A stretch of 64,000 bases of DNA, taken from assembly GCA_947246475.1 (NCBI GenBank), contig CAMXSH010000002.1, positions 1 to 64,000 of the forward strand. The letters run 5' to 3'. The notes under the pieces were generated by a model. It saw only the letters and a program-made list of their open reading frames with translations, did no database searches and was not told where the DNA came from. The stretch is from an uncultured Roseburia sp. Its GTDB lineage: Bacteria > Bacillota > Clostridia > Lachnospirales > Lachnospiraceae. Positions 1 to 64,000 of the stretch are shown here, piece after piece (positions within the stretch are counted from its first letter, which is position 1; every line of letters starts with the position of its first letter). Made by a program: the position numbers and the translations under genes.

Positions 1-1
1 T

Positions 2-397
2 GACAATACGAAAGCAGCTTTGATGACCCGGGGCATTGTGGAGATCAGTCGTCTGGGAATGGAGCTTGGCGGCAGAATGGAGACTTTCTTTGGTCTGTCA
101 GGGATTGGTGATCTGATCGTGACCTGTACCAGTACCCACAGCCGGAATCATAACTGCGGTTACCTTCTCGGCAAGGGAAAAACACTGGAGGAGGCGAAAC
201 AGGAGATCCGTCAGGTGGTAGAGGGAGTCAATTGTGCCAAGGCAGCTATGAAATTAGCCAATAAACATCATGTCAGCATGCCCATCGTGGAGCAGATCAA
301 TGCAGTATTATTTGAAAATAAGTCCACCGAGCAGGCATTAAAGGATCTCATCCTTAGGGAGCGGGTGATTGAATACCAGTCTTTAAGCTGGAAATAA
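2..397 (+). CDS. gpsA: NAD(P)H-dependent glycerol-3-phosphate dehydrogenase, C-terminal part (5' truncated by window)
   Basis: Frame open from base 2 (DNTKAALMTRG...); motifs GLSGIGDLIVTCTSTHSRN and VVEGVNCAKAA typical of GpsA. Confidence 0.93.
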   Translation, partial: DNTKAALMTRGIVEISRLGMELGGRMETFFGLSGIGDLIVTCTSTHSRNHNCGYLLGKGKTLEEAKQEIRQVVEGVNCAKAAMKLANKHHVSMPIVEQINAVLFENKSTEQALKDLILRERVIEYQSLSWK

Positions 398-457
398 ACA
401 TGTGCATTGAGCTGGCGCATAACAAAACAGGAATTAAATCCGTGCCGTTAGGCTAAG

Positions 458-487
458 AAGATGTTCTCTTCTGGGAGCATCTTTTTT
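458..487 (+). terminator. Rho-independent terminator downstream of gpsA
   Basis: aagatgttctc-ttct-gggagcatctt hairpin (with G:U pairs) followed by T6. Confidence 0.75.
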
Positions 488-634
488 GTTTGCCACAATT
501 TTGTCCTATCCGGCTGTTAGCATGGATAATCATAGCTGGGCGGCGACGCCGGACCAGCCTGGTGACGTTGTTAAGTCGGTCTGGCGCCGACCGGCTGTTA
601 TTGTAGCGTGACTTGAAGATTTGGAGGCATACAT

Positions 635-2830
635 ATGAACATAAAGGTAAAGCAGCTTGTTAAGACAGGATTATTTTTGGCGGGGATCGGAATTTTTTGT
701 GCTGGCAGCAGGGTTTCGGCGGCAGAAAATCCCACCTATACCATTACGAAGGGGAAGAAGGCGACGATCTCTACGATTATAAAGAAAAATCCGCTTACTT
801 CAGCAAATCAGAATAAATATAAGAAACTGACTTGGAAATCCGGCAATAAAAAAATCGTAAAGATCATCGGCAATAAAAAGATCAAAGGATTAAAAAAGGG
901 AAAGGTATATATCAGAGGGTATAACAGCAGCAAGAAAAAAGTGCTGGCGGTCCGTGTCACAGTGGGGAAAAAGGTTTTAAAGATCAATGTGAAGTCCACA
1001 ACAATTAACATGTATGTGGGGGATAAGGCAGCTCTGAACGCAGCAGTGGCACCAGCCAGTGCCTCGAATAAAAAGTTGTTCTATTCTTCTTCCAACCCGG
1101 CTGTAGCCACGGTTTCAAAAACTGGGCGTGTGACAGCGGTAAAAAGTGGAAGTTCAGTGATCACCATCCAGTCCAAGGATGGTCATGCGGCGAAAAAGGT
1201 AAAAATAAAAGTCCAGTCAGAACTTGTTCGTAACACTTCCAAGGGAAAAGTAAAGGGAACCGAAGATGCCGATGGAAAAGCGCTGGTGTGGTATGGTGTT
1301 CCTTATGGAGCGTCTACAGCGGGAAATAACAGATGGAAAGCACCTCAGCCTGTAGCGGCATGGGGAGGAACACTGAGTGCGGTGGCAGCGAAGCAGCCGG
1401 CAGCACAGTACAGTGATGGTACGACATATCTTGGCACAGAGGACTGTCTGTATGTAAATGTATATCGGCCGAATAATGGGGCAAAGAATCTTCCGGTCAT
1501 GGTATATCTCCATGGTGGTGGAAATGCCTCTGGAAGCTCGGATGTAAGTTTTTCTAATATGGTATCAGCGACAAACGCTATCGTAGTCTCCGTGGAATAC
1601 CGTCTGGGAGCATTTGGATATCTCAGCCATCCAGCGCTTCGGAATGGGACAGAGGAAGAGAACAGTGGCAATTTTACACTGCTGGATGTGAAGGCAGCGC
1701 TCACCTGGGTCCGGGACGAGATTGGGAATTTTGGTGGAAATCCTGGAAATGTGACCTTGTCTGGTTTTTCTGCTGGTGCGAGAAATGCGCTGCTCTGTAT
1801 GATTTCACCGGGCATGAGAGGACTTTTTCACAAGGCAGTTATATTCAGTGGCGGCTGCAATACATGTACCAATGAAGAAGGAGAGGAGTCTGTAGAGGAA
1901 AAGCTGGCGGCGATATTGGTCAAGAGAGGAACTTTTTTCGACAAAAAAACTGCCGGGGAGTATCTCAAAGAGGCCTCGGACCAGACAATCCGCGATCTTT
2001 TTTATAGTCTGTCTACCTCAGAGGTAGCTAATATGTACAAATCCTCTGCACTTAAACTGGGTAAATTTCCACAGGGGTTCAACGACGGTGTGGTGGTCCC
2101 CAAGGAGGGATTTTCCGTTATTTCTTCGGGGAATTATAACCGTGTGCCAGTGATCCTGGGAAGTGATGCCACAGAGTTTTCATCCTTTGCCTGGAGTGGA
2201 AGTCTTACTTCCGAATTGGATGAGGTGGCGGGTATCACCTCATCTTCCCAGATGATGAATCTGGTGGCAAATGGGATCAAGTATGGAAGTATGCTGCAGT
2301 CGGGACATTATATTGAGAAAACGGCGGGACTTCTCAGCCAGGACGCGTCACACAGTAATATTTATGCCTATCGTTTCCGCTGGGGAACGGATTCCAGTGT
2401 TGCAGACGGATTTTACAGCCGCTATGTCGGTGCCTTTCATGGAGCCAGCAAAGATTTTCTAAGAGGAATTTATAAGAATAATTATGCAGATTATTCGCCC
2501 AATGCCATTGCCGCTTCCAATAAGCCGGGACGGGTGGCACTAACCGAGCTTATGCAGAAGTATGTTGGTAATTTTCTTGCCAGTGGCAGCCCCAATGGTG
2601 CTTCTCTGGCAAACTGGGGAACCTGGAACAATGCGTCTGGCGCCCAGAAGATTATGATTTTTGACGCGGACAGTACAAAAAGTACCTCTGGCATGAGCAG
2701 TGAGTATTATGATGAGATGGGGACCTTTTCCCAGATGAGGGCAAGTCTTACAAAGTCAGAGTATAATATATTGGTAAAGTCACTGTTTGCGGAGCGCTTC
2801 TTTATGCCGTCAGTAGTTCCAGAGTATTAA
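635..2830 (+). CDS. Secreted type-B carboxylesterase with N-terminal lysine-rich/BIG2 Ig-like domains
   Basis: Signal peptide; Ig-like region (VGDKAALNAAVAPASASNKKLFYSSSNPAVATVSKTGRVTAVKSGSSVITI); esterase motifs EDCLYVNVYRP, LHGGGN, GFSAGA nucleophile elbow, AFHGAS. Confidence 0.88.
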   Translation: MNIKVKQLVKTGLFLAGIGIFCAGSRVSAAENPTYTITKGKKATISTIIKKNPLTSANQNKYKKLTWKSGNKKIVKIIGNKKIKGLKKGKVYIRGYNSSKKKVLAVRVTVGKKVLKINVKSTTINMYVGDKAALNAAVAPASASNKKLFYSSSNPAVATVSKTGRVTAVKSGSSVITIQSKDGHAAKKVKIKVQSELVRNTSKGKVKGTEDADGKALVWYGVPYGASTAGNNRWKAPQPVAAWGGTLSAVAAKQPAAQYSDGTTYLGTEDCLYVNVYRPNNGAKNLPVMVYLHGGGNASGSSDVSFSNMVSATNAIVVSVEYRLGAFGYLSHPALRNGTEEENSGNFTLLDVKAALTWVRDEIGNFGGNPGNVTLSGFSAGARNALLCMISPGMRGLFHKAVIFSGGCNTCTNEEGEESVEEKLAAILVKRGTFFDKKTAGEYLKEASDQTIRDLFYSLSTSEVANMYKSSALKLGKFPQGFNDGVVVPKEGFSVISSGNYNRVPVILGSDATEFSSFAWSGSLTSELDEVAGITSSSQMMNLVANGIKYGSMLQSGHYIEKTAGLLSQDASHSNIYAYRFRWGTDSSVADGFYSRYVGAFHGASKDFLRGIYKNNYADYSPNAIAASNKPGRVALTELMQKYVGNFLASGSPNGASLANWGTWNNASGAQKIMIFDADSTKSTSGMSSEYYDEMGTFSQMRASLTKSEYNILVKSLFAERFFMPSVVPEY

Positions 2831-2884
2831 AAATAGAAAGTTGCAGGCAAGAATAAAGGCAGGGTTCAAATTGTCGCCGCCGGA

Positions 2885-3952
2885 TTAGCTCAGATTAGCA
2901 TTACCAGGCTGAGACGGAAGCGACAGGTTGGAGTCTGCCGTTGAATCGATCACAGGGAAACAGATCTGCATTTCAAATCCTTTTTGCCACTCTGAGTTTG
3001 CGTGCAAAGTGATATTCAGTTCCTTTGCCATTTCTTTGGCAAGATACAGCCCCATCCCAGTAGCTTTTTTTCTTTCTTTTCCGGAGTCGCCGGTAAATCC
3101 TTTTTCAAATAGAAAAGGCAGGTCGCAGCCGCGGACGCCGATGCCATTATCCCATACTGAGCAAATATAGCAGTCCTCTCCTTTAAGAGAGGTAAAATTC
3201 AATTCGGGTTCGTTTCCACAATATTTAATGGAATTACTGATGATCTGCCGCAGGAGGAAACGCAGACCTCTTTGGTCAGTATAAACCATATCATCAGACA
3301 TATAGAATTGGATCTGGAACTGCTTTTCTTCCAGCAACGGCTTATAATCCTCCAACACCTCTTCAATACACGGCAGGATATGGACAGGCTCAAACAGATA
3401 ATCTTTTCTTGTACTTTTTAACCTGGCATAGAACAGCATCTGGTCGATGGATTCCTGCATACGGTTCCTGATGTAATCAAGTTTACAACTTAAGGCTGTG
3501 GATAATTCATCTCTGTGGTTATCAAGAAGCAGGGTCAAAAGGGAGAGGGGTGTTTTCGTTTCATGGGTCCAGGCTTCTACGTACTCTTCATAATCGTCTA
3601 TCTGCATTTGCAGACCGTCATAAGCATTTTGTTTATCACGTAATGTTCTGCCCAGCTGACGAATAGATTCTTTCTGTGCTGGACAGAGATTTTTCAGCAG
3701 CAGCTCTTCCTGGTGTTCCTCCGGATTGCAGAGAAAATTAAGAAATGCCTGTTCTCCTTTTTGATCCCGGCGGACAAGCACGCCGCATGCTGCAGAGAAT
3801 AAAAGAATCGTGGCGAGCAGGATTGTGGTTATCATTGAATAAAATGCCTGTACATCGGCAATCCAAAGAAGCAGTGTGGCAAAGGCATCAACTCCCAGCA
3901 GAAGCAGGAGCCAGGGGATATACTGCAGGATATATTTAATTTTTGGTTTCAT
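2885..3952 (-). CDS. Sensor histidine kinase, BceS-like (intramembrane-sensing)
   Basis: Two N-terminal TM segments; EAWTHETKTPLSLL H-box; DNGIGV and GMGLYLAKEMA ATP-binding motifs. Confidence 0.87.
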   Translation of the reverse strand: MKPKIKYILQYIPWLLLLLGVDAFATLLLWIADVQAFYSMITTILLATILLFSAACGVLVRRDQKGEQAFLNFLCNPEEHQEELLLKNLCPAQKESIRQLGRTLRDKQNAYDGLQMQIDDYEEYVEAWTHETKTPLSLLTLLLDNHRDELSTALSCKLDYIRNRMQESIDQMLFYARLKSTRKDYLFEPVHILPCIEEVLEDYKPLLEEKQFQIQFYMSDDMVYTDQRGLRFLLRQIISNSIKYCGNEPELNFTSLKGEDCYICSVWDNGIGVRGCDLPFLFEKGFTGDSGKERKKATGMGLYLAKEMAKELNITLHANSEWQKGFEMQICFPVIDSTADSNLSLPSQPGNANLS

Positions 3953-4628
3953 TGTGCCCTCCCTTCCTGATAAGCCGATAGCCGATACCGCGGACAGGGA
4001 CGATTTGCTGGCACATCATAAGATTGGCCATAGTTTTTTTTAACCGTGTCAGATTGACCTGAAGTGCATTTTCGTCGATGAATTCAGAAGTTTCCCAGAT
4101 CGCCTGACATAGTTCTTTTTTTGTTACGATCTCATCTCCATGGCTCAAAAACACTTCAAGTATTTTTCCCTGATTTCTGGGGAGGACGACAGAGCGGTTA
4201 TGGATATACAGCGTATATGTCTGTTGATCCAAGAGGAATCCTGAGCCCTCAAGAAGATTTGACCTGCCCTCGTATCGTTTTATCACATTGGCCACACGTG
4301 CTAAAAGCCGTTCTTTTCTACATGGTTTCGTCAGATATTCGTCGGCACCCAGATCCAGTGCATGCAGCTCATCCTGTATCTGATCCCGGGAGGTAAGTAC
4401 AAAGACGGGGATTGAACTTTTTCGTTTTATTTCCCGGCAGATCTGAAAACCGCTCATGGCAGGCAGATTCAGATCCAGGAGGATCAGATCGGGAGAGAGG
4501 TACAGAAGCTGTTCTGCGACGTTGCTGAAATCTGTAATTTCTTCTGTTTTATAATCGGCTTTACGCAATATATCACATAATTCTTCTCTCATAAATCTTT
4601 CATCTTCTACGATCGCTATACATTTCAT
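3936..4628 (-). CDS. OmpR-family response regulator, BceR-like
   Basis: IVEDERFMREEL, LILLDLNLPAMSGF, winged-helix C-terminus; overlaps downstream kinase start by 17 bp. Confidence 0.88.
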   Translation of the reverse strand: MKCIAIVEDERFMREELCDILRKADYKTEEITDFSNVAEQLLYLSPDLILLDLNLPAMSGFQICREIKRKSSIPVFVLTSRDQIQDELHALDLGADEYLTKPCRKERLLARVANVIKRYEGRSNLLEGSGFLLDQQTYTLYIHNRSVVLPRNQGKILEVFLSHGDEIVTKKELCQAIWETSEFIDENALQVNLTRLKKTMANLMMCQQIVPVRGIGYRLIRKGGHNETKN

Positions 4629-4662
4629 GAAAATTTCCTCCCGTCATTTTTCAGCCACATAA

Positions 4663-6732
4663 TTATTCTTCCCGTTCTGGCACCATCAGCTTCAGAAGAT
4701 AGCGGTCACTTGAGCGCTTCACTGCTGTGATGTAAATATATTCTATCACACACAGCGCTAAAATCATAGCAGCGGATACGATCGTCATTTCGCTCAGACT
4801 GCTTTTTGCCCTTGATGAAAGAATTCCGGAGAGAAGAGATCGGACCCCAAACAGACTGCTGAAGGCAGCAATCACAACAGGGAGACCGAAATACCAATTG
4901 ATCTGTTTTCTGGCGGAACGGCACAAAATAGTATATGTGGCTCCCAGGCGTATAAGTGTCCGGTAGCGGTGGATTGATTTCTGCTGGCTCATTAGAAATT
5001 GTACCCCGATGATCGTATTTGAAATAATCAAAAAAATTATTGAAAGATAAATGGTAATATAGCTGGCAGCCACCATATAAAATAACTGCCGCCCCATATT
5101 CTGAAGGTAGCTCTCATAGCTCAGACCCGTTTTGTTCAGTTTTTTATTCATTTCTGATATGGCAGATAAGAGACTTGTATCTTCTGCCTTATCTTTTGCC
5201 AGTATGCCATTGAGATACACATCATATTCACCCTGTGTATAATATTCAAACATTTTATCGGGAAGGATCAGTGCTAAGGACAATGTAATGGATCGGTCTG
5301 TGACCAGATTCGTAGTCTGGACGGTTCCTGTGAGATGGATGGTTTTTCCATCCAGCCAGGCTTCTGGTCTTGCCTGCAGAATACTGTCCAGCATTTTTTT
5401 TCTTTCATAGGTTGCGGATTCATGATCCATGTAAATGGCAGCCTCATCCGGTTCCAGAGTAAGTCCAGGCATGTTGGCTGCATTTAAGAGCTGATTGTAG
5501 CTGCTCAGCGACATGATATGAGGGAAGGTTTCATGTTCAAAATTGTAGAGGAGTACGTGTCTGTCCTGGGAAGGAGGCATATCACGCAGGGCAGCCAGAA
5601 GCGGTTCCATCTGGAAAGCATGCCCGGTGTCTTCTGTTGTGCGGATATAGCCGGTTTTCATATCAAACAAATGAGAAAAACGGGAATCTAGCTGGTGATC
5701 CTCTAAGATCTGCCGGATAGCTGCCGTATCCTTTCCGTTCTCATTATTGTCAAAAGTATAATCCAGCACATGCTGTTCCGATTCTCCATAGAAACGGGAG
5801 ATTGCCACGCCTGCCCCGAAACAGCAAAGGGCAGCTAAAATGAGTATGGAACAGATGGCAAGGGTGCCGGAACGATGGATCACATTTTCCTGTATCTGGC
5901 GAAAATTAAATACATGGAGCTGCCGGTCCTGTTTCCCGGATCTTACAGCAACACCGATCAGAAACCGGATTCCCCAAAATAACGAGAAGGTTCCGAAAAT
6001 TCCAAGGGCGACGGTTCGCGCCATCTGCCATATACTAGACCATGACTCACCCTGAATTGCATCGGCGTAGGCAATGGTCAGGCAGGAAATACCTATGAGG
6101 ATGGAAGCTGCATAGATAAATGAAGGCATTTCCTTTTTGATCCCCTCCGGTGTTTCCACAAGAAGTGAACCAATTTCCTGTCGGCTGATCTTTCCGCTGA
6201 GGATCAAAAATGCTGTAAATTTGATAAAAAGAAAACCCATGGACGTCCACCATACGGCTGATAAAGAAAAGGAAAGCTGATGACCTATGATTCCGAGCCC
6301 TACCAGTCTGGCAGTGATCAGGCTGACTAGTTCCGAAAGTAAAAGGGCGCTGGGTAACCCTATGATCAGGGAAATGACGCTGTTACGGAAATCTTCAGCC
6401 AGCAGCATGGCAAACAACCTGCTGCGGCGCATTCCCAGCATCAGATAGACGCCAAACTCATGTTTGCGCCGTGCCAGCTGAAATTTACTGGCATAGTAGA
6501 TGAGGAAAAACAAGATAAACAGCGCGAAGCCATAAAAGACAGGGATTATACTCATCAGTTTGTTTACAGCATCGCTTTCCATCTGTGCTAAAAAGACCAT
6601 GACATCCTGGTGGGATATTGACAGTATGATATAAAATGCAACGATGGATACGATCAGTGAACTGAAAAACAAGCCGTTTTCTTTTCGGTTTTTTTTGCTA
6701 TTGCGGGCAATTAAATTAAAGAACATTGGCAC
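4663..6732 (-). CDS. FtsX-type ABC transporter permease, BceB-like
   Basis: 689 aa multi-TM protein with large extracytoplasmic region; N-term LIARNSKKNRKENGLFFSSLI; directly after ATPase gene. Confidence 0.85.
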   Translation of the reverse strand: MPMFFNLIARNSKKNRKENGLFFSSLIVSIVAFYIILSISHQDVMVFLAQMESDAVNKLMSIIPVFYGFALFILFFLIYYASKFQLARRKHEFGVYLMLGMRRSRLFAMLLAEDFRNSVISLIIGLPSALLLSELVSLITARLVGLGIIGHQLSFSLSAVWWTSMGFLFIKFTAFLILSGKISRQEIGSLLVETPEGIKKEMPSFIYAASILIGISCLTIAYADAIQGESWSSIWQMARTVALGIFGTFSLFWGIRFLIGVAVRSGKQDRQLHVFNFRQIQENVIHRSGTLAICSILILAALCCFGAGVAISRFYGESEQHVLDYTFDNNENGKDTAAIRQILEDHQLDSRFSHLFDMKTGYIRTTEDTGHAFQMEPLLAALRDMPPSQDRHVLLYNFEHETFPHIMSLSSYNQLLNAANMPGLTLEPDEAAIYMDHESATYERKKMLDSILQARPEAWLDGKTIHLTGTVQTTNLVTDRSITLSLALILPDKMFEYYTQGEYDVYLNGILAKDKAEDTSLLSAISEMNKKLNKTGLSYESYLQNMGRQLFYMVAASYITIYLSIIFLIISNTIIGVQFLMSQQKSIHRYRTLIRLGATYTILCRSARKQINWYFGLPVVIAAFSSLFGVRSLLSGILSSRAKSSLSEMTIVSAAMILALCVIEYIYITAVKRSSDRYLLKLMVPEREE

Positions 6733-7489
6733 TGCCTCCTCCCAGTTGGGCGATTACGTTCAGGATCCGTGAATAGAATTCCTGCTGGGATTCATAAGGA
6801 AGATCCCGGCGGAGTTCGTGGAAAATAATGCCATCCTGAATAAACAGGATACGCTTACAGTAACTGGCTGCATTGGTATCATGAGTCACCATAAGAATCG
6901 TAGAATTTTCATTTTCATTTAATCCAGTTAGTTTCTCCATTAAAGTTTTTGCATTTTTAGAATCCAGGGCACCTGTGGGCTCATCGGCGAGAATGATACC
7001 CGGATTCAGGATTAATGCTCTGGCTGCTGCAATTCTCTGTTTCTGGCCGCCCGACATCTGAGGGGGAAATTTATTTAAGACATCCTGAATTTCCAGATAA
7101 GACGTCAGCTGCTCCAAGCGTTTTTTGCTCTCGGACTCCGGCACTCTGTGAAGGGACAGGGGAAGCAGGATGTTTTCACGTCCCGTCATATGCTCTAGCA
7201 GTTCAAAATTTTGAAATAAATACCCGATCTTTTTTCCGCGGTAGTCTGCCAGTTCAGCCCCTTTGAGTGTTTGGATCTGTTTGCCGTTCATCTTGATCTG
7301 TCCGCTGTCAGGCTGGATCACGGCGGCGATACAATTCAACAATGTAGATTTGCCGGATCCACTGCTCCCCATTATGCCTAAAAATTCTCCGGGTATTACT
7401 TGAAATGTTATGCCATCCAATGCCTTAGTCTGGTTTTTGGATCGCCCATAATATTTTTTTAGTGATTCAATCTGAAGAACAGGTTCCAT
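6716..7489 (-). CDS. ABC transporter ATP-binding protein, BceA-like
   Basis: GSSGSGKSTLLN Walker A, MSGGQKQRIAAARAL signature, ILADEPTGALDSK; start MEPVLQIESLKKYYG preceded by ggaggctatcac. Confidence 0.9.
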   Translation of the reverse strand: MEPVLQIESLKKYYGRSKNQTKALDGITFQVIPGEFLGIMGSSGSGKSTLLNCIAAVIQPDSGQIKMNGKQIQTLKGAELADYRGKKIGYLFQNFELLEHMTGRENILLPLSLHRVPESESKKRLEQLTSYLEIQDVLNKFPPQMSGGQKQRIAAARALILNPGIILADEPTGALDSKNAKTLMEKLTGLNENENSTILMVTHDTNAASYCKRILFIQDGIIFHELRRDLPYESQQEFYSRILNVIAQLGGGSANVL

Positions 7490-7677
7490 GTGATAGCCTC
7501 CTTTGGTATTGATTTTTCTACTCTTATCATAACACAAGGTAAATCATTGTAATACTTACAGTTGGTGAAAGGAAAGTGTTTTATGATTCCATTAAGCATA
7601 ATCGTTGAAATTTTTTGTTTATTATGTTATATTTTATAGATAGAATTCTAAAATCTGTATCTGTGGAGGTAAGTAAA

Positions 7678-7860
7678 ATGGCTAAGTATGAAAGATTTAA
7701 GAAGGTTTATTCTCAAGGGGCAGTGAATATTGTGGAAATTTGGGTGGATAGTGAGACTGGTGTGAATTATGTATTTCATGCAAGTGGTTATGCTGGAGGA
7801 ATGTCACCGTTGTTAGGCAGGGATGGAAAACCAGTTATTTCTCCGATTGTAAATAGTTAG
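7678..7860 (+). CDS. Small DUF6440-like protein
   Basis: MAKYERFKKVYSQGAVNIVEIWVDSETGVNYVFHASGYAGGMSPLLGRDGKPVI; RBS ggaggt. Confidence 0.65.
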   Translation: MAKYERFKKVYSQGAVNIVEIWVDSETGVNYVFHASGYAGGMSPLLGRDGKPVISPIVNS

Positions 7861-8065
7861 ATTCTTAATGGATGAAAGAACGGATTTTGTTTATTAGGGA
7901 AAGGCATTTCCCATTCCGTCCAGCCGTTATCCTTTTTGATATCTATTATATCTATGTAAGATGCGTCTCAATGATGGGATTTATGTGACTAAATAAGTTG
8001 AATTACAACGGGAGGCGGAGGATGTGCACGATCTGGCAGAGTTATGTGCAAAACATAGGAACACT

Positions 8066-8285
8066 ATATCTTTCCCGTACATTAAGACTTTCTGACGAGT
8101 ATAAAGAAAAGTATATGGATGCATTTGGTATGGCAGATAAATAAATTATAAAATTTTTTTGTTGACTTTTTGAGATATCTTTCCCGTACATTAAGACTTT
8201 CTGACGAGTATAAAGAAAAGTATATGATGCATTTGGTATGGCAGATAAAAATAAATTATTAAAATTTTTTTGTTGACATTTTGAG
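8066..8285 (+). repeat. Tandem duplication, units of 109 and 111 bp
   Basis: atatctttcccgtacattaagactttctgacgagtataaagaaaagtatatg...gttgac(a/t)ttttgag occurs at 8066 and 8175 with minor indels. Confidence 0.93.
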
Positions 8286-8300
8286 TTTTGGTGATATACT
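8273..8300 (+). promoter_or_regulatory. Sigma-A-type promoter of the trp operon
   Basis: TTGACA (8273-8278), 16 nt spacer, TATACT (8295-8300). Confidence 0.75.
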
Positions 8301-8320
8301 GATAACAAATAACATAAACC

Positions 8321-8592
8321 GATGAACAAGAGTAGTAGGAACAAAATCATGTTTTCAGAGAGCTGTAGGTTGGTGTGATACAGCAGCATGTTTGTTGTGA
8401 ATGGACTTGTGAGGGCAGCTTGAAAGATGGATACATCTAGTAGACGCTGACGGAGACCTGAACCGTTATCTACAGGAGTGCATGATGGTGCATGATGAGT
8501 GGGTTATACTATGACCAAATTGGGTGGTACCGCAGAAGTAATTTAAGCTTTTGTCCCTTTTCCTTAACAGGATAGGGGACAAAAGCTTTTTT
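8321..8592 (+). ncRNA. T-box leader (Trp specifier), with terminator
   Basis: Stem I-like gaacaagagtagta..., specifier TGG in gaaTGGact (8402-8404), T-box aaattgggtggtaccgcag (8517-8535), terminator agcttttgtcccttttcc...ggggacaaaagctttttt; upstream of trpE. Confidence 0.92.
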
Positions 8593-8599
8593 CGCGTTA

Positions 8600-8735
8600 G
8601 CTTTGAGCCACGCATTCCAGGAAAGATATGTTCCTGCGTGCTGGCACGCAGAGGGACATATCTTTCCTGGAATATGCGGCGAATGCCGCGATGATGAGTG
8701 CCACGGAGTGGCACGAAGAATGCGGGGCTCAAAGC
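8600..8735. repeat. Nested palindromic element between T-box terminator and trpE
   Basis: Terminal inverted repeats ctttgagccacgcattc (8601-8617) / gaatgcggggctcaaag (8718-8734), one mismatch; internal 18-bp IR attccaggaaagatatgt (8614-8631) / acatatctttcctggaat (8656-8673) around ctgcgtgc-tg-gcacgcag; further hairpins gcggc-gaat-gccgc and gtgccac-gga-gtggcac. Confidence 0.88.
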
Positions 8736-8750
8736 GTAGAGAGAAGAGCA

Positions 8751-8801
8751 GCGGCGAATGCCGCGATGATGAGTGCCACGGAGTGGCACGAAGAATGCGG
8801 G
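8751..8801 (+). repeat. Second copy of 51-bp palindromic module (first copy 8676-8726)
   Basis: gcggcgaatgccgcgatgatgagtgccacggagtggcacgaagaatgcggg identical in both copies. Confidence 0.93.
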
Positions 8802-8854
8802 CGATTCCATAAAATGTACCTCATGAATCCAGACAAAGAATGGAGGAATGAAGG

Positions 8855-10336
8855 ATGAAAAATCAAGACAATGTGTTACAACAGATCAAAAGTTACGCCG
8901 GGGAGTATGATATAGTTCCCATCCGAAAAGAAATCTTCGCAGACATTATCACCCCCATCGGGCTGCTGCGAAAGATTGCAGCAAAAAACAAACGTTTTTA
9001 TCTGCTGGAAAGCGTGGAAGGAGGAGAGAAATGGGGGCGTTATTCTTTCCTTGGCTATGATCCGGTCATGCGGGTATCCTGTTATAAAAAGTTGGTGACA
9101 GTGGAAAAACAGGGAAAAAAGAAGACCATCGAGACAGAAGATTCCCTGGCTGCAGTCCGGGAGATATTGAAAGATTACCGGTCACCTAAGCTGGATGGAA
9201 TGCCGCCCTTTACCGGGGGATTCGTAGGGTATTTTGCCTATGCCATGATCGCCCACGCGGAGCCGAAGCTGGACATCAGGCGGGGAGAATTTAATGACTA
9301 TGATCTGATGTTGTTTGATAAAGTGATCGCCTATGACCAGTTGAAACAGAAAATTGTGGTGGTGGCGAATGTCAGCACCAAAGGAGATATAGAGAAACAT
9401 TATAAACAGGCAGAGAGGGAGATCGAAAATATGATTACCATGATCCGTTCTGATGTGGAGATAGAGGAGGAGCCTTTCTGTGAGAATGTGGAATTTATAT
9501 GCAATGTGACAAAAGAAGAATATGAAAATATTGTAGAGAAAACCAAAGAGTACATCCGGGAGGGAGATATTTTCCAGGCGGTAGTGTCAAGACGGTTTGT
9601 CTGCGATTATAAGGGAAGCCTCATCAATCCGTACCGGGTGCTGAGGACCACCAATTCCTCTCCATATATGGTATATATGAATATGGATGATCTGGAGATC
9701 ATGAGCACTTCACCAGAGACACTGGTGCGGCTGCAGGATGGAAGGCTTACGACATTTCCGGTGGCGGGCTCCAGACCCCGGGGCAAAAATGAGGAAGAGG
9801 ACAGCATGCTTGAAGAAGAGCTGCTCCTTGACGAAAAAGAATTGTCTGAGCACAATATGCTGGTGGATCTGGGACGGAATGATCTGGGGAGGATCTCGGA
9901 GTTTTCTTCGGTGGAGGTGACAGAATACAAGATGATCCATAAATATTCAAAGATCATGCATATCTGTTCCCAGGTGGAAGGAAATATCCGCCCAGACTGT
10001 GATGCACTGGACGCTGTCCGTTCTGTCCTGCCGGCGGGAACCCTTTCTGGTGCACCGAAGATCCGTGCCTGTGAGATCATTGATGAGCTGGAGAATGAGC
10101 CGAGAGGAATCTACGGCGGCGCACTGGGATATATCGATTTTAGCGGAGATCTTGATACCTGTATCGCCATCCGTATGGCGGTAAAAAAGAAGGGTAAAGT
10201 ATATGTCCAGGCAGGAGGAGGGATCGTGGCTGACAGCCAGCCCCATTTGGAATATGAAGAATCTGCCAACAAAGCAAAGGCAGTTATGGAAGCAATTAGG
10301 AACGGGCAAATGGATTCGTGCCCTCTGGTTAACTGA
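8855..10336 (+). CDS. trpE: Anthranilate synthase component I
   Basis: YSFLGYDPVM, STSPETLVRL, GTLSGAPKIRA, GGALGYIDFSGDLDTCIAIR; first gene of T-box trp operon. Confidence 0.96.
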   Translation: MKNQDNVLQQIKSYAGEYDIVPIRKEIFADIITPIGLLRKIAAKNKRFYLLESVEGGEKWGRYSFLGYDPVMRVSCYKKLVTVEKQGKKKTIETEDSLAAVREILKDYRSPKLDGMPPFTGGFVGYFAYAMIAHAEPKLDIRRGEFNDYDLMLFDKVIAYDQLKQKIVVVANVSTKGDIEKHYKQAEREIENMITMIRSDVEIEEEPFCENVEFICNVTKEEYENIVEKTKEYIREGDIFQAVVSRRFVCDYKGSLINPYRVLRTTNSSPYMVYMNMDDLEIMSTSPETLVRLQDGRLTTFPVAGSRPRGKNEEEDSMLEEELLLDEKELSEHNMLVDLGRNDLGRISEFSSVEVTEYKMIHKYSKIMHICSQVEGNIRPDCDALDAVRSVLPAGTLSGAPKIRACEIIDELENEPRGIYGGALGYIDFSGDLDTCIAIRMAVKKKGKVYVQAGGGIVADSQPHLEYEESANKAKAVMEAIRNGQMDSCPLVN

Positions 10337-10374
10337 ATGCAGCAGATGTGGTTGTTTGTGGAAAGGAGAGACAC

Positions 10375-11004
10375 ATGGTATTATTGATCGATAATTACGA
10401 CAGCTTTTCTTACAATCTGGTGCAGCTTGTGGGAGAACTGGATCCGGACATCCGGGTGGTGCGCAGCGATGAATGCAGGGTGGAGGAAATAAAAAAATGG
10501 GAACCTTCCCATATTATCCTTTCACCGGGACCGGGGCACCCAAAAGATGCAGGGGTGTGCGAGGAAGTGGTGCGAAAATTAAAAGGAATTGTTCCAATCC
10601 TTGGCGTATGTCTGGGACATCAAGGGATCTGTGAAGTATTTGGCGCGAAGATCTGCTATGCCGGACAGCTGATGCATGGGAAAAAAAGTAATGTCTGGAT
10701 CGAGCATACCGATGCCCTTTTTAGAGGGCTTCCTGAGCGGATCGATGTGGCGAGGTATCACTCCCTGATCGCAGACAGGGATACGATTCCCAGGGAGCTG
10801 AAAGTTATATCGGTGGACGACAGGAACGAAGTGATGGCGGTGAGACACCGGGAATACCCATTGTATGGGCTTCAGTTTCATCCGGAGTCGATTTTGACAC
10901 CGGATGGCAAAGTGATAATAGAGAATTTTTTGAAAATGAACGCATTTTCCAGGAAGGCAGGAGAAAGGATGGGTGACGGATATGATCAAAGAGGCATTGC
11001 ATGA
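10375..11004 (+). CDS. trpG: Anthranilate synthase component II (glutamine amidotransferase)
   Basis: MVLLIDNYDSFSYNLVQ, ILSPGPGHP, GVCLGHQ, LQFHPESILT. Confidence 0.95.
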   Translation: MVLLIDNYDSFSYNLVQLVGELDPDIRVVRSDECRVEEIKKWEPSHIILSPGPGHPKDAGVCEEVVRKLKGIVPILGVCLGHQGICEVFGAKICYAGQLMHGKKSNVWIEHTDALFRGLPERIDVARYHSLIADRDTIPRELKVISVDDRNEVMAVRHREYPLYGLQFHPESILTPDGKVIIENFLKMNAFSRKAGERMGDGYDQRGIA

Positions 11005-11992
11005 AGTGATAAATGGAAGAGATATAAATTATGATATGGCGAAAGAGGTAATGAAAGAAATTATGTCAGGAGAGGCTACTGACATACAGATGGCGTCTTA
11101 CCTGACAGCACTGCGGATGAAGGGAGAGACGATCACGGAGATCACAGCATCAGCGCAGGTGATGCGGGATATGGCGGCAAAACTTGAGCCTGCCTGCGAA
11201 GTACTGGAGATCGTGGGAACCGGCGGAGATGAGGCGGGAACGTTCAATATTTCCACTACGGCGGCATTTGTGATCGCAGCTGCCGGCATTCCGGTAGCAA
11301 AACATGGGAACCGCAGTGTTTCCAGTAAAAGCGGGGCAGCAGATGTACTGGAAAGCCTTGGCGCGGATATTATGATCGATGTGGAGAAAAACCGGAAAGT
11401 ACTAGACAACACAAAGATGAGTTTTTTATTTGCCCAGTATCATCATTCTTCCATGAAAAATGTGGGACCGGTCAGAAAAGGGATGGGGGAGAGAACGATC
11501 TTTAATATTCTCGGTCCGCTGACTAACCCGGCGGGGGCGGCGATACAGCTTCTCGGTGTATATGACCGGTCGCTGGTAGAAAAGCTGGCAGAGGTGCTCA
11601 GCAATCTTGGGGTAAAACGCGGTATGGTGGTGTGTGGAAGCGATGGTCTGGATGAGATCACGTTGACGGGCCCTACCCACTGCTGCGAGATCCGGGAGGG
11701 GAAACTCACTTCCTTTGACATCACTCCGGAACAGTTTGGTTTGAAGCCTTGTCAGAAGGAAGAACTGGTGGGGGGCGCACCGGAGGAAAATGCCCAGATC
11801 ACAAGAGATATCCTTTCCGGAAAGGAAACTGGGGCAAAGCGGGACATTGTTCTTTTAAATGCCGGCGTGTCGATATATCTTGGTACACCAGGAATTACGA
11901 TGGAGGAGGGAGTAGGAAAGGCAGCAGAGGTGATAGACTACGGTAAGGCGCTGGCTAAAATGGAAGAGTTTATAAGTGCCAGCAGACAGTGA
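10973..11992 (+). CDS. trpD: Anthranilate phosphoribosyltransferase
   Basis: EIVGTGGDEAGTFNIST, KHGNRSVSSKSGAADVLE, FNILGPLTNPA; GTG start at 10973 or ATG at 10982. Confidence 0.96.
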   Translation: MTDMIKEALHEVINGRDINYDMAKEVMKEIMSGEATDIQMASYLTALRMKGETITEITASAQVMRDMAAKLEPACEVLEIVGTGGDEAGTFNISTTAAFVIAAAGIPVAKHGNRSVSSKSGAADVLESLGADIMIDVEKNRKVLDNTKMSFLFAQYHHSSMKNVGPVRKGMGERTIFNILGPLTNPAGAAIQLLGVYDRSLVEKLAEVLSNLGVKRGMVVCGSDGLDEITLTGPTHCCEIREGKLTSFDITPEQFGLKPCQKEELVGGAPEENAQITRDILSGKETGAKRDIVLLNAGVSIYLGTPGITMEEGVGKAAEVIDYGKALAKMEEFISASRQ

Positions 11993-11999
11993 GGTGAAC

Positions 12000-12791
12000 A
12001 TGATTTTAGATGAAATAGCGGCAGCCACTAAAAAACGAGTGGAAGCCTGCAAACAGAAGATTTCACTGGAGGAGATGAAGCGTAAGGCCCGCTCGCTGCC
12101 TGTGAGGGCTGAATTTCCCTTTGAGAACCCCCTGCAAAGCGGAAGGGCAGCATTTATCTGTGAGATCAAGAAAGCTTCACCGTCGAAAGGGATCATAGCA
12201 GAAGAGTTTCCTTATGTGGATATTGCCAGAGAATATAAAGAAGCGGGGGCAGACAATATATCTGTACTGACGGAACCGGACTATTTTATGGGCAGTACCA
12301 AGTACCTGGAAGAAATCTATCGGAACGTGGATTTGCCACTTCTGCGAAAAGACTTTATCATCGACGAATATATGATCTATGAGGCGAAGGTGATCGGAGC
12401 CAGTGCGGTACTGCTGATCTGCTCACTTCTTCCGGAGACGGTACTCAGGGAGGGGATCAGTTTGTGTGAAAGCCTGGGACTGTCCGCGCTGGTAGAAGTC
12501 CATGATGAGGAAGAGATCCGCAGGGCAGTCCATGCCGGAGCCCGGATCATAGGCGTCAATAACAGGGATCTGAAGACATTTCAGGTGGATATAACGAATT
12601 GCCTGCGGCTTCGGGAAAGGATACCAGAAGATATATTGTTCATAGCAGAGAGCGGGATCCACACCAGAGAAGATATCAAGGCGCTGGAGCGAGGCGGTGT
12701 GAATGGTATTTTGATCGGTGAGACGCTGATGCGCAGCGCCGATAAGAAAAAAACACTGGCAGAGCTGCGGGGAATGGATGTGGGTAAATGA
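12000..12791 (+). CDS. trpC: Indole-3-glycerol phosphate synthase
   Basis: CEIKKASPSKGII, LRKDFIIDEYMIYEA, IGVNNRDLKTFQVD, IAESGI. Confidence 0.96.
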   Translation: MILDEIAAATKKRVEACKQKISLEEMKRKARSLPVRAEFPFENPLQSGRAAFICEIKKASPSKGIIAEEFPYVDIAREYKEAGADNISVLTEPDYFMGSTKYLEEIYRNVDLPLLRKDFIIDEYMIYEAKVIGASAVLLICSLLPETVLREGISLCESLGLSALVEVHDEEEIRRAVHAGARIIGVNNRDLKTFQVDITNCLRLRERIPEDILFIAESGIHTREDIKALERGGVNGILIGETLMRSADKKKTLAELRGMDVGK

Positions 12792-13420
12792 AAGTAAAGA
12801 TTTGTGGTATCCGCAGAGAGAAGGATGTCCTGTATCTCCATGAGGCAATGCCGGATTATGCCGGATTTATCTTTGCGGATACAGAAAGAAGAGTGACAGA
12901 ACATCAGGCCGCTCTCCTGAGACGGCAGCTGGATCCGCGGATTCAAGTATTTGGCGTATTTGTCAATGCGCCGGTAGAAGCCGCAGCAGCACTTGCTGGT
13001 AGGGGGATTATTGATGTGATACAGCTGCATGGGGATGAGACGGAAGGATATATCCGGACGCTCCGCAGTATGACAAAGGCACCTGTGGTCAAAGCGGTAC
13101 GGGTGAAAAATCCAGAGGATATCCTTCAGGCTGACCAGCTGCCGGTGGACCATCTGCTTTTGGATACGTATCACAGAGGGCAGTATGGAGGCACCGGGGA
13201 GACTTTTTCCTGGGAACTGATCCCGGAAGAATTGGAGCATTCCTATCTGCTGGCAGGAGGGCTGAATGTCGAAAATGTCTGTCAGGCACTGTCTGTGGCA
13301 GAAACAAAAGGCCACTGTATCGGAGTCGATGTGAGCGGCGGTGTTGAGACAAATGGAGTAAAAGATAAAGTAAAAATAAAAAAATTAATAGAAACAGTGC
13401 GTTCTTACCGGACGCAGTAG
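12788..13420 (+). CDS. trpF: Phosphoribosylanthranilate isomerase
   Basis: MKVKICGIRREKDV, GFIFADTERRV, IQLHGDE, LAGGLNVENV, GVDVSGGVE. Confidence 0.95.
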   Translation: MKVKICGIRREKDVLYLHEAMPDYAGFIFADTERRVTEHQAALLRRQLDPRIQVFGVFVNAPVEAAAALAGRGIIDVIQLHGDETEGYIRTLRSMTKAPVVKAVRVKNPEDILQADQLPVDHLLLDTYHRGQYGGTGETFSWELIPEELEHSYLLAGGLNVENVCQALSVAETKGHCIGVDVSGGVETNGVKDKVKIKKLIETVRSYRTQ

Positions 13421-13437
13421 AAGGGGAGGACTAGAAG

Positions 13438-14622
13438 ATGTCGAAAGGACGTTTTGGTGTTTATGGCGGACAGTATATACCGGAGACGCTGATGAACGCT
13501 GTGATCGAGCTGGAGGAAGCATATAACAAATATAAGGAAGATCCGGAATTTGTCCATGAATTTCAGGAATTACTGGCAAATTACGTGGGGAGGCCGTCGA
13601 TTCTGTACTTTGCGGACCGGATGACAAAAGAACTTGGCGGTGCAAAGATCTACCTGAAACGGGAGGATCTGAACCATACCGGATCCCATAAGCTGAATAA
13701 TGCACTGGGGCAGGCGCTGCTGGCAAAGAAGATGGGAAAGACCCGTTTGATCGCTGAGACAGGAGCCGGGCAGCACGGGGTGGCGACAGCCACCGTCGCG
13801 GCGCTTCTTGGCATGGAATGCGAAGTATTTATGGGAAAAGAGGATACGGAGCGCCAGGCATTGAATGTATTCCGTATGGAGCTTTTAGGAGCGAAGGTCC
13901 ACGCTGTGACCAGCGGCACCCAGACATTAAAGGATGCTGTGAATGAGACGTTGAGAGAGTGGACGAACCGCATTGAGGACACTCATTATGTGATCGGATC
14001 GGTAATGGGACCGGCGCCATTTCCAGAGATCGTAAGAGATTTTCAAAGCGTCATCGGAAAAGAAATAAAAGAGCAGCTGATGCAGATAGAAGGAAAGCTG
14101 CCGGATGCGGTCATTGCCTGCGTAGGAGGCGGCAGCAATGCCATGGGGGCTTTTTATGAGTTTATCCCGGATGAGACGGTGCGGCTGATCGGCTGTGAGG
14201 CGGCGGGGCACGGTGTGCATACAGATAAAAATGCGGCTACGATTGCCAATGGCAGCATGGGAGTCTTCCATGGAATGAAGTCTTATTTCTGCCAGGATGA
14301 ATACGGTCAGATCGCGCCAGTATATTCCATCTCTGCTGGGCTGGATTATCCGGGGATCGGACCAGAGCACGCATACCTGCATGATACGAAGAGGGCAGAA
14401 TATGTTCCGATTACAGATGAAGAGGCGGTCTCAGCTTTTGAATATCTGTCCAGGACAGAGGGGATCATCCCTGCCATCGAGAGCTCCCATGCTCTTGCTT
14501 ATGCGAGGAAACTGGCGCCCACGATGGCAAAGGACCAGATCATTGTAGTGAATATTTCAGGCAGAGGTGACAAAGATGTGGCGGCGATCGCCAGATACAG
14601 GGGGGTTGATATTTATGAATAA
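13438..14622 (+). CDS. trpB: Tryptophan synthase beta chain
   Basis: [60 protein letters not shown]. Confidence 0.97.
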
Positions 14623-15385
14623 AATAGAAGAAGCATTTCAGAATAAAAAAGCATTTATACCATTTATCACAGCAGGAGATCCAGATCTGGAGACCACCGA
14701 AAAGATTCTCTATGCCATGCAGGAAAACGGGGCAGATCTCATAGAGATCGGGATTCCCTTTTCCGACCCAGTAGCAGAGGGTGTTGAGATTCAGCAGGCA
14801 GACGAGAGGGCGCTGTCAGCAGGAACTACGACAGACAAAATATTTGATATGCTGGAAAAAAATAAGGGACGTTTTTATGTCCCTATGGTATTTATGACCT
14901 ATATCAATGTGATCTTTGTATATGGCATCGAAAAATTTGCAAAACGCTGCAGAGAAATTGGCATGGCTGGTGTGATTGTACCGGATATGCCATTTGAGGA
15001 AAAAGAAGAGCTTGATCAGATATTCCGCAGGTATGATCTGGATGTCATTTCCCTTATTGCCCCTACCTCAAAGGAGCGGATCAAGGCGATCGCTGCCGAG
15101 GCAAAGGGATTTGTTTACTGTGTATCCAGCCTGGGTGTGACGGGAGTGCGTGACAGCCTCAGCCAGGGAGTGGCAGAGATGGTCCGCGAGGTAAAGAAAG
15201 TCAATGACATTCCCTGTGCCGTGGGCTTTGGTATCTCTACACCAGAACAGGCGGAGAGCATGGCAGCGGTATCGGATGGAGTGATCGTGGGGAGTGCCAT
15301 CGTCCGCATTGTGGGGGAATATGGAAGAGAGTGTGCGGAAAAAGTAGGAGAGTATGTGCGAAGCATGAAAGCAGCATTAGGATGA
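14615..15385 (+). CDS. trpA: Tryptophan synthase alpha chain
   Basis: [50 protein letters not shown]; overlaps trpB by 8 bp. Confidence 0.96.
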
Positions 15386-15627
15386 CCGGATGAATGATAC
15401 ACGGATTGTTCCGCGCTATGTGCTTCCGCAATCCTAAGATACTGATCCTGGCATTATTTGTTCATAAAACTTTCACTTTTATTTTTCAAATAAATGTGTT
15501 AGAATTAAAATTGGTTTTGTTATTATGGTTGTGGGATCATCATAGTGACAGAATACGAACCAAGAAATTAAGCTGCACAGCAGAAGCTGCTGCGCTACCC
15601 TTACAGGGGCGATAGGAGGAAAAAGAA

Positions 15628-16761
15628 GTGAAGAGAAAAGCGGTTGTGATCAGTGCATTTCTGGCAGCATCTCTGATGCTCACAGGATGTTCATGGAATG
15701 ATATTAAGGCGAAGTTTACCGGAGAGGATACTACTGCGCCGGTGGCGAGTGGTTCTGCCATCGTGATCGAGGAATACAATCCAGAGGAATGTGTGACAGT
15801 ACCAGAGTATAAAGGGATAGAAGTAGACTGTAAGATCAGTGATGAGGATCTTCAGGCTGAGATTGATTCTTTTTTGGCAAATAACTCTACAGAAGATAAG
15901 ATCAAAAAGGGAAAATGCAAAAAAGGTGATACAGTAAATATCGATTATGTTGGTAAGGTAGACGGAGAAGCATTTGACAATGGAAGTGCGACGGATCAGA
16001 CCATTATGCTTGGATCTTCTGGTTACATCGATGGGTTTGACGATGGCATTATCGGTATGAAGGTTGGTCAGACCAAAGACATTAACGTAACATTTCCGGA
16101 GGATTACGGCAAGGATGGACAGGATGAAGAGGCGAAAAAGCTGGCAGGAAAACCTGCTGTGTTTACGATCACCCTGAATTATATTTCTGAGACAAAGCTG
16201 CCAGAACTAAATGATAAGCTCGTTTCTGAAAAGACAGATTACAAAACCGTAGCGGAGTATAAAGAGGGTACACGGAATAAGCTGCTGGAAGATAAGAAAA
16301 AAAGCGCAGGACAGACTGCTTATGGAGAAGTAGAACAAAAAGCAGAGGTTAAGAAATATCCGGAAACTCTCGTAGAATCCTGTAAATCCCAGCTGGATGC
16401 ATATTATAAATATACAGCAAAACAGTATGGTTACAGCGATTTTAAGGCGTTTCTTTCCACAATGCAGATGGATGAGGCGACGTACAATGACAATCTGCTG
16501 AAGGCAGCCCAGAGTATTGCCAAGACCCAGATTCTAGCGGAGGCCATTGCCGCAAAAGAAAACATCACGGTGACAGATGATGAGATCAAAGCCGAGATTG
16601 CCAATGTGGCACAACAGGCAGGCCAGGAGGAGGCAGACCTTAAGAAGAATTTTGAAGATCTGTACGGACAGGCGATCACCATTGAAAGATATTATAAAGT
16701 AACACTTCTTACAAACAAGGTTATTGATTTTGTAGGAGAAAATGCAAAGATTGTTGAATAA
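15628..16761 (+). CDS. FKBP-type peptidyl-prolyl isomerase lipoprotein, trigger-factor related
   Basis: Lipobox LMLTGCSW; FKBP core GDTVNIDYVGKVDGEAFDNG, GFDDGIIGMKVGQTKDINVTFPEDYG; helical trigger-factor-like C-terminus. Confidence 0.85.
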   Translation: MKRKAVVISAFLAASLMLTGCSWNDIKAKFTGEDTTAPVASGSAIVIEEYNPEECVTVPEYKGIEVDCKISDEDLQAEIDSFLANNSTEDKIKKGKCKKGDTVNIDYVGKVDGEAFDNGSATDQTIMLGSSGYIDGFDDGIIGMKVGQTKDINVTFPEDYGKDGQDEEAKKLAGKPAVFTITLNYISETKLPELNDKLVSEKTDYKTVAEYKEGTRNKLLEDKKKSAGQTAYGEVEQKAEVKKYPETLVESCKSQLDAYYKYTAKQYGYSDFKAFLSTMQMDEATYNDNLLKAAQSIAKTQILAEAIAAKENITVTDDEIKAEIANVAQQAGQEEADLKKNFEDLYGQAITIERYYKVTLLTNKVIDFVGENAKIVE

Positions 16762-16782
16762 AGACTGATCAATAAAGCGAAG

Positions 16783-16825
16783 ACAGCTGTTTTGAAACCA
16801 GAATGGTATCAAAGCAGCTGTTTTT
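16783..16825 (+). terminator. Rho-independent terminator
   Basis: acagctgttttga ... tcaaagcagctgt (13 bp stem, one G:U) followed by T-run. Confidence 0.85.
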
Positions 16826-16842
16826 CTCTGTATACATTTTAC

Positions 16843-16872
16843 TTGACATCATTTGGAAGAGAGATGTAAAAT
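16843..16872 (+). promoter_or_regulatory. Sigma-A-like promoter of LRR/BIG2 protein gene
   Basis: TTGACA (16843-16848), 18 nt spacer, TAAAAT (16867-16872). Confidence 0.6.
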
Positions 16873-16949
16873 AAATTATATACGGCGACTAGAAACAGTA
16901 CGACTGCGCGGATTTGCGCCGCCGGGCTACATAAAAAGGAGAAAACTAA

Positions 16950-19900
16950 ATGATGAAGAAAAAAGGGAAGATGAGCGTTGTGGTGCGTGTGACCAGCATT
17001 ATGCTTGCCCTGGCACTGGTGATAACAAGTGTGCAGACAGCGGTAAGCCCTGGAAGGGATGCAAAGGCCGCAACGGCTGAAAGTATGGGGGACATGGAAA
17101 TGTTGTCTGCCAGCCATGTTCCGGATTCTGAGGTCAGGAATTTTTATACAATTCTTGCCAATGCCCAGAAGAACCTGGAAGTGGCTCAGAAAAAGGAGGA
17201 CGAAGCAGCGATTGCAGCTGCGGAAGCAGTGATTCAGGAGCTTTCGGGAATGAATGCGGGAGCTGTAGTAGCAAAATATGGAAATAATACCACATATACG
17301 GGGCAGGTATATGGAAGGTATCTGGTAAATTATCCGGGGAAGATTGATTTTACTGGATTGACAGTAAAAAATATCCAGGGAATTGGATGGGCGAGATCTG
17401 CGTCAGAATTTGATCTTTCAGGAGTCAGTGTTACGGAGGTTCCGGAGAATGAATTTGCATTTTGTAAGATGACGAAGGTCGTTCTCCCGGATGGTGTAAC
17501 GAAGATCGGAAATAATGCCTTTGATGCCTGTTCCAATCTGGCTACTCTGATGATCGGAACGGGAGAAGAGAATATTGTTGACCTGACGAAGATAAATGAG
17601 GTTGGAGCTTCTGCTTTCAGCGGCTGTGCGGCAGTTACAGCGGTGAAATTTGCAGACTATGATTCTTCTAAGCCGGAGCTGAAGCTGGGGACCAGGGCAT
17701 TTGCAGCCTGTAAGAGCCTTGGGGAGATAAAAATTCCCATAAAAACGGCAGCCAATCTGGGGGCCAATGCTTTTGAACAGTGTGTCAAGTTAGTAAAAGT
17801 CGGACTCCACAATGATCTGGCGTATTTGTCCAATGGACTGTTTCAGGGAGCCGGTGCTTCTGAATATAACATCCGGTTCTATGTGATCGAAAAGGGAGAG
17901 AATCCATCTGCCAGCCAGCTTCCAGACAACATAACTTATGTGGGAGACAACTGTTTCACAAATGCCTGGCTCTGGGATATGGATCTGTCCACTTGCAGCA
18001 AACTGACAAAATTGAATCAGTATTCGTTCTCTGTCTCAAAGATTCTAAGCCTTAAACTGCCGGAATCTCTGGAGACGATTGAGGAGCAGGCTTTTGGCGC
18101 GGCAACGATGGCTTCTATTGTAATCCCGGAGAAATGTACCAATATTGGCGCAGGGGCTTTCAATAAGTGCAGTATTGAGGAGATTACTCTTCCAGATGCG
18201 CTGACAGAGATTAAAGCAAACACATTTAAAGCCTGTAATAACCTCGATGGCAGTCTCATACATTTATCGGAAAATTCTAAATTAGAGAAGATCGGGAGCT
18301 ATGCATTTGCCGACTGTGAAAGTTTGAAAACCACAATATTTTTAAAAAACCTGAAAAATCTAACTACAATTGAGGAGTATGCATTTGCCAATTGTGTTGC
18401 ATATTGGAAAGATGAAAATAATAATAAAGTAAATAATGCATACAAGGAGCCGGCGGTTGCATCAGGGCTGGAGGAAGTAATTCTTCCGGATTCAGTAGTT
18501 TCCCTGGGCGAATCCGTATTTGCGGATAACTATGCCCTGCGCAAGGCGGATCTTGGGAATGGTGTGAAGGAGATTCCAGATAAAGCATTTTATCTGGCTT
18601 CCCGGGGGGCAAGACTGGAGACGGTGATCCTTCCAGATAATCTTTTGACCATCGGCAAGTCTGCCTTTGAGAACCAGACAAGACTTTTTACGATCGGTAC
18701 CAGTACAGCGGAAAAAGAAGGTACGCTGCAGTTTGGTTCAAAGCTTGCATCTATTGGAGACCGGGCATTTGCAGGCTGCAGTGTGGAAAATGCCATCCGT
18801 GTCAGCGGAGTAAAGGCCTATGCCCTAAAAGAAAAGGTTAAGACTGTTTCGGAACCAGGTCTTACCCAGCTGATGATCTTTGATTATGACAATGCCTATG
18901 ATAAAGACAATACAGATAACGCAGCAAGAGCTGCTGATTACTGCAGAAATATATACATAGATGAGACAGATATCTTATCCAAAGGAAGTCTTCCAGAAGG
19001 AACTTTTAATGAAAAAGGAGAGTTGGAAGGTTCAGATTATATGGAACTCTATATTGTTGCCAAGAAGGCATGGGTAGATGATGATATGCTTATGCCTTCA
19101 GAGAAGGATTCTACCGATAAGCAGATAGAGATATATAAGGACGAATATGAGACAGATACCCAAGCATATAAAGACAGGTTTTATTCTAAGTATGATGAAA
19201 CGCTGACAGATACATTTTACTGTTCACAGAGCAATGCGGGCAGTGTGATCTCTCTTCAGAGTGCTGCTGGTAAAAGAGAGTGCTGGATCCGGGCGGTAGT
19301 AAATTCTGAGATCGAACATGTATCTCTTCCGGGAGAATCCTGCCGCATTGATATGACGTATGTATTTGGTGTCAGAGATGTCAGTCTGCCAGATTCCATG
19401 CGGGAGGACAGTCTTGGCGCCAGTGCCTTTGAGAAATGCTTTAGTCTGAATAAAGTTACACTTTCTGAGAATCTGACAGAAATAAAGCAGAATACATTCA
19501 GTGGAGCAGCCAAAGAGATCACTTCACCAAATGGCAGCAAATACTATGATTATTATGGGCTCCGCACGGTCTATATTCCGGAGGGAATGAAAAAGATCGG
19601 GGACGGTGCATTCCAGAGATGCTATAACCTGTACTTTAAGGAGAGCAGTACCAGTGCGTTAGGAACCAGCCTGGAGAGTATTGGAAATAATGCTTTTATG
19701 GAATGTTATTCTCTTGAGACGATGAAATTTCCTACAAGTCTTACCACCATCGGCAACAGTGCCTTTGCACAGTGTGCAGTTCGCAATACCAGCGATGCAG
19801 ATTGTAAGAGGGAGACGATCATAAAAGAAGACCAGGAACTAAAGTATACCTATTATTGGAATTATGAAAAATACGGAAAGAGAAGGGAAAAGACCGGTTT

Positions 19901-22535
19901 GAGAAAACTTGATTTTTCAGCGGCGAAAAATCTGGAGAATATCGGGAACTCCGCTTTCCGTCAGAGCAATGTAACGGACGTACAGCTTACCAACTCACCA
20001 TTGGTTAAAGTTTCCGATGGTTTGTTTGACCAGTGTTCGTATCTGAAAAATGTTTCATTTGGGGATAAGGTACAGAGTGTGGAGCAGAATGTTCTCAAGG
20101 ATACAGTAAGCCTTTCTACCATAAGTATACCAGCGAGCGCTTCGATAAAAGGGACAGCCATCAGTGGAGCATTTGGTAAGGTTACCAAAGACAGGGAAAA
20201 TATAAAACAGCAGGCGGATCCTACTCTTAGTCTGTCATATAAGGAAAATGATGAGGTAGTGATACCAGTCCATGACAGCGTCAGGCTTCCAATCAATGCA
20301 TTTAATAAGGATGTATTAAATGGTTCTGTAAAAGTGGTGATCGTAGACGGATCCACGGAGACAGATATTCTCGGAAAATCTGCCCAGGGAATCCGGGCGG
20401 AATTTGATATGTCAAAAGAACCATATTCTTTCGTGCTTCATGGGGAAGGATATCTGAAAGATCCGGTGACCGTTAAGATCGAGGCCGGGGCAGGATTTAA
20501 ATACGCAAATGCAAAAAATACAGCTTGGACCAGCAGCCATACCTTTACTTACCGGGTATCTGTGCAGGATGTGCCGACCCAGAGTGTTTCTGTATCTGCA
20601 AGTGAGGATATTACGGTGAAAGGAAATCCATCCATGTATGATGAGACCACTGGCAAAAAAGCATTATACATCCCGGTAAAAAGTTCTGCAGCTGCGAATG
20701 GAATCAGGCTGACGGCAAAGATCGATCCTGTGGAAACTACCGATCAAGTGTCCTGGTCCTCAACAGATAACGAAGTGGCTGAGATCAGTGATATGCAGTA
20801 TGAGCCAGGGAGCGGTGTGGCAACGGCCCTTGTGAAATGTAAAAAGCCAGGAGATGCAACGGTTATGGTAAATTCCGGATCGGTTAATGACAAGATTGTT
20901 GTGACTGGTCAGATCCCAGTGGCAGCCGGAGGCTTAAGCTGTACAACCGATGGAAGCCTGTTGGATACTAATATTTCCAATAATGCTGTCTTTGGACTAT
21001 CCGTGGGTGACAGTGATAAGATTAGTATAGGGATGGATTACGGAAAGACGGAGTACGATGACAGTCTGCTGGGAATCTATGGAGAGAAGGCTGTAATTGA
21101 ATCTTCTGATGAAAATGTAGTCACAGTCAGTCCAGATGGAACTTTCCGGGCAGTAGGCGAAGGAACGGCAGTGATTACGGTCAAAGGGCAGGCGAGTGGA
21201 ACAAAAATGCAGTTTACCCTGCAGGTATCGAGAGAAAATAATTATACCCCATTCTCTGTGACGGTAACCGGCGCTAATGAGGTGAATGTTGGCGAGAGCA
21301 TACAGCTGTCAGCAGCGGTTGCTCCGAAGGTGGCGTCCCAGGCAGTGACATGGAGTGTAGCTTCTGGGAAAAATTGTGTTTCGGTAGATGAAGAGGGAAA
21401 GGTGACAGGACTAGCAAGAGGAGAGGCGACCATCGTAGCTGCATCCGCAGAAAAAGACAGCGTCAGGTCGGAAGCCTTTAAAGTTACAGTAAATGCTCCG
21501 TTAAAAGAACTGCGCATTCTGGATGGAAATGTGACATTGGAAGTGGGCAGAAGTATGAGCTTTGCGAGGACGACGAAGACGGATGCCACGAAAGGATTCT
21601 TTGTATCTCCATCGGATACCACAGATACGATTGAATGGATGAGCAGCAATGAAGGGGTTTTACAGGTTACTCAAGGAACGGACCGGAGTGTGACGGTCAA
21701 GGCTCTGGCGGTGGGAACAGCGGAACTGACAGGTACAGCTTCTTCCGGTGTACGTGCTTCTGTTGTGGTCAACGTGATTCAGAAAACAAATTCCATCACA
21801 GTAGAAAAAGAAGTAACTTTGAATGTAGGAAAAACCCACAAGCTGAATCCACAGAAAGTGCCAGCGAACTCGAATGAAGAAATGACTTATACATATTCTT
21901 CTGGTGATCCGAAGACTGCAATAGTGGATGCCAATGGTGTGATCCGGGCTGTGGCGCCGGGAAGGGTTGATATTAATGTGAGATCCAATACCGGAAAAAC
22001 GGCAGCCTGCCGTGTGACAGTCAAGCAGCCGGCGAATAAGATCACATTGCTGCTGAATCGTCCAAGTACTAAGACCGTTTATCTGGCAAAAGGTAAGAGC
22101 GTGACGCTGAATACCAGACTGGCACCGGAAAATACTACAGATAAGCTGATGTATAAATCCAGTAAGCCGAAGGTGGCAACTGTGACATCAAGTGGTGTTG
22201 TTACTGCAAAGAAAAAGGGATCTGCCAAAATAACGATTCAGGCAGATTCAGGAAAAAAGATCTCTGTAAAGATTGTGGTATCCAAGAAAGAGGTTAAGGC
22301 GAAGAAAGTAAAAATCAAGGCGCCAAAGACTGTGAAAAGGAAAAAGACAGTGAAGCTGACAGTCAGTCTCAAATCAGCCAAGTCTACAGACACACTTTCT
22401 TTCTCAAGCAATAAGCCAAACATAGCTCAGATCGATGCCTATGGTTATCTGAAGGCGAAAAAGAAAGGAAAGGTTAAGATCACAGTAACATCAAGTTCAG
22501 GTAAAAAAGCAGTGAAGACCATAAAAGTAAAATAA
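16950..22535 (+). CDS. Large secreted BspA-like leucine-rich-repeat protein with C-terminal BIG2 Ig-like domains
   Basis: 1861 aa; signal peptide; many LRR_5 units (LPDGVTKIGNNAFDACSNL, LPESLETIEEQAFGAA, FPTSLTTIGNSAFAQC); BIG2 units (VTWSVASGKNCVSVDEEGKVTGLARGEATIVAAS, MYKSSKPKVATVTSSGVVTAKKKGSAKITIQA). Confidence 0.92.
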   Translation: MMKKKGKMSVVVRVTSIMLALALVITSVQTAVSPGRDAKAATAESMGDMEMLSASHVPDSEVRNFYTILANAQKNLEVAQKKEDEAAIAAAEAVIQELSGMNAGAVVAKYGNNTTYTGQVYGRYLVNYPGKIDFTGLTVKNIQGIGWARSASEFDLSGVSVTEVPENEFAFCKMTKVVLPDGVTKIGNNAFDACSNLATLMIGTGEENIVDLTKINEVGASAFSGCAAVTAVKFADYDSSKPELKLGTRAFAACKSLGEIKIPIKTAANLGANAFEQCVKLVKVGLHNDLAYLSNGLFQGAGASEYNIRFYVIEKGENPSASQLPDNITYVGDNCFTNAWLWDMDLSTCSKLTKLNQYSFSVSKILSLKLPESLETIEEQAFGAATMASIVIPEKCTNIGAGAFNKCSIEEITLPDALTEIKANTFKACNNLDGSLIHLSENSKLEKIGSYAFADCESLKTTIFLKNLKNLTTIEEYAFANCVAYWKDENNNKVNNAYKEPAVASGLEEVILPDSVVSLGESVFADNYALRKADLGNGVKEIPDKAFYLASRGARLETVILPDNLLTIGKSAFENQTRLFTIGTSTAEKEGTLQFGSKLASIGDRAFAGCSVENAIRVSGVKAYALKEKVKTVSEPGLTQLMIFDYDNAYDKDNTDNAARAADYCRNIYIDETDILSKGSLPEGTFNEKGELEGSDYMELYIVAKKAWVDDDMLMPSEKDSTDKQIEIYKDEYETDTQAYKDRFYSKYDETLTDTFYCSQSNAGSVISLQSAAGKRECWIRAVVNSEIEHVSLPGESCRIDMTYVFGVRDVSLPDSMREDSLGASAFEKCFSLNKVTLSENLTEIKQNTFSGAAKEITSPNGSKYYDYYGLRTVYIPEGMKKIGDGAFQRCYNLYFKESSTSALGTSLESIGNNAFMECYSLETMKFPTSLTTIGNSAFAQCAVRNTSDADCKRETIIKEDQELKYTYYWNYEKYGKRREKTGLRKLDFSAAKNLENIGNSAFRQSNVTDVQLTNSPLVKVSDGLFDQCSYLKNVSFGDKVQSVEQNVLKDTVSLSTISIPASASIKGTAISGAFGKVTKDRENIKQQADPTLSLSYKENDEVVIPVHDSVRLPINAFNKDVLNGSVKVVIVDGSTETDILGKSAQGIRAEFDMSKEPYSFVLHGEGYLKDPVTVKIEAGAGFKYANAKNTAWTSSHTFTYRVSVQDVPTQSVSVSASEDITVKGNPSMYDETTGKKALYIPVKSSAAANGIRLTAKIDPVETTDQVSWSSTDNEVAEISDMQYEPGSGVATALVKCKKPGDATVMVNSGSVNDKIVVTGQIPVAAGGLSCTTDGSLLDTNISNNAVFGLSVGDSDKISIGMDYGKTEYDDSLLGIYGEKAVIESSDENVVTVSPDGTFRAVGEGTAVITVKGQASGTKMQFTLQVSRENNYTPFSVTVTGANEVNVGESIQLSAAVAPKVASQAVTWSVASGKNCVSVDEEGKVTGLARGEATIVAASAEKDSVRSEAFKVTVNAPLKELRILDGNVTLEVGRSMSFARTTKTDATKGFFVSPSDTTDTIEWMSSNEGVLQVTQGTDRSVTVKALAVGTAELTGTASSGVRASVVVNVIQKTNSITVEKEVTLNVGKTHKLNPQKVPANSNEEMTYTYSSGDPKTAIVDANGVIRAVAPGRVDINVRSNTGKTAACRVTVKQPANKITLLLNRPSTKTVYLAKGKSVTLNTRLAPENTTDKLMYKSSKPKVATVTSSGVVTAKKKGSAKITIQADSGKKISVKIVVSKKEVKAKKVKIKAPKTVKRKKTVKLTVSLKSAKSTDTLSFSSNKPNIAQIDAYGYLKAKKKGKVKITVTSSSGKKAVKTIKVK

Positions 22536-22542
22536 GTTTATG

Positions 22543-22571
22543 ACATATCAAAAGATCCCCCTGCATATACT
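22543..22571 (+). promoter_or_regulatory. Candidate sigma-E promoter of spoIVA
   Basis: ACATATC - 14 nt - CATATACT; -10 matches CATACAHT at 7/8 positions, -35 retains ATAT core. Confidence 0.55.
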
Positions 22572-22598
22572 TTAACAGTTTAGCAAGGGGGTTTTTTT
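22557..22598 (+). terminator. Hairpin plus T-run overlapping the spoIVA RBS
   Basis: ccccctgc (22557-22564) pairs with gcaaggggg (22583-22591), followed by T7 then ATG of spoIVA. Confidence 0.6.
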
Positions 22599-24077
22599 AT
22601 GGACAGTGGATATAATGTGTACGAAGATATAAACAAAAGAACCGGAGGAGAAATATATCTGGGAGTCGTTGGTCCTGTGAGAACCGGAAAAAGCACATTT
22701 ATTAAAAATTTCATGGAGATCATGGTCATACCAGAGCTGATGGACGAAGGAGAGAGGCAGAGAACCGTCGACGAGCTTCCCCAATCTTCGGATGGTAAGA
22801 CGATCATGACGACAGAGCCCAAATTTATTCCGAAAGATGGAGCAGCGCTTACGCTGCCGAGCGGCGCCGCCTGTAAGATCCGTTTGATCGACTGTGTAGG
22901 CTTTGTCGTGAAGGATGCCGCCGGCTATATGGAAGATGGAAAAGAGCGGATGGTGAAGACACCCTGGTCAGCCCAGGAAATACCTTTTACGAAGGCGGCA
23001 GAACTGGGTACAAGGAAAGTCATCGAAGAACATTCAAATATTGGTATCGTTGTTACCACAGATGGAAGTTTTACGGACCTCTCCAGAGAACAGTATGTAG
23101 AAGGAGAGGAAAAGACTGTTGAAGAATGCAGGAAGACTGGAAAGCCGACAATGATTATCTTGAACACGGTAAATCCCCACTCTGAGTCTGCCAAAAGCCT
23201 GGCCGAGGAGATGCAGCAGAAATATAACATGAGTGTCTTGCCCTTGGATTGTAAAAGGCTGAAAAAGGAGGATGTATATCTGATCATGGAAACAATTTTA
23301 TCGGACTTCCCCATTGGAAGGATTAATTTCTTTCTTCCCAAATGGGTAGAGTTTCTGGACAGGGACCACTGGCTGAAAAAGGATCTTTTGGAGCAGTGCC
23401 GGGAAATGCTCATGAATATGCGGCTTATGAAAGATGTGACCAAAGACCGTCTGAATCTGGAGGCCGATTATATCAAGGGAGTTTATATCCAGGATAAGCA
23501 GATGGAAAACGGCCAGGTCAATATCTCAGTGGAATTTGAGGAACACTACTATTATGAGATTCTCAGCGACATGATCGGAACCCCCATCACAGGAGAATAT
23601 GAGCTGATTGCTACCTTGAAGGAACTGGCAGGAAAACGGGCGGAATACGAATCCATTGGAACTGCGTGCGAACAGGTAAAAGGGCGGGGGTATGGAATCG
23701 TTACCCCGACAATGGAAGAGATTGAGATCGCAGAACCAGAACTGATCAAACATGGGAACAAATATGGAGTGAAAATCAAGGCGGTCTGCCCGTCCCTGCA
23801 TCTGATCCAGGCAAATATAGAGACAGAGATTGCGCCCATCGTAGGCAGCGAAGAGCAGGCGAAAGATCTTATTGAATATATTGAGATGAACAGCAAAGAA
23901 AATCCCGACGGAATTTTTGACACGAACATTTTCGGAAAAACGATACGGCAGCTGGTGGATGATGGCATCATGAATAAGGTCAACAGGCTGACAGAGGAGA
24001 GCCAGGTAAAACTTCAGGATACGATACAGAAAGTAGTCAATGATTCCAATGGCGGACTGGTGTGTATCATTATTTGA
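22599..24077 (+). CDS. spoIVA: Stage IV sporulation protein A (spore coat morphogenetic ATPase)
   Basis: YNVYEDINKRTGGEIYLGVVGPVRTGKSTFIKNFME, LIDCVGFVVKDAAGYMEDGKERMVKTPW. Confidence 0.97.
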   Translation: MDSGYNVYEDINKRTGGEIYLGVVGPVRTGKSTFIKNFMEIMVIPELMDEGERQRTVDELPQSSDGKTIMTTEPKFIPKDGAALTLPSGAACKIRLIDCVGFVVKDAAGYMEDGKERMVKTPWSAQEIPFTKAAELGTRKVIEEHSNIGIVVTTDGSFTDLSREQYVEGEEKTVEECRKTGKPTMIILNTVNPHSESAKSLAEEMQQKYNMSVLPLDCKRLKKEDVYLIMETILSDFPIGRINFFLPKWVEFLDRDHWLKKDLLEQCREMLMNMRLMKDVTKDRLNLEADYIKGVYIQDKQMENGQVNISVEFEEHYYYEILSDMIGTPITGEYELIATLKELAGKRAEYESIGTACEQVKGRGYGIVTPTMEEIEIAEPELIKHGNKYGVKIKAVCPSLHLIQANIETEIAPIVGSEEQAKDLIEYIEMNSKENPDGIFDTNIFGKTIRQLVDDGIMNKVNRLTEESQVKLQDTIQKVVNDSNGGLVCIII

Positions 24078-24091
24078 TTTCATGTAATGAT

Positions 24092-24126
24092 AAAAGGTTT
24101 CGGTTTATTTGACCGGGACCTTTTTT
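24092..24126 (+). terminator. Terminator downstream of spoIVA
   Basis: aaaaggtttcggt...accgggacctttttt hairpin plus T-run. Confidence 0.75.
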
Positions 24127-24606
24127 GGTGGGGATGACAGATATAAATTGAAAACCGCGGGTCCAAAGTCCCCATCTCCGTCTTTGTCACAAATGGCGAT
24201 AAATGGCGAACGAAGTTATGGAAATTAGGGGAAAAATCTGGTATTTACTATGGGCATCCCTTATAATGTAGAAAAACGTCAAAGGAAGGAAAGGGATATG
24301 AAGATTAAAAAGAAAATCAAAAAGGGCTGTGGTTATAGATTGGTCCTGGCATGGGGGCATGGGCATCTGGAAGAAAACTGACGGAATATCTGGCAGAGAA
24401 ATTTGACAACAGCGCACTATTACAGTGGAGATGTGTAATCTTTCACAAGAAATCGTAGACAGGATTACAATCAATCAAAGTTGGACCCGTTGACAAATGA
24501 AAGAAAAATGATCTGGTTTGAAAATTTCTCTGTAATTAAGTTTTTCTATGATAATTGTTTGAAAGGACTTTTGATGGTTTCAAATTTAAATAGGAGAAGA
24601 AAATTT

Positions 24607-24996
24607 ATGTGTAGTAATGTGATTTTTCAAGATCAAAATAAAACGTTTTTAGTTGAATTTCTTTATAAGGTCGAAAAATATTTTACTTATGAAATATACA
24701 TTTTGACATCAGGGTATTCTGGAAAGTGCAATTTTTGTATTCCAGAAGACAAACTTATAGCTTATGTTAAAAGAATTAGTAAAATAATGAACGATCTTAG
24801 TGGTGAATTTACAATAGAAGATTGCGAAAGTGATGCATATATAAAAGTATATTTTGAAAATATAAGAGAACTTTATTTAAGTGGTCAAATAGGGGGCACT
24901 TATGAAGATAATAATTTAAAGTTTAAATTGAGAGCAGACCAAACAATTTTATTGCGGCTTAAAAACAAATTATTATATGACTTGCAATCTACATGA
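24607..24996 (+). CDS. Putative immunity protein, WapI/DUF6228-like
   Basis: AT-rich ORF; LSGEFTIEDCESDAYIKVYFENIRELYLSGQIGGTYEDNNLKFKLRADQTILLRL resembles WapI-type immunity proteins; RBS aggaga before ATG at 24607. Confidence 0.45.
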   Translation: MCSNVIFQDQNKTFLVEFLYKVEKYFTYEIYILTSGYSGKCNFCIPEDKLIAYVKRISKIMNDLSGEFTIEDCESDAYIKVYFENIRELYLSGQIGGTYEDNNLKFKLRADQTILLRLKNKLLYDLQST

Positions 24997-25058
24997 CTAA
25001 ATCAGGATCAACATATTCTTTCACAACCAGAGTGTATATAAACACCCAGTTCTGTTTT

Positions 25059-25190
25059 TTATAAGTAATGTATGAGTGTTAAGAGGGATTCAATTGCTGG
25101 AAGAATCTCGGCTGCCTCTTGCACATCACTTTCCTGTAGCATGCGATGTGAATAAACCCTGAGATTTTCTCCATACTGATTACAAAGAGA
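25059..25190 (-). pseudogene. Fragment of a coding sequence (C-terminal remnant)
   Basis: Minus-strand frame reads LLSLCNQYGENLRVYSHRMLQESDVQEAAEILPAIESLLTLIHYL* with no plausible start. Confidence 0.35.
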
Positions 25191-25210
25191 TAATAATGGA
25201 GGAAGTGAAC

Positions 25211-26419
25211 ATGACCTTTGAAGAATTATACCGGAAAGTACTAAAGGATCGTCTGTGGGGAAGGTCCATATCAGAAAATGTCTCCAGGAGAAAACTGGAT
25301 TGCCTGTTCCATCCGGACAAATATCCCCTGGTCTGGAAAAACGAGCCCTGTGACTGTGAGGACGCCCAGTGCGTCACGGCGTGTATGTTCCGGGCACTGG
25401 AAGTCAGGGACGGGAAGGTGACGATGAACGCGGAAAACTGTACCGGATGTGCCCAGTGCATCGAGGCGTGCCAGAATAAAAATCTTACCTTCAGCCACGA
25501 TGCGGTAAAAGTGGTGGAGATCTTAAAAAGTTCAGAGGAGCCGGTGTATGCGATGATGGCGCCAGCCTATATTGGCCAATTTGGAGAGGATGCGACGCCG
25601 GGAAAGATCCGCAGTGCCCTGAAAGGTATGGGCTTTGCCGGGATGATCGAGGTGGCGGCATTTGCAGATATTCTTACGCTGAAAGAATCCCTGGAGTTCT
25701 GCGAAAATATGGATCACAAAGAAGGGTTTCAGTTGACCAGTTGCTGCTGTCCCATCTGGATCTCCATGATCCGCAAGGAGTTTGAGAAGATTGCGGGGCA
25801 TCTTCCACCGGCTGTCTCACCGATGATCGCCTGCGGCAGGATTGCCAAAGAACTTCACCGGGGATGTAAAACGATATTTGTGGGACCCTGTCTGGCAAAA
25901 AAAGCGGAGATCAGGGAGCCGGATCTGGTGGGAGATATTGACTGCGTACTGACCTTTCAGGAACTACAGGACATTTTTGCGGCGCTGGAAGTAGATTTTT
26001 CTAAAATGGAAGAAGATGAAAATGAGCATTCCGCAGCAGCAGGAAGACTGTATGCGAGAACTGGAGGGGTGAGTCAGGCCGTGAAGGAAAGTCTGGCGAG
26101 CCTCGATGAAAAATATGATCTGAAACCGGTATGTGCCTGCGGTGTCGCTGAGTGTAAAGAAATGCTGCAGAAAATACTTGATGGACATGTGGAGGGGAAT
26201 TTCTTTGAGGGAATGGCGTGTCCCGGCGGATGTGTCGGGGGACCGAAACGAATTATGGAGATCGATAAGACGACAGAACTGGTAAATGAATATGCCGATC
26301 AGGCAAAATACCGTACGCCGGGAGAAAATCCCTATGTCCTCGACCTCATCCAGCGGCTGGGCTTTCACACCGTAGAAGATTTTATCGAAAACAGCCGGAT
26401 ACTGACCAGGACATTTTAA
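25211..26419 (+). CDS. [FeFe]-hydrogenase large-subunit-like protein with N-terminal ferredoxin-type cluster region
   Basis: CxxxxCVTACMF and CTGCAQCIEAC ferredoxin motifs; H-cluster-like TSCCCPIW, VGPCLAKKAE, EGMACPGGCVGGP; RBS ggagga. Confidence 0.85.
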   Translation: MTFEELYRKVLKDRLWGRSISENVSRRKLDCLFHPDKYPLVWKNEPCDCEDAQCVTACMFRALEVRDGKVTMNAENCTGCAQCIEACQNKNLTFSHDAVKVVEILKSSEEPVYAMMAPAYIGQFGEDATPGKIRSALKGMGFAGMIEVAAFADILTLKESLEFCENMDHKEGFQLTSCCCPIWISMIRKEFEKIAGHLPPAVSPMIACGRIAKELHRGCKTIFVGPCLAKKAEIREPDLVGDIDCVLTFQELQDIFAALEVDFSKMEEDENEHSAAAGRLYARTGGVSQAVKESLASLDEKYDLKPVCACGVAECKEMLQKILDGHVEGNFFEGMACPGGCVGGPKRIMEIDKTTELVNEYADQAKYRTPGENPYVLDLIQRLGFHTVEDFIENSRILTRTF

Positions 26420-26451
26420 CAACTTCCTAACATTTATGTGGTAAAATGAAC

Positions 26452-26575
26452 GCATAAGCATGAACGCAGACTTTTAAGAATACGATGCCTGCTTGTAGGC
26501 AGATCGTGTTCGCAAAAAGTCTATGTGAGTGTAACGAACACGGAGAAATCGAAGATTTCGGAGTGAGGCTTATGC
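26452..26575. repeat. Nested palindromic intergenic element
   Basis: Terminal gcataagc (26452-26459) / gcttatgc (26568-26575); agactttt (26468-26475) / aaaagtct (26515-26522); acgatgcct...aggcagatcgt; cgtgttcg (26506-26513) / cgaacacg (26535-26542); gaaatc-gaa-gatttc. Confidence 0.85.
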
Positions 26576-26672
26576 ACCATTTGTTGGGGGCAAAATGCTT
26601 TTTGACCACAACATCATAAAATACTACCATAGCCCGGTGGCGGCAGCGCCGGGCGAAGAGGAGGATTTAGTT

Positions 26673-27323
26673 ATGGCACGCATATTGGTGGTAGAGGATG
26701 AGGAAACCATCCGTAATCTCATCTGCTGGAATCTGGAGCTGGTAGGCCACAGTTCCAGTTCGGCGGCGGATGGCTGGGAGGCAAAGCGGATGTTGGAAAG
26801 ACAGCAGTTCGATCTGATACTGCTGGATGTCATGCTTCCTGGCATCGACGGTTTCCGGCTGGCAGAATATTGCAGCGGGACGCCGGTGATGTTTGTGACA
26901 GCGAAGGATGAGATACAAGATAAAATGAAAGGATTTCAGGCAGGAGCCGAAGATTACCTGGTGAAACCATTTGAAATAGTGGAACTGCTTGCCCGGATCC
27001 ATGTCATTCTCAGGAGAAATGGGACGGATGAAAGCGGAATACGCTTCGGAGATGTGAGGATTGATATGACGAGCCGGGTTGTCTGCCGCAAGGGTGTGGA
27101 AGTGGAATTGACACCACAGGAGTATGAATTGTTTGAGGCATTGGTGAGGAACCGGAATATAGCCCTGTCCAGAGAAAAGCTTCTGGAGCTGGCATGGGGG
27201 TTTGACTATGAGGGGGATACGAGGACGGTGGATGTACATATACAAAAACTCCGCCAGAAATTAGGGCTGGAAAAAGCGATCAAGACGGTATATAAGGTAG
27301 GATACCGGTTAGAGGAAATGTGA
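26673..27323 (+). CDS. OmpR-family response regulator
   Basis: MARILVVEDEETIRNL, LILLDVMLPGIDGF, KPFEIVELLARI, winged helix GDTRTVDVHIQKLRQKL. Confidence 0.9.
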   Translation: MARILVVEDEETIRNLICWNLELVGHSSSSAADGWEAKRMLERQQFDLILLDVMLPGIDGFRLAEYCSGTPVMFVTAKDEIQDKMKGFQAGAEDYLVKPFEIVELLARIHVILRRNGTDESGIRFGDVRIDMTSRVVCRKGVEVELTPQEYELFEALVRNRNIALSREKLLELAWGFDYEGDTRTVDVHIQKLRQKLGLEKAIKTVYKVGYRLEEM

Positions 27324-27482
27324 CTAAAGTCGCGAGAGCGGCAGTGGCAAGCTTGCTTGTCCACTGACATTTGAGCGACGGACATCATGAGTACGAGCGA
27401 AGCGAAGTACGAATGTGCCTGTGCGAAGCACAGGGTCACACGCTTTTCACAAATTATTTGTGCCACCTGTGGCGGCATGTCT
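27324..27482. repeat. Palindrome-rich insert between response regulator and kinase genes
   Basis: Hairpins agtggcaagc-tt-gcttgtccact, cctgtgc-gaa-gcacagg, cacaaat-t-atttgtg, gccac-ct-gtggc; flanked by identical 10-mers ggaaatgtga at 27314-27323 and 27483-27492. Confidence 0.82.
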
Positions 27483-27501
27483 GGAAATGTGAGGGATAAG
27501 A

Positions 27502-28845
27502 ATGAAATTCTGGAAGAAGATATATTTTACCGTGCTGCTCCTGTTTCTCGTATTTTTAAATCTAGGAATATATATAGTGTTCCGGGTAGCCTATCACGGC
27601 AACCTGCAGGAAGAAAAAAAGCGGATCATTGGAGAGAACCAGGTGATTGAGCGGGCGCTGGCAGAAGATATTTCTGCTTTTGGCGAAAAAACGCCAGGGA
27701 AAACGATGTTAGAGCTTGTTATGCAGGATTATGAAAAAATATTTTTAAAAAATGGTTTGAACTTTGAATTGTGGCAGAATGGAATCTGTGTGTTTCCCGG
27801 TGAGGGACAGTCTCTGCCTGACGGAAGAGAGAACAATACCATAACCATTCAGCGGAAAGATGGGATCCAGACGGCTTGCCTAATCGTTTCCTTTGAAACA
27901 GGCAAGGATGACTATCGTCTCATAACGACAAAGAAACTGACAGAATCGTCTGCCCTCTGGGACAAGCTAAAATATATTTTTCTCATCTTAAGCGGTGTGC
28001 TCTCCCTGGTGCTGGCCACTGCTCTTTACATGATCCTGCGCAGGCTCACGAGGCCATTACATCAGTTGTCGCAGATAACAAGGGAAGTGGCGGCGGGCAA
28101 TTACGAGCGCATCCGGATCAAGGGAAAGGATGAGATTGCAGAACTGGGAAAGGATTTCAATGTAATGACGGAGGCAGTACATAATAGGATCGAATCCCAG
28201 CAGCGGTTTGTGGCTAATCTGGCCCATGAACTGCGGACACCGCTGACGTCCATTGGCGGCTATTCGGAATTTTTGCTGCGGGGAAGGGCAGACCAGGAGA
28301 AACAGTACCAGGCGCTGCATTATATAAAGAAAGAGAGCGGCAGGATGCAGCAGATGACACACCAGCTTCTGCTGCTGGCAAGAGTGAGGGGAGAAGAACT
28401 GGAATTTAAGGAGACAAACCTGGGAGACTGTGTAAAGGAAGCTTATGACAGCTGTCTTCCATTGCTGGAGGAAAAAAAACTCGTGGTGGATATGTCAGGT
28501 ACAGATTTCACGATCCAGGGTGTTCCAGAACTTCTCGTCTGTCTGGTGCGGAATTTACTGGAAAATGCGGTTCGTGCCTGTGAAGAAGGAGGAAAGATCC
28601 GAATTCTTTGGGAAGAGGGACAGTTACGCATCCTGGATGATGGGATAGGGATGGAGGCCGGAGAACTGGAAAAGATCCTGGAACCTTTTTACCGGGTTGA
28701 CAAGGCGAGGAGCAGAGAACGGGGGGGAAGCGGATTGGGACTGGCCCTCTGTGCGGAGATCATCCAGCTGCACCGGGGAGAGATCCGGGTGGAGAGCGAG
28801 CCAGGAAAGGGAACCGAAATTTTTGTGACTTTTACAACTCTCTGA
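27502..28845 (+). CDS. Sensor histidine kinase with HAMP domain
   Basis: Two TM segments; VANLAHELRTPLTSIGGYSEFL, LLENAVRA, LDDGIGM, GGSGLGLALCAEI. Confidence 0.9.
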   Translation: MKFWKKIYFTVLLLFLVFLNLGIYIVFRVAYHGNLQEEKKRIIGENQVIERALAEDISAFGEKTPGKTMLELVMQDYEKIFLKNGLNFELWQNGICVFPGEGQSLPDGRENNTITIQRKDGIQTACLIVSFETGKDDYRLITTKKLTESSALWDKLKYIFLILSGVLSLVLATALYMILRRLTRPLHQLSQITREVAAGNYERIRIKGKDEIAELGKDFNVMTEAVHNRIESQQRFVANLAHELRTPLTSIGGYSEFLLRGRADQEKQYQALHYIKKESGRMQQMTHQLLLLARVRGEELEFKETNLGDCVKEAYDSCLPLLEEKKLVVDMSGTDFTIQGVPELLVCLVRNLLENAVRACEEGGKIRILWEEGQLRILDDGIGMEAGELEKILEPFYRVDKARSRERGGSGLGLALCAEIIQLHRGEIRVESEPGKGTEIFVTFTTL

Positions 28846-28936
28846 TATGTTGATGAAGTTTCTCATATAAAGACAGGGTAATATTAACTTGTAGCAATCA
28901 ATAAAAGGTTTAAATATTAAAAAGGAGGCAAAAAGA

Positions 28937-29881
28937 ATGAAAAAAGAAAAATTGATTTTAGCTGCGGTTTCCCTGCTTTTGGTAATCGTGAGTCTGGTGG
29001 GAATGAGTGTTGCCATCGGGGCAGTCCAAAATAAAACTTCAGTGGAAAAGACCGCAAAGGAGAGTGTTAGGGAAAAAGGGGATGCGATCACAAAAAAAAC
29101 GTTTCAGGTATTCATCAGCGGTCTGGGTACCTATGGAGAAAAAGGCCGAAGCCCGAGAAGTGATCTGAATCTGCTTGTTACGGTAAATCCGTCTGAAAAG
29201 AAACTTTTGATCACGGGGATACCGCGGGATCTTTATGTAAGTCTTCCCGCTGCATCATCCAATGAAGAGAAGCAGAAAACCAAATTTTCTCACCTTCCCG
29301 TTTATGGCAACAAATCTCTGCTCCAGGGAGCGGAAGAGCTGCTGGATACAAAGATTGACTATTATATACAGCTTAACATGTCCGGTTTCAGGAAGCTGAT
29401 CGACGCCATCGGAGGGGTGGATGTAGAAGCGGATCGAAGTTTTAAAACGGACTGGAAGACGAGTTTCCAAAAGGGGATAAATCATGTAAATGGAAAAGAA
29501 GCACTTACCTTTGTCAGAGAATATCATCATTTGAGGGGCATGGAGCAGAGAAATAAGAACCATCAGCAAATGTTAAAAGCTATTTTTAAACAGGTCATGA
29601 AAAAAAATCTGCTGGAAATGGATATTAATGCATTGTACAAGTTGTGTAAAAAGAATGTCAGGACTGATATGAAAGCAGGGGAAATCTTATCGCTGATGCG
29701 CTGGCAGAAGGAAGAGAAGGTTGAGTGGGAGATGGAAACTGCCACAATAAAGGGAAAATTTGTATTGGAAACTTTGGAAACTTTAGCAGAGTACCCTGAC
29801 GCTAAATTAAATGTTGTGAAAGTAGATCAGAAATCACTGGATCAAGTGAGCAAAAAAATAAAAAAATTGTTAAATTCTTGA
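28937..29881 (+). CDS. LytR-CpsA-Psr (LCP) family protein
   Basis: TM segment; RSDLNLLVTVNPSEKKLLITGIPRDLYV, IGGVDVEADRSF, INHVNGKEALTFVREYHHLRGMEQRNKNHQQMLKAI. Confidence 0.9.
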   Translation: MKKEKLILAAVSLLLVIVSLVGMSVAIGAVQNKTSVEKTAKESVREKGDAITKKTFQVFISGLGTYGEKGRSPRSDLNLLVTVNPSEKKLLITGIPRDLYVSLPAASSNEEKQKTKFSHLPVYGNKSLLQGAEELLDTKIDYYIQLNMSGFRKLIDAIGGVDVEADRSFKTDWKTSFQKGINHVNGKEALTFVREYHHLRGMEQRNKNHQQMLKAIFKQVMKKNLLEMDINALYKLCKKNVRTDMKAGEILSLMRWQKEEKVEWEMETATIKGKFVLETLETLAEYPDAKLNVVKVDQKSLDQVSKKIKKLLNS

Positions 29882-29898
29882 AATATTTTAACCGCCCC

Positions 29899-29927
29899 TT
29901 GACAATATATTTGTATGTTGTTATAAT
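29899..29927 (+). promoter_or_regulatory. Sigma-A promoter of SH3/NlpC gene
   Basis: TTGACA (29899-29904), 17 nt spacer, TATAAT (29922-29927). Confidence 0.85.
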
Positions 29928-30002
29928 CTGATTATACAAATGTAACAAAATTGTAATAAATAAAACATGCAATATACAAATATATGGAGAGGGTCGTATA
30001 CC

Positions 30003-31217
30003 ATGAAAGTATTAAATAAGCGATATGTGAAGTTTGCAGTGGCAGGAGTGCTGGCAGCAGGACTGATTTCGATTCCTGTAAAGGCAGCATTTATTGCGAC
30101 AGAGCAGCAGATAGCCGGAGCCAATGTAGTAGTAGATGAATATTGTCAGAGTGTGGCAAGCGGAGTTGTACAAGAGGCATCCGCAGAGACAGGGCCTGCA
30201 CCAGAGCAGATGCCGGCTCAGCCGGAAGTGACACCGGCACCACAGCCTGAAGATGATAACGATGGACATGTAAAATTGAATCTGAATTATGACCGTCTGG
30301 GTATTGCCAGCAAGGTAGATACTTACTTGAATGTAAGAAAAAAACCATCCGAGAGTGCAAAGATTGTCGGTAAGATGACAAAGAATGCGGGATGCCATAT
30401 TTATAAGATTAAAAAAGGCTGGGCAAAGATTGTGTCTGGTAAAGTAGATGGCTGGGTGAAGTCCAGTTATATCGTAACCGATACCAAAGCAGAGGAACTG
30501 GCGACAAAGGTAGGACGTGAGTGTGTGGAGATCAACACTAACTCTCTCCGGGTTCGTGCCCTTCCGACCACCAATGCCCCGATTTATTCTGTAGTATCTG
30601 AAGAGGAAGAATTTGTAATCCGAAAGAAACATCTGACGATGGATTTTGTCAATAAGATGATCAAACAGCAAAAGATATCCAAAGAGGCCATCGAGCGTGC
30701 CGGGGGCATGGAGGCGATCCAGGCAGATCTGGATAACTGGATTTGTATTACCGTAGATGATGAGCATGCCTTTGTGGCGAAAGAATATGTTACAGAACAG
30801 TATTCCCTGAAGCGTGCAGTGAAGGTGGGAACGGTTTCTGCCGGCGGTTCTGACGGAGTTTCCTCCAGTCAGGCATCCATTGCAGAGTATGCCAAACAGT
30901 TCCTTGGAAACCGGTATGTATGGGGTGGTTCCAGTCTGACAGGTGGTACGGACTGCTCTGGATTTACCATGAGTCTTTATCGTAAATATGGACATTCCCT
31001 TCCTCATAACGCGGCGGCACAGGCAGGTGTGACAAGAAGCGTATCCTCACCGAAGCCGGGAGATTTGTTCTTCTACAGCAACGGCAGCAGGATCAACCAT
31101 GTGGCGATGTATATTGGAAGTGGTCTGGTAATCCACGCAAGTAACCCAAGCGATGGCATCAAGATTTCCAATGCATATTACAGAAAACCGGTTAAGATCG
31201 GTCGTGTGATGAATTAG
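30003..31217 (+). CDS. Secreted SH3-domain NlpC/P60 cell-wall hydrolase
   Basis: Signal peptide; SH3b units (YLNVRKKPSESAKIVGKM, SLRVRALPTTNAPIYSVV); NlpC/P60 VWGGSSLTGGTDCSGFTMSLYRKYGHSLPHNAAAQ ... HVAMYIGSGLVIHASN. Confidence 0.93.
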   Translation: MKVLNKRYVKFAVAGVLAAGLISIPVKAAFIATEQQIAGANVVVDEYCQSVASGVVQEASAETGPAPEQMPAQPEVTPAPQPEDDNDGHVKLNLNYDRLGIASKVDTYLNVRKKPSESAKIVGKMTKNAGCHIYKIKKGWAKIVSGKVDGWVKSSYIVTDTKAEELATKVGRECVEINTNSLRVRALPTTNAPIYSVVSEEEEFVIRKKHLTMDFVNKMIKQQKISKEAIERAGGMEAIQADLDNWICITVDDEHAFVAKEYVTEQYSLKRAVKVGTVSAGGSDGVSSSQASIAEYAKQFLGNRYVWGGSSLTGGTDCSGFTMSLYRKYGHSLPHNAAAQAGVTRSVSSPKPGDLFFYSNGSRINHVAMYIGSGLVIHASNPSDGIKISNAYYRKPVKIGRVMN

Positions 31218-31349
31218 AATTCAAGCCATTGAGCTGGCTGAAATCTAAGTTATTCAGCAACAGTGCAGTGGAGCTGGTTATTCAGCGTCTGTATAAAATA
31301 TCAAAAAACTGTTCATACTATAGGTAAAACTTTTCCTGGAGGCAATGAC

Positions 31350-31940
31350 ATGAAAAAGAGATACCTGTTTATGAGCAGTTTTTTTATTATCGGGACCGTA
31401 TTTACCCTGATCTATTTTCTGAGCTACCGCTCTTATGACAGGGGACAGGAAGAAGTGGTCAAACAGGATACCCACCCGGTGGACACTGTTAAGGAGATCC
31501 GGGTCAATTCCTCTATGAAATATGTGGTTGAAAATTACGATGGTACGACTGGTGTAGTAACGAAAGAAGAAGGGACAGTGCCGGCGAAGATTGCCGGGAA
31601 GACAAGGGAGGAACTGGAGAATTATATTATAGAATATAACCAGAAACTTCAGGAGGCGGCGATTCCAGAAGCGCCGGATAGTGTGGAACTGATCTCTTTT
31701 TCCAAGGATAAGGTAGTGATCCGGGAAAATTATCTGGGAGCAGAGGAAGAGACCGGGTTTTATATTAAGCTCCAGGACCAGGAAGTAGTCATTTTTCACA
31801 ATGACCAGGTGACGCCATATGAATATACAGGAATTCAGGAAGAGGTTCTGCCAGAGTCAGAGCTGGAGAAACTGAGAGAGGGATTTTTTGTAGAGGACGA
31901 GAGGGAATTATATTCGGTGCTTGAGAATTTGTCTAGTTAA
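31350..31940 (+). CDS. Membrane-anchored protein, BofC C-terminal-domain-like
   Basis: Single N-terminal TM; VENYDGTTGVVTKEEG ... ETGFYIKLQDQEVVIFHNDQVTPYEYTGI. Confidence 0.5.
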   Translation: MKKRYLFMSSFFIIGTVFTLIYFLSYRSYDRGQEEVVKQDTHPVDTVKEIRVNSSMKYVVENYDGTTGVVTKEEGTVPAKIAGKTREELENYIIEYNQKLQEAAIPEAPDSVELISFSKDKVVIRENYLGAEEETGFYIKLQDQEVVIFHNDQVTPYEYTGIQEEVLPESELEKLREGFFVEDERELYSVLENLSS

Positions 31941-32023
31941 TTGGAGACAGATGTGGTATACTAATATATTGATGTTGTGGTAAAAAGGTATTTTGCCTTC
32001 GGAGAGCACAGGGGAGGAACAGG

Positions 32024-33193
32024 ATGGAATGCTATGAGATCATCATTGTCGGAGCCGGTGCGGCGGGACTGATTTGCGGTTATCTGCTTGGCAGGCAGGG
32101 AAGGGATGTCTGTATTCTGGATAAGAATGAGACTGCGGGGAAAAAGCTTGCCGCCACTGGAAACGGACGGTGCAATTATACCAACCGGAACATGTCATCG
32201 GAATGTTATTACGGAGACCGGGGGTACGTGGAGCAGATACTAAAACGGTTTGGTCCGGATGAAGCCATCGCCCTGTTTGGAGAGCTGGGGATACTCACCA
32301 GGGAAAAAGACGGATATTGTTATCCCTACAATGGCCAGGCGGCGACGGTGAGGGAGCTTCTGGTGAGGGCGTGCCTGGAGTCAGGTGTTGTTTTTTCCTA
32401 TCGTACAAAAGCAGCTAAGATCATACATAAAAAAGAAGGGACATATGAACTGCGATGTGGCGGCGGAGTCACATACCAGTGCCGCAGTCTGATCCTTGCA
32501 TCCGGTGGCAGGGCAAACGGTCCCCTGGGGGGAGACGGAAGCGGTTATAAACTCTGCCGCAGCATGGGGCACCGCGTGACGCCGGTACTTCCAGGGCTGA
32601 CTGGATTAAAGGCGGAGGGCGGTGAGTGGAAACAGCTCGCTGGGATAAGAATGCAGGGAAAGATTTCTCTTTATGCGGATGACTTGCTGCTGGGGGAAGA
32701 ATGCGGAGAGATACAGATCGTAAAGGATGGAATATCCGGGATTCCGGTCTTTCAGCTGTGCCGGCTTGCCGCGGGGGCGATGGAACAGGGAAAAAGAGTG
32801 ACGGGGAAGATCGACTTTGTACCGCAGATGACCAAAAGCCAGTTAGAGGAGTGGCTGATACGGCATGGTACCCACAGACTGTCTGGTATCGTGAATAAAA
32901 AATGGATCCCGGTACTTTCAAAGGAAAAAGAGCTGGACAGGCTGTCAGCAGTGCTGAAGGAATATAAGGTCTCTGTATCAGATACTTTCGGACTGGAGAA
33001 AGCCCAGGTCAGCGCCGGAGGAGTGGCAACGGAAGAGATCTGCGTGGATACTATGGAATCTCTGCTTCACCGTGGTCTCTATCTGCTAGGAGAACTTCAG
33101 GATGTGGATGGCATCTGCGGGGGCTATAATCTTCACTTTGCCTGGGCCACAGCTGCGATCTGCAGCCAGCATATAATCAATGAGAAAGGATAA
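32024..33193 (+). CDS. HI0933-family NAD(P)/FAD-dependent oxidoreductase
   Basis: IIIVGAGAAGLICGYLLGRQG, GKKLAATGNGRCNYTN, GGVATEEI, LLGELQDVDGICGGYNLHFAWATA. Confidence 0.9.
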   Translation: MECYEIIIVGAGAAGLICGYLLGRQGRDVCILDKNETAGKKLAATGNGRCNYTNRNMSSECYYGDRGYVEQILKRFGPDEAIALFGELGILTREKDGYCYPYNGQAATVRELLVRACLESGVVFSYRTKAAKIIHKKEGTYELRCGGGVTYQCRSLILASGGRANGPLGGDGSGYKLCRSMGHRVTPVLPGLTGLKAEGGEWKQLAGIRMQGKISLYADDLLLGEECGEIQIVKDGISGIPVFQLCRLAAGAMEQGKRVTGKIDFVPQMTKSQLEEWLIRHGTHRLSGIVNKKWIPVLSKEKELDRLSAVLKEYKVSVSDTFGLEKAQVSAGGVATEEICVDTMESLLHRGLYLLGELQDVDGICGGYNLHFAWATAAICSQHIINEKG

Positions 33194-33195
33194 AT

Positions 33196-34836
33196 ATGTT
33201 ACAGTACAGCCAGTGTAAAATAGACTACCGCAGAGATTCCATCGAGGAACTGCGGAAAAAGATAGCCGAAATTCTCCGGATCCGGGAGTCGGAGATCAAA
33301 TGGATCAAAATATTAAAAAAGAGCATGGATGCCAGGAAAAAGCCACAGATTTACTACAGTTATTCAGTGGCTTTTGAGTGTGCCCAGGAACAAAAGGTGT
33401 TACAGAAAAACCGGAAGGATAAAAATCTTTCTGTGCATGTTCCCCAGCCTTCTTTGGAGGATATGGTGCCCAAACTGAAAAAAGAGACAGGGGAGCGGGT
33501 GGTGATCGTGGGAACGGGGCCTGCTGGACTTCTCTGTGGCTACTATCTTGCCTTGTGCGGCAGGAAACCGCTGCTGATCGAACGGGGAGCGCCCATGTGG
33601 GAGCGGGTGGGAAAAGTATCTGCCTTCTGGAAGGATGGGATTCTTGACCCAGAAACAAATGTTTCTTTTGGCGAGGGAGGAGCGGGAACATTTTCCGATG
33701 GCAAGCTCAATACCGGTGTCAAGGATAAAACGGGGAAAAAGAAATTTATTCTGGACACCTTTATGCAGCACGGCGCCCCGGAAGAGATCGGTTACCTTTC
33801 CAAGCCCCATATCGGTACGGACGAGCTGAGAGGTGTGATCCAGTCTATGGGGGAGACCATCCGTCAGTCAGGGGGAACTTACCAGTTTCACACTAAACTG
33901 ACAGGATTTCGGTATGTGGAAGAAGAGAGCGGACCAGGGCAAAAGCAGCTGAGGGCTGTCGTAGTGGAAAATGAAAGGGGAGAGACGGAAGAGATCCCCT
34001 GTGAAAAATGTGTGCTTGCTATCGGTCACAGCGCCAGGGATACCTTTTCCATGCTGTATGAGGACGGGACAGTCATGGAGCAGAAGCCCTTCGCGGTGGG
34101 GGTGCGGGTGGAGCATCCGCAGCAGAGCATCAATAAGATGCAGTACGGTGTGGAGGATCCCAGGCTTCCTGCGGCGGATTATAAACTGACAGGAAAGACT
34201 TCGGATGGCAGAGGGGTCTATAGTTTTTGTATGTGTCCTGGCGGGTATGTGGTAAATGCTTCCACGGAGCCAGGCGGTACGGTGGTCAATGGTATGAGTG
34301 ACCACGCCAGGGATTCTGCCCATGCCAACAGCGCTATCGTGGTGACGGTGGACCGACGGGATTTCGGCAGCGATGACGTGCTGGCGGGGGTTGCATTCCA
34401 GCGGAGGCTGGAGGAGAAAACCTGGCAGACAGGCAGGGGGATGATCCCGGTTCAGCGGTACGGAGATTTTGTAAAAGGAGTGCCCACGACGGAGCTGGAT
34501 CACAGTTTACCGATGACTAAGGGAAAATTTGTGCCAGCAGATGTGAAAAAAATATTGCCCTCCTATATATCAAATGGTATTATGGAAGGTATGAGGCGGT
34601 TTGGACAGAAGATAACAGACTTTGACGCAGAGGAAACCCTGGTCCTCGGCACTGAGACGAGAACTTCTTCACCGGTGCGCATTCTCCGGAACAGTGAATT
34701 TGAGTCGGAGAACCGGAAGGGGATCTATCCCTGTGGGGAGGGAGCCGGCTACGCCGGGGGAATCATGTCAGCAGCCATGGACGGGCTGCGGGTGGCGCTG
34801 CAGATTGTAAGTGAAAGGAATAACCAGCAATTATGA
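33196..34836 (+). CDS. FAD-dependent oxidoreductase
   Basis: VVIVGTGPAGLLCGYYLALCG, FGEGGAGTFSDGKLNTGVKD, GEGAGYAGGIMSAAMDGLRVA. Confidence 0.87.
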   Translation: MLQYSQCKIDYRRDSIEELRKKIAEILRIRESEIKWIKILKKSMDARKKPQIYYSYSVAFECAQEQKVLQKNRKDKNLSVHVPQPSLEDMVPKLKKETGERVVIVGTGPAGLLCGYYLALCGRKPLLIERGAPMWERVGKVSAFWKDGILDPETNVSFGEGGAGTFSDGKLNTGVKDKTGKKKFILDTFMQHGAPEEIGYLSKPHIGTDELRGVIQSMGETIRQSGGTYQFHTKLTGFRYVEEESGPGQKQLRAVVVENERGETEEIPCEKCVLAIGHSARDTFSMLYEDGTVMEQKPFAVGVRVEHPQQSINKMQYGVEDPRLPAADYKLTGKTSDGRGVYSFCMCPGGYVVNASTEPGGTVVNGMSDHARDSAHANSAIVVTVDRRDFGSDDVLAGVAFQRRLEEKTWQTGRGMIPVQRYGDFVKGVPTTELDHSLPMTKGKFVPADVKKILPSYISNGIMEGMRRFGQKITDFDAEETLVLGTETRTSSPVRILRNSEFESENRKGIYPCGEGAGYAGGIMSAAMDGLRVALQIVSERNNQQL

Positions 34837-35669
34837 GAAGTCATTTTAAAGATAAAAAAAGGATCGTTTTTAAAGTGGGGACTTCGACGATCACCCATGA
34901 GGAGACAGGAGGGCTGGATCTGGTGAAGCTGGAGCGCTTTATCCGGATCCTGACAGATCTACATAATCAGGGAAAGGATATTATCGTTGTATCTTCCGGA
35001 GCCATCGGTGTGGGAAGAAAGGCGCTGGGGCTGAGTAAAAAGCCGGACAGCATTTCCTTGAAACAGGCCTGTGCTGCCATCGGACAGAGCCGTCTGATGA
35101 CGATTTACCAGAAATTGTTTTCAGAGTATAACCAGTTTACTGCTCAGATCCTTATGACCAAATTTACCATTGTCAATGATAACAGCCGGCACAATGCCAG
35201 AAATACTTTTGAGGAGCTGCTGAATCTGGGGGTGATTCCCATTGTCAATGAGAATGACACTGTGGCGACAGATGAGATCGATTTTGGTGACAATGATTCT
35301 TTGTCGGCGGTGGTGGCGGCGATTGCCGGGGCGGATCTTCTGGTGCTGCTCAGTGATATCGACGGGATGTATACCGATGATCCCAACCGTAATCCGGAAG
35401 CAGAACTGATCTCCTACGTGGAGAGCATCAGCGACGAGATGATCGAGATGGCGAAGGGTCCCTCTACCACACTGGGGACTGGCGGCATGAGCGCCAAGAT
35501 CTATGCGGCGGGTATCGCTAACGATGCCGGGGCGGATATGGCGATCATCAATGGCGAAGACATGGATAATATCATCCGTCTTATCGACGGAGAGGAGCTT
35601 GGAACAGTATTTAAGGCGCACAGGACCAAACATTTTCATCTGAAAGAATATCTGGAACGAAAAAATTAG
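34833..35669 (+). CDS. proB: Glutamate 5-kinase
   Basis: RIVFKVGTSTITHE, IVVSSGAIGVGRKALGL, PIVNENDTVATDEI, FGDNDSLSAVVA, TGGMSAKIYAA. Confidence 0.95.
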   Translation: MRSHFKDKKRIVFKVGTSTITHEETGGLDLVKLERFIRILTDLHNQGKDIIVVSSGAIGVGRKALGLSKKPDSISLKQACAAIGQSRLMTIYQKLFSEYNQFTAQILMTKFTIVNDNSRHNARNTFEELLNLGVIPIVNENDTVATDEIDFGDNDSLSAVVAAIAGADLLVLLSDIDGMYTDDPNRNPEAELISYVESISDEMIEMAKGPSTTLGTGGMSAKIYAAGIANDAGADMAIINGEDMDNIIRLIDGEELGTVFKAHRTKHFHLKEYLERKN

Positions 35670-35692
35670 CACAGGACTGTTGTAAAGAAGAG

Positions 35693-35908
35693 GTGGCTAT
35701 GGACGAGAATAAGATCCAGAGGATCAATGAATTATATAAGAAGAAAAAAGAGGGGACGATCACAGAGGAAGAACTGGCAGAGCAGGCGCTGCTTCGTGCC
35801 GAGTATATCGAGTCGGTGAGAAATAATCTGCGTTCCACGCTGTCAAATGTATCCATACAGGAAAAGGATGGCAGCATCACACCCTTGACAAAAAAACAGA
35901 AGCATTAA
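35693..35908 (+). CDS. DUF896 family protein (YnzC-like)
   Basis: KIQRINELYKKKKEGTITEEELAEQALLRAEYIESVRNNLRSTL. Confidence 0.92.
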   Translation: MAMDENKIQRINELYKKKKEGTITEEELAEQALLRAEYIESVRNNLRSTLSNVSIQEKDGSITPLTKKQKH

Positions 35909-35951
35909 TATACTAATTAAGACGCTAGTGAGAGAAGAGGATGTAAAGAAC

Positions 35952-36536
35952 ATGATCAGTAAGGAAAAAGTGCGAAGGCGGGCATTGGAGACAAGAGACG
36001 CCCTGGCGGAAAAATGGCGTTTTGAGACGTCCCAGATCATTGTGGAAAAACTGCTGGCTTCCGAGTGGTACAGGCGGTCGGAGATCCTGCTGTCCTATTG
36101 TTCCATCCGCTCCGAGGTGGACACCAGGGAGCTCAATCAAAGAATACTGGCAGATGGGAAACAGCTATTCCTTCCCAGAACCGAGGCAGAGGAAAAAAAC
36201 ATGTGCTTTTACAAGGTGGAAGATCTGAATAAGCTGAAAAAGGGTAATTTTGGAGTGCCGGAACCCAGGGGGAGCGAAGCCGTGGAACAGGTGATGGAAT
36301 CCGGGGCTTATTCCAAAGAGAAGATATTGATGGTCATGCCCGGTGTGGCATTCGATGAGAAGGGGTACAGGCTCGGATATGGCGGCGGATTTTATGACCG
36401 CTATCTACAGCGCTATGGAACCATGCTTACCAGTGTGATGATCGCCTTTGCCGAGCAGGAGACATGGATCATCCCGGCAGAACCGTGTGATGTGAAGCCG
36501 GAGCATAGGATAACGCAGAAGACAAAATTTATTTAA
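35952..36536 (+). CDS. 5-formyltetrahydrofolate cyclo-ligase
   Basis: [67 protein letters not shown]. Confidence 0.93.
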
Positions 36537-36577
36537 AACATATTGTGTGCAGAGAGCATGCGGGAATGGAGGCAGCG

Positions 36578-37822
36578 ATGACATTAGATCAGATAGGAAA
36601 AGCGGCGAAGCAGGCGGCGGCATCGATGAACCGTTTGTCCGTAGGAGAGAAAAACAGGGGGCTTACTGCGGTGGCGCAGGCGCTGACAGAGGGTGCAGGG
36701 ACGATCCTGGCTGCCAATGAGAAAGATATCAAAAATGCCCAGGAGGCGGGGATGAAGGAATCTCTGATTGACAGGCTTCGTCTAACCAATGAGAGGATTG
36801 CAGGGATGGCAGAGGGAATCACCCAGGTCGCAGCGCTGGCGGATCCGGTAGGAGAGATGATATCCATGAAAACCACGCCTGGCGGGCTTCAGGTGGGACA
36901 GCGGCGGGTGCCCATGGGAGTGATCGGCATCATTTATGAGTCCCGTCCCAATGTCACCGCTGATGCCTTTGCCCTCTGTTTTAAGACCGGAAATGCGGTG
37001 ATCCTGCGGGGAGGAAGCGATGCCATCCACTCCAATCTTGCCATCGTGAAGGTGATCCGGGAAGCATTGAAAAAAGAAGGGCTGCCTGAGGATGCGATCC
37101 AGCTTCTGGAGGATACATCCAGAGAGACTGCCAGAGAATTCATGCGGCTGAACCAGTATGTGGATGTGCTCATTCCACGAGGAGGCGCCGGACTGATCCG
37201 TACCGTGGTGGAGACCAGTACGGTACCGGTGATTGAGACTGGCACTGGCAACTGCCATGTATACGTGGATGAGTACGCAGACCTCTCTATGGCGGTGTCT
37301 ATCATTGTCAATGCCAAGACCCAGAGGCTGGGAGTCTGCAATGCCTGTGAATCTCTGGTGATTCATAACGCGATTGCCGCAGAAGCCCTGCCATTGATCT
37401 GTGAGGCTCTGTACGCTCATGGCGTTGAGATCCGGGGGGACGAGCGGGCGAGAGAGTACGATGATAAGATGGTGGCGGCGGCCGAGGAGGACTTTGGCAC
37501 AGAATATCTGGATAAGATCATTTCTATAAAAGTCGTGGACAGCATCGACGAAGCCATTGAACATATCAACCACTATAATACCGGCCATTCGGAAGCCATT
37601 GTCACAAAAGATTATCATAATTCCATGAAGTTCCTAAATGAGATCGATGCCGCCGCTGTGTACGTCAACGCCTCTACGCGGTTTACAGACGGCTTTGAAT
37701 TTGGTTTCGGGGCAGAGATCGGCATCAGTACCCAGAAGCTTCATGCCAGGGGACCGATGGGGCTTCTTGCCCTCACCAGTACAAAATATGTGATCCTGGG
37801 AGACGGACAGATCCGGGAATGA
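36578..37822 (+). CDS. proA: Gamma-glutamyl phosphate reductase
   Basis: [91 protein letters not shown]. Confidence 0.96.
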
Positions 37823-37850
37823 TAGTATAAATGAAGGAGGATTTAGAATA

Positions 37851-40490
37851 ATGAAACCATATGGATTAAATGAGTTGAGAAAAATGTATCTGGATTTTTT
37901 TGAAAGCAAGGGACATCTGGTGATGAAGAGCTTTTCCCTGATTCCCCAGAATGACAAGAGCCTGCTGCTGATCAATGCGGGCATGGCTCCGTTAAAACCT
38001 TATTTTACAGGGCAGGAGATTCCGCCGAGAAAAAGAGTGACCACCTGCCAGAAGTGCATTCGTACCGGAGATATCGAGAACGTGGGAAAGACCGCCCGCC
38101 ACGGTACATTTTTTGAGATGCTCGGTAATTTTTCCTTTGGAGACTATTTCAAGCATGAGGCCATCGCCTGGTCCTGGGAGTTCCTTACGAAGACACTGGA
38201 AATTCCGGAGGATCGTTTGTATCCTTCTGTATACGAAGAAGATGATGAGGCATTTGAAATCTGGAATAAAGAGATTGGTGTGGCAAAGGAGCGGATCTTC
38301 CGCTTTGGCAAAGAAGATAATTTCTGGGAACACGGCGCGGGACCATGCGGTCCCTCCTCTGAGATCTATTTTGACCGTGGAGAGAAATACGGCTGCAACA
38401 AACCAGGATGTACCGTAGGGTGCGAGTGCGACCGCTATGTAGAGATCTGGAATAATGTGTTTACCCAGTTTGACAGTGATGGAAAAGGAAACTACGAAGA
38501 ACTGGCCAATAAAAATATTGATACCGGCATGGGACTGGAGCGCCTCGCTGTCGTGATGCAGAATGTAGATTCCATTTTTGATGTGGATACCATCAAGGCG
38601 ATCCGGGACAAGGTATGTGGATTTGCCGGGGTATCCTATGGAGCAGAGGTCAAAAAAGATGTTTCCATCCGTATTATCACAGATCATATCCGTTCTGTGA
38701 CATTTATGGTATCTGACGGGATCATGCCTTCCAATGAGGGACGGGGATATGTGCTGCGTCGTCTTCTGCGCCGGGCAGCAAGGCACGGAAGGCTGCTGGG
38801 TATCCAGAAACAATTTCTGGCAGAGCTGAGTGAGGTAGTGATCCGGGAGTCCAAGGACGGTTATTCAGAACTTGCAGATAAAAAAGACTATATTCTGAAG
38901 CTGATCACAACAGAAGAAGAGAATTTCAATAAGACCATCGATCAGGGACTGAACATTCTCAGTGATATGATGGAGGCGATGAAAAAGGAAGGAAAGACCG
39001 TTCTTTCTGGAGAAAATACATTTAAACTATATGATACCTATGGATTCCCGATGGATCTGACCATTGAGATCCTGGAGGAAAAGGGCTTTACAGCGGATGA
39101 AGAGGGATTCCGCCAGGCGATGGAGGTACAGCGCCAGACGGCAAGAGAGGCCAGGGAAGTGACGAACTATATGGGAGCAGATGTGACAGTTTACCAGTCC
39201 ATTGATCCGGCGGTAGAAAGCAGATTTGTCGGATATGACCGCCTGCGCCACGAATCCAAAGTCACAGTTCTCACCACCTCCGATGCCATTGTAGATGAAC
39301 TGGCAGTGGGAATGGAAGGAACCGTGCTGGTAGAAGAGACTCCATTTTATGCCACGATGGGTGGACAGGCAGCAGATACCGGCGTGATCTGCACGGATCA
39401 CGGCAGGTTTGCTGTAGAGGATACCATTAAACTGCAGGGGACAAAGATCGGACATGTGGGAAAGATGGTGTCGGGTTCCCTTCGTACCGGGGAAAAAGTG
39501 ACGCTGGAAGTGGAGGAGAGCCGGAGAAATCTGACAGCAAATAACCACAGCGCCACCCATCTTATGCAGAAGGCGCTGAGAATGGTTCTCGGCAGCCATG
39601 TGGAGCAGGCGGGATCTTTGGTAGATAAAGATAAGCTTCGTTTTGACTTTACCCACTTTTCGCCGATGACAGAAGAAGAGATTTTAAAGGTAGAGAGTAT
39701 CGTCAATGAGGAGATCAATAAAGGCCTGGATGTAATCACCAGTGAGATGACGCTGGAAGAGGCGAAAAAAACCGGAGCCATGGCACTGTTTGGGGAGAAG
39801 TATGGGGACACCGTCCGGGTTGTTCAGATGGGAGATTTTAGCTCGGAGCTCTGTGGCGGTACCCATGTGGAAAATACGAGAAATATTTCTGCCTTTAAGA
39901 TCGTATCCGAGAGCGGAGTGGCTGCCGGAGTGAGAAGGATCGAAGCACTGACGGGCCAGGGACTGATCGCTTACTACAATCAAGTAGAAAAACAGCTGGG
40001 AGAGGTTGCCAGAATATTGAAAGCAGCACCATCTGAGACTGCCAGAAAAGTGATGGCGATGCAGGAAGAGATCAAAGCCCTTTCCAAAGAAAATGAAAAG
40101 CTGAAGGCAAAGATGGCGAAGGCAGCTGCAGGGGATATCACTTCCGAGGCGGCAGAGATCGCCGGCATCCGGGTGCTGATCAAACAGCTTTCGGACGTAG
40201 ATATGAATGCCATGCGTGACCTGGGTGATGAGGCAAAACAGAAGCTTGGTGAGGCGGTGGTGGTATTTGCCACAGAGAAAGATGGTAAGGTGAACCTAAT
40301 GGCTACCGCGACAGAAGGAGCTATTGCCAGGGGAGCCCACGCAGGAAATCTGATCAAAGAGATCGCCGTTCTGGTAGGCGGAGGCGGCGGTGGACGCCCG
40401 AACATGGCACAGGCGGGAGGAAAGAATCCTTCCGGTATTCCAGAGGCACTGGCAAAGGCTGAAGAAGTGGTAAAAAGCCAGCTGGGATAA
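37851..40490 (+). CDS. alaS: Alanyl-tRNA synthetase
   Basis: LRKMYLDFFESKGHLV, TCQKCIRTGDIENVGKTARHGTFFEMLGNFSFGDYFK, NHSATHLMQKALR, SSELCGGTHVENT. Confidence 0.97.
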   Translation: MKPYGLNELRKMYLDFFESKGHLVMKSFSLIPQNDKSLLLINAGMAPLKPYFTGQEIPPRKRVTTCQKCIRTGDIENVGKTARHGTFFEMLGNFSFGDYFKHEAIAWSWEFLTKTLEIPEDRLYPSVYEEDDEAFEIWNKEIGVAKERIFRFGKEDNFWEHGAGPCGPSSEIYFDRGEKYGCNKPGCTVGCECDRYVEIWNNVFTQFDSDGKGNYEELANKNIDTGMGLERLAVVMQNVDSIFDVDTIKAIRDKVCGFAGVSYGAEVKKDVSIRIITDHIRSVTFMVSDGIMPSNEGRGYVLRRLLRRAARHGRLLGIQKQFLAELSEVVIRESKDGYSELADKKDYILKLITTEEENFNKTIDQGLNILSDMMEAMKKEGKTVLSGENTFKLYDTYGFPMDLTIEILEEKGFTADEEGFRQAMEVQRQTAREAREVTNYMGADVTVYQSIDPAVESRFVGYDRLRHESKVTVLTTSDAIVDELAVGMEGTVLVEETPFYATMGGQAADTGVICTDHGRFAVEDTIKLQGTKIGHVGKMVSGSLRTGEKVTLEVEESRRNLTANNHSATHLMQKALRMVLGSHVEQAGSLVDKDKLRFDFTHFSPMTEEEILKVESIVNEEINKGLDVITSEMTLEEAKKTGAMALFGEKYGDTVRVVQMGDFSSELCGGTHVENTRNISAFKIVSESGVAAGVRRIEALTGQGLIAYYNQVEKQLGEVARILKAAPSETARKVMAMQEEIKALSKENEKLKAKMAKAAAGDITSEAAEIAGIRVLIKQLSDVDMNAMRDLGDEAKQKLGEAVVVFATEKDGKVNLMATATEGAIARGAHAGNLIKEIAVLVGGGGGGRPNMAQAGGKNPSGIPEALAKAEEVVKSQLG

Positions 40491-40530
40491 AATTTTTGAC
40501 CATAATATACCATAAATTGTTCAAAAACGG

Positions 40531-40558
40531 TTGACGAATCGAAAAATTATGATATAAT
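40531..40558 (+). promoter_or_regulatory. Sigma-A promoter of rpsU
   Basis: TTGACG (40531-40536), 16 nt spacer, TATAAT (40553-40558). Confidence 0.8.
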
Positions 40559-40636
40559 ATGTGTTAGTGCGAAAAAATACCCAAACAGTTGTATTTTGCA
40601 CAATTTTACAACTGGAGGGAGGTTAGGTGTGATACT

Positions 40637-40813
40637 ATGTCAAATGTAATCGTTAAAGAAAACGAATCATTGGATAGTGCATTGCGTCGTTTCAAGAGAA
40701 ACTGTGCAAAAGCAGGGATCCAGCAGGAAATTCGTAAGAGAGAGCATTATGAGAAACCAAGCGTTAGACGTAAGAAGAAGTCTGAGGCTGCTCGTAAAAG
40801 AAAATTTAAATAA
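40637..40813 (+). CDS. rpsU: 30S ribosomal protein S21
   Basis: [58 protein letters not shown]. Confidence 0.98.
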
Positions 40814-40826
40814 TTGCACATATGAG

Positions 40827-40855
40827 GGAACTCGTCGAAGGACGAGTTCCTTTTT
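40827..40855 (+). terminator. Rho-independent terminator downstream of rpsU
   Basis: ggaactcgtc-gaag-gacgagttcc-ttttt; perfect 10-bp stem. Confidence 0.93.
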
Positions 40856-40938
40856 CGATGGGTAGGAAACAAAAGTGACAGGAACATAGCCATGCCTTTC
40901 TGCATATGATAAGGTAACCGGAAATAAGGATTTGTGCC

Positions 40939-41226
40939 GTGAGACACAGCGCAAAGGCGGAAAAAAACGTGAATTCGGTATCAAAAAAAATTGGTCTCCA
41001 GCCCGATATTCTGGACGGAGCGACGATCGTAAAGACCTATGGCGACGAATATGCCATTATTGAAAATTATAAATCCATCATAGAGTATACGGAATGCTCG
41101 GTTAAGCTTCAGGGAAAACATGTCAAGGTGATGATATGCGGCGACCATTTATGCATCGAGTCTTTTGAACCGGACGAATGCCGGGTATTTGGAAAGATCA
41201 GGGAGATCAGCCTTGTAAGATTGTAA
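40939..41226 (+). CDS. yqfC: Sporulation protein YqfC
   Basis: GTG start; VVxTYG-like VKTYGDEYAIIENYKSIIEYTECSVKLQGKHVKVMICGDHLCIE; followed by yqfD. Confidence 0.85.
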   Translation: MRHSAKAEKNVNSVSKKIGLQPDILDGATIVKTYGDEYAIIENYKSIIEYTECSVKLQGKHVKVMICGDHLCIESFEPDECRVFGKIREISLVRL

Positions 41227-41236
41227 AAAGGGGGAG

Positions 41237-42496
41237 ATGGGATTGAAGTGGCTCAAAGGGTACATAGTATGTGGTGTGAGGTCAGGATACTGGGAACGTT
41301 TTATGAATCTCTGCCGTCACCACCGGATTCATCTGTGGGATGTAAAGATCCAGGAAAGTAAAGTTACATTTTCCATGTTTTCAAAAGATTTTAAGATGCT
41401 TCATGCCTTTGTGGCAAAAACCCATATCGCGCCTAAGATCCGGGAAAGACGGGGACTTCCTTTTGTGCTGGAGCAGGCAGGGAGAAACTGGACATTTACT
41501 TTGGGACTGGTTCTTTTTTTTGTGGTGTTAAAGGTACTGTCCCTTTATGTTTGGCAGATCAATTATTATGGGCAGCAGGAGTATACGAAAGAGACCATCA
41601 GCAAAGAGGTAGAGTCTATGGGCGTCTATGTGGGAATGATGAGAAAAAATCTCTTCTGTGATGACATCGAGAGAAGCCTGAGGGAAAGCTATGAGAACAT
41701 GAGCTGGGTGTCCGCAGAGGAGAAAGGCTGTGTGCTGAATATCAAGATCAAGGAAGGAAAGGCGCTAAAGGGCAAAGAGGAAGTGGAAAATCCCCCAAGC
41801 CATGTGACCGCCCCCTGTGACGGAGTGATAGAAAAGATCGTCACCAGAGAAGGAACAGCAAAGGTGGCAAAGGGAGCAAAGGTCAAGAAGGGGGATATTT
41901 TGATCAGCGGCATCGTGGAGATCAAGGGAGACGGAGACGAGACTCTTCGTTATAACGGTGTCTGCGCTGAGGGAGAAATATCTATTTTAACAAAGAAAGA
42001 ATTTGATGAGAGCATAAATGAGCGGTATATGGCTAAAAATAAGACCGGAGAAGAGATCCATGTCTATACGGTTTGTATCAATGGAACCCGATTTTCCATA
42101 AAAAATCCCTTAAAATGGTTTGATAAATCTTCCAATTATGATATAATAAATAGCATATGTGTGGATAGGGAATTTATACCATGGAACAGCCGTGTGAAAG
42201 TGACGGATCATAAGTACGTAAATTATAAAAAAGTAGAAGCCAGGTACAGCGAGAAAGAGGCCGGCGAAAAGTTAAAGGCGCGGTTTCAATCCAGGCTGGA
42301 AGAGTACAGGGAAGCAGGATGCCGTATTGTAGACCAGTCACTGGATATTATAAAAGAACCGGCAGCGTATAAAGCCCATGGAAGTATCCAGTTATCCATA
42401 TCCAAAATGGATAAAAAAAATGTGTCTGAAGAAGAACTGGTGCTGCAGGGCGAAGGAAAGGAAGATGAGGATGGCGCGGGAACAGATAATTCTTGA
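41237..42496 (+). CDS. yqfD: Sporulation protein YqfD
   Basis: LKGYIVCGVRSGYWERFMNLCRHHRIHLWDV ... TAPCDGVIEKIVTREGTAKVAKGAKVKKGDILISG; context yqfC-yqfD-phoH-ybeY. Confidence 0.9.
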   Translation: MGLKWLKGYIVCGVRSGYWERFMNLCRHHRIHLWDVKIQESKVTFSMFSKDFKMLHAFVAKTHIAPKIRERRGLPFVLEQAGRNWTFTLGLVLFFVVLKVLSLYVWQINYYGQQEYTKETISKEVESMGVYVGMMRKNLFCDDIERSLRESYENMSWVSAEEKGCVLNIKIKEGKALKGKEEVENPPSHVTAPCDGVIEKIVTREGTAKVAKGAKVKKGDILISGIVEIKGDGDETLRYNGVCAEGEISILTKKEFDESINERYMAKNKTGEEIHVYTVCINGTRFSIKNPLKWFDKSSNYDIINSICVDREFIPWNSRVKVTDHKYVNYKKVEARYSEKEAGEKLKARFQSRLEEYREAGCRIVDQSLDIIKEPAAYKAHGSIQLSISKMDKKNVSEEELVLQGEGKEDEDGAGTDNS

Positions 42497-43466
42497 TATT
42501 CCAGCCAGCCATGAAAATAATATATTTGGCGGACTTGATATTCATTTGAAAAAAATCGAGCGTGCCCTTGGTATCGAGGTGATACTCCGGGATGGTTCGG
42601 TCCGGATATCAGGGGAGGCAGAAAATCTTCAAGAAGCCAGGCGGGTTTTTGAAGAGCTTTTAAAGCTGTCGGAGAGGGGCAATACGATTACAGAACAGAA
42701 TGTGAATTATATTCTTTCTCTGGCAAAAGAAAAGTCCCCAGTCTCCATGGCGGAGATCGACAAGGACCTGATCGGGTTTACGGTCCAGGGAAAGCCGGTA
42801 AAGCCGAAGACACTGGGGCAGAAAAAATATGTGGATGCCATTCGTGAGAAAATGATGGTGTTTGGTGTAGGACCTGCGGGAACCGGTAAAACGTATCTTG
42901 CCATGGCGATGGCGATACAGGCGTTTAAACAGGATGAGGTGGGAAAGATTATTCTGACCAGACCAGCCATCGAGGCGGGAGAGAACCTTGGTTTCCTTCC
43001 GGGAGACCTGCAGAGCAAGATCGATCCCTATCTGAGGCCGCTTTATGACGCATTGTACCAGATCATGGGAGCGGACAGCTTTATAAAAAATTCTGAAAAA
43101 GGGCTGATCGAGGTGGCGCCCCTGGCATACATGCGAGGACGTACACTGGATAATGCCTTTATTATCCTGGATGAGGCACAGAATACCACGCCGGCGCAGA
43201 TGAAGATGTTTTTGACCAGAATTGGTTTTGGATCCAAAGTTGTCATCACCGGCGACCTTTCCCAGAAGGATCTGCCCTTTGCGGCGGTATCTGGTCTGGA
43301 GCAGTCTTTGAAGGTGTTAAAAGATGTAGAGGAGATCGGCGTATCCTATCTGACCAACAAAGATGTGGTGCGCCATCCTCTGGTGCAGAAAATTGTACAT
43401 GCCTATGAAAAGTATGAGGCGCGGGAGCAGTACCGGGAGAATCGAAAAAATAAGAAGAAGCGGTGA
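42465..43466 (+). CDS. PhoH family ATPase
   Basis: KPKTLGQKKYVDAIREKMMVFGVGPAGTGKTYLAMAMA, LTRPAIEAGENLGFLPGDLQSKIDPYLRPLYDAL, FIILDEAQNTTPAQMKMFLTRIGFGS. Confidence 0.96.
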   Translation: MRMAREQIILDIPASHENNIFGGLDIHLKKIERALGIEVILRDGSVRISGEAENLQEARRVFEELLKLSERGNTITEQNVNYILSLAKEKSPVSMAEIDKDLIGFTVQGKPVKPKTLGQKKYVDAIREKMMVFGVGPAGTGKTYLAMAMAIQAFKQDEVGKIILTRPAIEAGENLGFLPGDLQSKIDPYLRPLYDALYQIMGADSFIKNSEKGLIEVAPLAYMRGRTLDNAFIILDEAQNTTPAQMKMFLTRIGFGSKVVITGDLSQKDLPFAAVSGLEQSLKVLKDVEEIGVSYLTNKDVVRHPLVQKIVHAYEKYEAREQYRENRKNKKKR

Positions 43467-43495
43467 CAGCCTGGGATTTGGAATGGAAGGGTAGT

Positions 43496-43993
43496 ATGAC
43501 GGTTTATTTTGAAGATGAGGCGGGGATTTCCTTTGAATTTAACCCAGAAGAGAAGGCAGAAGAGGTGATTGCTTTTGTCAGGGATCATGTGGAATGTCCC
43601 TATGATATCGAGGTAAGTGTAACACTGGTGGACACAGATACGATCTGCGAGGTAAATTCACAGTTCCGGCAGATCGGGAAGGTTACGGATGTCCTTAGTT
43701 TTCCGATGATGGAATATGACAATCCCCGGGATTTCGGTGGACAAGCTTTTTTGAACAGCCTGTCCCTGTCGCCGGATACGGAGGAAATGATGCTGGGGGA
43801 TATACTTCTGTGTTCTGAGGTTGTCAGAGCGCAGGCAGAGGAGTATGGGCACTCGGAACTAAGGGAATTTTGTTTTCTTATCGTTCACAGCATGCTTCAT
43901 CTGTTTGGTTATGACCACATGGAGGAAGAAGACCGCAGGGAGATGGAAGAAGAACAGCGGAAGATTATGAATAGGTTAGGGATAAAACGATAA
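43496..43993 (+). CDS. ybeY: rRNA maturation RNase YbeY
   Basis: QIGKVTDVLSFPM, LGDILLCSEVV, HSMLHLFGYDHMEEE. Confidence 0.95.
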   Translation: MTVYFEDEAGISFEFNPEEKAEEVIAFVRDHVECPYDIEVSVTLVDTDTICEVNSQFRQIGKVTDVLSFPMMEYDNPRDFGGQAFLNSLSLSPDTEEMMLGDILLCSEVVRAQAEEYGHSELREFCFLIVHSMLHLFGYDHMEEEDRREMEEEQRKIMNRLGIKR

Positions 43994-44009
43994 AAGAGAG
44001 GTATAGATA

Positions 44010-45140
44010 ATGAATCAATCGAAAAAGAAAGTGATCGCGATCATTTCCGGGGCAAGTGTTGTTGTTCTGATAGCAGTCTGCCTGATCTGTTTTTTAGTAC
44101 TGGGAGATAAAGGGGAGAAAAAAGCACAGGTGAGCCAGACGCCGGCGCCGGTAGAGACCCCGGAACCGACACCGACCCCGGAACCCACACCAGATCCCCA
44201 TGCCGGAAAGGTTAAGAGTGTACTGACAGGAAAGTACATATCGGAAAAAGTGGCAAAACAGAGACCCTTTGCTGTGATCATAAACAATATCGAGTATGCC
44301 AACCAGCATCAGCAGGGCACTTCTCAGATTGATGTGCTCTACGAAGCGCTGGCAGAGGGAGGGATCACCCGAATGCTCGGTGTCTATCAGGGGACCGATA
44401 AGATCAAAAGATTGGGGTCGGTCCGGAGCGCCAGACATTACTTTGTCAGTTTTGCCAGTGAGTGGGATGCGATCTTCTGTCACTTTGGACAGACTTCTTA
44501 TGCGATTTCGAAGATCGAGGAGCTGGGTGTAAATAATCTCAGTGGCTTGTCCGCCATCGGCGGAGTTGTGTATAAGCGGGACTATTCGTTAAAGCCGCCT
44601 CACAATGTGTTTACTTCCGGAGAGAAGATGCTCAAGGGCGCCAAACAGCTTAAGTACCGGACAAAGTTCAAAGAAGAGAAGATGGCGAAGCATTTTGAGT
44701 TTTATGAGGAAGATACAGAGTTAGATACCGGTAACGGGACAAATTATATCAATCTTCCATTTTCCGCATATTCAACCTGTTATCTCAAATACGATAAAAA
44801 GACCAAAGAATACAAAAAGTTTGAGTACAGGAAAAAGCATTTGGATCACAAAAATAATAAGCAGCTTTCCTTTAAAAATGTGATTATCCAGCTGGTAAAG
44901 GAGACGAATATCGACCGCAACGGATACCAGCATCTGTACCTGCATAAGCGGAAAGGTGAGGGATACTACATCACCAATGGAAAGCGTATGAAGATTAAAT
45001 GGAGAAAGAACGAAGAAAAGGGAACGATGTGTTATTACGATATGGATGGAAATGTGCTGACGATAAATCCAGGCAATACCTATATCGCGGCATATCCTAC
45101 CAGCAGAAAGAAACTGATTTCCTTCAAGAATAAAGAGTAG
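44010..45140 (+). CDS. DUF3048 domain-containing lipoprotein/membrane protein (YerB-like)
   Basis: RPFAVIINNIEYANQHQQGTSQIDVLYEALAEGGITRMLGVYQ, GSVRSARHYFVSFASEWDAIFCHFG; P/T/E-rich linker. Confidence 0.88.
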   Translation: MNQSKKKVIAIISGASVVVLIAVCLICFLVLGDKGEKKAQVSQTPAPVETPEPTPTPEPTPDPHAGKVKSVLTGKYISEKVAKQRPFAVIINNIEYANQHQQGTSQIDVLYEALAEGGITRMLGVYQGTDKIKRLGSVRSARHYFVSFASEWDAIFCHFGQTSYAISKIEELGVNNLSGLSAIGGVVYKRDYSLKPPHNVFTSGEKMLKGAKQLKYRTKFKEEKMAKHFEFYEEDTELDTGNGTNYINLPFSAYSTCYLKYDKKTKEYKKFEYRKKHLDHKNNKQLSFKNVIIQLVKETNIDRNGYQHLYLHKRKGEGYYITNGKRMKIKWRKNEEKGTMCYYDMDGNVLTINPGNTYIAAYPTSRKKLISFKNKE

Positions 45141-45155
45141 CAGAAAGGTGCCTGT

Positions 45156-46829
45156 ATGAGTACAAACAATCAGGATAACAAGAAAAGTGCAGATTTTCTT
45201 AAACATGGCAGTATATTGGCGATGGCATCCCTTATCGTGCGCTTTATCGGCATGGCATACCGGATTCCTATGTCCAATATACTGGGAGAAGAGGGAAATG
45301 GGATTTACGCGGTGGCCTTTGACATCTACGATATTCTTTTGATCGTATCATCCTACAGCCTGCCGCTGGCACTTTCCAAGATCATATCTGCCCAGAACAT
45401 AAAGCGGGAATATAAGAATATTGGAAAAACCTTTCGTCTGGCATTGCTGTTTGCCGTTGTGTCAGGCGGGGTATTTGGAATCCTGCTCTTTGTTTTTGCC
45501 GGATGGATCGAGAAAAATATTTATCCTGATTACGCAGGCGTGCATATTCCTCTGCGGGTACTGGCTCCCACGATATTTATCGTAGCACTGCTCGGTGTGT
45601 TCCGTGGATTTTTTCAGGGAAAAAAGACCATGGTGCCCACGGCGGTTTCCCAGGTTCTGGAGCAGGTGGTAAACGCCATCGTCAGCGTGTCAGCAGCATA
45701 TCTGTTTATCCAGTGGAATATAGACAGTCTTGATAAGAGCGCCTGGGGGGCGGCAGGAGGTACGCTGGGAACCTGCCTGGGCGCTTTTTCGGCACTTCTT
45801 CTGGTTGTATTTGTCTACTATATCTACCGTCCGGTACAAAGAAAGCTGGAACGGCGGGACCGGGGACGGCGGCTGTATTCCACCTCACATATATACCGTA
45901 TCCTGTTTTTAACGATCCTGCCCATCATTCTGAGCCAGACGGTTTATCAGATCAGCGGTCTGGTAGATTATTACCTGTTCGGAGACATTATGGGTGGCAG
46001 GGGCATGGATCCAGTGACGATCAAATCCATGGTGGGTGTGTACAGCTCAAAGTACCGGGTGCTTACCAGTGTGCCCATCGCCATATCCACCTCTATCGCT
46101 TCATCCATGATCCCCAGCGCGGTGGCGGCATTTACCGAAAAGGATACAGTGCAGCTCAAGAACAATATCCTTTCCGGTATCAAATTTAATATGATCATTG
46201 CATTTCCCTGTGCCATGGGTTATACCGTACTTGGACAGTCCATTGTCCGGCTTTTGTTTCCCTCATCCAATTACGTCCTGGGAGGGCATCTCATGCTTGC
46301 CGGCTCTGCAGCGGTAGTTTTTTATGCAATATCAAATGTGACAGGAAGTGCGCTCCAAAGCATTGACAGAATGCACACGCCAGTGATCCATTCGGCGGTC
46401 TCCCTTGGGCTCCATGTGATCCTCGTGGTGTGCCTGCTCAAATTTACAGGGCTGGGTATCTACGTGCTAATCATCGGAAATGTAACCTTCCCTATTGTAG
46501 TCAGCATACTGAATCTGCTGGCTTTACGGCGTTATATTCCATCCCTGCGCCTAAAACCGTTAAAAACATTTTTCGTACCGCTGTCTGCCTCCTTGTGGAT
46601 GTCGATCGCTGTTGTTCTGGTTTATACCTTATCGGATAAACTGTTTTCTTCCTTCCTGGGAGGATATATGACAAATGCGGTATCTGTGATCCTGGCACTC
46701 TTTACAGCTGTCATCGTTTACTTTGTGGTATTCCTCAAACTGCGGGGAATGACAAAGGAAGAAATGTTTGATTTCCCAATGGGACGGAGGCTCTATCTCA
46801 TGGCTGTGAGACTAAAGCTTATGAAATAG
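45156..46829 (+). CDS. Polysaccharide/lipid-II flippase, MurJ/SpoVB-like
   Basis: LKHGSILAMASLIVRFIGMAYRIPMSNILGEEGNGIY; about 14 TM segments. Confidence 0.87.
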   Translation: MSTNNQDNKKSADFLKHGSILAMASLIVRFIGMAYRIPMSNILGEEGNGIYAVAFDIYDILLIVSSYSLPLALSKIISAQNIKREYKNIGKTFRLALLFAVVSGGVFGILLFVFAGWIEKNIYPDYAGVHIPLRVLAPTIFIVALLGVFRGFFQGKKTMVPTAVSQVLEQVVNAIVSVSAAYLFIQWNIDSLDKSAWGAAGGTLGTCLGAFSALLLVVFVYYIYRPVQRKLERRDRGRRLYSTSHIYRILFLTILPIILSQTVYQISGLVDYYLFGDIMGGRGMDPVTIKSMVGVYSSKYRVLTSVPIAISTSIASSMIPSAVAAFTEKDTVQLKNNILSGIKFNMIIAFPCAMGYTVLGQSIVRLLFPSSNYVLGGHLMLAGSAAVVFYAISNVTGSALQSIDRMHTPVIHSAVSLGLHVILVVCLLKFTGLGIYVLIIGNVTFPIVVSILNLLALRRYIPSLRLKPLKTFFVPLSASLWMSIAVVLVYTLSDKLFSSFLGGYMTNAVSVILALFTAVIVYFVVFLKLRGMTKEEMFDFPMGRRLYLMAVRLKLMK

Positions 46830-48023
46830 CTTTTTCACTGCTTCTAACAGATAATCCGTCAGTCCGGCTTCCTCAACAGTTTCGCTGGCGGTGAGCTGGA
46901 CGCTTCCGATGAGTTTTCCATTATAAAAATATTCGGCTTTTCCTACCGGGGTGCCCTTTTGCAAGGGTGCCTTTATGGATTCCTCATAGGTGATGGTTCT
47001 CTTTACCTGGTCCATATCGGCGTCCTGGGTAAAGATATGGGAAAATATAGATGTTGGTTCTGCTGTTGCTGTATTTTTCCTCCCCCCCTGTACTGGTACT
47101 TCTTTCAATAGTTTGTTCAGTTCGGAATCTTTGTAAACGCTGCAGTTGGCAAAGCCATAATCTAAGAGGGCCTGGGCTTCTGAAAACCTTTTTTTATGAT
47201 CCGGGGCCGCCATAACCACTGCGATCAGGTCCATGTCATTGCGTCTTGCTGTCGCGCTGAGGCAGTATTTTGCTTTGGAAGTGGATCCCGTCTTTAGTCC
47301 GGTGATGCCGTCGTAAAAACGGACCAGCTTATTGGTGTTGGTCAAGCCAAATTCCGTCTCCCCTTTTTTGGTCTTATGGGTGATGGAATCCATCCACACC
47401 GTAGAATAATTGCTGATCTGGGGATGTTTTGTGATCAGTTCCCGTGACATAAGCGCCACGTCATAGGCACTGGAATAGTGCCCGGATTCGATGTTATCAT
47501 CTAGTCCTGTGCAGTTTTTGAACTGGGTATGTTTCATGCCCAGGGCTTTCGCCTTTTCATTCATTTTTTTTACAAAGGCTTCTTCTGACCCAGCGATCTT
47601 TTCCGCCATCGCCACAGCGGCATCGTTGGCGCTGGCAATGGTGATGCATTTGATCATATCGTTTACGGTCTGGGTTTCGTTTGGCTCTAAGTATACCTGG
47701 GAGCCTCCCATGCTGGCGGCATGTTCACTCACCGTTACAGAATCTTCCAGTGAAAGTTTTTTGCTGTCAATGGCCTCAAAGATCAGGTTCAGGGTCATGA
47801 TCTTTGTGATACTAGCTGGGACAAGCTCTTTGTCTTTGTCCTTCTCGAAGATGATCTCTCCGGAGGAACCTTCCAAAAGTACGGCCGCTGTGGCAGACAC
47901 ATCCACTGCGCCGCCGGACACCGCTTTTTCCTCAGCCTGTACAACCTGTCTGTCCAGAGATGAAAAGCTGAATATGTATATAAATGTAAGGAGAGTAAAA
48001 AGCAGATAAATTATTTTTTTCAT
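46812..48023 (-). CDS. D-alanyl-D-alanine carboxypeptidase (peptidase S11)
   Basis: VPASITKIMTLNL SxxK, SANDAAV SxN, GITGLKTGSTSKA KTG motifs; signal peptide; RBS ggaga. Confidence 0.93.
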   Translation of the reverse strand: MKKIIYLLFTLLTFIYIFSFSSLDRQVVQAEEKAVSGGAVDVSATAAVLLEGSSGEIIFEKDKDKELVPASITKIMTLNLIFEAIDSKKLSLEDSVTVSEHAASMGGSQVYLEPNETQTVNDMIKCITIASANDAAVAMAEKIAGSEEAFVKKMNEKAKALGMKHTQFKNCTGLDDNIESGHYSSAYDVALMSRELITKHPQISNYSTVWMDSITHKTKKGETEFGLTNTNKLVRFYDGITGLKTGSTSKAKYCLSATARRNDMDLIAVVMAAPDHKKRFSEAQALLDYGFANCSVYKDSELNKLLKEVPVQGGRKNTATAEPTSIFSHIFTQDADMDQVKRTITYEESIKAPLQKGTPVGKAEYFYNGKLIGSVQLTASETVEEAGLTDYLLEAVKKLFHKL

Positions 48024-48092
48024 ACACATTCTCCACAATGATTGATATATGGAAATATATGCGGCGGGAGCAGAAAACATTCGGGAGAGCTG

Positions 48093-48422
48093 TCAATCTT
48101 TCACGGTTATTTTGCATCGGTAAGTATTATCGCCCTGTTTGACGGAAATAATGGCAGTTCCAGGATTCAGGGCATGTACGGTGCCGGAGGGGCTTACGGT
48201 GGCGATACGGAAATCCGAGGTGGAGTAGCTGGCCAGCTTTTTTAGTCCTGACAGTTTGACGGAGATCCTTTCTCCGGGTTTCAATGTGGCGGCATGGATG
48301 TTCAGATTTCGGTGGGAAAGCAGATCCAGCTCTTCCTGATAGCCGAAGCGGGTGTGGGGATAGAGAAAACGGCACAGCAGGAGAAACAGGATCAGTATGG
48401 GGAAGAGGAGATGTTTTTTCAT
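48093..48422 (-). CDS. Small membrane-anchored single BIG2 Ig-like domain protein
   Basis: N-terminal TM; LKPGERISVKLSGLKKLASYSTSDFRIATVSPSGTVHALNPGTAIISVKQGDNTYRCKITVKD. Confidence 0.7.
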   Translation of the reverse strand: MKKHLLFPILILFLLLCRFLYPHTRFGYQEELDLLSHRNLNIHAATLKPGERISVKLSGLKKLASYSTSDFRIATVSPSGTVHALNPGTAIISVKQGDNTYRCKITVKD

Positions 48423-48523
48423 GGCAGAGTTTCCTTTTTTATTATCTTATGATGACCGTGGAGAAAGAGAAACTACTGCAGTAAAAAACAATATTTAAGA
48501 GAACATAGAAAGAGGAAACCTTT

Positions 48524-48631
48524 ATGAATGAAAAACTATGTCAGCTATTTCTGGAAAAACAGAGAAACTATATTGTGATATTCACTGTTCTGCTTATCAT
48601 TTCGGGATTGTGCGTGAATTATCCAATTTAA
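48524..48631 (+). CDS. Candidate 35-aa single-TM small protein
   Basis: RBS agagg before ATG; MNEKLCQLFLEKQRNYIVIFTVLLIISGLCVNYPI; not in supplied ORF track. Confidence 0.4.
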   Translation: MNEKLCQLFLEKQRNYIVIFTVLLIISGLCVNYPI

Positions 48632-48678
48632 AAGTCGTTTTCTTCCCTGAACATTATGTGAATAAAGGAGGACCTACC

Positions 48679-49188
48679 ATGAATCAAACATTATTGACAG
48701 AAGCGCATGTTCGCGTGGAGCATATTCCTGCACATCAATACATCGGTATCTGGGATATTGAGGCCACCGATTATATGAATTTTTGGCGCAGACATGATTG
48801 TGACAGCATCTGTGGAACAATAAACAGTATGAGCCATGTTTCCCATCCGATCGTCACCTGCCATACGGCAGGATGGTTTTATGAAAATGGCAGAAAAGGC
48901 TATTTTTATGGTTTTGGCGTACCAGAAGAGTATCGGGGAGTGGTACCAGATGGGTTTGAGATCCGAAAAATACCTGCAAGTGATTACTTTGTTTTCTTTC
49001 ACCCGCCCTTTGATTATTTGAAAGACTGTGGCGAGGTAATGGAAAGAGTTGAAAGGCTGGCATGGAATTTTGATCCAAAAACAGAGGGCTACGAGTGGAA
49101 CGAGGAAAACTGCAATGATTACCAGCGCCATTATCCAGAAGTGATTGGCTATGAGGTACTGCGCCCCATACGAAAAATAGAAAATTAG
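48679..49188 (+). CDS. GyrI-like/AraC effector-binding domain protein
   Basis: VRVEHIPAHQYIGIWDIEATDYMNFW ... GWFYENGRKGYFYGFGVPEEY...IRKIPASDYFVFFHPPFD; RBS ggaggacctacc. Confidence 0.75.
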   Translation: MNQTLLTEAHVRVEHIPAHQYIGIWDIEATDYMNFWRRHDCDSICGTINSMSHVSHPIVTCHTAGWFYENGRKGYFYGFGVPEEYRGVVPDGFEIRKIPASDYFVFFHPPFDYLKDCGEVMERVERLAWNFDPKTEGYEWNEENCNDYQRHYPEVIGYEVLRPIRKIEN

Positions 49189-49258
49189 TTTTTACGTCTG
49201 TTCCATTTCATGTTGAACATAGTGATAAGTGGTGATACAAATAATAAAATATAAAAAC

Positions 49259-49353
49259 AGTCCCGCCAAGTATCCCAGGCACAGAAAAAGCGGTCCTATT
49301 GATCTGCGAAGCGCAATATACCGCTTTTTCTGTGCCTGGGGAACGGCGGGACT
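49259..49353 (-). terminator. Very long hairpin downstream of glnN
   Basis: agtcccgcc (49259-49267) / ggcgggact (49345-49353) plus 21-bp perfect stem cccaggcacagaaaaagcggt (49274-49294) / accgctttttctgtgcctggg (49320-49340); T-rich on minus strand after hairpin. Confidence 0.82.
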
Positions 49354-49368
49354 AACTTTTATATCTTA

Positions 49369-51480
49369 TTACACTTCAAAAAGCATATCCCCATAAGATG
49401 GTACAGGCCAGTCTTCTTTATCCACCAGCATTTCCAGCTCGTCGATGGGGGCTCTCAGTTCTTCCATTGCCGGGAATACGATATCTCTGTAGTATTCTGC
49501 CTGTGTCTTTCCTTCTTCCATTGCGCCAGCTTTTTCTGTCACACCACCAAGGGCGATCAGAGCTTTCTGGGATTTGGCAAGGAGAGCAGAACAGTCCTTA
49601 AGGATCGAGGTCTGCACCGTGAGGTCTGCCTCCGGACAAGCCTGCCGGATGCTGTTGATGGAGTCTGCCAGGCTTGTGGTGTATTTGATCACTGCAGGAA
49701 TGTACTGTTTGGTCGCCATATCAACCATTGCCTTTGCTTCAATGTTGATCGCCTTTGCGTAGGCTTCGTAATGAATCTCAGCACGGGATTCCAGTTCTGC
49801 TTTGGAAAGTACATTCTGGTTCTCAAACATCTCGATGGTCTTTGGTTCTGTGAGGGAAGCAGTGGCATCCACCATGGTCCGCACGTTGGGAAGACCACGT
49901 TTTTCTGCCTCGGCAACCCAGTCATCGGAATAGCCATTTCCGTTGAAGATCACCTTCTGATGTTCTTTTAGTGTTTTCTGGATCAGAGTATCTACAGTTT
50001 TGTCAAAATCAGAAGCTTCTTCTAGTTCATCTGCCATTTTTTCCAGTACATCTGCCACAGAGGCATTTAAAACCGTGTTTGCCCCTGCGATGGACATAGA
50101 AGAAGCTACCATACGGAATTCAAATTTATTTCCGGTGAAAGCAAATGGTGAAGTGCGGTTACGGTCCGTGGCATCTTTTTTCACCGGAGGAATGGAGCTT
50201 ACGCCGATATCCATTTTTCCGCCCTTTAAGCTGTGGTCGGCAGTACCAGTCTCAATGATCTGCTCTACGATATCCTCTAACTGTTCTCCGAGGAAGATGG
50301 AAATGATCGCTGGCGGTGCTTCATTGGCTCCCAGTCGATGGTCGTTTCCAGGATTGGAGGCGGACATGCGCAGGAGAGCGGCGTTTTCGTCTACGGCAGC
50401 GATCACAGCGGTCAGGAAAAGAAGGAACTGCCTGTTGTTATGAGGGGAAGAGCCGGGACTTAGCAGGTTTTCTCCGGTGTTCGTCACGATGGACCAGTTG
50501 TTGTGCTTCCCGGAACCGTTTACGCCGGCAAAGGGTTTCTCATGAAGAAGGCATTCCAGATTGTGCCTTCTTGCCACCTTTTTCATTACCTCCATAACCA
50601 GCTGGTTATGGTCCGTCGCGATGTTGGCGGTGTCATAGATCGGCGCCATCTCATGCTGTGCCGGAGCAACTTCATTGTGCTGGGTTTTGGAAAGAATCCC
50701 CAGCTTCCACAGTTCTATGTTCAATTCATTCATGAAAGATGCCTGACGTTCGCGGATGCTTCCGAAATAGTGGTCATCCAATTCCTGTCCCTTGGGGGGC
50801 ATGGCTCCAAATAGGGTACGTCCGGTGAAGATCAGATCTTTTCTCTGAAGGTATTTATTCCTGTCAATCAGAAAATATTCCTGTTCTGCGCCTACGGAAC
50901 AGGCGACATTTGTCACCTCCTCTTTTCCGAACAGCCGGAGGATACGGACTGCCTGCTTGCTGATGGCTTCCATCGAACGCAGAAGAGGAGTCTTTTTATC
51001 CAGTGCTTCTCCAGTGTAGGAGCAGAATGCAGTAGGGATACAGAGCGTGACGCCGATGGCATCCTCACGCAGGAAGGTAGGAGATGTACAATCCCATGCA
51101 GTATAGCCCCTTGCCTCGAAAGTTGCCCGGAGGCCGCCGGAAGGGAAAGAGGAGGCGTCAGGCTCTCCTTTGATCAATTCTTTGCCGTTAAATTCCAGGA
51201 CTGCCCGGGAATCGGACTCTGCACTGATGAATGAATCATGTTTTTCGGCGGTGACGCCGGTCATAGGCTGAAACCAGTGTGTATAGTGGGTGGCACCATT
51301 GGCAAGGGCCCATTCTTTCATGCCGTGGGCAACTACATTTGCCACCTCTGGAGTGAGTTCCTCTCCATTTTCAATCGTCTTTTTTAAAGCTTGATATGTT
51401 TTTTTCGGAAGATACTCCTGCATCACTTCATCGTTAAAAACTTTCGTTCCAAATACGTCTGAGATTACGTTCGTTTCCAT
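49369..51480 (-). CDS. glnN: Glutamine synthetase type III
   Basis: METNVISDVFGTKVFNDEVMQEYLP; HYTHWFQPMTGVTAEKHDSF; NEVAPAQHEMAPIYDTAN; LLHEKPFAGVNGSGKHNNWS. Confidence 0.96.
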   Translation of the reverse strand: METNVISDVFGTKVFNDEVMQEYLPKKTYQALKKTIENGEELTPEVANVVAHGMKEWALANGATHYTHWFQPMTGVTAEKHDSFISAESDSRAVLEFNGKELIKGEPDASSFPSGGLRATFEARGYTAWDCTSPTFLREDAIGVTLCIPTAFCSYTGEALDKKTPLLRSMEAISKQAVRILRLFGKEEVTNVACSVGAEQEYFLIDRNKYLQRKDLIFTGRTLFGAMPPKGQELDDHYFGSIRERQASFMNELNIELWKLGILSKTQHNEVAPAQHEMAPIYDTANIATDHNQLVMEVMKKVARRHNLECLLHEKPFAGVNGSGKHNNWSIVTNTGENLLSPGSSPHNNRQFLLFLTAVIAAVDENAALLRMSASNPGNDHRLGANEAPPAIISIFLGEQLEDIVEQIIETGTADHSLKGGKMDIGVSSIPPVKKDATDRNRTSPFAFTGNKFEFRMVASSMSIAGANTVLNASVADVLEKMADELEEASDFDKTVDTLIQKTLKEHQKVIFNGNGYSDDWVAEAEKRGLPNVRTMVDATASLTEPKTIEMFENQNVLSKAELESRAEIHYEAYAKAINIEAKAMVDMATKQYIPAVIKYTTSLADSINSIRQACPEADLTVQTSILKDCSALLAKSQKALIALGGVTEKAGAMEEGKTQAEYYRDIVFPAMEELRAPIDELEMLVDKEDWPVPSYGDMLFEV

Positions 51481-51628
51481 AATTTCCTCCATTCCGGCAC
51501 AGTTGGATGGGTGCCATATAAATTTAGGGCTGCCAATTACTTAATATCTGTTGTGCTGATTGACCTTAATACGCAAATCCCCTATCCATTATACACAAAA
51601 AAAGCATTTGCGCAATAAAAAGAAAAAA

Positions 51629-51656
51629 GGTGTCCTCAAAAATGAGAACACCCTCG
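51629..51656 (-). terminator. Rho-independent terminator (minus strand)
   Basis: Minus strand agggtgttctca-ttttt-gaggacacct followed by TTTTTTCTTTTT. Confidence 0.82.
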
Positions 51657-51770
51657 TTCTGTCTTAATACGAAAATATAATATCATGTTAAGAAAAAAAA
51701 GTAAAGCCTTTTTTTCATTTTTATAAATAAAGTTTACTTGTTAGAAAGTTAATAATTGAATGAATTAGCA

Positions 51771-52994
51771 TTAAAAGGATAAAAACAAATGAAATATATC
51801 GTATACAATATCAGCAAAGGTTTGTTTTTCTACATCTTCTGCTGGATAGACAGGATAGCTTCCCAGAGGGCCTCCGTTTACCAGGATCTGTACCTCACCG
51901 ATAGCTGTACCCTGGCGTACTGGTGCCTGGATTTTTTGTGGCAGTGAGTAACGGACGTCGATGGTATCTGTCTCACTGAGCAGAAATGACGGAATCTCTG
52001 GCTGGAGGATGCCCACAGCATCCGATTTTCCGTTTTCTACAGATATAGAATAGGATGACAGATTCTTGACTGGGACATTTTTCTTTGAGAAATTCTCAAA
52101 ACCCAGATTCATCAGTGCTTTTGTGTCCGCCCATTTGTAAGTTTTATTCGGGGGCCACCCGCTTCCGAGGACACAGCTGACCAGAGTGAGGCCGTTCCGT
52201 CGTGCGGCCCCCACAAAGCAGTAGCCCGCTTTATTAGTAAAACCGGTCTTTATGCCGATGGCTCCTTTATAGGAAGTGAGAAAGGCATCGTGGTTTGTAA
52301 GAGAAAAGCTGCCTTTGCCACTGGTCTCGCGGATTGTCTTAGAAGGTGTGCGGATGAGCTCCAGAAAAGCCTGGTTGGTGCAGGCATAAGAAGCCAGGCG
52401 GCACATGTCTGCGGGGGTGCTGGCATGACCCTCTGCGTCGAGGCCGTTGGGAGTTACAAAATTGGTCTGGCTCATGCCCAGTTCGGCAGCTTTCGCATTC
52501 ATCATGGCGGCAAAGCCCTCCACACTGTCTCCGATGTGCTCTGCAATGGCGACCGCGGTGTCGTTGTGGGATTCTAGCATAAGGGAATACAACAGGTCTC
52601 CCAGAAGGAAAGTTTTGTCCTTTCCGGCGCCGAGGCGGACTTTTGGCATCGAAGCAGCTTTGGAAGAAAACGTGACGGGATCTTCCATATTACCATTTTC
52701 CAGGGCAAGGATACAAGTCATAATTTTTGTGGTGCTCGCCATGGGAAGGGGAGAGGCTTCGCTCTTTCCATATAAGATACGTCCGGAATCAGCGTCCATG
52801 ACACAGGCCGCAGAAGCATACAGCCGGGGCGCAGGGGAGGAGGTGGTGGTGGGGGGGATATGGTCGGGTGGGATTTCTGTAATGGTATGTATGTCGGAGC
52901 TGGAATCCGCTGGACGGTTTGCCATGTGACAGTAGCACAAAAACAGCAGGGAAACCAGAAGAAGTGGAAGATAGATCAGATATTTTTTTAACAT
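51771..52994 (-). CDS. D-alanyl-D-alanine carboxypeptidase (peptidase S11), second paralog
   Basis: PMASTTKIMTCILAL SxxK, ESHNDTAV SxN, AIGIKTGFTNKAGYC KTG. Confidence 0.93.
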   Translation of the reverse strand: MLKKYLIYLPLLLVSLLFLCYCHMANRPADSSSDIHTITEIPPDHIPPTTTSSPAPRLYASAACVMDADSGRILYGKSEASPLPMASTTKIMTCILALENGNMEDPVTFSSKAASMPKVRLGAGKDKTFLLGDLLYSLMLESHNDTAVAIAEHIGDSVEGFAAMMNAKAAELGMSQTNFVTPNGLDAEGHASTPADMCRLASYACTNQAFLELIRTPSKTIRETSGKGSFSLTNHDAFLTSYKGAIGIKTGFTNKAGYCFVGAARRNGLTLVSCVLGSGWPPNKTYKWADTKALMNLGFENFSKKNVPVKNLSSYSISVENGKSDAVGILQPEIPSFLLSETDTIDVRYSLPQKIQAPVRQGTAIGEVQILVNGGPLGSYPVYPAEDVEKQTFADIVYDIFHLFLSF

Positions 52995-53220
52995 TGGATT
53001 TCATCCCGGAGAGTTTTTATAATGTATATGAAAAAGCACGGAAATTCATGTGTGCAAAAGTTTTGAAAAAAGTCAAAAATGTATTGCTATTTTGCAGAAA
53101 AAGCATTACAATTACAATTGGATAAAATTTTGTTTGCAGGTCAGAAGCGGGTTTAAGAAGGAGTGCATTCCTGGTCTGATCCTGACAAGACATAATATAT
53201 AATAAAGTGGAGGACTGCAT

Positions 53221-54597
53221 ATGAGTAATTCAGCAAAAATGTCAGCAAGACAGCGGATCGAAGCCCTTGTTGACGCAAACAGTTTTGTTGAGATCGGTGG
53301 ACTTGTCACGAAGAGAAATACCGACTTCAACATGCAGGAAAAAGCAGTGCCGGCGGATGGTGTCGTTACAGGTTATGGTGTGATTGATTCTGAACTGGTA
53401 TATGTTTACAGCCAGGATGTCACAGCATTAAATGGTTCCATTGGCGAGATGCATGCAAAGAAAATTGTCAGACTGTACGAGATGGCGATGAAAGCAGGAG
53501 CACCCGTGGTCGGCTTGATCGATTGTGCCGGCGTCCGTGTCCAGGAGGCGGTGGATGCCCTTGCAGGTTTTGGAGAGCTTTATCTCAGCAAGGTGAAGGC
53601 AAGTGGTGTGATCCCCCAGATCAGTGCGATCTTAGGATCTTGTGGCGGCGGTGTTGCCATTTCATCACTTCTGAGTGATTTTACATTGATGGACTCACAG
53701 AACGGTAAGTTATTTGTGAATTCGCCAAATGCAGTGGATGGCAATAATACAGACAAGTGTGATACTGCAGCGGCTGCATTTCAGGCTGAGGCGGGAAATG
53801 TAGATTTCCTCTGTGATACAGAAGCTGATGTTCTGGCACAGATCCGCGCTCTGGTGCAGATCCTTCCTGCGAATTTTGATGATTACGCTGGAAAAGAGAC
53901 CCAGGATGATATGAACCGTGTACTGAATGGTTTTGAGGGACTTGTTTCGGATCCAGTGGCGGCGCTGACCCAGATCGCCGACGATCAGAAATTTTTAGAG
54001 ACAAAAAAAGAATATGCTGAGGATATGGTCACTGGCCTTATGACACTCAATGGTGTTACCGTGGGCGCAGTTGCAAATGGTGCAGAACAGGTACTTTCCA
54101 CTGCTGGATGTAAAAAAGCAGAAAAGTTTGTTTATTTCTGTGATGCTTTCGGCATTCCTGTGATCACCTTTACAAATGTAAAAGCATATGCTTCGTCGAT
54201 GGAAGAAGAAAAGACCATTGGACAGGCAGTGGCAGATCTTACCTGTGCTTTTGCCAGTGCAGAAGTTCCTAAGGTAAATGTGATCACCGGAGAGGCATTT
54301 GGAAGTGCTTATGTGGCGATGAACTCCAAGCATATCGGGGCGGACCTCGTTTTGGCTCTTGAGGGAGCAAAGGTCGGTGTCATGGATGCGAAGAGTGCGG
54401 TACAGGTTATGTATCAGGATGAGATCAGCAAAGCGAAAGATACGAAAGCATCACTGGAGGAAAAGACGAAAGAGTACGATGAGCTTCAGTGTAATGTGAA
54501 CATAGCAGCAAAAAGAGGTTATGTAGATAATATTATCGATGGTTCTGAGATCCGTAAACAGTTGATATATGCAATGCAGATGTTTGGAATGAGGTGA
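53221..54597 (+). CDS. Acyl-CoA carboxyltransferase subunit (MmdA/12S-type)
   Basis: SARQRIEALVDANSFVEIGGLV, VVTGYGVIDSELVYVYSQDVTALNGSIGEMHAKKI, GSCGGGVAISSLL, GEAFGSAYVAM. Confidence 0.88.
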   Translation: MSNSAKMSARQRIEALVDANSFVEIGGLVTKRNTDFNMQEKAVPADGVVTGYGVIDSELVYVYSQDVTALNGSIGEMHAKKIVRLYEMAMKAGAPVVGLIDCAGVRVQEAVDALAGFGELYLSKVKASGVIPQISAILGSCGGGVAISSLLSDFTLMDSQNGKLFVNSPNAVDGNNTDKCDTAAAAFQAEAGNVDFLCDTEADVLAQIRALVQILPANFDDYAGKETQDDMNRVLNGFEGLVSDPVAALTQIADDQKFLETKKEYAEDMVTGLMTLNGVTVGAVANGAEQVLSTAGCKKAEKFVYFCDAFGIPVITFTNVKAYASSMEEEKTIGQAVADLTCAFASAEVPKVNVITGEAFGSAYVAMNSKHIGADLVLALEGAKVGVMDAKSAVQVMYQDEISKAKDTKASLEEKTKEYDELQCNVNIAAKRGYVDNIIDGSEIRKQLIYAMQMFGMR

Positions 54598-54601
54598 TGG
54601 A

Positions 54602-54976
54602 ATGGGATTGTTAGCAGCGGCAGCAACGGATGAAGTTGTGACAACGTTTCCAGAAGCGCTGGTGAATACGGCGCTGGGTATGGGAACCGTTTTCCTTGTA
54701 CTGATCCTGATTTCTTTCATCATTTATCTGATGAAATTTATTCCGGATCTGCTGGATCGTTCGTCGGCAAAGAAAGAGGCAGCCACGGCATTAACACCGG
54801 CGTCAAGGCCAGTACCAGTACCGGCGCCAGCAGCGGCCCCGGCAGCGCCTTCAAAGACAGAGGATACCCAGCTGGTGGCAGTGATCACAGCAGCGGTTTC
54901 TGCAGCGATGGAACAGGAAGGGACTCCGGTACCGGCAGGCGGTCTGGTGATTCGTTCTATTAAAAAGAGGTATTAA
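54602..54976 (+). CDS. Na+-pump decarboxylase gamma chain (OadG family)
   Basis: Single TM segment ALGMGTVFLVLILISFIIYLMKFIP followed by Ala/Pro linker; operon position. Confidence 0.8.
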   Translation: MGLLAAAATDEVVTTFPEALVNTALGMGTVFLVLILISFIIYLMKFIPDLLDRSSAKKEAATALTPASRPVPVPAPAAAPAAPSKTEDTQLVAVITAAVSAAMEQEGTPVPAGGLVIRSIKKRY

Positions 54977-55065
54977 ATGCTGCCAGGGTTAAAAAGGTCA
55001 AAAAGCCTTTTCCCCCGACAGTGCAAAACGTTATGACTATTATCATTATTAGGAGGATATAACAC

Positions 55066-55446
55066 ATGAAAAATTATACTATTACAGTAAATGGAACCGT
55101 ATATGATGTATCAGTGGAAGAAAAAACAGGAGCAGCTGCTCCGGCAGCAGCACCGGCGGCTCCAGTAGCACCAGCTCCAGCACCAGCAGCACCGAAGCCG
55201 GCACCAGCACCAGCAGCGGGCGGTTCAGCTGGTTCTGTCCAGGTGGCAGCACCGATGCCTGGTAAGATCCTGGCTGTGAAAGCAAGTGTGGGAGCAGAGG
55301 TGAAAAAAGGAGATGTGGTTCTTCTTCTCGAGGCGATGAAGATGGAAAATGAAGTGGTGGCACCTCAGGATGGAAAGATCGCAAGCATAAACGTGAACTC
55401 CGGTGATATGGTTGGAGCCGGCGACGTATTAGCTACAATGGACTAA
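55066..55446 (+). CDS. Biotin carboxyl carrier protein (1.3S-type)
   Basis: MKNYTITVNGTVYDVSVEE, Ala/Pro linker, PMPGKILAVKASVGAEVKKGDVVLLLEAMKMENEVVAPQDG. Confidence 0.93.
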   Translation: MKNYTITVNGTVYDVSVEEKTGAAAPAAAPAAPVAPAPAPAAPKPAPAPAAGGSAGSVQVAAPMPGKILAVKASVGAEVKKGDVVLLLEAMKMENEVVAPQDGKIASINVNSGDMVGAGDVLATMD

Positions 55447-55472
55447 TCACTAAATAACTGGAGGTAAAAAAG

Positions 55473-56591
55473 ATGGAAGTTTTACAGAACCTTCTCCATC
55501 AGACTGCATTTGCAAATGGAACGGTTGACTGGCGCAGTTATGTGATGATACTGGTTGCTTTTGTGTTTCTCTATCTGGCGATCAAAAAGGGTTATGAGCC
55601 TCTTTTGCTTGTACCCATTGCATTCGGTATGCTGCTTGTCAATATCTATCCGCAGATCATGGAGCCTGGCGGACTGTTGGAATATTTCTTTAAACTGGAT
55701 GAATGGAGTATCCTGCCATCCCTGATCTTCCTCGGTGTAGGAGCAATGACAGATTTCGGTCCTCTGATCGCAAACCCCAAAAGTTTTCTTCTGGGAGCGG
55801 CGGCGCAGTTCGGTATCTTTGCCGCATACCTGATGGCGATCGTGATGGGATTCAACGGCATGGCGGCGGCGGCGATCTCGATCATCGGAGGCGCGGACGG
55901 TCCGACCTCGATCTTCCTGGCAGGAAAACTGGGGCAGAAGGAACTTATGGGACCAATCGCCGTGGCGGCATATTCTTATATGTCACTGGTGCCGATCATT
56001 CAGCCGCCGATTATGAAACTGTTTACTACAAAAGAAGAACGAATGATCAAAATGGACCAGCTCCGTCCTGTATCGAAGGTGGAGCGGATTCTTTTCCCGA
56101 TCATCGTAACCACGGTGGTATGTCTGATCCTGCCGAGTACAGCACCTCTTGTAGGTATGCTGATGCTTGGTAACCTGTTCAAGGAATCCGGTGTAGTTGG
56201 ACAGCTGACAGAGACAGCATCCAACGCACTGATGTACATCGTTGTTATCCTGCTGGGTACATCTGTAGGGGCAAAAACCAGTGGCGAGAACTTTATCGAC
56301 TTCGATACGCTGAAGATCGTCGCCCTTGGTCTGATCGCTTTTGCAGTGGGGACAGCCGCGGGAGTCTTATTTGGCAAGCTGATGTGTAAGCTGTCAAAAG
56401 GTAAGATCAATCCTCTCATTGGTTCCGCTGGAGTTTCCGCTGTTCCGATGGCAGCCAGGGTATCCCAGAAGGTGGGGGCAGAAGCAGATCCTACCAACTT
56501 CCTGCTGATGCACGCCATGGGACCAAATGTAGCCGGAGTAATCGGTACAGCAGTAGCGGCCGGTGTATTCATGGCAATCTTTGGAGTCTAA
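55473..56591 (+). CDS. Na+-translocating decarboxylase beta subunit (OadB/MmdB family)
   Basis: [83 protein letters not shown]. Confidence 0.94.
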
Positions 56592-56643
56592 TGCGAAATG
56601 ATGTATAGCGCAAATAAAATGCGCAAAATATATTTAGGAGGAA

Positions 56644-58065
56644 ATGAAAATGGCAGATAATAAAGCAAAGAAGCCGATTAAAATAACAGAAACAATCCTT
56701 CGTGACGCTCATCAGTCCCTGATTGCCACCCGTATGACGACGGAGCAGATGCTTCCGATCATCGACAAGATGGATAAAGTGGGCTACCATGCAGTAGAGT
56801 GCTGGGGAGGAGCTACCTTTGATGCGTCCCTTCGTTTCTTAAAAGAAGATCCATGGGAGAGACTTCGTAAGCTGAGAAAGGGCTTTAAGAACACGAAACT
56901 GCAGATGCTGTTCCGTGGACAGAATATCCTTGGATACAATCACTATGCAGATGATGTGGTAGAGTACTTTGTGCAGAAATCACTGGCAAATGGTATTGAT
57001 ATTATCCGTATTTTTGACTGTCTCAATGACATCCGTAATCTGGAGACAGCGGTAAAAGCTGCAAATAAGGAAAATGGACACGCACAGATCGCCCTTTCCT
57101 ATACCCTTGGTGATGCGTATACCATGGATTATTGGAAAGATATGGCGAAGAAAATTGAGGATCTCGGTGCAAAATCCCTTTGCATCAAAGATATGGCAGG
57201 TCTTCTCACTCCGTATGAGGCGACAGAGCTTGTCACTGCTCTGAAAGAGTCCGTAGATATTCCGATCGATCTTCATACCCATTATACATCCGGTGTGGCT
57301 GCCATGACCTATATGAAGGCAGTTGAGGCGGGCTGTGATATCATTGACACGGCGATGTCACCCTTCGCACTGGGCACCAGCCAGCCGGCGACGGAAGTTA
57401 TGGTGGAGACCTTTAGGGGAACTCCGTATGACACGGGACTTGACCAGAATCTTCTGGCAGAGATTGCAGAGTATTTCCGCCCAATGCGTGAAGAGGCGCT
57501 GCAGAGTGGTCTGATGAATACAAAGGTTCTTGGGGTAAATATTAAAACACTGATGTATCAGGTACCAGGAGGTATGCTCAGTAATCTTGTATCCCAGCTC
57601 AAAGAGATGGGACAGGAAAGCAAGTATCAGGAAGTGCTGGAAGAAGTACCCCGCGTGCGGAAAGATTTCGGTGAGCCTCCATTGGTTACACCGTCATCCC
57701 AGATTGTAGGTACTCAGGCAGTTTTGAATGTTGTTTCCGGTGAGAGATATAAGATGGTGACGAAGGAATCCAAGAAGCTTCTGTCCGGTGAGTTTGGTCA
57801 GACAGTGAAGCCTTTTGATCCGAAAGTCCAGAAAAAATGTATCGGCGATACAAAACCGATCACCTGCCGTCCGGCGGATTTGATCAAACCGCAGCTGGCA
57901 GATCTTGAAAAGGAGATGTCCCAGTGGAAGCAGCAGGATGAGGATGTACTTTCCTATGCGCTGTTCCCACAGGTGGCTACAGAGTTCTTTAAGTACCGTG
58001 AGGCGCAGAAGACAAAAGTGGATGCGACGCTGGCAGATAAAGAAAATAAAGTATATCCGGTGTAA
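56644..58065 (+). CDS. Oxaloacetate decarboxylase alpha / pyruvate carboxylase subunit B-like carboxyltransferase lacking biotinyl domain (5S-type)
   Basis: ITETILRDAHQSLIATRMTTEQMLP, LRFLKEDPWERLRKLRKGFKNTKLQMLFRGQNILGYNHYADDVV, LHTHYTSGVAAMTYMKAVEAGCDIIDTA; ends without MKM biotin motif. Confidence 0.93.
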   Translation: MKMADNKAKKPIKITETILRDAHQSLIATRMTTEQMLPIIDKMDKVGYHAVECWGGATFDASLRFLKEDPWERLRKLRKGFKNTKLQMLFRGQNILGYNHYADDVVEYFVQKSLANGIDIIRIFDCLNDIRNLETAVKAANKENGHAQIALSYTLGDAYTMDYWKDMAKKIEDLGAKSLCIKDMAGLLTPYEATELVTALKESVDIPIDLHTHYTSGVAAMTYMKAVEAGCDIIDTAMSPFALGTSQPATEVMVETFRGTPYDTGLDQNLLAEIAEYFRPMREEALQSGLMNTKVLGVNIKTLMYQVPGGMLSNLVSQLKEMGQESKYQEVLEEVPRVRKDFGEPPLVTPSSQIVGTQAVLNVVSGERYKMVTKESKKLLSGEFGQTVKPFDPKVQKKCIGDTKPITCRPADLIKPQLADLEKEMSQWKQQDEDVLSYALFPQVATEFFKYREAQKTKVDATLADKENKVYPV

Positions 58066-58082
58066 TATCTGGATTGGAATAC

Positions 58083-58131
58083 AAGAAAGACAGTGTGAAG
58101 GCAGAAATGCTTTTGCATTGTCTTTCTTTTT
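58083..58131 (+). terminator. Rho-independent terminator of decarboxylase operon
   Basis: aagaaagacagtg ... cattgtctttctt (13 bp, one G:U) plus T-run. Confidence 0.82.
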
Positions 58132-58236
58132 CCCGGTCAGAAACTTAATATTCATGTAAAAATAATATTTTTGTAACAAAATGACGATAGAAATAGTGTA
58201 AGGTAATACTTGGGAAAAAGATCTGGGGGGATAAAA

Positions 58237-59685
58237 ATGTATAGAAAACTCTATTTATTGATATTGTGCCTGGGGGTTTTAAGACTTGGGGGCTGTGGCG
58301 GGGAGTTTGCCGGCATTTCCGGAGACGGAGCTGTGTCCTGGGAGCGGTCTCCGGTGGTGCGGTGTCGGGAGAAGCGGTCAGCGGACAGGCGGTAGTCAGA
58401 GAGGGATCGCAAAATCCCCAAGGTGAGTTCTGCAATGACTGGAACGTTTATTATAGCAAGTATGATGATGAGGAGGATTATGGAAAACCATTATCACTGA
58501 ACGGAATTGGAAAGATCACTCGGAGCGCAAAACTGTAATAAAAGGTGCGGCTGTGATCTGCTATGTAGATAATGAGTGGATTTATTTTACCGGTGAGCGT
58601 GAGGTGATGAAAGAGGATAAAGAGGTCGATCAGTTTTGGCGGGCACCGATGGAACCTGTCGGGGATCACAGACAGGTAAACTGGAAAAAGAAAGAGCTGA
58701 TCCTGGAAGATGGGGATCGCATATGGGGGCCGTCAGGACACGGTACCTATATTTTCTGTAATGGCAGATGGATCGCTTATATTAGCAAGGGAGGTGAATT
58801 AAAAAGATATGATGTGGAAAAGAAAAAATTTGTTGATGAGAAAGTGAATGATGTTTACACGATGGATGGAAATGGAAGGGGTGCATTCATCCGCAGCTAC
58901 CAGGCTGAAAAGGATTCTGGTGAAGATTATATCCTGGATGGAGATACAGGAGAATTGATCCCCATTCCCGATCAGCCAGAAGGTTATAACAATGTGTTTT
59001 TTGAGGAAGAAGGGATATTTTTTACAGACCCAGGCTGTTATAATAATGAAGAGGATGTTTACACATATCTGGAAAAAGAAGTGGTGATGTATCATTATCC
59101 CGACAGCTCCCATCCCCAGGGATGGCGTGAGATACTGATCTCTCCGGGAGAGATCGAGGAGCTGCTGGCAAAGGAAGGGTTTGCAGAGCAGATAAAAAAG
59201 CGGAGGATTCCTGGTGGGGTACGACAAACGTATTTGTCAGGGAGAAGATCCTCTATCTGCAATTGGAATTCCGATGGAAGAAAGAGAAGGTGGTCTGCCG
59301 GGATATGAAGATACTTCGTTTTGACATGGAGAAAAAAGGAAGTCTTATGGTGGACCAGGAACTGACCCAGTGTCTGAAAAATCCGGAGGAAAATCAGAAA
59401 GTGTTCCGGAAATACTGGTCAAATGTGCGTGGTTCTGATAAGGCTGTGTTTTTCAGCCGCGGTTTATGCGTGGATATGACAGCGGATCATGCTTTCTTTT
59501 TACTGGCGGATGAAAAAACGGCGGATGATCAGCTGGTAAGTTATGCTTTTGAGACAGGAGAGACAAAGGTACTGGATAAAAAAGATGATGAATGGTATCT
59601 GCCGTACTGTAATGATGAAAGGTATCAGTATCATCCCACAGAGGAACTGCAGATGTATATAAATTATATGCCAAATAATGGTTAG
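58237..59685 (+). pseudogene. Lipoprotein paralog copy A, frameshifted (about 3 indels)
   Basis: Lipobox LGGCGGEF; SGGAVSGEAVSGQAV linker in another frame; downstream pieces (ICYVDNEWIYF..., LRFDMEKKGSLMVDQELTQCLKNPEEN..., YINYMPNNG) align by eye to intact copies B and D. Confidence 0.8.
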
Positions 59686-59701
59686 AAGGGAAAGGTATGA
59701 G

Positions 59702-61048
59702 ATGAAAAAGGGGTTATGGTTAATGCTTATTGCCTGTTTTATAATGGGCACATTATCGGGCTGCGGCGGAAAATCTGCCGTTTTTTCCGGTTCTGGGGCA
59801 GTCTCCGGCGGCGGAGTGTCCGATCTGTCGGCCACAGCTCCTCCAGTGCAGGAAAAAGCTGGTACATTTTGCAATAACTGGTATGTATATTACCAGGACG
59901 GGGTTGAGCTGGTAGAGAGACCATTAGCAGGAGGGACTGGAAGAAGGACAGCCGTTGCGTATCTTTCTTATGTGTGTTACGCAGACAATGACTGGGTTTA
60001 TTATGTCAAAGAGAATATAAACGATGACCGCTACCAGATCTGGCGGGCGCCGGTGATCCAGTCGGAGGGCTGGCGGTTACGTGTAGACAGGGAAGAGCTG
60101 GTGCTTGAGGATAAACAGGGATTTAAGGAGCAGCCGGGGGGAGTGTGGTGCGACGGAAAATATATTGTGTATATAAGCGATGAAACATATAAGTACAGGG
60201 AATATGATATCCAGGAAAAAAGATATAATGACACTGGCAGACTGGAAAAATGTAAGGAGATCAGCAACGTTGCCATCTGTGGGAAAAATGTTCTCATCTC
60301 TGCCTGGGATGACGGTTTGCAGCAGAAAAGACTGGGATCGGATGAGATTCAGCAGATACATAAAGAGCATCCATATTATATAACGGCGACATGTACTGAC
60401 CTGTTTTGGGCGGATGGATTCCAGGAAATAAAAGATATCTGGCGGTATCCAGTGGACGGGCAGGCACAATGCCTGATCACGGTCCAGGAGATCCGAAAGC
60501 TGCTAAAAAAAGAGGGATACTCCCGCTGTGCCCTGTGTGACAGCCATAAATACCTTGAGCTTGGGATGTTTGTCCGGGCGCACCGTCTGTACATCCAGAT
60601 TCATATGCGTCATGATAAGAAACCATGCTGTAGCCATATTGTGGTAATCAGTAAAGATTTGGATGCCGATGGCGTCCTGCAGGTAGAGAAAGAACTGGCA
60701 CAATGTCTGAATCCTTTGGAAGACATTGGGAAAGAGGTCTGGAAGATGGGCAGAAATGGAGGCAGGGACGTCACCTATATGAACCGTGGTCTCTGTGTGA
60801 TGATGACGGAGGATACATGCTTGATGTATCTTGAGGACAAGGAAAAGAAAAGGAACCGCTGGGCATGTTATGATTTCAAGACAGGCGGCCTCCGTTTTGT
60901 GTCGGAAAAAGATGCCAGCGGGTCTCTGATGTATTCTGACCGGTACCATACTTTATACAATCTGAGACTGAAACGGGAGATACTGGATATGAATGCGACG
61001 GTTTACAATTACATAAATGACGTACTGCCCAATAATTATGATTTTTAG
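59702..61048 (+). CDS. Lipoprotein paralog copy B (intact)
   Basis: MKKGLWLMLIACFIMGTLSGCGG lipobox; VCYADNDWVYY, WRAPV, WCDGKYIVYIS, RGLCVMMTEDTCLMYLE, ACYDFKTG, VLPNN. Confidence 0.85.
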   Translation: MKKGLWLMLIACFIMGTLSGCGGKSAVFSGSGAVSGGGVSDLSATAPPVQEKAGTFCNNWYVYYQDGVELVERPLAGGTGRRTAVAYLSYVCYADNDWVYYVKENINDDRYQIWRAPVIQSEGWRLRVDREELVLEDKQGFKEQPGGVWCDGKYIVYISDETYKYREYDIQEKRYNDTGRLEKCKEISNVAICGKNVLISAWDDGLQQKRLGSDEIQQIHKEHPYYITATCTDLFWADGFQEIKDIWRYPVDGQAQCLITVQEIRKLLKKEGYSRCALCDSHKYLELGMFVRAHRLYIQIHMRHDKKPCCSHIVVISKDLDADGVLQVEKELAQCLNPLEDIGKEVWKMGRNGGRDVTYMNRGLCVMMTEDTCLMYLEDKEKKRNRWACYDFKTGGLRFVSEKDASGSLMYSDRYHTLYNLRLKREILDMNATVYNYINDVLPNNYDF

Positions 61049-61059
61049 GAGGAATTGGC

Positions 61060-62086
61060 ATGAAAAAGAAAACAGGATATATTTTATGTATTTTTCTGGC
61101 GGCTTGTTTTATATGAATGACGTACTGCCCAATAAGAACCGGGTGAATATCCGGAAGGAAGAACACCTTCTGACAGACAGGGAGGGGATTGATGCCTTTG
61201 ACGGTGCTTATTGTGATGGAAGGTATCTGTTGTATGTTACAGAGGATGGAGATGGAACATACAAAAAATACGACCTAAAGAAAAAAGTATGTCGGAAATT
61301 TAGATAAAGATAAAAGAAACGTTAACAGCCAGATCCTCTCTGTGGTAGATGGATATGTCTACCTGAGGATGGGAGAAGAGGAAGAAGAGGCATTTTACTG
61401 GCAGAAACTGGAGGAAGCCAAAAATCATTGATGAGATGGTCTGGGGAATGGCACATATTGCGATAGGAAAGGATGTGTACTATTCTGAGGAATATGCCAT
61501 GCCCTTTACCATTATGAAATATAATGTGGAGGATGGAAGCCGGGAGGAAGCTGTGTCGGAAAAGCGTTTGGATGAGCTGTTTGAGAAGAACAAGCTTCTG
61601 ACGGAAAGCGAGAGATATGAGAAGAATGACCTCGCAGGAATGTTTGTAAGCGGGAACCGTCTGTATATGCAGTTTCAGACACACTGGGATGATGAAAAGG
61701 GAGTGACATTCGACAAAATGATCCTGGTTTATCTGGAACCGGAAAAAGGAGGAGAGCTCCACTATGATAAAACACTGACGGAATATCTCGCCTATGATAA
61801 GCCCCAGGAGGAATGGTTTGATGGAACGTTTTTGAACGAAGCATATTGCAGCCGGGGAAGGTGTGTGGAGATGACGGATGAAAGATGTTATATGGAAGTC
61901 CATAATCCGGAGAGTGACAAAAACACGCTGGCCTGTTATGATTTTAAGAGCAGGGAGTTTATGTATCTGACAGAAGCTGATCTGGATTGGCACCTCCCTT
62001 ATTTTACAGCGCCTTTTTTAAATATTGAAAGGTTTCTGGGAGGAGAAGAGCCGTTGGAGGGGCGGGAGTACGACTGGCCATATTAA
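61060..62086 (+). pseudogene. Lipoprotein paralog copy C, internally deleted and frameshifted
   Basis: MKKKTGYILCIFLAACFI* then in other frames YCDGRYLLYVTEDGDGTYKKYDLKKKV, SRGRCVEMTDERCYMEV, LACYDFKSREFMYLTEADLDWHLPYF. Confidence 0.82.
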
Positions 62087-62122
62087 GATTATGAATAAGG
62101 CATTCGCGGAGGGAGGATAAAA

Positions 62123-63502
62123 ATGAGAGGGAAATTACACAGAATGAAAGGACTGATGCTGTCAATAGCCATTGCTGCGGGGACCTGTGCCGGCTGTGGC
62201 GGTGAGTTTTCTGGTTTTTCCAGGGAAAGGCCGGCTTCCGGCGGGGCAGTTTCCGGAGAAGCGGTCTCTGGCGGAGCAGTGAAGCCGGTGGGAAAAGACA
62301 GATCAGAGAACTATTCTTACTGCAACGAGAAAAACCTGTATTATGTGGGGAATGACACAGGAACACTGGTAGAGCATAACCGTCAGTCCGGAAAAGAACG
62401 CAGGCTGCCTGTCAAAGGGATATCGAAGATCTGTTATGTGGATGAAGACTGGGTGTATTATGAGGTTTTCAGCAGTGATGGGGGGCAGGGTGAAAATCAG
62501 ATATGGCGTGCTCCGGTGAGAAAGGAAAATCAGTGGAAACTGGATGAAACAGTGGCAGAATTGATGCTGGAGATGAATCCAGAAAACAGCTGGTGTCGTC
62601 GTATCCTGTGTAATGGCAGTTATATTGTCTGCGATGAACCAGAAGATGGCAGGCAAACCCTTAAATTATATAATATCTGGAAAAAACAGTATGAACCCAG
62701 TGGCGTGGGTTCTGGCTTTTTATCTGTAGAGGGGGTGTTCAGGGAAAGTGTGGTCATAACATGTGACAGCGGGCTGGTGGAGAAAAAGCTAGGGTCAGAT
62801 ACCATAAACCTGATCCGGGGGGAAGAAAGATCCCACATAATTTACACAGCATCCGATGTTCCGAATAATGAATTATTTTGGATGGAGAGGGAGGGCGATG
62901 AGAAAAACGAAGTCCTCTGGCGGTATCGGCTGGAGGATGGAAAAAAAGAAAAACTTTTCGATCTTGCCCAGATCCGCCAGCTTCTGAAAGGATGGGGAGC
63001 ACTGGAAGACTGTGAATGTGAAACGTCAGCGGGACATGAAATCTATCTGAAGAACCTGTTTATACGAGGTGATCATCTGAATGCACAGTTTTGGATACTG
63101 GGAGGACACGATGTGCCCGAATGCCGGAATATGATCGTGATCAGCAAAAAGCGGGATGGTTCCGGTGAGTGGGAGTGGGAGAAAGAAATAAACGAATATC
63201 TTCACAACCCGGAGGCAGACCAGAAGCTATTTGAGAAAATTACTGGAAGTGGGTCTGAGTGCGAGTGTATTTACCGAAGCCGGGGCATTGTTGTGAGTAT
63301 GGCAGAGGACATCTGCCTGATGTATCTGGAGCATACCGGAGAAAAGAAAAACCAGCTTGCCAGTTATGACTTTCGGACAGGAACGTTCAAATGGCTGACA
63401 AAACAGGACTGGCAATGGTGGCTGCCCTATTATAAGAGTGGCGCGGGCCTGAACACACATGGTTATTCAGAGTATATGCCAAATAATTTTGAAATGGAAT
63501 AA
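62123..63502 (+). CDS. Lipoprotein paralog copy D (intact)
   Basis: AAGTCAGCGGEFSGF lipobox; SGGAVSGEAVSGGAV linker; ICYVDEDWVYY, IWRAPV, LCNGSYIVCDE, RGIVVSMAEDICLMYLEHTGEKKNQLASYDFRTG, YMPNNFEME. Confidence 0.85.
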   Translation: MRGKLHRMKGLMLSIAIAAGTCAGCGGEFSGFSRERPASGGAVSGEAVSGGAVKPVGKDRSENYSYCNEKNLYYVGNDTGTLVEHNRQSGKERRLPVKGISKICYVDEDWVYYEVFSSDGGQGENQIWRAPVRKENQWKLDETVAELMLEMNPENSWCRRILCNGSYIVCDEPEDGRQTLKLYNIWKKQYEPSGVGSGFLSVEGVFRESVVITCDSGLVEKKLGSDTINLIRGEERSHIIYTASDVPNNELFWMEREGDEKNEVLWRYRLEDGKKEKLFDLAQIRQLLKGWGALEDCECETSAGHEIYLKNLFIRGDHLNAQFWILGGHDVPECRNMIVISKKRDGSGEWEWEKEINEYLHNPEADQKLFEKITGSGSECECIYRSRGIVVSMAEDICLMYLEHTGEKKNQLASYDFRTGTFKWLTKQDWQWWLPYYKSGAGLNTHGYSEYMPNNFEME

Positions 63503-63551
63503 ACAAGCCGCTATTCCATCAAATCCAATGAAAGAAAGGAGTCTTTGCCAG

Positions 63552-64000
63552 ATGCAAAAGGTAAAACAGTTATTAATGGATCATTTTAATGAAGATACGC
63601 TGCGCGCCGTCGTCAGCAATGGAAGAAAAAAACAGCTTTCCAAAAAAATTCTGTTCCGTCCTTTTCTGGAGAAGGATCATCTGTTGTTTCAGCGGGAGGA
63701 ATACCGTGGACAGCAGATATTTCACAAGAACATGGACAAGGAGACTGCTGTAGAACGAATTTGCAGATATCTCTTGGAGGACTACAAACAGCTGGATCTC
63801 CAGTGCCAGGACAGAAGTTTTTCTGTTCTTGTAAGCAAAAAAGGAAAGTCTACCATCAAAGAGCAGCGTCAGCAGATGATTAAGAAGATCGAGCTCTCCC
63901 ACAACCGCAGAAAACACTATATTCTGGAGACAGGGCAGGCGATTCCTTTTCTTGTGGATCTGGGAGTGCAGACAGAAGACGGCAGGATCGTGGATAAGAA
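63552..64000 (+). CDS. Probable class I SAM-dependent methyltransferase, N-terminal part (3' truncated by window)
   Basis: Frame open to window end: MQKVKQLLMDHFNEDTLRAVVSNGRKKQLSKKILFRPFLEKDHLLFQREEYRGQQIFHKNM...SHNRRKHYILETGQAIPFLVDLGVQTEDGRIVDKK; RBS aaaggagt. Confidence 0.6.
   Translation, partial: MQKVKQLLMDHFNEDTLRAVVSNGRKKQLSKKILFRPFLEKDHLLFQREEYRGQQIFHKNMDKETAVERICRYLLEDYKQLDLQCQDRSFSVLVSKKGKSTIKEQRQQMIKKIELSHNRRKHYILETGQAIPFLVDLGVQTEDGRIVDK

Follow-up and report, generated by a model that had tools for sequence, protein, structure and literature searches.

What kind of locus carries four related lipoprotein genes in a row with two of them broken, and does such a row grow, shrink or exchange its members? 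We examined this in a window of 64,000 nucleotides (positions 1-64000 of contig C2 in a 2.66-Mb draft genome, here G000), and compared it with other species genomes of the same genus (G-codes), one genome per species, so the comparisons run between species. The closest relative compared was G001, a metagenome bin whose deposit names it as an uncultured Roseburia sp. Both G000 and G001 are fragmented drafts, and several of the compared genomes are fragmented metagenome assemblies. The genes A-B-C-D lie in tandem on the forward strand, as do all features given below, between an oadA-like carboxylase subunit gene (56644..58065; Pfam PYC_OADA and HMGL-like) and a SAM methyltransferase gene (63552..64000; Pfam Methyltransf_32), which runs past the window to contig position 64742 and is followed by ylxM and ffh. 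Both flanks are conserved in synteny. Open reading frames and alignment to intact orthologues confirmed the array, order and coordinates reported in an earlier note on this DNA, with B and D intact and A and C broken. The alternation of decayed and intact copies described there is present, but has no visible meaning.

Copy B (59678..61048) is an intact lipoprotein gene of 456 aa with the lipobox LSGC (Cys codon 59762-59764); its true start is probably the ATG at 59702, because the G001 orthologue begins there. Copy D (62123..63502) encodes an intact lipoprotein of 459 aa, modelled as a seven-bladed beta-propeller, with an AVSGG-type pentapeptide linker that is visible in the sequence as a 15-bp repeat tract (62234..62284). 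The number of AVSGG repeats differs from copy to copy; Tandem Repeats Finder reported no long repeat, this 15-bp tract being too degenerate for detection. Copy A (58237..59685) is a pseudogene with an A-type signal peptide and lipobox and a body orthologous to gene Y of G001 (90% DNA identity to the intact orthologue, with profile matches to all pieces). Relative to intact sister-species orthologues, A has gained 14 bp at 58336, inside the 15-bp repeat tract that encodes its AVSGG linker; its frame undergoes a net change near 58479, and a poly-A run near 59194 is one base short. Its predicted product is a 52-aa lipopeptide. Phase variation through repeat slippage in this tract was considered and judged unlikely, since A has two more frame lesions. 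Copy C (61060..62086), also a pseudogene, was aligned to the full-length G001 orthologue (the end of contig C142 plus the start of C73): a 5' deletion took the lipobox, the linker and the first propeller part, and frameshifting losses of 2 bp near 61280 and 8 bp at 61419 followed. At the deletion junction (61111..61133), the window DNA and the alignment to G001 C revealed ~20 bp that duplicate the 3' end of B (cf. 61015-61037).

The motifs that had been listed as common to A-D are shared in general, but C has lost the lipobox and the YVCYADNDWVYY/IWRAPV core (WVYY/WRAPV) by deletion, and its 'LPNN', read as the MPNN/LPNN end of the family, derives from the copied end of B. A, B, D and every full-length relative have a signal peptide with the lipobox Cys. 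Homology is far beyond chance, with family-profile E-values of 1e-137 (B) and 1e-150 (D), and of 8e-9 to 5e-48 for the broken pieces of A and C; the profile search of G000 recovered no family member beyond these four. Upstream of the first gene, we recognised by conservation among relatives a leader and likely promoter region (AATAATATTTTTGTAACAAAAtGACGATAGAAATAGTGTAAGGTAATACTTGG; 58150..58236). G001, G017 and G020, and more weakly G023, keep it ahead of their first array gene, and it is missing from the empty site of G016. The promoter scan gave no consensus sigma-70 match in this leader, and its promoter matches (it was run with a terminator scan) were not above those of shuffled sequence. 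Rfam detected no RNA elements in 55000-64000.

The earlier note could not place the proteins in a family, and no match to Pfam, NCBIfam, PADLOC or PHROGs passed the cut-off. D scored 18.3 bits (E 0.0014) against DUF5050 (PF16472), short of the Pfam gathering cut-off of 27 bits, B had no match to it, and 10 out of 46 family members had weak ones (E up to 0.01). An hhalign comparison with three DUF5050 proteins of the genus returned a probability of 88.6% and an E-value of 2.6e-6, with only 156 columns aligned. Among 46 full-length relatives from the genus, mean column identity was 24%, and the invariant positions were limited to the lipobox Cys and a single Tyr (46/46), which argues against an enzyme. 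AlphaFold2 models of D (pLDDT 66.7, pTM 0.68) and of the remote paralogue G001 F (pTM 0.60), both of medium confidence and based on a 7-sequence alignment, were all-beta and read as seven four-stranded blades according to their strand lists. Foldseek matched these models to solved propellers, i.e. 2gop (3.7e-8), tricorn (6e-8) and EUBREC_1955 (3s25; 5.4e-7 with the D model and 2.3e-5 with the G001 F model), and the likeness to the EUBREC_1955 propeller came with modest TM-scores of 0.3-0.6. The models thus support the suggestion that the proteins are propeller-like. DUF5050 propellers include EUBREC_1955 (PDB 3s25) and TsgL of T7SSg (PMC11217815); the window family resembles them in its predicted seven blades and weak sequence relation, but differs in size, in the AVSGG linker and tandem arrays, in being restricted to one genus and in falling below the Pfam cut-off. 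It is therefore a divergent DUF5050-like lipoprotein family with a predicted propeller, and not a DUF5050 member by the curated cut-off. Our literature search found no paper that names it. No relatives of D were detected in phage collections, plasmid collections or viral contigs, so there is no sign of carriage by phage or plasmid.

With the 46-member profile (E up to 1e-10), 25 of the 39 species in the genus proved to carry the family, and no match came from any of the 298 other Lachnospiraceae genera (one genome each; best five candidates per genome scored). Matches per genome reached 21 in G001, 19 in G005, 18 in G023, 15 in G014, 13 in G018 and 10 in G062, and arrays of four to eleven genes sit at more than one chromosomal site. 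The gene order oadA - methyltransferase - ylxM - ffh is conserved, and between its first two genes we counted 0, 2, 4, at least 9 or 11 copies depending on the species. In particular, G000 has four copies (two broken), G017 four (one a remnant), G020 two (one broken) and G023 eleven, all open, while G001 has at least nine, a lower bound since its array lies on two contigs (C142 and C73). The site is empty in G016, though it is a close relative; nine other genomes likewise have no copies there, and G024 has none but an 11-kb unrelated insert instead. G033 carries five copies on the opposite side of the methyltransferase gene. The rapid turnover with gene loss that had been proposed agrees with these counts and with the recombination visible between paralogues.

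In a sliding comparison, the starts of the genes had other closest relatives than their bodies. The leader and signal peptide of D are closest to G001 E and its body to G001 D; a one-switch fit accounted for 722 of 755 informative sites and placed the switch at nt 67-81 of the gene (62189..62203), where the lipobox Cys codon is at nt 73 (62195-62197). The leader of A is likewise closest to G001 X and its body to G001 Y (717 of 773 informative sites; switch at nt 57-69, 58293..58305; Cys codon at nt 58, 58294-58296), and gene 1 of G020 joins a leader close to gene 1 of G017 to a body close to gene 3 of G017 (switch at nt 54-60, Cys codon at 58). These three resolved joints all lie within ~20 nt of the Cys codon in genes of ~1.4 kb; by our estimate, random placement would put three joints within ~30 nt of it about once in 10^5. 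Genes 7 and 8 of G023 share 93% of their N-terminal DNA and 31% amino-acid identity in their bodies, the conserved block of genes 9 and 10 of the same array begins at the lipobox, and at G034 C30 the seam is 99% identical and the bodies have 32% amino-acid identity. Gene 2r of G017, a B signal peptide fused to a C tail, has its joint further downstream than the lipobox. The position of the joints at the lipobox Cys codon thus argues that signal peptides and bodies are swapped by unequal recombination. The fragmented state of the G000 and G001 drafts could suggest that the array is an assembly artefact of a metagenome bin; each broken gene, however, holds several unrelated lesions, and the joints fall at identical blocks of only ~14-27 bp and recur in the same form in independently assembled genomes, which makes misassembly extremely unlikely.

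Exchange of a different kind is seen between E and F of G001, which are 91-98% identical in their 3' part and 71-78% mid-gene. Such a tract-like pattern would suit antigenic variation from silent cassettes, in which a single copy is expressed and the broken ones donate sequence by gene conversion. In the relatives, however, nearly every copy is complete and brings its own start and lipobox, and the copies follow one another head to tail at near-operon spacing, so that nothing points to a single expression site fed by silent donors. The only candidate for a privileged expression site is the shared leader, and the window paralogues have too little body DNA in common for easy conversion. We therefore hold silent cassettes to be very improbable, and the gene-conversion reservoir suggested in the earlier note finds no support in its strict sense.

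Most orthologue pairs, B included, had dN/dS values of 0.2-0.4; with a dN/dS of 0.23 against its G001 orthologue, B is, as codon comparison has it, under purifying selection. The body of D was different: its dS was 0.08, vs 0.29 in both the adjacent methyltransferase and B (~4-fold below the neighbour), and it held 67 replacement and 15 synonymous differences, i.e. a pS of 0.062 vs 0.241 in the methyltransferase and a pN/pS of 1.14 vs 0.19 (Fisher tests: p 9e-9 relative to the methyltransferase, 2e-5 relative to B). Gene 3 of G017 and gene 1 of G020 also had a dS of 0.07 vs 0.16-0.38 in flanking genes. The low dS of the D body points to exchange between species lineages after their split. The pN/pS of D is statistically indistinguishable from 1 (binomial p 0.78), and relaxed constraint would explain it as readily as diversifying selection would; the antigen-like diversification put forward earlier is possible on these values, but neutrality is not exceeded.

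The same value favours neutral turnover, in which recombination-prone repeats under weak constraint vary without selection, and so do the decay of two of the four window copies and the empty site in a close relative. It is at odds with the dN/dS of 0.2-0.4, with the retention of the family in 25 out of 39 species, and with the arrays of G023 and G033, in which every full-length gene is open (11 and five copies, respectively); we consider it unlikely, though not negligible. Purifying selection on B would also be expected if the propellers bound nutrients, glycans or peptides and formed an ordinary dosage or specificity family, expanded with diet and lost by adaptive streamlining. Binding propeller lipoproteins exist, and BtuG was among the Foldseek matches, but no transporter, glycan-degradation or regulator gene was found beside the arrays or singletons examined, and the very low conservation of the family is unusual for a fixed ligand, leaving this account similarly doubtful.

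The ages of the copies speak to the direction of change. Body amino-acid identity among the window paralogues is only ~20-35%, and A, B and D each have separate orthologues in other species (G001, G017 and G023) in the tree; they are old paralogues, and the serial duplication within this genome that had been assumed is contradicted. The window array is instead a contracted remnant of a larger one. The tree contains old orthologue lines (A/Y, B and D) as well as species-specific expansions of 9 genes in G023, 5 in G033 and 6 in G014. G017 is the outgroup to G000 and G001 (methyltransferase dS 0.52 vs 0.29). Because both an F-type gene and an orthologue of D occur in it, the simplest account is that a single deletion removed E-H from G000 and gave rise to the chimaeric D. 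Since G017 also has an A-type leader on a Y-type body, the extra X unit of G001 is a derived insertion. In G020, the A body and whatever stood between were lost. The outgroup comparison shows that both contraction (D in the window; G020) and expansion (G001) have occurred.

We interpret the locus, with moderate confidence, as a birth-and-death array ('gene accordion') of surface-anchored beta-propeller lipoproteins. Its basis is the anatomy of the array, the copy number that varies at one site, the joints at the lipobox codon, gain and loss between species, exchange from one species to another, decay, and the lack of conserved catalytic residues. Each unit has a start, a signal peptide, a lipobox, an AVSGG linker and a propeller body of its own, and the units stand head to tail behind a single conserved leader and are presumably co-transcribed. 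The short lipobox-encoding DNA block common to the copies would be the site of unequal recombination, probably of RecA type, which would put one gene's leader and signal peptide in front of another gene's body. With the block at a fixed position in all genes, whole units could be gained or lost in frame and new leader/body combinations could form. Copies also decay by frameshift, as A and C are doing in G000, where one such recombination event accounts most simply for the missing sister-species genes E-H and for the making of D. The propellers are probably displayed at the surface, and may be diversified binders (receptor, decoy or immunity-like) that meet changing partners, e.g. phages, rivals or host antibody.

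Tandem lipoproteins of this kind are known as 'gene accordions' from Csa1/Lpl (DUF576) of S. aureus (PMC7360770), whose recombination unit, in the account of Tsuru and Kobayashi (2008) as relayed in PMC9484751, starts inside one gene, spans the intergenic region and reaches into the following gene. The window family is alike in its head-to-tail lipoprotein paralogues, in a copy number that varies at one site (0 to 11) and in a unit that spans a gene interior to the next gene. It is unrelated in sequence and fold (no Pfam or NCBIfam DUF576 match in B, D or any of the 46 members); its seam is a 5' lipobox/linker block (switch interval 7-15 nt) and not a central block of ~130 nt; and it occurs in commensal gut Lachnospiraceae, with variation seen between species rather than inside a clone.

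The type VII secretion immunity arrays esaG and tipC, together with TilA (PMC9484751, PMC10730906), raise the alternative that each lipoprotein neutralises one variant of a rival's antibacterial toxin, as TilA, EsaG and TipC do, and that arrays track the toxins met. The genetic behaviour is that of csa1/lpl, esaG and tipC arrays (PMC7360770, PMC10730906, PMC9484751), the latter two being strings of non-identical paralogues gained and lost by recombination at short conserved blocks, and a lipoprotein would be well located to neutralise toxins outside the membrane. However, annotation of neighbours and an LXG search (LXG class only) found no cognate toxin nearby and no T7SS/LXG toxin in the genome; in contrast to those systems, no toxin-like gene, LXG protein or type VII locus adjoins the arrays examined, and an LXG protein was absent from G000 and most array genomes, with weak matches only in G028 and G030 among family carriers. 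Propellers of ~450 aa are also large for immunity proteins, and an immunity repertoire appears rather unlikely.

Surface-lipoprotein gene accordions have been studied mostly in pathogens; here, a comparable one would operate in Roseburia-type gut commensals, in a family reaching ~20 copies per genome. The array is a real, active-looking accordion of an unannotated, genus-restricted family, and would in that case be a hidden source of surface variation at strain and species level. More tentatively, the accordion might be a genus-specific surface-diversity system of dominant gut commensals, in which the lipobox codon is the shuffling point and a pool of propeller bodies supplies new partners for the signal peptide and promoter-proximal position. 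Homologous recombination would carry bodies from one species to another, after which phage, host antibody or rival toxins would drive their divergence by positive selection. The system offers clear testable seams and a conserved chromosomal site at which copy number can be read directly. Finally, an IS-type transposase gene lies upstream of the G001 array, so that its left flank on that contig is not oadA.

In G001, the nearest relative that we compared, genes E and F of the array (723–2222 and 2191–3693 of contig C73, respectively) were 91–98% identical in their 3' part and 71–78% identical in mid-gene; because of this pattern, the sequences look as if the body of the two genes carried an additional gene-conversion tract. 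A DDE transposase gene (586–1719 of contig C142) was located immediately upstream of the head of the same array.

Between the oadA-like carboxylase and methyltransferase genes, the array site of G024, another species of the genus, was filled by approximately 11 kb of unrelated genes (2990–13917 within C20:61500-76500), among them genes for an FtsX-type permease and for a histidine kinase. This suggests that variable genes in general tend to accumulate at this site, making it a hot spot. The flanking methyltransferase gene contained one in-frame stop codon in G013, G031 and G021, at a different position in each.

Outside the array, family members of G001 and of the congener G023 adjoined a gene for a secreted protein of approximately 1100 aa, and this neighbourhood (1990–8085 of stretch L039, contig C15, in G001; 4755–11214 of stretch L047, contig C61, in G023) looks conserved between the two species. 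The G001 protein matched the C-terminal region of M26 IgA1-type metallopeptidases. Finally, the window's genome (G000) also encoded, outside the array, a DUF5050-type lipoprotein of 282 aa (3150–3998 of C63:1-8000), which scored 30.7 bits, above the DUF5050 cut-off.
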